Virus record (IMG/VR): IMGVR_UViG_3300010885_022963
Location: 1 to 27,019 of that record
From: a virus
Strand: one strand, 5' to 3'
DNA length: 27,019 nucleotides
Shown piece by piece: positions 1 through 27,019 of this stretch (the first letter of the stretch is position 1; every line of letters starts with the position of its first letter). The notes beneath the pieces were generated by a model. That model made no database searches. It was not told where the DNA came from and saw only the letters and a list, made by a program, of their open reading frames with translations. The position numbers were made by a program, and so were the translations under genes.

Positions 1-140
1 AATTGCTTAACGATATCCGATTTGCCAATGCCCGGAGGCCCCCACATGAACACGGGGCGCTTCTTTTTCATGCATTTACGGATTGCAGCCTTTGCCTCAT
101 TTGGGCTAACGGTGCGATTTGCTGACATTTTTTCTGACAT
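1..140 (-). CDS. MoxR-like AAA+ ATPase, N-terminal fragment (cut by window edge)
   Basis: Only the first 46 codons are present; the gene runs off the left edge. The reading starts MSEKMSANRTVSPNEAKAAI and reaches a Walker A motif, GPPGIGKSD, preceded by a beta-strand PVFMW. This layout (short lead-in, helix, strand, GPPGxGKS) is that of MoxR/RavA-type AAA+ ATPases, which usually remodel protein complexes. A second Met five codons in (126-128) could also start translation. A consensus sigma-70 promoter lies at 182-210, about 40 bases upstream, so this is probably an early gene with its own promoter. The plus-strand open frame over this region is a shadow. Which AAA+ subfamily it belongs to cannot be fixed without the rest. 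Confidence 0.75.
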   Translation of the reverse strand, partial: MSEKMSANRTVSPNEAKAAIRKCMKKKRPVFMWGPPGIGKSDIVKQ

Positions 141-181
141 AGTGCTTCTTTCTAGGGTTAGTAAACTGCTTCAGTGTTACT

Positions 182-210
182 ATTATATAGGAAAACTGCT
201 GTTTTGTCAA
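182..210 (-). promoter_or_regulatory. Consensus sigma-70 promoter for the AAA+ gene
   Basis: On the minus strand TTGACA (205-210), a 17-base spacer and TATAAT (182-187) match the bacterial sigma-70 consensus at 12 of 12 positions. The expected start near 175 leaves a 35-base leader before the ATG at 140. It overlaps the 3' end of the preceding gene (207-596). Such strong host-type promoters drive early genes in T4-like phages. Confidence 0.85.
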
Positions 211-596
211 GTGATCTTTAGCTTTTCCTCAAATCGCTGCTGTGCCCTGTATAGCTTTTGAATATTTCCCGAGAAAAGCACTAATTTAACTGCCATTTTT
301 TCACCAAATAGATAAATTTCTTTTTGCGTTATATAGAATGGGCAGTCTATATTGTTGTCTATCCATATTAAAAGAGCATTAGTTATCTGGATTGGTTCAT
401 CAAATTTTACCCTATGAACTTTGATATCAGCATTTTTCATGCACTCAAACCCTTGTTCAGTTAGCCCCAGACCACCCTTTTCCTTGCCTCTAGGATTCCG
501 CCACCAAATTTGGCAGAGCTGTTTAACAGCCTTATCGTCTGAGACTAGACCTAGCTGTTCTGCTACACACTTAGTAATTTCAATTTTTGGGTTCAT
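207..596 (-). CDS. Conserved phage protein of unknown function, 129 aa
   Basis: A 129-residue protein beginning MNPKIEITKC. I chose the ATG at 596 over the in-frame GTG at 611 because it reduces overlap with the upstream gene (ends 580), but GTG cannot be excluded. There is no membrane segment or signal peptide. The N-terminal half is a compact helical unit with tryptophans (QLCQIWWRNPRGKEKGGLGL) that looks like a small nucleic-acid-binding or winged-helix fold; this is an impression, not a match. The C-terminus is basic and helical (YRAQQRFEEKLK). It is the last gene of the rnh operon, and its 3' end overlaps the promoter of the next gene. I do not recognise a function. Confidence 0.7.
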   Translation of the reverse strand: MNPKIEITKCVAEQLGLVSDDKAVKQLCQIWWRNPRGKEKGGLGLTEQGFECMKNADIKVHRVKFDEPIQITNALLIWIDNNIDCPFYITQKEIYLFGEKMAVKLVLFSGNIQKLYRAQQRFEEKLKIT

Positions 597-879
597 TGGT
601 GATCTTTTCACCGGTTGTTAGTTTGAACACTGCAAAGTTGGTAGTATTAAATGACTTGTTTAGTTTTTCCATTAGATTAAACGCATGGCCACTATTGGAA
701 AATGATACTTTTTTATACTTAGGACCAACTTGCTGAGCAACTACACTACTGGTTTTTAAATTGATAGGTTTATCTTGATAAAATACTGCCCATATGGCAT
801 CGGACTCTAAAACTTGGTCTGTTTTATAAGATTTTTTATTTGTTATTTCTAACAGAACATTAGGTTTTGGTCTTGCCAT
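580..879 (-). CDS. Small protein of unknown function with a structured start site, 99 aa
   Basis: A 99-residue protein starting MARPKPNVLLEITNKK. The frame is open to an ATG at 999, but that would overlap the upstream gene by 77 bases. The ATG at 879 has GGAG ten bases upstream and a late-type promoter (908-915), so 879 is the better start. The sequence alternates short beta-like stretches (NVLLEIT, AIWAVFYQ, FAVFKLT) with polar loops, suggesting a small alpha/beta fold, and it is basic overall. Its Shine-Dalgarno sequence lies in the loop of a perfect 11-bp hairpin and its start codon in the stem, which suggests switching between early read-through and late transcripts. Function unknown. Confidence 0.65.
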   Translation of the reverse strand: MARPKPNVLLEITNKKSYKTDQVLESDAIWAVFYQDKPINLKTSSVVAQQVGPKYKKVSFSNSGHAFNLMEKLNKSFNTTNFAVFKLTTGEKITNEPKN

Positions 880-910
880 ATATACGTATCTCCAAAAAGT
901 ACGTATATAT
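878..910 (-). promoter_or_regulatory. Perfect 11-bp hairpin enclosing the ribosome-binding site
   Basis: Arms ATATATACGTA (878-888) and TACGTATATAT (900-910) pair perfectly across an 11-base loop. In the minus-strand RNA the loop carries GGAG and the 3' arm ends in the AUG at 879. RNA reading through from the rnh promoter would form the hairpin. RNA begun at the late promoter beside it would lack nearly all of the 5' arm. Confidence 0.65.
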
Positions 911-915
911 TTATC
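908..915 (-). promoter_or_regulatory. Late-type promoter octamer GATAAATA
   Basis: Minus-strand GATAAATA matches 7 of 8 bases of the T4 late consensus TATAAATA and fits NATAAATA exactly. With the usual 6-7 base distance, transcription would begin near 901-902, inside the 5' arm of the hairpin around the start codon at 879. Confidence 0.6.
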
Positions 916-922
916 CGGCTTG

Positions 923-1138
923 TTAAAACCTTCCACCATCCATATTAATTTTGGTTGGTGCTGCGTTGGTGTTATCTGCAATAGTTTGATACAAGCCACC
1001 TGCTATAACAGTCATAACAACACTTAGGCTGTTCTGCAAATCAGCAGCTTCTTTTATCGTTAGTGTGATACTTTTTTGATTGCTTTTAATGGCAATTCTG
1101 GCCTTATTTAGGAAGTCTTCGATTGGTATAGTGTTCAT
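923..1138 (-). CDS. Small protein of unknown function, 71 aa
   Basis: A 71-residue protein, MNTIPIEDFLNKARIAIKSN at the N-terminus. It is mostly helical with a moderately hydrophobic middle (LQNSLSVVMTVIAGGLYQTI, about residues 31-50), which could be a short membrane helix or an oligomerisation helix. Its ATG overlaps the stop of the upstream gene by 4 bases (1135-1138, ATGA), which indicates translational coupling within the rnh operon. The C-terminus (NAAPTKINMDGGRF) looks disordered. I do not recognise the family. Confidence 0.65.
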   Translation of the reverse strand: MNTIPIEDFLNKARIAIKSNQKSITLTIKEAADLQNSLSVVMTVIAGGLYQTIADNTNAAPTKINMDGGRF

Positions 1139-1650
1139 GGCTTATTAATGGTATTTAACATAGTCTTCATTTCTTGCTCTGTCTTAAATGGACCATGATA
1201 CGGGTAGCGTTCCAACGTAATCAGTTTAGGACAGAAGCTCTTTACCCATCCTTTTCTAAACTGGATGACATAGTAGCCCGCACAATATTGACTTTTACTC
1301 TTTGCACTCTTTGCATAAAGGGGCAGTTTGTCCTTCACATTGTACACCGGACCGAACGGTTTAGAGCTACATGGATAATTATAGATGGCATAACTAGCGG
1401 GCTCTACTTCATACTTTATTTTAGGCCTAGCATCTAGTGAAATAATGCCAATGTCTTTAATGCTTTTAATATCAACACGGTGTCCACTACGTAAAAATGA
1501 ATAACCTTTTTTATTCTTCGCAAGTGATCCGATCTTTTTATCACCGTCTTTAATAATCCATTCTTTATTAGGAATCAATACTTTAGATATTGTGTTCATA
1601 GTTGCTGTCTTTCCTTCAATAGGACGAGTTTGTTCATATATTGCGTTCAT
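1135..1650 (-). CDS. Conserved phage protein of unknown function, 171 aa
   Basis: A 171-residue, very basic protein. The start at 1650 overlaps the rnh stop as ATGA (1647-1650), so it is coupled to that gene. A second Met at residue 18 (MNTISKVLIPNKEW) is an alternative start and better matches where conserved-looking sequence begins. Aromatic and cysteine-rich stretches (NYPCSSKPFGPVYN; SQYCAGYYVIQFRKGW; FCPKLITLERYPYHGPF) suggest a folded beta-rich domain; the cysteines are not spaced like a classical zinc finger. There is no signal peptide. It may be a nucleic-acid-binding partner of the replication nuclease, but this rests on position only. Confidence 0.65.
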   Translation of the reverse strand: MNAIYEQTRPIEGKTATMNTISKVLIPNKEWIIKDGDKKIGSLAKNKKGYSFLRSGHRVDIKSIKDIGIISLDARPKIKYEVEPASYAIYNYPCSSKPFGPVYNVKDKLPLYAKSAKSKSQYCAGYYVIQFRKGWVKSFCPKLITLERYPYHGPFKTEQEMKTMLNTINKP

Positions 1651-2639
1651 GCTACATACCTTGCGTTGAGCGGCTCGGCATAACTGGTTACCTGTTCGCT
1701 AATTTTTACTAAATCAAATTCTGCACAGAATTTTAGCAATCTAACGCCTACTTGCGGGATGCTTTTCTCTGCTGTTGTGGCAGCAATGATCGTTTCTTTG
1801 ATCACTACTTTAATCTCTTCTGGTTGTGCAGTTAAATCACATAGAACTTTATTTCTATTGTAGTCATCTAACACACGATGCTCAATACCGTCGTGGTCAA
1901 CCCACTTTTGCAACATCATATTGTTCCAATTGTAGCCTTTACTTTCTCTATCAGCAAACGCCTCACGCAATCCCACCTTGTTCTTTGTGCCTTTTTCGCG
2001 CACACCCGGATAAGCAGAGAAGATGTTATCACTTGTATCGCCGCGCATACACTTTTCAAACAGTAGCCATTCTGGATCAGGAGCAGCCTTTAACAGATTG
2101 GTCTTCTTATCCTTGATACGTTTGCCTTTTTCGTCAAAGTATCCTTCGTGTGTGGTTGTAGTCTGCATTACACCGTTGTATTGTTTTACATTGGGTGCAA
2201 TCAATTGCGCGAAGTCACCGTCTGTGCTGATAATAACGTGGTTGTCTTCTGGATGGGCGTGAATAAATCCGCCGATTGTATCATCTGCTTCTAATTGTGG
2301 ATTTTGCAATACAGTGCAGTTAGTCTTATTGATGACAAAATCCTTAAACTGCTCAAACGTTTCCCAGAATACTTTTTCCTCTTCTTGCTCGGATGCAGTA
2401 TGCTTTGCTCTTGCTTCTGTGCGTTGGCGTTTGTACGGAGCATAGTGATCCTTACGCCACGATCTCCCCTCGAGGTGAAAAATTACGTGGTCGCCCTTGA
2501 AGTCGCGCCACGCTTTGCGAACACTACCTAATACGGTAGCAAGGCTCATGCCTACTTTATCTTCTAAACTGCCACGAATGACATGTCTGGCTCTAAAAAA
2601 TAAGTTAGCCAAATCAACATGTATATAAATTTTATTCAT
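1647..2639 (-). CDS. rnh: 5'-3' exonuclease / T4 RNase H-like flap nuclease, 330 aa
   Basis: This enzyme should remove RNA primers and 5' flaps from lagging-strand fragments. Its 330 residues are close to T4 RNase H (305). The metal-binding acidic residues of the FEN/5'-nuclease family are visible: D9 in IHVDLANLFF, E117/D119/D120 in LEADDTIGG, D140/D142 in STDGDFAQL, and D201/D204 in MRGDTSDNI. The arch-like basic segment RSWRKDHYAPYKRQR (about 59-73) and the helix-hairpin-helix-like AYPGVREKG are in their expected places. It is the first gene of a minus-strand operon of small genes ending near 207. A sigma-70 promoter at 2645-2674 ends only five bases before the ATG and no Shine-Dalgarno is present, so translation may be leaderless. 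Confidence 0.9.
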   Translation of the reverse strand: MNKIYIHVDLANLFFRARHVIRGSLEDKVGMSLATVLGSVRKAWRDFKGDHVIFHLEGRSWRKDHYAPYKRQRTEARAKHTASEQEEEKVFWETFEQFKDFVINKTNCTVLQNPQLEADDTIGGFIHAHPEDNHVIISTDGDFAQLIAPNVKQYNGVMQTTTTHEGYFDEKGKRIKDKKTNLLKAAPDPEWLLFEKCMRGDTSDNIFSAYPGVREKGTKNKVGLREAFADRESKGYNWNNMMLQKWVDHDGIEHRVLDDYNRNKVLCDLTAQPEEIKVVIKETIIAATTAEKSIPQVGVRLLKFCAEFDLVKISEQVTSYAEPLNARYVA

Positions 2640-2644
2640 TCTTT

Positions 2645-2674
2645 ATTATACTTGACATTTATCATGGAAGTCAA
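2645..2674 (-). promoter_or_regulatory. Sigma-70 promoter abutting the rnh start codon
   Basis: Minus-strand TTGACT (2669-2674), an 18-base spacer and a perfect TATAAT (2645-2650). Only AAAGA separates the -10 element from the ATG at 2639, so the RNA would start at or within a base or two of the start codon. Confidence 0.8.
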
Positions 2675-2681
2675 ATAAATT

Positions 2682-2689
2682 ACTAAATA
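2682..2689 (+). promoter_or_regulatory. Late-type promoter ACTAAATA for the GIY-YIG gene
   Basis: Plus-strand ACTAAATA lies 62 bases upstream of the GIY-YIG start. The same CTAAATA core precedes two other homing endonucleases and the sliding clamp in this window, which supports it as this phage's late or middle-late element. A perfect TTGACA lies at 2652-2657 on the same strand but lacks a good -10 at the right distance. Confidence 0.5.
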
Positions 2690-2751
2690 AAAGTGCCAGT
2701 CGCGATGCGTCAACATCCACTGACTCTAACGGTTTATAAGGAACTATCAGC

Positions 2752-3345
2752 ATGACTATTTACAAATTATATGTTAAGACGCATATTAAAACTGGTCTAA
2801 AATATCTCGGGCAGACATCTGCCAAAGATCCTCACAAATATGCAGGTTCAGGAATTTATTGGAAATTGCATCTACAAAAACATGGGTACAATTATACAAC
2901 TGAGATTCTACACGAATTCCAATCAAAAGAAGAATTAAAACCATACGGCATATATTACAGTACTCTATGGAATATTGTAGAAAGTGATGAATGGGCAAAC
3001 CTAAAAGAAGAACAAGGCGATGGGGGCAGACAATCTGAAGAAGTAAGGCAGCGGATAAGTGATGCGGGAAAAGGCCGAATTCCTTGGAACAAAGGAAAGA
3101 AAATTTGGAACGACGAAGAACGAGCACTAATTGGAGAACGAAACAGAGGCCCGCAATCGTCTGAAACTATTACAAAACGTGTTGCAAAAAATACAGGAAA
3201 AGTTAGAACAGATGAGCAACGCAAACGATCTTCAGATGCACAAAAGGGCAGAAAATTAACCGACGAGCACAAGGCAAAATTAAAACAAGCGGCCCAGAAT
3301 CGAACTGCTCCGCCTTGGAATAAAGGTATTAAGAAAGTAGGTTAA
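2752..3345 (+). CDS. GIY-YIG homing endonuclease with NUMOD3 repeats (Seg-like), 197 aa
   Basis: A free-standing homing endonuclease expected to cut DNA lacking the gene so that repair copies it in. The N-terminal GIY-YIG-like nuclease core shows the two paired strands KLYVK and LKYLGQT and the conserved SGIYWKLHLQKHG segment (residues 1-60). Residues 90-197 hold three to four NUMOD3 DNA-binding repeats (SEEVRQRISDAGKGR; TDEQRKRSSDAQKGRK; LTDEHKAKLKQAAQN), the arrangement of T4 Seg proteins. AAGGAA at 2738-2743 serves as ribosome-binding site. It is one of only three plus-strand genes and sits between the rnh operon and the end of the glycosyltransferase-QueE operon. Its stop overlaps the facing stop in the four bases TTAA (3342-3345). 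Confidence 0.85.
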   Translation: MTIYKLYVKTHIKTGLKYLGQTSAKDPHKYAGSGIYWKLHLQKHGYNYTTEILHEFQSKEELKPYGIYYSTLWNIVESDEWANLKEEQGDGGRQSEEVRQRISDAGKGRIPWNKGKKIWNDEERALIGERNRGPQSSETITKRVAKNTGKVRTDEQRKRSSDAQKGRKLTDEHKAKLKQAAQNRTAPPWNKGIKKVG

Positions 3346-3788
3346 TAAACTTCCGATTTCCCGTCGCCGAGATTGTTAACGTTAATATAACCTGCGCCCC
3401 GTTGTTGCATGTTAGGAATATCTGCTTCAGTACCGATTCCACGGCAAAGTTCAGCAAACCATAGTCCCACAACAGCTTCGTCTGTCTCACCTAAATATCC
3501 TGCGGTCCTTAATTGTAACACAAAGTATTCGTTCCAGTCTAGTTCAAAGAATCCGTTGCGGATGTTATCTTTATTTACGTGCGTATCTAGCACTGTTATC
3601 CACGGCTCTTTCTTATCCGTGGCTATTTCTTTTGGCGTTTTCTTCGCAGCTTCTGCTAACCGAAGTTTCACAGTCTCTGCTTCTTTCACTTCTAGTGCCG
3701 CTATTTCTGATCGCAGCCTTGCGGTCTCAACTGCTAATGCTGCTTCAGCCTTATCGAGCCCTAACAGTTTCTTAAAAAATTTATTCAT
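3342..3788 (-). CDS. Conserved T4-like phage protein with N-terminal coiled coil, 148 aa
   Basis: A 148-residue protein. Residues 10-55 are rich in Ala, Glu, Lys and Leu in heptad-like order (AEAALAVETARLRSEIAALE), predicting a coiled coil. The C-terminal two thirds carry a compact domain with WITVLDTHVNKDNIRNGFFE and LDWNEYFVLQLRTAGYLGE; I recall similar uncharacterised proteins in marine T4-like phages. No membrane segment or catalytic motif is visible. Its start overlaps the stop of the zinc-binding gene upstream by 8 bases, making it the last member of the operon glycosyltransferase-queE-zinc protein. Whether it takes part in base modification is unknown. Confidence 0.75.
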   Translation of the reverse strand: MNKFFKKLLGLDKAEAALAVETARLRSEIAALEVKEAETVKLRLAEAAKKTPKEIATDKKEPWITVLDTHVNKDNIRNGFFELDWNEYFVLQLRTAGYLGETDEAVVGLWFAELCRGIGTEADIPNMQQRGAGYINVNNLGDGKSEVY

Positions 3789-4116
3789 TATTGCATCCTT
3801 CGTCTATTGGCAACTTACCTGCTAAGAATAACTTGAATCGTACCTCTGGGTTAAGTGTATTTGGGTCTTTTTCTAATTGTACTTCTAACCACTTTTGGTA
3901 TGCCCTCCCACCGTCTCCTTTGGCTTTTACTCGTTGGCCGCATTCGTTACAGACATGAAATGCTGATACAAATTCTTTTCCGTTATCTGTGATGAATACT
4001 TCAAAATCTTCGATAGTAAATTTATTAACGCATTGATTAAACGTGCATCGTATTTGCATGGTTTTTGGATCAATAAACGAAACATCGATCTTTTTCTTTG
4101 ACATTTTTTTAATCAT
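3781..4116 (-). CDS. Small zinc-binding protein of unknown function, 111 aa
   Basis: A 111-residue protein with two cysteine pairs, C24/C29 (CTFNQC) and C56/C59 (CNEC), separated by about 27 residues. This spacing fits a single zinc ribbon in the N-terminal half. The rest is polar and helical. The ATG at 4116 is preceded by AAGGAA at good spacing; a Met four codons later is the alternative. It follows queE by 12 bases in the same operon. It could be a nucleic-acid-binding accessory or a regulator, but I do not recognise the family. Confidence 0.7.
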   Translation of the reverse strand: MIKKMSKKKIDVSFIDPKTMQIRCTFNQCVNKFTIEDFEVFITDNGKEFVSAFHVCNECGQRVKAKGDGGRAYQKWLEVQLEKDPNTLNPEVRFKLFLAGKLPIDEGCNNE

Positions 4117-4128
4117 ATTTTTCCTTTT

Positions 4129-4974
4129 TTATGTGCTCCAAGCGTTCTTAAATAAGGGAACTTGGAGTCTGTCACTGTATCTCAATCCATGCTTTATTGC
4201 AAATTCAGCGACCCGACGATTATTTAGTGTGTATACACTCTCTACTCCACCTACAGGCATCAAATATACAGGGCCGGTAAAACCCGCCGCACGATAGATG
4301 TCTGTTGCTGCTAATGCTTCTTCAGCATCTTCTTCTGTAGCAATAACAAACTTGAGATATGTATAACCGACATCTTCATATTCACAAACGACATCTGGTT
4401 GAATAGCTATGTCGGGATGCTCCCCGCTGCAACTTAATTTGGCACTTACACTAAAAGTAACTTCTCTACGCAGGTCTCGGTCTTTCCAGTCAGTAAGAAG
4501 ATATTTTTTAAACGTTGGGTCTAGGTATTGGGTGCCGTTTGTTTCAAAAGTAATCTCTTGTAATCCTGCCATCTTAGGATGACTTAGCAGATCAGGATAA
4601 GCCCGTTGCCACCCTAGTAACGGTTCACCACCTGTGATAACCAAGTGCTCATCTTTCCAACCGCGGTATGGCAGTATATCCATAATGCCATCAACAATAT
4701 CCCCGGTATCAAGCACAGGAGACAAATGTTTAAAACGAGGATCCCAAGATGCATAAGAATCGCATCCCGTGCTGACGAGTGGTAGGGATTTATAATTCGT
4801 AAAAGTCTCTGCATTAATTTTGTCTCGCTCAACACTCATTTCTCCCTTTGGCATTCCGAAGCCCCCGCATGTAAAATTACAACCAAACGTTCGCAAGAAG
4901 ATCGACGGTACTCCCATATATCTTCCCTCTCCCTGAATTGAATAAAATAGTTCGCTCACTTTGATTTTGCTCAT
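4129..4974 (-). CDS. queE: QueE-like radical SAM enzyme, 7-carboxy-7-deazaguanine synthase, 281 aa
   Basis: QueE converts 6-carboxytetrahydropterin to 7-carboxy-7-deazaguanine, the ring-forming step of the preQ0/queuosine pathway. The N-terminus is typical: SELFYSIQGEGRYMGVPSIF (residues 7-26) then LRTFGCNFTC. The SAM-binding GGEP motif is at residues 115-118 (VITGGEPLL). The cluster motif is unusual: C32 and C36 are in place, but the residue where the third cysteine of CxxxCxxC should be (39) is Phe, and the next cysteine is C71 in TGCDSYASWD, after a 30-residue insertion. The ATG overlaps the glycosyltransferase stop (ATGA, 4971-4974), so the two are co-translated from the promoter at 6060-6088. 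Confidence 0.88.
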   Translation of the reverse strand: MSKIKVSELFYSIQGEGRYMGVPSIFLRTFGCNFTCGGFGMPKGEMSVERDKINAETFTNYKSLPLVSTGCDSYASWDPRFKHLSPVLDTGDIVDGIMDILPYRGWKDEHLVITGGEPLLGWQRAYPDLLSHPKMAGLQEITFETNGTQYLDPTFKKYLLTDWKDRDLRREVTFSVSAKLSCSGEHPDIAIQPDVVCEYEDVGYTYLKFVIATEEDAEEALAATDIYRAAGFTGPVYLMPVGGVESVYTLNNRRVAEFAIKHGLRYSDRLQVPLFKNAWST

Positions 4975-6041
4975 TTAATATTTTCCAATAATGCAGTAGC
5001 ACTAAAAAAGTTATCAGTTAGATCTTGTGTTTGCTTACGCAATGTAGGTAACCGCTTCTCATAGTACGTCATTGTTACAATAATGTGATGGCACAGTTCT
5101 TGTCTGTGTATCAAATAACTATCCCAATCGCGAGTCCATTCGGTCGGATACGTAAATCCGTCGTAATACATTTCACTGTATGACAACCGATCCGGCACCA
5201 TGGGAATAGCATCTACAATGGCACCTTCATAACAGCCGATGCCCAGCGTCTCTTGTAGACTACAACTGAATACAATCTTAGCTTCGCCTAACAGATTATG
5301 ATATTCGTTCTTTGTTAGTTCTTGATCCTGACACACAACAAATTCATATTGCGGCAATTGTGCTTTCAAATCGCGAAAGATCTCAACCTGCTTCTCAGGT
5401 GCAATACGATGTGGGAACAAGATGAGATCACGCTTCTTCATACCCTTGTATAGATTGAGCGTATTGCTCATATAATCCATTGGCCAGCCAGTGCGAACTA
5501 TCTTTCCACTATTGATCCAATCTTTATAAAATCCACGTGATGTTGAAAGTAAGTTCAAGCAGAACATATCAATGTGAAAGTCTGTGGCAAAGTAGTTATG
5601 ATCAATAGCGTGGAAGAAACTCTTCTCAGCGTGTCTAACCCACGGCTTATTACCAACAAGACGTCCTAGCCCATCCTGGGGATCGTAACTTCCGCTATGC
5701 CAACAACCTCCAATTTTAATCTTTACACCTAGCAAATCTGCCATATATTTTAGATTGATTACTCCTGGATGCCAAGCATCTGTAAAGAGAAAGTAATCAC
5801 CATCTTTGATTTTACCATCAGAAAATAATCTACTAAATTTTTCTACTTGAACAGATTTATAAATGTTGGTAGCAGAGAAATTTAAGAACATTCCTGGCGT
5901 GGTGTTATTTGGCAAATCATCCGGGCCACTAATTACTACCACTTCGTGCCCGTGTCTTTTAATCAGTGCTGGAAGATGAGTCTTCCATTCGCAAGTGTAT
6001 CTGGTGGGGATACTTTCGAGGTCCACAATATAAACTGTCAT
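4971..6041 (-). CDS. GT-B glycosyltransferase (GT4-like), possibly acting on a modified base, 356 aa
   Basis: A 356-residue GT-B enzyme expected to transfer a sugar from a nucleotide-sugar donor. The C-terminal donor-binding half shows the GT4-type pattern: a strand then FPHRIAPEKQ (209-218, the R and K normally contact the donor phosphates), and LQETLGIGCYEG (262-273, the E-x7-E type motif). It continues AIPMVPDRLSYSE (278-290), which recalls the PxRLSYPE segment of tRNA-queuosine mannosyltransferases as I remember them. The N-terminal half (DAWHPG, GGCWHSGSYD) is less familiar. The start has AGGAG eight bases upstream and a strong early promoter. Coupling to queE by an ATGA overlap suggests it decorates a 7-deazaguanine base in DNA or tRNA. 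A virion or cell-surface target is the alternative. Confidence 0.8.
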   Translation of the reverse strand: MTVYIVDLESIPTRYTCEWKTHLPALIKRHGHEVVVISGPDDLPNNTTPGMFLNFSATNIYKSVQVEKFSRLFSDGKIKDGDYFLFTDAWHPGVINLKYMADLLGVKIKIGGCWHSGSYDPQDGLGRLVGNKPWVRHAEKSFFHAIDHNYFATDFHIDMFCLNLLSTSRGFYKDWINSGKIVRTGWPMDYMSNTLNLYKGMKKRDLILFPHRIAPEKQVEIFRDLKAQLPQYEFVVCQDQELTKNEYHNLLGEAKIVFSCSLQETLGIGCYEGAIVDAIPMVPDRLSYSEMYYDGFTYPTEWTRDWDSYLIHRQELCHHIIVTMTYYEKRLPTLRKQTQDLTDNFFSATALLENIK

Positions 6042-6059
6042 CTATTTCTCCTATACCAT

Positions 6060-6088
6060 ATTATATAATCTTGTTACCATAAAGTCAA
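6060..6088 (-). promoter_or_regulatory. Sigma-70 promoter of the glycosyltransferase-queE operon
   Basis: Minus-strand TTGACT (6083-6088), 17-base spacer and TATAAT (6060-6065) match 11 of 12 consensus positions. The predicted start near 6053 gives a short leader that includes AGGAG before the ATG at 6041. It should drive the four genes down to 3342 early in infection. Confidence 0.85.
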
Positions 6089-6106
6089 CTATTTTTCTAT
6101 TGAATG

Positions 6107-6114
6107 GGTAAATA
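6107..6114 (+). promoter_or_regulatory. Possible late-type promoter GGTAAATA before the plus-strand HNH gene
   Basis: GGTAAATA ends five bases before the ATG at 6120, so an RNA starting 6-7 bases further on would be leaderless. Its TAAATA core also forms the right arm of a 7-bp inverted repeat (6088-6094 with 6110-6116). The match is weaker than elsewhere and there is no ribosome-binding site to help place the start. Confidence 0.35.
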
Positions 6115-6119
6115 GTCAT

Positions 6120-6935
6120 ATGAGTCATAACATCTTCAATGTTAATAAATATCATCGTTGGTACTACAACATTATCAACAATCGATTAAAACATCCCCCG
6201 ACAGGTTATTTTGAGAAACACCATATAATTCCAAAATGTCTGGGGGGAACTAACGATGCCCTAAATATAGTATGCCTGACTGCTCGAGAACATTTTATAT
6301 GTCATATATTATTGGTAAAGATAACAAACGGCGATGATAACAAAAAAATGCGTAGAGCAGTTGGGATGTTCAAAATGGCGACCTCTAGGGTTCATAGAAA
6401 ACCGACTCCTAAACAATATCAAACTATTAGAAAACTGACTGCTGAACTTCCTAACTCGATGAATAATCCAATGACAAAATCTAAACATTTAGATTCTATA
6501 GCAAAAAAAGTAGGTTATGCCAATCATGAAGAATATGCTAATGTTATATTTTCTGCTTTTGAAGAATGTAAAACAATCAAAGGAACTTCGGTTAAATTAA
6601 GTCAATCTCAGCATACTATTCTACAATTTATATTAAAACATAAAGGTAAAGAATGGTTAGAAGAAATTCGCAAAGTAGGGTTAGCAGAAGCAAAAGCCCG
6701 ACAACTTGAAAATATTCCTTTTAGGAAAAAGGTAATAAAGTATGGATATTTAAATCCAAATGCGTATGTATGGGAAGCAACTTCGCCATCCGGAGAAGTC
6801 ATAATACTAAAAGGCAATAGGAATGATTTCTGTAAAGAAAACAGCATAGGAACATCACTTAATACAACGAAGCCCCATTTAAGGGGCTTCTGGGAGTTTA
6901 AGAAAATATGTAAGGTAAAGGCCTACCGAACATAA
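6120..6935 (+). CDS. HNH homing endonuclease, 271 aa
   Basis: A free-standing HNH nuclease on the plus strand. The beta-beta-alpha-metal site is clear: EKHHIIPKCLGGTNDALNIV (residues 32-51) with H34/H35, the central Asn, and AREHFICH supplying the last histidines (H58, H62). The middle is basic and helical. The C-terminus (WEATSPSGEVIILKGNRNDF, then a segment ending RGFWEFKK) resembles the small DNA-recognition module often found at the end of phage HNH endonucleases. No Shine-Dalgarno precedes the ATG. It sits between the glycosyltransferase-queE and dpdA-queD operons, so it may spread with the base-modification genes. A perfect 8-bp GC-rich hairpin lies inside its 3' coding part (6869-6890). 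Confidence 0.82.
   Translation: MSHNIFNVNKYHRWYYNIINNRLKHPPTGYFEKHHIIPKCLGGTNDALNIVCLTAREHFICHILLVKITNGDDNKKMRRAVGMFKMATSRVHRKPTPKQYQTIRKLTAELPNSMNNPMTKSKHLDSIAKKVGYANHEEYANVIFSAFEECKTIKGTSVKLSQSQHTILQFILKHKGKEWLEEIRKVGLAEAKARQLENIPFRKKVIKYGYLNPNAYVWEATSPSGEVIILKGNRNDFCKENSIGTSLNTTKPHLRGFWEFKKICKVKAYRT
6869..6890 (-). terminator. GC-rich hairpin, possible terminator of the dpdA-queD operon
   Basis: GAAGCCCC (6869-6876) and GGGGCTTC (6883-6890) pair perfectly around ATTTAA. On the minus strand it lies downstream of the gene ending at 7058 and is followed by a T-rich run (GTTGTATT), like a weak intrinsic terminator. On the plus strand it is inside the HNH coding region and lacks a T-run. Confidence 0.45.
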
Positions 6936-7015
6936 TTTTTCTGTATCGTCTGCTAGATGGGCGGCGAGTTATCAGACAACTCCATTTAAGAAACGATACA
7001 TTATAGAAAAATTAT
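6932..7015. repeat. Long bulged inverted repeat in the gap between convergent genes
   Basis: Outer arms ATAATTTTTCT (6932-6942) and AGAAAAATTAT (7005-7015) pair over 11 bases. Directly inside, GTATCGT pairs with ACGATAC (6993-6999), leaving a 5-base bulge on one side. The middle holds GAGTT-ATCAGAC-AACTC (6966-6982), a 5-bp stem with a 7-base loop. The structure fills most of the 122-base gap 6936-7057 between the plus-strand HNH gene and the minus-strand gene starting at 7294. It may be a bidirectional terminator or a small structured RNA. No gene is visible in the gap. Confidence 0.5.
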
Positions 7016-7057
7016 AACCTGGATTCCACCGATTCGAGATCGATGATGTAAATCATA

Positions 7058-7294
7058 TTATCGTTGATTGTAAGGACGGGGGTTATTACCCTTATACTCA
7101 GTGCGGGGACGACGTTCCCCGTTCCATGCCGGGCGCGTAAAGTTTTTATACTCCTGCGACCGATACATGTCGCTAGGGTTAAAAGGAAGAAGATTGAACC
7201 GGCAATGGTCCAACCATGCGTCGAGGTCGTCGAAGACCTTGATTACCTCTGGTTTCATAACGAGAGTTTTTTGAATGAAGGCAGGATGCGCCAT
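7058..7294 (-). CDS. Conserved small phage protein, basic tail, 78 aa
   Basis: A 78-residue protein. Residues 1-50 form a compact conserved-looking unit (FIQKTLVMKPEVIKVFDDLD and DHCRFNLLPFNPSDMYRS); I recall similar small proteins of unknown role in T4-like marine phages. Residues 51-78 are basic and Pro/Asn/Arg-rich, probably disordered and nucleic-acid-binding. An AAGGAA ribosome-binding site overlaps the stop of the queD-like gene, 8-13 bases before the ATG. It is the last gene of the dpdA-queD operon, followed by the structured gap 6936-7057. Confidence 0.72.
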   Translation of the reverse strand: MAHPAFIQKTLVMKPEVIKVFDDLDAWLDHCRFNLLPFNPSDMYRSQEYKNFTRPAWNGERRPRTEYKGNNPRPYNQR

Positions 7295-7305
7295 TTTGTT
7301 GTTCC

Positions 7306-7680
7306 TTAGATGGAAGTTGATGAAAGGGTTGGGATATACTCTACAATGCCATCTGACTCGCCATCTTCAGAAACGACGATCTCATAAGATCGATTATCTC
7401 CGTATGTAGTGAGAAGGTGGCTTTGCAAAATATCTGTTGCTATCATTTCGCAGGATTTATGATTTTGATTACCTGCTTTGATAAAATCTTGAAGAGCCCA
7501 TTTTACTAGGAAAAATTCCAGTTCTCTATCGAGATGTGTAACTGAAATCTTAACGGCTACTTTGAAAATATGGCGGTGTTCATTTTCTAGAAACTGAATG
7601 CGGTTATTGATTGATCCCGCATTTGGATAAAAATGAAATCCTTCGAATTCTGTTCGAACTTTAATATACGTGTTTGTCAT
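7306..7680 (-). CDS. queD: QueD / 6-pyruvoyltetrahydropterin synthase-like T-fold protein, 124 aa
   Basis: QueD makes 6-carboxytetrahydropterin, the substrate of QueE. The length (124 aa; E. coli QueD is 121) and motif order fit the T-fold family: H16 in FEGFHF, H35-x-H37 in ENEHRHIFKVAVKISV (the three zinc ligands), E78 in SCEMIATDIL (the pterin-anchoring Glu, usually in PTxExxA), and a final strand YEIVVSEDG before an Ile-Val-Glu-Tyr end. The cysteine normally found just before the HxH motif, which acts in catalysis, is not visible. So this could be a variant enzyme or a relative with another substrate. It lies two genes below the dpdA-linked 170-aa gene, separated from its upstream neighbour by eight bases. 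Confidence 0.72.
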   Translation of the reverse strand: MTNTYIKVRTEFEGFHFYPNAGSINNRIQFLENEHRHIFKVAVKISVTHLDRELEFFLVKWALQDFIKAGNQNHKSCEMIATDILQSHLLTTYGDNRSYEIVVSEDGESDGIVEYIPTLSSTSI

Positions 7681-7688
7681 TTAAACTT

Positions 7689-8216
7689 TTAGTTGAAAAT
7701 ATGTTCCACTACGCCTTTAAGAGGCGCAGACTTGTTATTCATAAGTGACCCATTATCAACATTACCTATAGGTCTGCTGCCGTAAAATTTTTCGTAATTT
7801 TCTATAAGTTCTTGTTCGCCCCAATTTACTTCTTTCCATGGATCTGTTGTAATAAACGGATAGTTATCCATAGGCCAGACAGTAATTAGAATATTGTTAT
7901 GATTCATTGGTTCGCTATACATGTCTTGATATTTTTTATCAATATCTCTAAAATCCGAACCATTTGGACCAGTAATCTTAGTATATCCCCAACTATGTAA
8001 CTGTCCTATCTGGCGATACACTCGTTCACCTGGTTCTGTATCTTTTGTAGCAGGAGCACTCGCTCCAAATTTAACTGTGATACTGCTATGAGAAATAGCA
8101 TAAGGATATTTCTCGATTTTTAAATTGCGGAATACATGAATAATTTCAGCTGGCTTCTTCATTCCCTTGCAAGGAATTAGAATGGGAGTAGTCCAATGAT
8201 GTAAATATTTTCTCAT
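7689..8216 (-). CDS. Conserved phage protein, possibly GIY-YIG-like, 175 aa
   Basis: A 175-residue protein coupled to its upstream neighbour by an ATGA overlap (8213-8216). The stretch SSITVKFGASAPATKD followed by GERVYRQIGQLHSWG (about residues 44-77) resembles a short strand pair and an Arg-bearing helix as in GIY-YIG folds, but the signature is incomplete and I give that low weight. The C-terminal half is rich in Trp, Pro and Asp (VWPMDNYPFITTDPWKEVNW). There is no membrane segment. It lies between dpdA and queD in one operon, so a part in DNA modification or in nuclease defence is possible. Not a recognised QueC (no SGGxDS motif). Confidence 0.65.
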   Translation of the reverse strand: MRKYLHHWTTPILIPCKGMKKPAEIIHVFRNLKIEKYPYAISHSSITVKFGASAPATKDTEPGERVYRQIGQLHSWGYTKITGPNGSDFRDIDKKYQDMYSEPMNHNNILITVWPMDNYPFITTDPWKEVNWGEQELIENYEKFYGSRPIGNVDNGSLMNNKSAPLKGVVEHIFN

Positions 8217-8386
8217 TCTATCGCTTTCTTAACTGCTTTAAGCGGTTTACTGGTAGGCTCCTCGCGGGCTTCTTTCATCATGTTCATCATTTCCCAAAGT
8301 TTCCAGTCAATACTTTCAAGCAATTTGAACAGGCGATCTTCGGTTATTTGTTGAGTTGCGGTTTTTGTAATTTTAGAATTAATCAT
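8213..8386 (-). CDS. Small helical protein of unknown function, 57 aa
   Basis: A 57-residue protein starting MINSKITKTATQQITEDRLF. I chose the ATG at 8386 because it forms an ATGA overlap with the stop of the upstream gene (8383-8386); the longer frame to 8419 would run inside that gene. It is nearly all helix, with an amphipathic centre (LLESIDWKLWEMMNMMKEA), suggesting a dimerising or adaptor peptide. It is coupled at both ends by ATGA overlaps in the dpdA-queD operon. Function unknown. Confidence 0.7.
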   Translation of the reverse strand: MINSKITKTATQQITEDRLFKLLESIDWKLWEMMNMMKEAREEPTSKPLKAVKKAIE

Positions 8387-8895
8387 TTTATAATCTCGTC
8401 TTCTTTGTATTGATTCCAATCTGTGAACTTACTACGGTCCATTAGAGTATGTAGACTGTGGGACCATACTCCGGGGTTTGTTGCCTTAAAATCTTTGTCG
8501 TCGATCTTAAGCATTGTGTTATAATTCCATAATTTAATATACGGAATGGGTACACGAATTTGTGGAATAAAATAAATTGATTCGTTTAACCCACCATCGT
8601 TAAATTCTTCTACTGCGCTTAACGGAATATCTAATGAGCAAAGATATTCTTTATCCAGAAAGAACTGGATCATATCTTCCCAGGCTTTCCATACGTCTGG
8701 ACTGTTAGGATTAAAACTATGGTTAGCACCAAAGAAGATATGTTGGCATCCTAGTAATCGTTCTGCGATTGCTTCTACTGGTTGGAGGCCAGTTACAAAT
8801 AATGTTCGTAACCCGTGGGCAGATGTGTGTTCTACTTCTTTACCGATAAAGAAAACAGCATCATCTGCTTCGCCAAATTTATAATCTCGTTTCAT
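8383..8895 (-). CDS. Conserved T4-like phage protein of unknown function, 170 aa
   Basis: A 170-residue protein starting MKRDYKFGEADDAVFFIGKE. The frame is open to 9003, but the upstream gene ends at 8933 and an extended -10 promoter lies just before the ATG at 8895, so that start is preferred. The fold looks Rossmann-like alpha/beta: strand ADDAVFFIG, strand LRTLFVTGLQ, helix AIAERLL, strand QHIFFGANHSF. A well-defined C-terminal segment follows (YNTMLKIDDKDFKATNPGVW, then LHTLMDRSKFTDW). I recall close relatives in cyanophages annotated only as hypothetical. Its place between dpdA and queD suggests a link to base modification, not yet supported by any motif. Confidence 0.75.
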   Translation of the reverse strand: MKRDYKFGEADDAVFFIGKEVEHTSAHGLRTLFVTGLQPVEAIAERLLGCQHIFFGANHSFNPNSPDVWKAWEDMIQFFLDKEYLCSLDIPLSAVEEFNDGGLNESIYFIPQIRVPIPYIKLWNYNTMLKIDDKDFKATNPGVWSHSLHTLMDRSKFTDWNQYKEDEIIK

Positions 8896-8901
8896 AATAC
8901 T

Positions 8902-8929
8902 AGTATAGCACAGAATTGTAAATTTACAA
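8902..8929 (-). promoter_or_regulatory. Extended -10 promoter overlapped by a 14-bp palindrome
   Basis: Minus-strand TATACT (8902-8907) is preceded by TGC, an extended -10, with a weak -35 TTGTAA (8924-8929) 16 bases upstream. The perfect palindrome TTGTAAATTTACAA (8916-8929) covers the -35 and spacer, an operator-like position. The -10 ends six bases before the ATG at 8895, so the transcript would be leaderless or nearly so. Confidence 0.6.
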
Positions 8930-8932
8930 GTC

Positions 8933-10585
8933 TTATTGGTTAATATTTTCTTCAAGATTGCGTAATTGATCATCATCCGGATTAGCGAGATCGATCTCTT
9001 CAACCTTAGTAACTTGCTCTACTTCGAACAAACTTCCAAATGTATTTTGGGCAGGCCCACCTTGCAAGCGAGCACCTTCAAGACTGCGTAGGAACGGGCT
9101 AGCACGTTCGATCATTTCAAATGCTTCTGCCTTTGTCTTTGTGTTAAAGAGATCTTCAACAAGGCTATTAAAGTACAGAATATTGCGGGGAACCCAATCA
9201 CTGTGCTCGTCGCTCATATCAGCGCCCTTAACCTTCTTCCAATGCTGCCAATTGATCCTATCACGAGTCTTTTCAATCTCAATGTCCATTAATTGTTGAG
9301 CACGTTGCACAGCGATAATATGGCATTCGACATTATGGCCCATCATAAGAGCATACGCAAAACTATCCCACGATGTTCTATTTGGAATCTTGCCTAACTT
9401 ATTGAGTTTTGGAACAACATTATAATGCTCTTGATTTAAGTGATCAAACTTAACGCCGCCTAATTCTGCATCAGTCTTCCGGTCACCTACATTATAGTAA
9501 GCGATATCTGCCATAGTTAACCTACGACCGATGGACGACTCGAATGGGAACGGGATGTCGCTTCCAGCAAGGGATTTGTTGTCCGGGGCTTTGTCCATAA
9601 TAACGCTCCACCTTTTTGGGGTGTGGACTGCATTGGTGTAGACAAGTCCGTGTGCTGTTGCGATGAACGGTGAGGCGCAGTCAAAAGATATGGTAACTTC
9701 TTCATTGATATGTTTCCTGATTTGTCTTTGAATTAACGTTAAGTAACAACTCCAATCTAACTGAGCGGTGCCCAGAAAGTGGATCCAATTTTTGCCCTTC
9801 AGCAAACCATCTTCTCTCAGCGTCATCATACGCTTGAGAGTAATATCCATCTTGCACATATTGGCGCCACCAAAGGCCCAACCTTCTGCTTCGCGCCCAG
9901 CGTACTTGCCCTTGGCATCGCTAAATTCCTTAACACCGTTATACCACTTTTCAGCAGTATCCCAATCACCGCCTTGCAGCACATTGAGCCACTTAGTTTG
10001 TCCCATGCGATTCATTAGGAAGTAATCATTGTTGAATCGTGTCTTATCAAGACAGTCTTCGAATGTTTTCAATCCTGTTTTTGGACTGTGAATGTGATCA
10101 CACGCCCACGTTGGAACGTCTAGCATCATTGACCAATCAGCAGTAACTTCTAGCCACTCTAGGATCTTTTGGCGAGTAGCATTTGCTTCCTTACCTTCAA
10201 AGTTTAGCCAGTCAAACTTCAGGACACCTTTACCGATCTGGTATCCACCTGAGTCACCGAGGATCATGGTGTTATTACGATCTCGTTGTTGAATCATAGA
10301 TTCTTGTATAAGACTCTTTTGTAGATCCAACTGTGCGTGTCCCGCGGAATACAGACCGTACTTGTAAGTAAAGTATCCTTCTTCGGGGTTTAGAAAGTTC
10401 ATACCTTCAATACCACGATCAAAGCCTGCTGGTATACGGGTTAGTGGAACAAACTCTTCTAGACGTTGTTTTGCAACGTAGGTGCTATAAAACGAACTGA
10501 TGGCCGGAAGGTACACTGCATACCGAAGTTTCCCGTCTTTATCTAGTTGTATACTTGATAGATCTACCGGTGGATTAGTTTTCAT
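8933..10585 (-). CDS. dpdA: DpdA-like (TGT-family) guanine transglycosylase, 550 aa
   Basis: Members exchange guanine for a 7-deazaguanine base; phage DpdA proteins do this in DNA, classical TGT in tRNA. The TGT active-site order is complete: LGDSGGYQ (D111, general acid/base), MMLDVPTW (D156), NVLQGG (Q204, base recognition), WAFGGAN (G239/G240), HFLGTAQ, and FDCASPF followed by ATAHGLVYT (D302 nucleophile, equivalent to the DCVxPTRxARxG block of TGT). The CxCxxC...H zinc site of tRNA-type TGT is absent, and the C-terminal 200 residues are different, both typical of DpdA relatives. The start is crowded: a small NUMOD3 remnant frame overlaps the first three codons. QueD- and QueE-like genes lie within 6 kb. 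Confidence 0.85.
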   Translation of the reverse strand: MKTNPPVDLSSIQLDKDGKLRYAVYLPAISSFYSTYVAKQRLEEFVPLTRIPAGFDRGIEGMNFLNPEEGYFTYKYGLYSAGHAQLDLQKSLIQESMIQQRDRNNTMILGDSGGYQIGKGVLKFDWLNFEGKEANATRQKILEWLEVTADWSMMLDVPTWACDHIHSPKTGLKTFEDCLDKTRFNNDYFLMNRMGQTKWLNVLQGGDWDTAEKWYNGVKEFSDAKGKYAGREAEGWAFGGANMCKMDITLKRMMTLREDGLLKGKNWIHFLGTAQLDWSCYLTLIQRQIRKHINEEVTISFDCASPFIATAHGLVYTNAVHTPKRWSVIMDKAPDNKSLAGSDIPFPFESSIGRRLTMADIAYYNVGDRKTDAELGGVKFDHLNQEHYNVVPKLNKLGKIPNRTSWDSFAYALMMGHNVECHIIAVQRAQQLMDIEIEKTRDRINWQHWKKVKGADMSDEHSDWVPRNILYFNSLVEDLFNTKTKAEAFEMIERASPFLRSLEGARLQGGPAQNTFGSLFEVEQVTKVEEIDLANPDDDQLRNLEENINQ

Positions 10586-10700
10586 TTCGTTTTTGTTCCC
10601 ATAGTTTTTTTCTCGATTCTGACATTTTTCTTTTGGTTTCTTCTGACATTACTCTACCTTTAAGTGTAGCACTTATTTTTTGTTTTTGCAAGTCCGACAT
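10575..10700 (-). pseudogene. NUMOD3 remnant of a homing endonuclease, 41 codons
   Basis: A small frame reading MSDLQKQKISATLKGRVMSE, then ETKRKMSESRKKLWEQK, ends inside the start of dpdA. It contains two NUMOD3-type DNA-binding repeats (S-x-x-x-x-x-K-I-S...K-G-R, S-E-E-T-x-x-K-M-S), like the tail of the HNH protein at 11844-12761. The frame is open upstream only to 10724 and has no nuclease domain. It is best read as the leftover C-terminus of an endonuclease gene that once sat before dpdA. It might still be translated, since an ATG is present, but nothing supports a function. Confidence 0.7.
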
Positions 10701-10711
10701 TGTCTTACCTA

Positions 10712-11086
10712 TTAAATAGAGTTCTCATGTTCTCTCGATAAATGTGCTATTACTCTTAGTTGCTCTTTGGCTTTATTTAGGTTTTCTAATGCGATGGCAA
10801 CGGCGGGACTGATCTCAGCTAACTTTTTCCATTCTGCTTCTTCATCCATTTTTCTAGTGGCCCATGCAATGGCAGTTTCAGCGGACGCAGTTAGGCTGAC
10901 CATTGGTTCAGCGGCAGTCATCGTATACCAACTGGAACCGTCAAATACTTCCGTGCACCGGTTGTAAGTGTTGAAACGCATCATCCCGATAACCGGATTG
11001 TTACTGTTCATAGAGAATGACGGGTAACTCATATACCCGCCACTCACGTTCACTGACGGGGAACCGCTGATTACACCCTTGATCAT
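10712..11086 (-). CDS. Probable virion-associated protein with tail-fibre-like N-terminus, 124 aa
   Basis: A 124-residue protein in two parts. Residues 1-58 (SGGYMSYPSFSMNSNNPVIG, then MRFNTYNRCTEVFDGSSWYT) have the Gly/Ser/Asn-rich pattern of a short phage receptor- or fibre-type module; the phrase 'MxRxNxxxxxxEVxDGSxWxT' is common in tail proteins. Residues 60-124 are helical and charged. It begins in a TAATG overlap with the sliding clamp stop, so it is co-translated with a replication gene, which is odd for a virion protein. Function not established; a chaperone or baseplate part is possible. Confidence 0.68.
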   Translation of the reverse strand: MIKGVISGSPSVNVSGGYMSYPSFSMNSNNPVIGMMRFNTYNRCTEVFDGSSWYTMTAAEPMVSLTASAETAIAWATRKMDEEAEWKKLAEISPAVAIALENLNKAKEQLRVIAHLSREHENSI

Positions 11087-11820
11087 TATGCCTGTGCCGG
11101 AATGATATACTTGTAAGTAGCAATACCGCTATCTAGCGTAATTTGCATAGCGCCTTCATTGCTGAATGACATTTTAGCGTTGTTCGCATCTGCAATTTTT
11201 AGAATTGCTAACACGCTGGCAACGGGCCAAGTCCATCCCTTGTTTAGATTACCTTTAACATCGGTTGCGAAAATAAACTCGCCTCCGTGTGAACTAACGT
11301 CACCGAATGTAAACTTTAGCTTGTCGCCGTCTGTCTTTGCTAGGAAGGTGGTGTGTTCTGTATTAGCACCTGCTTGGAACTGAAAACGCTGAATAGCCGC
11401 AATAGACGGTTCAACTTCAACATCCCACTTTACGCCACGGAACTTAACTGTCTTCAACTTCTCATTGATGATTTCTTGATTCATGAAACGATAGTCATTC
11501 TTGAAGTCGCCGTCTTTGTTTTCAAAGTGGAGACCAACTGGAATGGTTTCGTTATTTCGAACCGCTGTTACTACTTCAATCTTCGCACCGTCTTGATATT
11601 CTTTACCATCTAACAGATAGCGAAGTTTTTCCAGTTGCGGCATACCGTAAGTACCGATCATATCTGGTTGTGCGGATGCTGCTTCAGCATACATAATTAC
11701 CGAACGGTCGTCCGCCATAGAATCGATTAGTGTTTTCTTTTCGTCGCCAGTGATTTTAACAATGTTTAGAAAACCTAATTTGTTAGTGTGCGATACGATG
11801 TCTTGTAAAATGTCTTTCAT
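11086..11820 (-). CDS. 45: Sliding clamp, DNA polymerase processivity factor (gp45-like), 244 aa
   Basis: The ring-shaped clamp tethers the polymerase to DNA and, in T4, also activates late transcription. The 244-residue length fits T4 gp45 (228 aa). Supporting features are a helical N-terminus (MKDILQDIVSHTNKLGF), the repeated alpha/beta/beta segments of a clamp half (IKVxxxEKKTLIDSMADDRS-like start, then MPQLEKLRYLLDG), the central DVEVEPSIAAIQRFQFQ linker, and the terminal strand pair GIATYKYIIPA. AAGGAA at 11827-11832 is the ribosome-binding site, and a TCTAAATA late-type promoter lies at 11845-11852. In T4 the clamp is next to the clamp-loader genes; here it follows a homing endonuclease and the C-terminal polymerase gene. 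Confidence 0.85.
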   Translation of the reverse strand: MKDILQDIVSHTNKLGFLNIVKITGDEKKTLIDSMADDRSVIMYAEAASAQPDMIGTYGMPQLEKLRYLLDGKEYQDGAKIEVVTAVRNNETIPVGLHFENKDGDFKNDYRFMNQEIINEKLKTVKFRGVKWDVEVEPSIAAIQRFQFQAGANTEHTTFLAKTDGDKLKFTFGDVSSHGGEFIFATDVKGNLNKGWTWPVASVLAILKIADANNAKMSFSNEGAMQITLDSGIATYKYIIPAQA

Positions 11821-11843
11821 GATAATTTCCTTTAATATATAGT

Positions 11844-12761
11844 TTATTTAGATTTAGAGACTTTGTCAACCGGATTTTTATCCAGCCGTTTCCTATTTTT
11901 TGCCGCTTCTCGAAGTTTTTCCTTGTGTTCTTCAGTAAACACTTTTCCTTTTTTAGAGTCTGACATTTTCTTTTTTGTTTCTTCTGATTTAACTCTTCCT
12001 TTATTTGATTCACTTATTTTCTTTTTTTGTTCATCGGATAATGACTTTCCAAGATGTGAATTTGACATCCGCAGTCTTGCTTCTTTAGATCTACTTCTTC
12101 CTTTATTAGAAGCTGATATTTTTTCTTTTGTTTCGTCGGATAATATTTTACCAGCATTACCTTTGCTAATATTTTCTCGGTGAGTATTAGTAAGAATTTT
12201 TCCTTTATTGGCGTTACTGATATCTAATCTCATTTTTTCAGAAACCTCCTTACCATATATTTCTTCCCAAGTTTTTCCTATACGGCATTCTGACATATAT
12301 TTTTTAACACCTATAGTTCTTTTTTCTATCAACTCTTGTGGTTGTTTTTTTCCTGTAAGTGCAGCAGATATCTTTTGTCTAGTCTCAACACTTACAGGAT
12401 GACCTAAATTAATATTTCTTAAATGTTCTCTTGTTTTTGGATTAGCCATCCTATTGACTGCTAATTTATTAACTTGCAATCTTATTAACTCGTATGTTTT
12501 TGATGTAGTTCGACCTTTAGTTTTTCGAGTATCTGACATCATTAACAACGCACGTCCCATACTAAAATTCCTATGAATTTTCCATAATAAATAGTGAGCA
12601 ATAAAATGTTCACGTGCTGTCAATACAACAATATTTGCAGCAGAATTATCTCCGCCCATTGATCTGGGTAAAATATGATGCCGTTCAACGTATACATTCT
12701 TATCTAAAATTCTTAATTGTGATTGTACAATTAACTGGTTATAATGTTTCTGATAATTCAT
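11844..12761 (-). CDS. HNH homing endonuclease with long NUMOD3 repeat tail, 305 aa
   Basis: The N-terminal HNH site is VERHHILPRSMGGDNSAANI (residues 25-44: H28/H29, N43) followed by AREHFIAH (H52, H56). From about residue 120 to 290 the protein is a string of NUMOD3-type repeats of roughly 17-24 residues (for example TRQKISAALTGKK, TKEKISASNKGRS, EQKKKISESNKGR, TKKKMSDSKKGK), which should each read a short stretch of DNA. It lies between the polymerase C-terminal gene and the sliding clamp, in the same orientation. AGGAG at 12772-12776 is a strong ribosome-binding site but is buried in a perfect 12-bp hairpin whose loop holds a late-type promoter. Confidence 0.85.
   Translation of the reverse strand: MNYQKHYNQLIVQSQLRILDKNVYVERHHILPRSMGGDNSAANIVVLTAREHFIAHYLLWKIHRNFSMGRALLMMSDTRKTKGRTTSKTYELIRLQVNKLAVNRMANPKTREHLRNINLGHPVSVETRQKISAALTGKKQPQELIEKRTIGVKKYMSECRIGKTWEEIYGKEVSEKMRLDISNANKGKILTNTHRENISKGNAGKILSDETKEKISASNKGRSRSKEARLRMSNSHLGKSLSDEQKKKISESNKGRVKSEETKKKMSDSKKGKVFTEEHKEKLREAAKNRKRLDKNPVDKVSKSK
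11845..11852 (-). promoter_or_regulatory. Late-type promoter TCTAAATA for the sliding clamp
   Basis: Minus-strand TCTAAATA overlaps the stop of the HNH gene and lies 25 bases upstream of the clamp ATG (11820). A start 6-7 bases downstream leaves a leader with AAGGAA. It would let the clamp be made independently of read-through from the polymerase genes. Confidence 0.55.
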
Positions 12762-12770
12762 TTTAATATC

Positions 12771-12808
12771 ACTCCTATCAACTATTTAGTCTTTTTGTTG
12801 ATAGGAGT
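12771..12808 (-). promoter_or_regulatory. 12-bp hairpin sequestering the HNH ribosome-binding site
   Basis: ACTCCTATCAAC (12771-12782) and GTTGATAGGAGT (12797-12808) are perfect complements with a 14-base loop. In minus-strand RNA the 3' arm contains AGGAG for the HNH gene at 12761, so read-through RNA hides it. The loop carries the promoter ACTAAATA; RNA started there lacks the 5' arm. Confidence 0.75.
12783..12790 (-). promoter_or_regulatory. Late-type promoter ACTAAATA inside the hairpin loop
   Basis: Minus-strand ACTAAATA fills the last eight bases of the loop. The expected RNA start (about 12776-12777) falls in the 3' arm immediately before AGGAG, leaving the ribosome-binding site free. 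This matches the placement known at T4 I-TevI, e and soc. Confidence 0.6.
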
Positions 12809-12812
12809 GTAT

Positions 12813-14021
12813 TTAACTGAATTCGAATAGAGAATTGAATGTGCTGGTTGCTTCAGTTGATGCAAGGTCAAAATCAAGAACGCCGATAAGATTATCAATT
12901 TTGTTATCAACAATAGTGGCTTCCATTTCGGCATGATCAAATGGTAGTTCTTGGAACCACTTTGGAATGTGCATTTCATCTACCGGATATGCGATGCTTG
13001 TATAGCCCAACGGATTGGCCTTTACCTTGCAAACGATAACCTTCATACCGTCAACAATGCCCATAGAATACTTGTCGCCGTTCATACGCTTTAGTGTATT
13101 CCAGTTGATTGCAGCGCGAACGTGCCCTGGCATATTTGCCTTACCTGCCTTCTTTTCTTTCTCTTGATATTCTGCAATATTGTTGGCTCGCTTTGGACTG
13201 CCCTTCTCCCATCCAGGCTTTGCTTTGAATTCAGTTCGGAATGTTGTAATCATCTCTAGAATCTCTGCTTCCTCGGCACCGTTAAGTACCTTGTCGAGAA
13301 TTTCACTCAGAAAGTTCTGCATAAATTCCGGAGTATCAGACCGTTTCAAATCTAACCCCATCGCCTTAATCTTACCGGGCTTGCCGTTCGTATCCTGCCT
13401 CTTGCCATCCTTGTCATAGTATAGCACAGCATACCGTTTCTTGGTAATGAACAAGCCTTTGCTTGCAACAATTTCGCGTCCTGCTTTAATCACTTCTCCA
13501 CGGCTCTTGGGACAATGAAAGTTATCGAGCATGAACTGCGGGAATGTGGCATTTACGTTATCAGAGATAGTATCATACAACTGAATGACAACATCCTTAT
13601 CCCACGGAATCAACTTCTTCTGGATATCAATCTTCAGTGTGTTGTATGCAGAGAAATAGCACGAGTCTGTATCACCATAGATAATGCTTTTACCTACGTG
13701 ATTAAATTCGCCTGTGATAATCTCATTCACCTTACCTGCCATGTGCTTTGCAATAGCACGACCTGTTAGTGTTGTAGATTGTCCAATGCGTTTATCGAAG
13801 AAGCGGCATCCTGCATTTAAAATAGCACCGTATAAGCTATTCAGATTAATTTTCTTAACCAACTGACGCTTGTCCCAGTATTCTTCTTGATCTTTTGCAT
13901 ATTTTTTGTCTGCAAATTGTATTTTTCCGTCTGCTACTTTTAATATCCCGGAATTGATTAATTTTCTTAATTCTTTAATGTTTTTATCTTGTATTAATTT
14001 TTTAATTTCTGTTGCTTGCAT
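12813..14021 (-). CDS. 43B: Family B DNA polymerase, C-terminal subunit (palm/thumb; gp43B-like), 402 aa
   Basis: This is the catalytic C-terminal half of a T4 gp43-type replicative polymerase as a separate gene. Motif B is KKINLNSLYGAIL (residues 56-68), motif C is IYGDTDS (114-120, catalytic Asps), and KKRYAVLYYDKDGKRQ is the conserved KKRY segment. The final residues FNSLFEFS resemble the clamp-binding C-terminal peptide of gp43. It starts MQATEIKKLIQDK, with AAGGA upstream and its own GCTAAATA promoter (14052-14059). Together with the N-terminal gene (544 aa) it adds up to 946 residues, close to an intact polymerase (T4: 898), so nothing essential is missing. The two must assemble as a dimeric enzyme. 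Confidence 0.9.
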   Translation of the reverse strand: MQATEIKKLIQDKNIKELRKLINSGILKVADGKIQFADKKYAKDQEEYWDKRQLVKKINLNSLYGAILNAGCRFFDKRIGQSTTLTGRAIAKHMAGKVNEIITGEFNHVGKSIIYGDTDSCYFSAYNTLKIDIQKKLIPWDKDVVIQLYDTISDNVNATFPQFMLDNFHCPKSRGEVIKAGREIVASKGLFITKKRYAVLYYDKDGKRQDTNGKPGKIKAMGLDLKRSDTPEFMQNFLSEILDKVLNGAEEAEILEMITTFRTEFKAKPGWEKGSPKRANNIAEYQEKEKKAGKANMPGHVRAAINWNTLKRMNGDKYSMGIVDGMKVIVCKVKANPLGYTSIAYPVDEMHIPKWFQELPFDHAEMEATIVDNKIDNLIGVLDFDLASTEATSTFNSLFEFS

Positions 14022-14037
14022 TTCTTTTCCTTAAAAT

Positions 14038-14059
14038 GCTAAATAAGTTTATATTTAGC
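14038..14059. promoter_or_regulatory. Palindromic pair of divergent late-type promoters
   Basis: GCTAAATA (14038-14045, plus) and TATTTAGC (14052-14059, GCTAAATA on the minus strand) form a perfect 8-bp inverted repeat with a 6-base spacer. The plus copy faces the zinc-ribbon endonuclease (ATG 14072) and the minus copy faces the polymerase C-terminal gene (ATG 14021). Each is 14-31 bases from its start codon. Confidence 0.65.
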
Positions 14060-14071
14060 GAGAGAATAATT

Positions 14072-14746
14072 ATGGTCAAATACACACAACACCAATATGA
14101 TGAGATGCTTAAAAATAGGCATCTTGTTGCACTTGACCCGTATAACGGAATGAATACACAAATAAGACACCGTTGTCTTATCTGTAATAGTATATGGAAA
14201 ACTCGACCTGGCGTAATCCGAGATGACAAAGAGTGCAGGCATTGTTATAAACTCCGCGTTCGAAAATCGTTAAAATTAGTGAAATCGCAGTTATCTGCGC
14301 TGAATTGGGAATTTATAGATGAATCTAAATATATTAATTCATACACCCGTGTGCTATTAAAACATACTTGTGGTAACATTATTAATGGTAATATAGATTG
14401 CGTGTTAAGTAAAACTCGAAGATGTTTGCAATGTGAGCCAAGGGTGTTAAAAAACATGTGGAGTATTCCTGTAGAAGTAAACGGCCGTAACTATTATTCC
14501 AACATCGAAAAAGATTGTTGCGAATATCTTATTGATACATTCGGAGTTGATGATGTTATTCTTCATAAAAACTATTCTATTAATTCTAAAAAAGAGTGTG
14601 ATGCGTATATTAAAAGTAAGGATTTATATATCGAAATAAGTACCATTAACAAAGATTGGTATTTAGAAAGGATTTATAAAAAACGACAATTAGTTACAAA
14701 CTTTATGTTTGTGTCATCTCTCGATCAATTAAAATTATTTTGTTAA
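14072..14746 (+). CDS. Putative free-standing homing endonuclease: two zinc ribbons plus PD-(D/E)xK-like domain, 224 aa
   Basis: This plus-strand gene lies in the break of the split polymerase. I start it at 14072 (MVKYTQHQYDEM), with GAGAG upstream, because the longer frame enters the polymerase gene. Two zinc ribbons are visible: C35/C38...C55/C58 (RCLICNSIW; ECRHCYK) and C100...C118/C121 (HTCGNI; RCLQC). The C-terminal domain has E146 in SNIEKDCCEYL, D177 in KKECDAYI and E188 in LYIEIS, the order of a PD-(D/E)xK or Vsr-like nuclease core, followed by an RIYKKRQL helix. No GIY-YIG, HNH or LAGLIDADG motif is present. The position argues strongly for a homing nuclease; the nuclease fold is my inference. 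Its stop overlaps the polymerase N-terminal gene by 12 bases. Confidence 0.7.
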   Translation: MVKYTQHQYDEMLKNRHLVALDPYNGMNTQIRHRCLICNSIWKTRPGVIRDDKECRHCYKLRVRKSLKLVKSQLSALNWEFIDESKYINSYTRVLLKHTCGNIINGNIDCVLSKTRRCLQCEPRVLKNMWSIPVEVNGRNYYSNIEKDCCEYLIDTFGVDDVILHKNYSINSKKECDAYIKSKDLYIEISTINKDWYLERIYKKRQLVTNFMFVSSLDQLKLFC

Positions 14747-16369
14747 CACCTCTTCAAACTCTGCATCTATACTGATTCCTGATCCTAAATCTATACATGC
14801 TTTTAACTCTGCTTGGAGACCCTTCCGTTCAGCATACCAACGCTTTAACAAGCCCGGGATAATACCTTCTTGCTCGTGTGTGAAAATAGTCCCGTTTGCA
14901 CTTAACATCCACGGCTGATTACTTTCGAATATTAATCTATAAACTTCCGCAGCACTCATTACATCACTGTCACCGTTTTCCCACTCAACCGTAATTTCAA
15001 ATGCTTTGTCTTGTCTCATCACGGCTTCATATTCAATTGACCCAAACAGTCCTTCCCATGCCGCCGCAAATGATTTCTTATGTAGCGTCATTTGCTCGTG
15101 GATAAATTCGTCTGTTTTTGTTTGACGCAATTGTCCAACAATTGTTTCAGGTCCCATATTCAACGCACGAATCACAGATGGATATAGTGAGTTAATGTCC
15201 ATGCTACCGATCCAATCGTGCAACCCTTTTTTAGGATATGCAACATACGCACCCGCTGCTTGATTGTTTGCGTTTTCATCTCGATGAGCACGAGCAGGAA
15301 CCATCATTCCCTTATGGTGTGCTTCGTTAACAATTGCTTGTTCAGTAACCGCAACTGCCCCCATAGTAGTTTGCAATAATACGGTATTTTCGTGAGCAAT
15401 GGTATTAGCAAGGTCGATAAACTTTAATTTCTTATCTAACTTATCTAATAGTGCAGTATCTTGTCTATTGTATTCGATAAACTTTTTAAAGTCTTTGTTA
15501 TACAATTGGTCCAAGGTTCCTTCATATACCGTTTTCCTTTCACCTAGTTCATAGGTTGCAATAGCATCTAATCTATAACTGTGCCGTTCTTCGTATGTGA
15601 ATTTTTGATATAATGAAAGACTGTCTAGATGAACTCGTCCAACTAAGTCGTATGTAACAGCATCCTTTCCATATTTTTCGTATTCACGTTTCTTTGGAAA
15701 TTGGTCCCATAGACAGAATCTGCGGGTGTCTTCTTTACTCAATGTTTTTGTAACACGATTAACGGTGTAGGGAATATCGTATCCCTCACTATTCCACCCG
15801 CTTATTACATCAGCATCGTCTATTAAGTTTAGAAATGCATCCAACATCTCGCCTTCTGTTTCAAAGAGAATTGTGTTAGGAAAGTCTTTTACTTGCTCCT
15901 TGGCCTGTTCCATTGTTAGAGTTTTGGGCGGAACAGCAAGGCACACTAAGGTATCTAACCATTGTAAATGCACTGAGATTGCAGTGATTGGCATGAACGC
16001 ATCTTCAGGAGTGCTAAACCCTTTTTCTGGCGAAAAATCTGTCTCAATGTCGAAAAACGCTACATTTAGTTTCGGCGGTTCCGCCCCGAGATAGTTTTCT
16101 TCTAAACAACGGAATACAGGTTTGATATCACTTTCATATAACTTGCGTTCACCGTGGATACGGATTTCTTTCTGAAAGTCTTTATTGTTTTTACAGGTTA
16201 CCTTTGTAAGGTTCTCTCCGTAAATTGATTTGTATTTTCCCTTGCGGTCAGGGTAGTAAAATACATATCGGGCAGCGTACTCTTGGAAGAGCCTGCCCTT
16301 TTTGGGATCTCGTTCGACAACTTTGATGATGTCTTTTTCTTTGTCCCATATGGAATCAACATATGACAT
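14735..16369 (-). CDS. 43A: Family B DNA polymerase, N-terminal subunit (exonuclease/palm; gp43A-like), 544 aa
   Basis: The N-terminal half of the replicative polymerase, with a complete 3'-5' proofreading site: Exo I FFDIETDF (D107, E109), Exo II SGWNSEGYDIPY (D198), Exo III YNRQDTALLDK (D304). Palm motif A is GSMDINSLYPS (D391). It ends in the fingers helix (IIPGLLKRWYAERKGLQ, then a short unique tail), exactly where the C-terminal gene takes over. I chose the ATG at 16369 (MSYVDSIWDK) because AGGAG sits five bases upstream and the fold starts there; the longer frame to 16417 has no such site. A hairpin just before the ribosome-binding site (16387-16403) recalls the T4 gp43 operator. Confidence 0.9.
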   Translation of the reverse strand: MSYVDSIWDKEKDIIKVVERDPKKGRLFQEYAARYVFYYPDRKGKYKSIYGENLTKVTCKNNKDFQKEIRIHGERKLYESDIKPVFRCLEENYLGAEPPKLNVAFFDIETDFSPEKGFSTPEDAFMPITAISVHLQWLDTLVCLAVPPKTLTMEQAKEQVKDFPNTILFETEGEMLDAFLNLIDDADVISGWNSEGYDIPYTVNRVTKTLSKEDTRRFCLWDQFPKKREYEKYGKDAVTYDLVGRVHLDSLSLYQKFTYEERHSYRLDAIATYELGERKTVYEGTLDQLYNKDFKKFIEYNRQDTALLDKLDKKLKFIDLANTIAHENTVLLQTTMGAVAVTEQAIVNEAHHKGMMVPARAHRDENANNQAAGAYVAYPKKGLHDWIGSMDINSLYPSVIRALNMGPETIVGQLRQTKTDEFIHEQMTLHKKSFAAAWEGLFGSIEYEAVMRQDKAFEITVEWENGDSDVMSAAEVYRLIFESNQPWMLSANGTIFTHEQEGIIPGLLKRWYAERKGLQAELKACIDLGSGISIDAEFEEVLTK

Positions 16370-16386
16370 ATTTTTCTCCTTTTGTG

Positions 16387-16403
16387 ATTTGCGGCCCACA
16401 AAT
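16387..16403 (-). promoter_or_regulatory. Hairpin next to the polymerase ribosome-binding site
   Basis: In the minus-strand RNA, ATTTGTG and CGCAAAT pair (7 bp, one G-U) around GGC, six bases before AGGAG. A competing stem TTTGTG/CACAAA would abut AGGAG directly. T4 gp43 represses its own translation by binding a hairpin in the same position. Confidence 0.4.
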
Positions 16404-16411
16404 ACCGACTT

Positions 16412-16429
16412 GATCAATTATGGTTGATC
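16412..16429. repeat. 6-bp inverted repeat upstream of the polymerase gene
   Basis: GATCAA (16412-16417) and TTGATC (16424-16429) around TTATGG lie in the 70-base leader between the membrane-protein gene and the polymerase. It could be a protein-binding site or a small hairpin; too short to interpret. Confidence 0.3.
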
Positions 16430-16439
16430 TGCCTTTCTC

Positions 16440-16739
16440 TTAATTACTTAGCATTCTAAACAAGCCCACGCTATCAATTGTGACCAATAGTCCGTAATTT
16501 GATAGCATCCCCAATGATCCTCGCGTCCAAGCAGACCATCCAAATATAATGCACTGTGTCATAAAAACAGGATACAGCATTAACATCGGAGGTGTGGGAA
16601 CCGTCATCGCCATTACGATAGCACATCCAATACTTAATACCCAAGCAGTGATTTCAAGAATAAATCTTAATGGATATTCCTTGTAATCACGCTTGGCCCA
16701 TTGGTAAGTATCCGTAAATGCGTTAGATAGTTGACCCAT
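16440..16739 (-). CDS. Small integral membrane protein, conserved in marine T4-like phages, 99 aa
   Basis: A 99-residue membrane protein. After a polar N-terminus (FTDTYQWAKRDYKEYPLRF) there are two clear hydrophobic segments, about residues 26-46 (FILEITAWVLSIGCAIVMAM) and 52-70 (MLMLYPVFMTQCIIFGWSA). A third, weaker one is near 81-97. I recall near-identical layouts (AKRDYxEYPLRFxLE...PTPP) in cyanophage proteins of unknown function. Its start overlaps the last base of the SAM decarboxylase stop (16739), so the two are coupled. It may sit in the host inner membrane during infection. Confidence 0.78.
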   Translation of the reverse strand: MGQLSNAFTDTYQWAKRDYKEYPLRFILEITAWVLSIGCAIVMAMTVPTPPMLMLYPVFMTQCIIFGWSAWTRGSLGMLSNYGLLVTIDSVGLFRMLSN

Positions 16740-17098
16740 TAACTCGCATGCCTTGTGATAAAGTTAACTCTAACTTTAGTAGGCTCAAAGTACTTTCTAA
16801 AAACATCTTCGGCAATTTTTATGTCAAACTTTTTGCAACTGAATACATCAAGGTAAGCAGTAGAATCTGGTTCTACAAAGTGAGCACATACATTGCTGGT
16901 CTCGATAAGTTGAACTAGACTGAATCCTTGTTTAGGATCGCCAGGCAGCATGAACTCAATTAGAGGTTTACCGTGTGCGATCATATCAATCGCCGGAACA
17001 AGTTCCTCGATAAAGTTCTTTATTTGTCCCGCACTTGCGATATTCTCGTTGCATCCTGAGCAATCGAGCATTAGGTGATATCCCCAGTAGTCACTCAT
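16739..17098 (-). CDS. speD: S-adenosylmethionine decarboxylase proenzyme (SpeD/SpeH type), 119 aa
   Basis: The proenzyme cleaves itself at a serine to make a pyruvoyl cofactor, then decarboxylates S-adenosylmethionine for spermidine synthesis. The catalytic triad spacing matches the short bacterial class (T. maritima S63/H68/C83): here S68 in LIETSNVCAHF, H73 and C88 in YLDVFSCKK, with the same gaps of 5 and 20. The N-terminus YWGYHLMLDCSGC is that of cyanophage members. Length (119 aa) fits. It follows the DsbA-like gene with no gap (TAA then ATG at 17098). A phage copy would raise host polyamines, which condense DNA; some phage SpeD relatives may instead decarboxylate amino acids. Confidence 0.87.
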   Translation of the reverse strand: MSDYWGYHLMLDCSGCNENIASAGQIKNFIEELVPAIDMIAHGKPLIEFMLPGDPKQGFSLVQLIETSNVCAHFVEPDSTAYLDVFSCKKFDIKIAEDVFRKYFEPTKVRVNFITRHAS

Positions 17099-17371
17099 TT
17101 AATCTTCCTTACGCATGTTTGCGTGTCCACTAATGTCTACGATAGTTTCCAAATCGTCAAACTCGCGGAATACTTGATCCCATGCATCCTTCTGTGCAAT
17201 CTTAATTGCCTTGCGAATGACAGATGGTTTTACCTCTAGTTCCTCTGCTACTGCTTTGATTGTTTCGTTTAATCCCTCTGTGAGGTCTGCGATTTCAGTC
17301 ATGACAGTTACGCCCTCAGAAATGATTTGTTTGATCTTTGCTTGCTCTGGTGCGCCGAATGATTTACCCAT
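17099..17371 (-). CDS. dsbA: DsbA-like small double-stranded DNA-binding protein, 90 aa
   Basis: A 90-residue, mostly helical protein starting MGKSFGAPEQAKIKQIISEG. The pattern LNETIKAVAEELEVKPSVIR (residues 34-53) then KDAWDQVFREFDDLETIVDI is like T4 DsbA (89 aa), a dsDNA-binding protein that aids late transcription in vitro. The match is by length, helix layout and the 'K-x-x-A-x-E-L-x-V' core, recalled rather than computed. The ATG at 17371 has AGGAG at the right distance; the open frame upstream to 17419 crosses the promoter and is not used. First gene of the operon with speD and the membrane protein. Confidence 0.68.
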   Translation of the reverse strand: MGKSFGAPEQAKIKQIISEGVTVMTEIADLTEGLNETIKAVAEELEVKPSVIRKAIKIAQKDAWDQVFREFDDLETIVDISGHANMRKED

Positions 17372-17390
17372 AAAAATCTCCTTGTTTACT

Positions 17391-17419
17391 AGTATATAGC
17401 ACACAAGGAGACAAGTCAA
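17391..17419 (-). promoter_or_regulatory. Sigma-70 promoter of the dsbA-like/speD operon
   Basis: Minus-strand TTGACT (17414-17419), 17-base spacer and TATACT (17391-17396), each 5 of 6 to consensus. The leader carries AGGAG before the ATG at 17371. This is the boundary between the late cargo block on the right and the replication genes on the left. Confidence 0.85.
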
Positions 17420-17422
17420 GTA

Positions 17423-17572
17423 TTATTTGCTCTTTTTAATTTTAGGTTGTCGGGCTTTGTATAATGCCGCCGCCGCCATCGCGTCTTTTTTATCGGGCGC
17501 TTTATTTTTAAATTGATGATACTTATTAGGATCTGCGTGTTGGAAATTATCCTTCCAAGTATCTAAATCCAT
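17423..17572 (-). CDS. Small basic protein, or C-terminal extension of the 415-aa protein by -1 frameshift, 49 aa
   Basis: A frame of 49 codons from an ATG at 17572 (MDLDTWKDNFQHADPNKYHQ, then an Ala/Lys-rich basic end, KIKKSK). No convincing ribosome-binding site precedes it. The same frame is open upstream without a stop into the end of the 415-aa gene, where it meets the slippery sequence at 17602-17608. A -1 slip there would give ...NELKKKEIDERQLEPT-MDLDTWKD..., adding 59 residues. I therefore think it is more likely an extension than a separate gene, though both can be true. Confidence 0.55.
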   Translation of the reverse strand: MDLDTWKDNFQHADPNKYHQFKNKAPDKKDAMAAAALYKARQPKIKKSK

Positions 17573-17595
17573 TGTTGGCTCTAATTGTCGTTCAT

Positions 17596-18843
17596 CTATT
17601 TCTTTTTTTTTAATTCGTTTAACTTGTTGTCTAACGATTCAAAATATGGATCAACACTTTCATTTTTTGGATGTTTGATATGTGCCCATGCAATGCCTTC
17701 AGCATCCTTTTTAGACTTGCCCTTCTTCATCATACTTTTAGTAATATGTGATGCTTGTCTGTCTACCTTTTCACCTTCCGCCACACCTTGCTCGCCAGAC
17801 TTACGATATTTGATCTTGCTACTGCTACGCATAGCATCATATGACGCATCTGGATCAAACCCACCTACCTGTTCGCCGGTCCCGTCTATAATTTTATAGT
17901 AATCTACAGATCCTTCATCTGCTGCTAAATCCTTTTGAAACTCTAATTCATCTTCTGCGTCCTGTAAAGATTTATATGTTCCAATATGACTCATGCGGTG
18001 TCTATCGCCCTTGAATAATTTGAATGGGCCAAAACCACCTTCGCCCGGATCAAATTCTTGTAAAGAGCCTTCCGCCACACCTTTCGATTTATCCAATGGA
18101 ATATTCTTCATCAATTGTTTAGTTGGCACGCCGTGTTTTTTGGCATACTTGTGACCAAACATTCCCGCCATTGATTTTGGATCTTTTTCACTTTGAGTTT
18201 TTGATGCTCCCTGACGAATCGCTAAATTGTCACTTTTTATACCACCTTTTGGTATGTATGATCCGTCTGTGTCGAGATCGTGTGCGTCAGGATGGGTTCG
18301 CCATTTAGCAGCCTCCGCCACACCTTGATTCATCGCTTGCCAATCGTCGTGGCTGATATAAAAATCACTATCGGGATCGTAGTATTTGCCTTCACGCTTG
18401 TCATAATAAACAACCTTGCCACTCTTGGTATGGAATGGTCCTTCTAATCCCGGACGCTCTTGGTAGCGTTCTTTATCAATACCAGGGACAACTTTATATC
18501 CCTCTACTACTTTACTTTTTAAATCAGCTAACCTGTCTTGCAGTTCTTCCATATACGGCTTTTTGTGTTTAGCATTGCCTTGCTTCTGTTCTTTCTTCTT
18601 ATCCTTGTGAGCACCTGCACCGCCTGTCTTAGCATTCTTTGCAACGAAGTTTCGCGGAGTAGATGCCGGAACTTTATCCTTGCTTGCTTCTTGAGCAATA
18701 AGATTGCCACCGCGCTTGCGAACACCTCCCATTGGGCTGCTAACACTTGCGATGCTGCCGGAACTAGTACCACCGCTTGACGCGCTTTCTAACGTGTAAA
18801 CAGTTTGGGACTTGCCCTTTGTGATTTTAAATTCTTTGTTCAT
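17596..18843 (-). CDS. Probable capsid cargo/virion protein with GVAEG linkers, 415 aa
   Basis: A 415-residue, highly basic and partly disordered protein. I start it at 18843, where ATGA overlaps the upstream stop, rather than five codons earlier. Residues 1-100 are Ser/Gly/Lys-rich. Compact modules follow, separated by linkers: KVVEG (about 112), NQGVAEA (173), SKGVAEG (255), EQGVAEG (352). Modules include EGPFHTKSGKVVYYDKREGK and MSHIGTYKSLQDAEDELEFQ, typical of small domains in large marine phage proteins. The linker VAE/G resembles the T4 prohead-protease rule (L/I)xE/(A,G,S), so the protein may be cut inside the prohead. It ends ELKKKK on A-AAA-AAG, followed by an open -1 frame. Confidence 0.75.
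   Translation of the reverse strand: MNKEFKITKGKSQTVYTLESASSGGTSSGSIASVSSPMGGVRKRGGNLIAQEASKDKVPASTPRNFVAKNAKTGGAGAHKDKKKEQKQGNAKHKKPYMEELQDRLADLKSKVVEGYKVVPGIDKERYQERPGLEGPFHTKSGKVVYYDKREGKYYDPDSDFYISHDDWQAMNQGVAEAAKWRTHPDAHDLDTDGSYIPKGGIKSDNLAIRQGASKTQSEKDPKSMAGMFGHKYAKKHGVPTKQLMKNIPLDKSKGVAEGSLQEFDPGEGGFGPFKLFKGDRHRMSHIGTYKSLQDAEDELEFQKDLAADEGSVDYYKIIDGTGEQVGGFDPDASYDAMRSSSKIKYRKSGEQGVAEGEKVDRQASHITKSMMKKGKSKKDAEGIAWAHIKHPKNESVDPYFESLDNKLNELKKKK
17602..17608 (-). other. Candidate -1 frameshift site A-AAA-AAG
   Basis: On the minus strand nine A's and a G end the 415-aa gene, in frame as TTA AAA AAA AAG AAA TAG. This contains the dnaX-type heptamer A-AAA-AAG in the correct phase, six bases before the stop. 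The -1 frame is open for 59 further codons. The A-run could also cause polymerase slippage or an assembly error. Confidence 0.5.
17773..17795. repeat. Linker repeat encoding EQGVAEG, copy A
   Basis: A 23-base segment identical to 20422-20444 in a different gene. Core on the plus strand: CCTTCCGCCACACCTTGCTC. Confidence 0.75.
18068..18083. repeat. Linker repeat encoding GVAEG, copy B
   Basis: Shares CCTTCCGCCACACCTT with copies A and D; encodes SKGVAEG. Confidence 0.65.
18312..18327. repeat. Linker repeat encoding GVAEA, copy C
   Basis: CCTCCGCCACACCTTG, one base different from the core; encodes NQGVAEA. Confidence 0.65.
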
Positions 18844-19214
18844 TTTTTGCTCATCCAATTTGATATCGGGCTCACTCTATGTGTGTCCTTTGGCTCTTCA
18901 CTCTTACACCACGGTGTTACTTCTTTGCTGTCAGTTGGCACCGTTGCCTCAGCCGACCTAAACATATTGTATTCTTCTTCAGTGTAAGGATGTTGGGTAT
19001 TGTACTTTTCAACCCAACTTGCTCCATCCATCTCCACGGGTTTCTTACTCTTGCCATCGGCTAGTGCAGTTGCCATCCATAACCGATTCATATGATATGT
19101 GCGATCATATCCGCCTTTATCGCGAGACTTAGAAACACCTTGCTGAACAGCGGCATGCTTCTTCTTCATCTTACCTTCTTTGCGGTTTTCAATAATAAAT
19201 TCGTGTGCTCGCAT
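18840..19214 (-). CDS. Probable capsid-targeted protein with N-terminal MRAHEFIIE leader, 124 aa
   Basis: A 124-residue protein. The leader MRAHEFIIENRKEGKMKKKH resembles the T4 capsid targeting sequence (MKTYQEFI-x-E), and IIE ends with a possible prohead-protease P1 glutamate, although the next residue, Asn, is unusual. The body (GVSKSRDKGGYDRTYHMNRL, MATALADGKSKK, WVEKYNTQHPYTEEEYNMFRSA) is one I recall as a recurrent module in metagenomic marine myophages. No enzyme motif is seen. Its stop is coupled by ATGA to the 415-aa gene, and it lies next to the giant cargo protein, so all three are probably packaged with the DNA or internal to the head. Confidence 0.72.
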   Translation of the reverse strand: MRAHEFIIENRKEGKMKKKHAAVQQGVSKSRDKGGYDRTYHMNRLWMATALADGKSKKPVEMDGASWVEKYNTQHPYTEEEYNMFRSAEATVPTDSKEVTPWCKSEEPKDTHRVSPISNWMSKK

Positions 19215-19220
19215 AATGTA

Positions 19221-19481
19221 CTATTTAGCCCGTCCAAACCAAAGTTTAAACCACTCGTTAGTTCCGGGGTTAATGCCCTGTTCTCGCTGTATCTGCCCTT
19301 TATTACTGCCCGCAACGGGCTGTCGTAATGTTGCATTGTATGCCGCTAGCTTTTCTGCACTACCTAATCCACCCATAGAAGATGCTATCTTTAGCTCGTG
19401 TATGGGATCTGTAGGAGCAAGATAGCAATCATCGTCACTATCCTGCGTTATATTATCGCTTGAAATTCTGTATTGCTTCAT
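19221..19481 (-). CDS. Small protein with conserved C-terminal FKLWFGRAK tail, 86 aa
   Basis: An 86-residue protein starting MKQYRISSDNITQDSDDDCY. The C-terminus NPGTNEWFKLWFGRAK is distinctive and looks like a short docking peptide. The middle holds IHELKIASSMGGLGSAEKLA, predicted helical. Its ATG lies 29 bases inside the end of the 1919-aa gene in another frame, and it is followed six bases later by the 124-aa leader-bearing gene. This tight packing suggests co-expression with the virion cargo block. Function unknown. Confidence 0.65.
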   Translation of the reverse strand: MKQYRISSDNITQDSDDDCYLAPTDPIHELKIASSMGGLGSAEKLAAYNATLRQPVAGSNKGQIQREQGINPGTNEWFKLWFGRAK

Positions 19482-22400
19482 TTACTATAATCTTGTTTAT
19501 AAGAACATCCATGATGTTTTCACAATCTTCGCTGATCGGAACCTGCTTATCTTTATCGTCCTTAATATTAACAGCCGGTAGCGGTTTATTAAATTTAAGA
19601 ATTACTTCAGATCTGAATTTGTTATATGTTGAAATATTATTAAACATAAAAGTTTTATATATGCCAACTTCTGACTGTTGATCTGACGGATATTTAATGA
19701 TTTGTCCCTTGGCTGTTTTAAATATAACACTATCACCCTGTTTATCAACGAACTCTAGCATTGACAGATCGGTATCTAATAATCTTAGTTTATTTTGTAT
19801 AAGAACTAACGGAACAACTAGATAGTTTCCCCCAATTGTTGGGTTGATCAGATAATGATTAAGGTTATTAAAATATTTGATATAATGCTCATCAGATTCT
19901 AAAAGTTGCCCTTCTGCATGAAACTTTTCAAAAATATCCATCCTGTCTTTTACTGAGAACTCTTCTCCGAGACTTTTCCATTGAACTGTTTTGTTTATGC
20001 TCTCTTGTGCAGATCCGCCGACTAAATCACCTGCTCTTGCGGCACGATTCTTAGAAGGACCGGTGTTCTTCCACTGTCCCGCGGATCCTAATTTGTTCTT
20101 GCTTGATCCAGTGAAGGCGCTCTTTAGCAGCATCTTCTCTGCAACCTTCTCATCCTTCTTTGGTTCATCCTTCTTTGGGATGCTTGACGGGATAAGTGAA
20201 TTTTTCTGTGCTGCTGCTGTTCTACCTTGAGTGCGTTGAATTGCGGCTGCTAATCTTAACGCAGCACTTTTTGCCTCGCCTACGCCTTGCTGTTTAGTAG
20301 GTTTCTGAAACGCTTTTTGTTTCTTTCGATAATCAGCCTCTGCCTTGGCTGCTGCGGTAGCAGCCTTTGTTGGCTTACCTTTTTGTAAAGTAGGGTCATA
20401 TAACGGGCCGTTCCAATCATTACCTTCCGCCACACCTTGCTCGCTTAACCCGAACCCATCACGGATGGCGTTCATTAATTCGCTTACGCTTGCCTCTGTA
20501 TTAGGTAATGATTCTTGTTCTCCGATACGAGGGTCACCTTCTTCTATAGTACCTAGTGCGTATGTAAAGAACCCTTCTCCAGCGTTATCTATTATAACGG
20601 TATAATATTGGTCATCGGATTCTTGTCCTCTAGTACTGAACATAAAGGTGCCGTCTGCTTTACGAGTACCTTTCCAACCCATAGCCTTCATTGCGCTATT
20701 AACCTTATTAACAACTTCAGGCCACGGTAATGCAGTTCCTAGAGAACCCTCCGCCATTGGAGCCTTAACACCGCGCTTCTGTAGTTCAGCCTGAAGAGCC
20801 TGTATCTTATTTGGGGCACGAGCAATAGCATTGCGAATATCGCCTGCTACCTTAGACGGCAGTTTGCTTAACACATTATTAACAATCTGTTCAGCCTGGT
20901 CCATTTGCTTGCCAGTGGCTTGATTACGGTCTTTAGTTGCAGCCTTTTGAGCAGCACGTTTCTCTGCTTCAGGATCCTCTTCATCCCAATCATCTCCACC
21001 TTGTAATTCTAAATCACCTAGGTATTGGTCGTAATTCTCACGGGCTTGTTGCCATATGCTAGCGTGTCTTGCTAACTCTTTATTGCCCATACGGCGACCC
21101 ATCGCTTCTAAAATCTCCGGAAGTTCGCTTGCTAACGCATTAAAATTCTTTGGCAGTTTGCCCAATAGGTCATTTAGGTCAGCACTATATCTAGGAGCCT
21201 GTTGTGTTAAATGACGCAACTCTTTACCTAACTTGTTGAAGTAGAAATTATTGTACCAACGAGCGGCAGCACCTGCGGCTACCATTTGGAATCCTTTTAG
21301 ATCCCCACGACGATCCACATATTGCTTCGCCATGTTTTTCATTGTGCTGTATAGTTGTAGCACTGGCTCCCCGATGTCATTGATAACTGCTCGTAGCGTA
21401 GTTTCTAAACTCGGTCCTTCAGCAATAACATCTTCATGCGGAAATAATTGCTGTGTTAATTTAGTGATCATGTGTTTCAAAAATTCAGGATTATTCCATT
21501 GTTCTTGAGTCCAATCCACTACACCCGGACGTGGGCGATATCCGGTTGCTTCTTTATGAAGATCCCATAGTTCTTTTTGGAGATGGTTAATATCCTCCTC
21601 ACCTTCCGCTACACCTTGCTCCTGCGGATCATTAATTTCGCCTAACTTATTACGAATAAGCTGAATGAACTTTCTGTGTGTGCCAGATAGAACTCGTTTA
21701 CTCTCGATATAATTTAAGATTTGTTCAGTTTCGTTCTTGTATCTTTCTCTCCACTCTGGTGTTTTAGCAGTGGCAATATCTTGAACGTTGTCTAATCTAT
21801 CTGCAAGTTTAATCACAAGAGCGTAGCTACTCATAGTGGCCATTTTTTGTGATAGGTACTGAGCTTTTCCTAGTTGCTTGATTTTTTCTTTGTCGCTAGT
21901 TAACTCTTGTACCAAAGACGCAACTAATCCACCAAATAATGCTTCTAAATCTTCATGTGTTGTATGCGTATCTTCAACAGTGTCGTGTAATAATGCGGCA
22001 CTAATAATGGCATCTAGATTGTGCGACTGCTTGTATTGTTCAATTGAATTTGCTACATTTGTTGGGTGAGAAATATAAGGAGCCCCGCCTGATCTAGTTT
22101 GACCAGCATGTGCCTGCGTTGCAAATTGTAATGCTTGTTCTTTATCTTCATCTGTATCGAACTCTTCTACTACTCTTCGAGGTCTAACAAGGGCATTGAA
22201 TAACCGTTGTTCTGCTACTGGCGCAGGTTGCTGCACCGGCGGTGTTTGTGGTTGTTGTGGCATTTGAATTCCCATACCTTTTCTTGATACATCCATTAAG
22301 TGCTTAATCCAATCAGCTGGCAAAGGCGCTGCCCCAGACGAGCCTCCATTAAACGCATTGGTCCAATCGGCTAATGCTTCTTCAGGTGATTTAGTTTTTA

Positions 22401-25212
22401 GAGCATTGCGTAAATTAGTAAAACTTACACCGGTACCTCGTGGCGTAACTTTTAAAGTTACCTTAACGTGTTCATATCCCGGAAACTTATTAACAGCCTT
22501 CATCAACGCAGCCGGCATATTCAATCCTGCTCTATCTTCACCGACCATAATAATAATATTATCATAGCGTGGCGATTTGCCCGGCAAAGGATTAATCAAC
22601 TCGTGCTTGATCTTTTGTATTAATGTGCCACCTTCGTGTGTGACAGCACTGATATTTTTAGCATACTGCGGGTACAACATGTGCCATGTTTTAACTTTGT
22701 CGGGAATCGGAATAGGATCATCTTTGCCTTCGGCATTGCCAATAAACAAATAAGCATCTCCGCCCGCCGCCGCTGCTTCGTCTTGTGTAAGTTTAAATAA
22801 TTCCTGATGTCCTATGTGCCCTGCAAAGCTACCTATAGCAACTACAGCGGTCTTAACGTTATTTTCACGAGGTTGTTCTGCCCATGCGGCTTTTTTTGCA
22901 GCATTCTTAGCAGAAATAACACCGCGTTGCTCTGTGCTTGTGACCTTGATAGGACCCATTCTGCTATTGATAACAATGCCTTCGTAATCCTGTCCTAGCT
23001 TATCTTTCCCGATAATATTAGGATCTTCAATGATGGCTTTTTCTAGCGCGACTTTTACAGGTTCTAATGCAGCGGCAACTTCTTGCTTCCTCTTTAGTGA
23101 ACCAGGCGACTTGTCTTGCAACATTGCCTTAAACATTTCTAAGTTCTCTAACGGAGGAACCATTGCAGTGACATCAAGTGCTTCGTTTTGTGTTAGACTA
23201 TTGTCAATAAACATAACACTGCCTGCTTGGCCTATGCTGGTTAATTCTGTAACAACCTGATTGGCATCCGGTAAATCTTCACCGGTTGTAGCATCTACAA
23301 CACGGAACGGAACTAATGCAAGTTGAACACCTTCCGGCAACTTATCATAGTGTATTCCCACAAACTTTAATTTGCCTTCTGGAGTTTCTGTAGCAAACGG
23401 TAGATACAATACTTCGCAAGTTACTTGCTTATTGATTAGGAAATCTGGACCTAACTTACCATCAACTAGTTTAACTACTTTCATCATTTCGTTAAACAGA
23501 TCGTCAAATAGTTTTGCACGACCTAATATCTCTGGATCAGTTGTGCCTTTCTTTTGATGATAGGCTACAAATCCTGCTTGGTATCTCGGCTCTGTTCTGC
23601 TTGTGCCCATGAAAGGCTTACCGTCTGCGTTCTTACCAAAGCGACCGCCAAACCCGTCTACCTTTACATTCAACGGCATATTTTGTAGTTTAAACTTGCC
23701 ATTACCGTCGTGAATTTCATCTAGCAGGTCTAGTAAATCCAACGGCTTTAGATCGTGCAGGTGTGGCATACCTTTTCGTAGTTGTGCCTTGACCTGCGCG
23801 CCAGGCTCGTCTGCTTCTTCGATGCTTTCTGTTGGCGCCACCGCCCGTTGTTTCATCATAGCAGCTCTAGGTTGCTTTTCGTTGGGATTAGCTTTCTTAA
23901 ATGCATCTACATCTTGATAGTCTTGTGCATACACTTTTGCCATTTGTTCAGCCATTGGCCTCATTTCTTCTAGACCGAGAGTTGTTAGCATTGCATTTAC
24001 GGCTGCAAATTTTACATCATAATCTCTTGCAGGATCATCCTTAGTAATCATTTGAGCGCCGGGCTCAAATACAATATCTAAAAAGTCTGTTAACGTTTTT
24101 TTCTTTGCTTGATCATCTAGATACTTGTTCATTAACTCAAGTGTGCCCACAAAGCTATCTTGTAGTTTTCTATCATCACCTTGTGGAGCCCGCCCAAAGA
24201 ACAACTGGAATTGTTTGTTTAGATTCTGTTCGTACTCGCTTTGGTCACTCTTCAACGGTTCCATAACAGGAATACCGTCTATTACTTTGGGTTGATTTGT
24301 TTCTGGATCAATGTAAGGTTTGTACTTTGCACGAATGCCACCGCCACCTTTGCTGGCCACAGCGAAAGAAAAGTTTGCATCAGTTATAGGACCAGAGATA
24401 GCCATTGCTCTCTTTTTTCCTAGTCCCGTTAATTTTGCGATATACTTTTCACTTGGTACTGCTTTCGCAAGTGCTCTGTAAATGTATTTGTGGAATACAC
24501 CTTTAATGTTCTGCTGAATATCTTCCCATGAAGAACTATGACTGAACTTAGTCCATTCATCGGGCTTGTTAGTTTCGGGAGCATATCTACCGTATTCAAA
24601 ATCTATCTGTACTTTGATAGGTGGATTAGCTAGTTGCCACAGCGTGTTGTATTGTTCGTTGCCTTGACTCGGCGATCCTATCAATGTTTCGTTTCCGATT
24701 GGACGCCCGACATTGTTGTTTAAGAAGTCTAATATCTCATCTTGTAGTTCTTGATTACATTGTATATCAATGTCGCCTACCTTTGGTTTATACTTTTTAA
24801 ATTCTTCATCAGAAATGCCAATCGTTTTAGGATTGTGCTCTGATTCTGGTTGTTTTGGGTCAAAGTGCGGATTAGGCCTTAACAGATCAAAGAAATGTTG
24901 TGACGATCCAGCCATGAAGTCTTTAATTGCAGTATCTATTAACTTTTGATTCCACAGCGGTTTTTTATAGGCGGCATTAAATGCTGTGTTAATGTCGGTG
25001 AATAATTTAGTTAGCACGCCTACCATGTGAGTGCGGTCTTGTACTTCATCGCTGATTTCAGTTGGCGCTAATTGAATTTCCTGCGCTTGGATAACCTTGG
25101 GATTTAATTCTGATTCAGGTTGGGCAGGATCAAACTTGGGATTAGGTATTTCTAGATTGCCGCCCTCTAGTAATGCTGCCTTGTGTTTTTTAAAAAGTTC
25201 ACGTAGGATCAT
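19453..25212 (-). CDS. Giant multidomain capsid-cargo polyprotein: two nucleotidyltransferases, ligase-like, SpoT-type HD domain, 1919 aa
   Basis: A 1919-residue protein with AGGGA before its ATG. Domains in order: (1) leader 1-16 ending LLE/GG; (2) Pol-beta-like nucleotidyltransferase, GDIDIQ (146-151) and KVQIDF (D204); (3) ATP-dependent ligase-like domain, KVDGFGGR (517-524, lysine-nucleotide motif), EGIVI (744-748), PIKVT (K756); (4) HxGH nucleotidyltransferase, GHIGHQ (H799/H802) and VSFTNLR (929-935), as in NMN adenylyltransferases; (5) HD phosphohydrolase of RelA/SpoT type, YISHP (H1049), LLHDTVED (H1076/D1077, E1080/D1081), KLADRLDN (D1138), with no synthetase domain; (6) several helical modules to the end. 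Linkers resembling prohead-protease sites lie at about 466, 1203, 1265, 1488, 1596 and 1646. Overlap with the 86-aa gene and a 1-base gap to the 120-aa gene suggest one late operon. Confidence 0.85.
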   Translation of the reverse strand: MILRELFKKHKAALLEGGNLEIPNPKFDPAQPESELNPKVIQAQEIQLAPTEISDEVQDRTHMVGVLTKLFTDINTAFNAAYKKPLWNQKLIDTAIKDFMAGSSQHFFDLLRPNPHFDPKQPESEHNPKTIGISDEEFKKYKPKVGDIDIQCNQELQDEILDFLNNNVGRPIGNETLIGSPSQGNEQYNTLWQLANPPIKVQIDFEYGRYAPETNKPDEWTKFSHSSSWEDIQQNIKGVFHKYIYRALAKAVPSEKYIAKLTGLGKKRAMAISGPITDANFSFAVASKGGGGIRAKYKPYIDPETNQPKVIDGIPVMEPLKSDQSEYEQNLNKQFQLFFGRAPQGDDRKLQDSFVGTLELMNKYLDDQAKKKTLTDFLDIVFEPGAQMITKDDPARDYDVKFAAVNAMLTTLGLEEMRPMAEQMAKVYAQDYQDVDAFKKANPNEKQPRAAMMKQRAVAPTESIEEADEPGAQVKAQLRKGMPHLHDLKPLDLLDLLDEIHDGNGKFKLQNMPLNVKVDGFGGRFGKNADGKPFMGTSRTEPRYQAGFVAYHQKKGTTDPEILGRAKLFDDLFNEMMKVVKLVDGKLGPDFLINKQVTCEVLYLPFATETPEGKLKFVGIHYDKLPEGVQLALVPFRVVDATTGEDLPDANQVVTELTSIGQAGSVMFIDNSLTQNEALDVTAMVPPLENLEMFKAMLQDKSPGSLKRKQEVAAALEPVKVALEKAIIEDPNIIGKDKLGQDYEGIVINSRMGPIKVTSTEQRGVISAKNAAKKAAWAEQPRENNVKTAVVAIGSFAGHIGHQELFKLTQDEAAAAGGDAYLFIGNAEGKDDPIPIPDKVKTWHMLYPQYAKNISAVTHEGGTLIQKIKHELINPLPGKSPRYDNIIIMVGEDRAGLNMPAALMKAVNKFPGYEHVKVTLKVTPRGTGVSFTNLRNALKTKSPEEALADWTNAFNGGSSGAAPLPADWIKHLMDVSRKGMGIQMPQQPQTPPVQQPAPVAEQRLFNALVRPRRVVEEFDTDEDKEQALQFATQAHAGQTRSGGAPYISHPTNVANSIEQYKQSHNLDAIISAALLHDTVEDTHTTHEDLEALFGGLVASLVQELTSDKEKIKQLGKAQYLSQKMATMSSYALVIKLADRLDNVQDIATAKTPEWRERYKNETEQILNYIESKRVLSGTHRKFIQLIRNKLGEINDPQEQGVAEGEEDINHLQKELWDLHKEATGYRPRPGVVDWTQEQWNNPEFLKHMITKLTQQLFPHEDVIAEGPSLETTLRAVINDIGEPVLQLYSTMKNMAKQYVDRRGDLKGFQMVAAGAAARWYNNFYFNKLGKELRHLTQQAPRYSADLNDLLGKLPKNFNALASELPEILEAMGRRMGNKELARHASIWQQARENYDQYLGDLELQGGDDWDEEDPEAEKRAAQKAATKDRNQATGKQMDQAEQIVNNVLSKLPSKVAGDIRNAIARAPNKIQALQAELQKRGVKAPMAEGSLGTALPWPEVVNKVNSAMKAMGWKGTRKADGTFMFSTRGQESDDQYYTVIIDNAGEGFFTYALGTIEEGDPRIGEQESLPNTEASVSELMNAIRDGFGLSEQGVAEGNDWNGPLYDPTLQKGKPTKAATAAAKAEADYRKKQKAFQKPTKQQGVGEAKSAALRLAAAIQRTQGRTAAAQKNSLIPSSIPKKDEPKKDEKVAEKMLLKSAFTGSSKNKLGSAGQWKNTGPSKNRAARAGDLVGGSAQESINKTVQWKSLGEEFSVKDRMDIFEKFHAEGQLLESDEHYIKYFNNLNHYLINPTIGGNYLVVPLVLIQNKLRLLDTDLSMLEFVDKQGDSVIFKTAKGQIIKYPSDQQSEVGIYKTFMFNNISTYNKFRSEVILKFNKPLPAVNIKDDKDKQVPISEDCENIMDVLINKIIVNEAIQNFKR
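20273..20292. repeat. Linker repeat encoding QQGVGEA, diverged copy
   Basis: GCCTCGCCTACGCCTTGCTG is a diverged version of the linker repeat at the QQGVGEA joint (residue 1646 of the giant protein). Confidence 0.5.
20422..20444. repeat. Linker repeat encoding EQGVAEG, copy D
   Basis: Identical over 23 bases to 17773-17795, although the two lie in different genes and the sequences on either side are unrelated. Confidence 0.75.
21601..21621. repeat. Linker repeat encoding EQGVAEG, copy E
   Basis: Matches copy A over 21 bases with one difference (C to T within the Ala codon region); marks the joint after the HD domain (residue 1203). Confidence 0.65.
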
Positions 25213-25213
25213 T

Positions 25214-25576
25214 TTATTTCCCTAACTTATATTCGTCTTTTTGTACATCATCAAAGTAATGATCGTGTAATCGATGGCACATTTCGTCGCGCAGTTCTTT
25301 GGGGAACTCTTTGCCTAACTTGCCCTTCATGTCTTTATCGTGGTAGAACTCTTTACACCCTTTAAGCACCATGGGCATATACAACTCTTTTATCATCTCT
25401 GGCTCAACTTCTTTTAACTTTTTAAGTTTTTGTGCGATAGGTAGGAAATAATCCTTGTGTAGCTTATCGTGGTCTAATATGAACCAAAATAGATCATCAC
25501 TGATTTTGTCAGTATCGTGGTCTTTTGTGTTTTTTCCTAGCTCAATTGCTTTGTTAAAGAATTCGACAAGTTTCAT
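25214..25576 (-). CDS. Conserved phage protein, helical, 120 aa
   Basis: A 120-residue, highly charged helical protein starting MKLVEFFNKAIELGKNTKDH. The phrases LDHDKLHKDYFLPIAQKLKK, YMPMVLKGCKEFYHDK and MCHRLHDHYFDDVQKDEYKL carry many His and Asp residues and may bind metal; I recall the family as hypothetical in marine T4-like phages. The N-terminus (MKLVEFF) is reminiscent of a head-targeting leader but lacks a clear cleavage site. CAGGG is its ribosome-binding site, and a late-type promoter lies 52 bases upstream. It is the first gene of the late cargo operon, one base before the giant gene. Confidence 0.72.
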   Translation of the reverse strand: MKLVEFFNKAIELGKNTKDHDTDKISDDLFWFILDHDKLHKDYFLPIAQKLKKLKEVEPEMIKELYMPMVLKGCKEFYHDKDMKGKLGKEFPKELRDEMCHRLHDHYFDDVQKDEYKLGK

Positions 25577-25611
25577 AATTTACCCTGTTAAAAGGTCGCA
25601 AATACGCACAC

Positions 25612-25653
25612 ACCCTTTTTGTAAGAGTATTTATTCTATTGCTACCTAAAGGG
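25612..25653 (-). promoter_or_regulatory. 7-bp inverted repeat enclosing a late promoter
   Basis: ACCCTTT (25612-25618) pairs with AAAGGGT (25647-25653) on the plus strand. The loop contains the late promoter at 25628-25635. The 5' arm in minus RNA (ACCCTTT) could instead pair with CAGGGT of the ribosome-binding site at about 25583-25588, so read-through RNA might be poorly translated. Confidence 0.4.
25628..25635 (-). promoter_or_regulatory. Late promoter AATAAATA of the cargo operon
   Basis: Minus-strand AATAAATA fits NATAAATA and is followed by CTCTT, similar to the T4 late consensus tail. It lies in the 81-base gap before the 120-aa gene and probably drives the whole block to 17423. Confidence 0.65.
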
Positions 25654-25657
25654 TATA

Positions 25658-26062
25658 TCAATGATTGACGTTAACAGACAAGACTGCGCCTTCGTCCATA
25701 TAAATATGGCCTCTAACCCAGACAAAATTGCCGCTAAAGTTGAAGATATCCACGGTGCTTGTGGTTCGAGTGTCAAATTCGTTGTAAGTTAATGTAGGTC
25801 CTGCTACCTCAAACCAGTCTGCGTCTACTGGCTCAGATGCTAATGTAGCCTGCATTGTGATTGTACCCTGAAAGAACTTAGTTGCAGAGTATGCAACAGT
25901 GTGGACGCCATCCCCACTTCCGAAGTACCCGTCACCTTTTATCCGTTGGCTAGTGTAGCTCATAGTAGAAGTGCCCGTGTTGGGGTAATCTACTAGAACA
26001 GAATTTGTGGTGGTATTACCGTTAGTGACGGGAAATATAAGGCTTTGGCTTAGTGCTGGCAT
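25658..26062 (-). CDS. Probable virion structural protein, beta-rich, 134 aa
   Basis: A 134-residue, Thr/Ser/Gly/Tyr-rich protein with almost no predicted helix (MPALSQSLIFPVTNGNTTTN at the start; TSTVDIFNFSGNFVWVRGHI near the end). Its composition and strand-turn pattern are those of small phage head-decoration or tail proteins, and I recall the FTGNFVWVRxxI phrase in marine T4-like structural proteins. No leader or cleavage site. A late promoter ends at the base before a seven-base spacer to the ATG, with no Shine-Dalgarno, and the start codon is in a 7-bp hairpin. It is therefore probably expressed only late, from a near-leaderless RNA. Confidence 0.7.
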   Translation of the reverse strand: MPALSQSLIFPVTNGNTTTNSVLVDYPNTGTSTMSYTSQRIKGDGYFGSGDGVHTVAYSATKFFQGTITMQATLASEPVDADWFEVAGPTLTYNEFDTRTTSTVDIFNFSGNFVWVRGHIYMDEGAVLSVNVNH

Positions 26063-26079
26063 AATAGTATATTTATGCC
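26058..26079 (-). promoter_or_regulatory. 7-bp hairpin covering a start codon and late promoter
   Basis: GGCATAA (26058-26064) and TTATGCC (26073-26079) are perfect complements with an 8-base loop. In minus RNA the 3' arm includes the AUG at 26062, and the 5' arm overlaps the late promoter CATAAATA. Confidence 0.55.
26070..26077 (-). promoter_or_regulatory. Late promoter CATAAATA abutting the structural gene
   Basis: Minus-strand CATAAATA followed by TACTATT matches the extended T4 late consensus (TATAAATACTATT) closely. The RNA should start near 26063-26064, right at the ATG (26062). Confidence 0.7.
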
Positions 26080-26759
26080 GTTAAAACAGTATCTCGGAGA
26101 ATGAATTCTTCGACCTTTCTCACGTATCCGCTTAGTTGCAGTCCTATCATTGACAGTGTTTTCTCATCCTCTACATATATAAACGGATCCATTGCCCATC
26201 TTTGATCACCTGTGAGCCATTTCCGCGTGGAGCCTGCAATTTCTATCTTGTCAGGAAATCGAACTGCCCAATTTAAAAAATTAACTCGCTTATCTTGGGG
26301 ATATGTTGTTTTAACATATACCCTGTATCGATGCTTTTCTTTAGGAAGATGGTCGCACAATATTTTCTTGTGTCCGTTTGCTATAAGATAGTCGTATTCT
26401 TCTTGAGTCTCGGGCCCACTAATCTTCTTAATCCACGGCGCTAGCTGAGTGAGTATATCTTCTAGAATTGTTTGATCTTTACAGAATAAATTAAAGTGAG
26501 CGCCTTCTACCCTGATTCCAACTTCTTTGTTTTCGATATAAGGAACTACTGCATCTATAAATTTAGATAGCTGTGCTTTGTCTATATTTGTATTATTCCA
26601 GTGTTTAAATCTATCGCTATTAGCAGGAGCGGCGCACCATTGCCGGGTTAATTCTATCCCGCCGTGGATGATTCGTGCGGCCCCGGGTTGTACACACTCA
26701 ACCTTGTAGGGCCACTTTTTATAGAATAACTTACTGGACTTCAGCTTCTGTATCTGCAT
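26073..26759 (-). CDS. Conserved marine T4-like phage protein of unknown function, 228 aa
   Basis: A 228-residue soluble alpha/beta protein. The N-terminus SKLFYKKWPYKVECVQPGAA, the strand EVGIRVEGAHFNLFCKDQ (about 78-95), ANGHKKILCDHLPKEKHRYR and VYVKTTYP, and the C-terminus DPFIYVEDEKTLSMIGLQL form a pattern I recall in uncharacterised cyanophage-type proteins. The mix of paired strands and conserved Trp/Tyr suggests a nucleic-acid-binding or replication-initiator-like fold, but no catalytic motif can be pointed to. Its ATG lies 29 bases inside the end of the Clp-like gene, so it is coupled to it. Confidence 0.75.
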   Translation of the reverse strand: MQIQKLKSSKLFYKKWPYKVECVQPGAARIIHGGIELTRQWCAAPANSDRFKHWNNTNIDKAQLSKFIDAVVPYIENKEVGIRVEGAHFNLFCKDQTILEDILTQLAPWIKKISGPETQEEYDYLIANGHKKILCDHLPKEKHRYRVYVKTTYPQDKRVNFLNWAVRFPDKIEIAGSTRKWLTGDQRWAMDPFIYVEDEKTLSMIGLQLSGYVRKVEEFILRDTVLTA

Positions 26760-27019
26760 CTTTAATCACAAGTTTAATCTTCTCAACAGGAAGAACTTCG
26801 AGCACGTTTAGTTTTAGCTTGTCTTTAACAACGGAGATTTCAACTACTCCGCCGTTTGTTAGCTTACCGAACAGCATCTCTTTACTTAGCGGTTTCTTGA
26901 TATACTCGTCAATTGTTCTTTGTAGAGGCCTGGCGCCCATTTTACTATTGAATCCTTTTGCGATCAGAAACTCTACAACGTCAGCGTCAGTTTTAACGTG
27001 TACGTTCTTATCTTTGATC
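26731..27019 (-). CDS. Clp/Hsp100-type AAA+ unfoldase, C-terminal fragment (5' end outside window)
   Basis: The frame is open from the right edge (IKDKNVHVKTDADVVEFLIA...) to a stop at 26731, about 95 codons. The signature MGARPLQRTIDEYIKKPLSK (beginning at 26940) is the sensor-2/C-terminal small domain of ClpA/ClpB-family ATPases, where GARPLxR supplies the sensor-2 arginine that contacts ATP. The following MLFGKLTNGGVVEI also fits. A gene begun at that Met would be too short, so the true start is beyond the window. Such an unfoldase could act on host or phage proteins, with or without a ClpP partner. After the small domain there is a short, charged tail. Confidence 0.85.
   Translation of the reverse strand, partial: IKDKNVHVKTDADVVEFLIAKGFNSKMGARPLQRTIDEYIKKPLSKEMLFGKLTNGGVVEISVVKDKLKLNVLEVLPVEKIKLVIKDADTEAEVQ

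Follow-up and report, generated by a model that had tools for sequence, protein, structure and literature searches.

A single gene in the window, i.e., the whole stretch of 27,019 nucleotides that was analyzed, encodes a chain that we consider, from comparison of sequences, to be probably a capsid-targeted, gp21-cut polyprotein of a T4-like phage; this full explanation includes packaging, ejection and the swapping of modules borne by a short DNA element. The gp21-type processing of the packaged polyprotein is likely, and we infer that the pieces are ejected along with the DNA. The joint-mediated shuffling is the larger novelty, compared to the polyprotein processing. The source appears to be a T4-like freshwater phage. 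The ORF check of the window placed the gene at 25212 to 19453 on the minus strand (1,919 aa), and translation of the plus strand of 19453-25212 gave many stops. All features are listed in Table 1.

Table 1. Features of the polyprotein gene and its neighbors (positions in the window; residue numbers are those of the polyprotein, except where protein Q is named)
Feature	Position	Strand	Support
Polyprotein gene, 1,919 aa	19453..25212	-	relatives L001-L014
Leader, residues 1-16, MILRELFKKHKAALLE, predicted capsid-targeting propeptide, joint E16/G17	25165..25212	-	relatives
Module A (17-466), Pol-beta-like nucleotidyltransferase fold, ends E466/A467	23815..25164	-	invariant GSS, DxD, third Asp; joint 11/11
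Module B (467 to about 781), ligase/capping-type nucleotidyltransferase	22870..23814	-	invariant KxDG, EG, Lys motifs
Module C (about 782-1001), HxGH nucleotidylyltransferase (FAD synthetase/NMNAT fold), candidate joint VAE1001/Q	22210..22869	-	
HD module (1002-1203), SpoT/MESH1-type (p)ppGpp hydrolase domain	21604..22209	-	Pfam HD_4 2e-17
Small module 1204-1265, ends at joint VIAE/G	21418..21603	-	
Module 1266-1488, ends PMAE/G	20749..21417	-	homologous module in L001 and L049
Module 1489-1596	20425..20748	-	borders: MAE/G and element copy
Module 1597-1646, ends at decayed element QQGVGE/A	20275..20424	-	
C-terminal module 1647-1919, candidate C-terminal site VNE1912/A	19453..20274	-	
Element copy EQGVAE1203/G	21601..21621	-	
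Element copy EQGVAE1596/G	20422..20442	-	
Neighbor gene with own leader MRAHEFIIE/N	18840..19214	-	
Protein Q (420 aa), second element-bearing protein, joints VVE119/G, VAE182/A, VAE263/G, VAE361/G	17596..18858	-	
Element copy in Q, QGVAE/A	18310..18330	-	
Element copy in Q, KGVAE/G	18067..18087	-	
Element copy in Q, EQGVAE/G	17773..17793	-	

Leader, joints and modules of the predicted polyprotein

The sites listed in the earlier note are present at the residues given there: E16 (LLE/G), E466 (IEE/A), E1203 (VAE/G), E1265 (IAE/G), E1488 (MAE/G), E1596 (VAE/G) and E1646 (VGE/A). The gp21 rule, as published, is L/I-X-E (PMC9026906). For the strict motif (L/I)xE/[AGS], we counted 7 occurrences in the polyprotein versus 4.0 expected (p=0.10), so that enrichment is unclear; the relaxed motif [LIVM]xE/[AGS] is in mild excess (12 versus 6.3 expected, p=0.03), and [LIVM]AEG (4 versus 0.18) and QGV[AG]E[GA] (3 versus 0.002) are far over chance. 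One strict match, LPE/G at E627, falls within module B; therefore, the motif by itself is insufficient, and motif counting as sole proof of cleavage was dropped, the strict rule being without enrichment. For predicted sites, motif counts are weak evidence and the comparison of relatives is strong evidence. Two extra candidate joints, E1001 (VAE/Q) and E1912 (VNE/A), had been overlooked.

The leader, MILRELFKKHKAALLE/G, has the T4-type form of a 10-20 residue N-terminal propeptide ending in (L/I)xE; the N-termini of T4 ipII and ipIII read MKTYQEFIAE/A, and that of CP220 gp100 reads MKLSELMFILE/GGN. At the E16 joint, (L/I)xE/GGN is found in 10/11 sequences, with V at P3 in the remaining one and P2 unconstrained, and the leaderless module A orthologues of Vibrio phages and Xanthomonas phage X1 begin with M-GGN, i.e., exactly at the predicted P1'. 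At E466, (L/I)xE is kept in 11/11 relatives despite a variable linker, and pLDDT in the predicted structure is <50 on either side. X1 and L015 encode modules A, B and C as separate genes (B stands alone in both), and some such genes in other phages carry their own leader; the leaders of the separate genes of L015 are MRLMRFRTFLKE/GGN and MKLIRFKTFLKE/Q, and L016 has a different fusion, MKKISEFLCE/G…TINE/GGN. The homologue of the leader-bearing neighbor gene is fused onto the polyprotein in L009, L010, L011, L013 and L014, with its MRAxEF… leader retained as a joint. The conservation of sites, the leaderless orthologues starting at P1', the separate genes versus fusions, the leaders turned joints and the presence of gp21 in a syntenic relative together give strong support to the predicted leader and protease joints.

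This relative, G039, is a contig of 167 kb in synteny with the window; it encodes gp21 (Peptidase_S77; 73.3-73.8 kb), gp22 and gp23. gp21 is also encoded by four long element-bearing contigs. Neither gp21 nor gp23 was found in the window record, a 27-kb fragment, or in most polyprotein-bearing fragments, probably because these fragments are short. The earlier proposal of a self-packaging polyprotein cut by the prohead protease is supported in part: the leader and several joints are upheld by comparison, and the window record itself lacks gp21.

Module A has invariant residues G86-S87-S88, D131, D133 and D188, i.e., the GS motif, the DxD and the third acidic residue of the Pol-beta superfamily on the fold; its best Foldseek hits include many Pol beta/mu/X structures and MenT4 but are weak (E of at least 0.01). 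Around module C, homology with several relatives stops at 1012-1020. The HD module, which is absent from L001, matches the MESH1 structure 3nr1 (6e-20) and, over the HD part, TIGR00691 of the SpoT/RelA subfamily (6e-29), and is assigned to the SpoT/MESH1 alarmone hydrolase class by similarity to solved MESH1/SpoT. The MESH1/SpoT (p)ppGpp hydrolases are matched across the domain; the HD module instead sits in a chain that is predicted to be addressed to the capsid. Annotation by Pfam, NCBIfam and PADLOC gave little beyond the HD domain. In the tail, the module after joint VIAE/G has homologues in relatives that are preceded by LVE/G, LNE/A or LDE/S; the joint equivalent to QQGVGE/A is QQGVAE/ARMSAAQRL in L001 and IDE/A or LNE/A in others; and two L001 genes have the same C-terminus as the C-terminal module.

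A 20-bp coding element at the joints

A 20-bp element, GAGCAAGGTGTGGCGGAAGG, underlies the VAE/G joints, which are copies of it; it is present in hundreds of viral joints, in a single frame throughout. All near-exact copies (249/249) lie inside ORFs, in one frame and on one strand. Homology breakpoints fall at most 2 aa from the element in 36%, versus 8% at masked decoys. In no convincing case had the element been inserted precisely into a protein that was otherwise the same; many cases “lacking” the element bear another (L/I/V/M)xE at that spot, or a decayed copy. In cellular genomes (257 Gb), we found one exact 20-mer, with about 0.5 expected by chance, which rules out a general bacterial sequence. 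The element is absent from the isolated phages KVP40, CP220 and Vibrio SRILMA and from three cyanophage records, and Xanthomonas phage X1 has two weak matches only, each with 3 mismatches. It should be noted that the pattern matches L028, L039, L046, L050, L068 and L122 appear to be phage proteins of no relation in which EQGVAEG occurs by chance; these only dilute the statistics. The near-identity of the QGVAEG joints at the DNA level, as well as their recurrence, three times, in protein Q, had escaped the earlier note.

In non-homologous element copies (n=127), P3 is V, M or I in 127/127 and P1 is E in 125/127, while P2 and P4 vary more; across element copies, V/M/I/L and little else is tolerated at P3. 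Second-base substitutions spare the P3 and P1 codons and hit P2 and P4. P1' is frequently D/E/V, beyond the A/G/S preference of T4. When related sites are collapsed very aggressively (n=37), P1 stands out and P3 does not, and the comparison of DNA-level versus protein-level conservation at orthologous joints comprises 5 pairs only. At element-free homologous module starts, [LIVM]xE lies exactly at the joint in 56/208; most other offsets give about 5, and the D/K/Q controls give 10. V at P3 also occurs in some MRAxEF leaders and in what is presumably the N-terminal site of gp21 in this clade; the relaxation of P3 to V and M, assumed earlier, is borne out by these and by the element copies. The stricter MRAxEF-type leader pattern shows no excess in element proteins (8/124 versus 63/1133 in others); a looser pattern, picked after viewing the sequences, gives 54% versus 22%.

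Proposed mechanism and alternative readings

The sequences themselves establish the sites and how well these are kept, where the modules border on each other, the element, and the gp21 of the syntenic genome; that the chain is cut, packaged and ejected, and that recombination takes place at the element, we infer. Residues 1-16 would act like a T4 capsid-targeting sequence, drawing the chain into the prohead core, and the gp21-type protease of the phage would cut the leader and the joints behind each (aliphatic)-x-E. Cleavage would free module A, B+C, the HD module (alarmone hydrolase) and a set of small modules, which probably remain with the DNA and are ejected at infection, like T4 Alt and the internal proteins. 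The chain probably arose through fusion of once-separate leader-bearing genes. The in-frame element, a marker of module borders across the phage group, probably gives homology for module swaps and would supply a cleavage site at each newly made border. We put at about even chances that it is a dedicated joint, in which the DNA provides homology for swaps, the frame keeps fusions open and the GVAE/G peptide is a prohead-protease site, so that every new module would be freed inside the head.

It is unlikely, if conceivable, that the VAE/G joints are a DNA element only (a recombination site or mobile coding repeat), with an accidental likeness to protease sites, in which case E16 and E466 may be genuine. 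The synonymous codons of the element are strongly fixed (GCG,.84 versus.12; GTG,.85 versus.22), as for a DNA-level unit, the sequence is nearly phage-only and homology breakpoints fall at it; however, the frame and strand shared by 249/249 copies, the second-base changes that miss P3 and P1 yet occur at P2 and P4, and the retention of [LIVM]xE at many homologous joints without the element speak against an accident. More doubtful still is an uncut multidomain enzyme working whole in the cytoplasm or head, with the AE/G joints as mere flexible linkers: Such linkers leave unexplained the near-invariant P1 Glu, the aliphatic P3 with free P2, the conversion of leader to joint and the [LIVM]xE at element-free module starts, although fusions of metabolic enzymes are common, the leaderless module A orthologues of Vibrio phages and X1 are probably unpackaged, and cleavage of the chain is predicted from sequence comparison. 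We regard as very improbable a scaffold-like core protein, no enzyme carrier, that is shredded like gp22/gp67/gp68 with its fragments leaving the head. Modules A, B, C and HD look like folded enzymes, their catalytic motifs being invariant or canonical, and the conserved joints separate these modules and interrupt none of them; on the other side, many tail modules are small, and the well-known T4 substrates with multiple cuts belong to the core and lose most of their fragments (PMC9026906).

Relation to known systems

Under the preferred reading of a packaged and cleaved polyprotein, a single gene would place nucleotidyltransferases together with an alarmone hydrolase in the head, ready for the very start of infection, and for hundreds of uncultured T4-like phages the injected cargo could be read off as the stretches that (aliphatic)xE joints delimit downstream of a leader. 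The element would be a frame-keeping device for protein-module recombination in bacterial viruses and, if it is a dedicated joint, the prokaryotic equivalent of exon shuffling, with the packaging of cargo coupled to it. We know of no phage that delivers enzyme strings as self-packaging polyproteins; in the literature search, no work on phage polyproteins with prohead protease was found, and no paper contained QGVAEG. To our knowledge, no enzyme string has been described for T4 core and giant-phage head proteins.

T4 IPII/IPIII and Alt have a short, prohead-targeting N-terminal propeptide ending in (L/I)xE that is cut by gp21, as is predicted for the polyprotein; however, each of these genes gives one retained protein, whereas the predicted polyprotein has up to about ten modules and internal sites. 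Alt is an enzyme cleaved at both ends (ITE-6 and LTE-619; PMC5694885). T4 gp22, gp67 and gp68 and the head proteins of phiKZ and SPN3US receive several post-Glu cuts by a gp21-type protease, as the polyprotein would; unlike those proposed here, the cuts in these T4 core and giant-phage head proteins strip scaffold or propeptide fragments, and the giant phages (phiKZ, SPN3US) have S-x-E or A-x-E sites, unlike the polyprotein joints. T4-type phages have PeSLs (promoter-early stem loops), which are, in the account given in PMC4503421, repeated short DNA mediating modular shuffling (10.1093/gbe/evq006, 10.1093/gbe/evu129). As far as that account goes, both PeSLs and, under the proposed mechanism, the element are short DNA repeats tied to modular shuffling in T4-like genomes; however, PeSLs are promoter-terminator cassettes that shuffle genes and are regulatory and non-coding, whereas the element, with all its near-exact copies in ORFs and in one frame, is coding, frame-fixed and intragenic, and encodes a protease-site-like peptide.

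Motifs and predicted modules of the polyprotein

The polyprotein had been read in an earlier note as a self-packaged chain cut by the T4-type prohead protease (gp21), and its translation does contain all of the listed sites at the residues named there. The strict motif (L/I)xE/[AGS] (the slash marks the predicted cut) occurs 7 times versus 4.0 expected (p = 0.10), which by itself is weak support for cleavage sites; [LIVM]AEG (4 versus 0.18 expected) and QGV[AG]E[GA] (3 versus 0.002) are far beyond chance. One strict match, LPE/G at E627, is located within a domain; therefore, support beyond the motif is needed.

Module A (residues 17-466) is predicted to have a Pol-beta-type nucleotidyltransferase core: the pLDDT of its AlphaFold model is 89, GSS, DxD and a third Asp are invariant, and the best PDB matches, all weak, include many Pol beta/mu/X and MenT4. 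The ligase-type motifs of module B (KxDG, EG and Lys) are all invariant. Module C belongs to the HxGH nucleotidylyltransferases and has a FAD-synthetase fold; the combined B+C structure model is moderate only (pLDDT 74). Residues about 1022-1190 form a SpoT/MESH1 HD hydrolase domain, and the remainder consists of small modules.

Leader ends and joints among relatives

The cleavage rule of gp21 is L/I-X-E (PMC9026906), and the N-termini of T4 ipII and ipIII read MKTYQEFIAE/A. In the window and its IMG/VR relatives (n = 11 for the leader), the leader end at E16 is (L/I)xE/GGN in 10 sequences, with V in the remaining one and P2 free. The A/B joint at E466 keeps (L/I)xE in all compared sequences, with P1' mostly A (S once, D once), while the preceding linker varies in length and sequence. 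Among distant module A orthologues, gp100 of Campylobacter phage CP220 has MKLSELMFILE/GGN, whereas those in a Vibrio phage and in Xanthomonas phage X1 start M-GGN, right at the predicted P1'. Modules B, C and A are three genes in locus L015 (A leader MRLMRFRTFLKE/GGN, B leader MKLIRFKTFLKE/Q), and are likewise apart in phage X1. L016 has another fusion type, MKKISEFLCE/G … TINE/GGN, on a contig that also carries gp21. A window gene with the leader MRAHEFIIE/N is separate; in L009, L010, L011, L013 and L014, its homologue is fused onto the chain, and the retained leader (MRAKEFLAE/L, MRASEFTRKKLAE/G and others) is now the joint.

A 20-bp element at the joints

The QGVAEG-type joints of the window have similar or identical DNA, spread over two neighbouring genes. 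We scanned IMG/VR with a pattern left free at every synonymous position. Among the matches listed, codon use at 136 EQGVAEG sites in 119 loci departed strongly from background (GCG.84 versus.12, GTG.85 versus.22, GAG.76 versus.24), and 249 of 249 near-exact DNA copies were in one same frame of the longest ORF. Conservation ends sharply at about 20 bp, and copies are concentrated in few genes per genome. Bacterial and archaeal genomes totalling 257 Gb contained a single exact copy of the 20-mer (Psychromonas sp. CD1, L147:7625-7644), consistent with chance.

In 127 copies from non-homologous contexts, unselected by the scan pattern, P3 was V, M or I in all and P1 was E in 125, and P2 and P4 varied more often than these two positions. 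Second-base changes numbered 0 at P3, 0 at P1, 7 at P2 and 11 at P4 (p = 0.014 and 0.0008); under a harsher collapse (n = 37), the P1 effect alone remained. Of 208 homologous module starts lacking the element, 56 had [LIVM]xE precisely at the joint. Most other offsets gave counts of about 5, with a second peak (26) at +5, and a D/K/Q control gave 10. Elsewhere, the same module stands directly behind a leader (MRAKDILNE/DWQKVNK, MRIHELLSE/DWNKVNH, MRASEFITE/SAAWQK). Joints, leader ends and element copies thus seem able to stand in for one another.

Modules of equal length reappear beside different neighbours; for instance, a length of 67 aa turns up five times and one of 73 aa three times. Of internal homology breakpoints, 36% fall no farther than 2 aa from an element, versus 8% at masked decoys. 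Relatives of Q, the second element-bearing window protein, match residues 1-120, 112-183 or 359-402, i.e., one module at a time. The element is probably a shuffling joint; its 20 bp may serve in recombination, or the sequence may have spread otherwise. The neighbouring genes L001:966-6026 and L001:6628-8082 have common C-terminal modules (QQGVAE/ARMSAAQRL…, CWKGxxxxGT…, SEDVENIMDALINKI), which suggests recent module copying within one genome. Modules CWKGY…GMKxKxGxxxPNCVP, DACYxKVKxxxKVWPSAYASG and DUF6321-like recur in L152, L153 and many element proteins, and also in cyanophage proteins without the element.

Head genes, proposed route and other window genes

We did not find gp21 in the 27-kb window record. 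The 167-kb contig G039, with the same gene order across the polyprotein, small genes, Q and DNA polymerase, codes gp21, gp22 and gp23. Plausible candidate sites, assigned by eye, are YLGE/SATAGATS in its major capsid protein and IVLE/S near the gp21 N-terminus, hence P3 = V. In the first element scan, four long element-bearing contigs (119-300 kb) encoded gp21, and it was not found in a fifth (136 kb). N-termini of Q relatives (YTLE/SMTAGATGSGSVAT, YVLE/SATSMGSGS) resemble the presumed mature major capsid protein start, YLGE/SATAGATSTGNIAT.

Most likely, the leader would bring the chain into the prohead core, gp21 would cut at aliphatic-x-E joints, and the enzymes would stay with the DNA and then be ejected at infection, where the HD module could reduce (p)ppGpp early. 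We infer packaging, cleavage and ejection from T4 (PMC9026906, PMC5694885, PMC7411985, PMC9958956). Single-protein gp21 substrates and PeSL shuffling are already known. In open-access papers, we found neither a multi-enzyme polyprotein that is packaged nor a joint that is in frame, conserved at the DNA level and doubles as a protease site.

Coordinates of window features
Position	Strand	Feature
2752-3345	+	homing endonuclease-like ORF
4129-4974 and 8933-10585	-	QueE-like 7-carboxy-7-deazaguanine synthase and possible tRNA-guanine-transglycosylase/DpdA-like protein
6120-6935	+	homing endonuclease-like ORF
10575-10700	-	homing endonuclease-like ORF
10608 and 11949		102-nt repeat
11844-12761	-	homing endonuclease-like ORF
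12813-16417	-	family B DNA polymerase, split in two ORFs
14012-14746	+	244-aa ORF between the polymerase ORFs
17596-18858	-	Q, 420 aa
18840-19214		separate leader-bearing gene
25212→19453	-	polyprotein, 1,919 aa

The DNA polymerase is unsplit in G039 (locus L171). The QueE-like and DpdA-like genes possibly serve 7-deazaguanine DNA modification. The homing endonuclease-like ORFs have GIY-YIG/HNH and repeated NUMOD-type motifs, and the 102-nt repeat lies among them.
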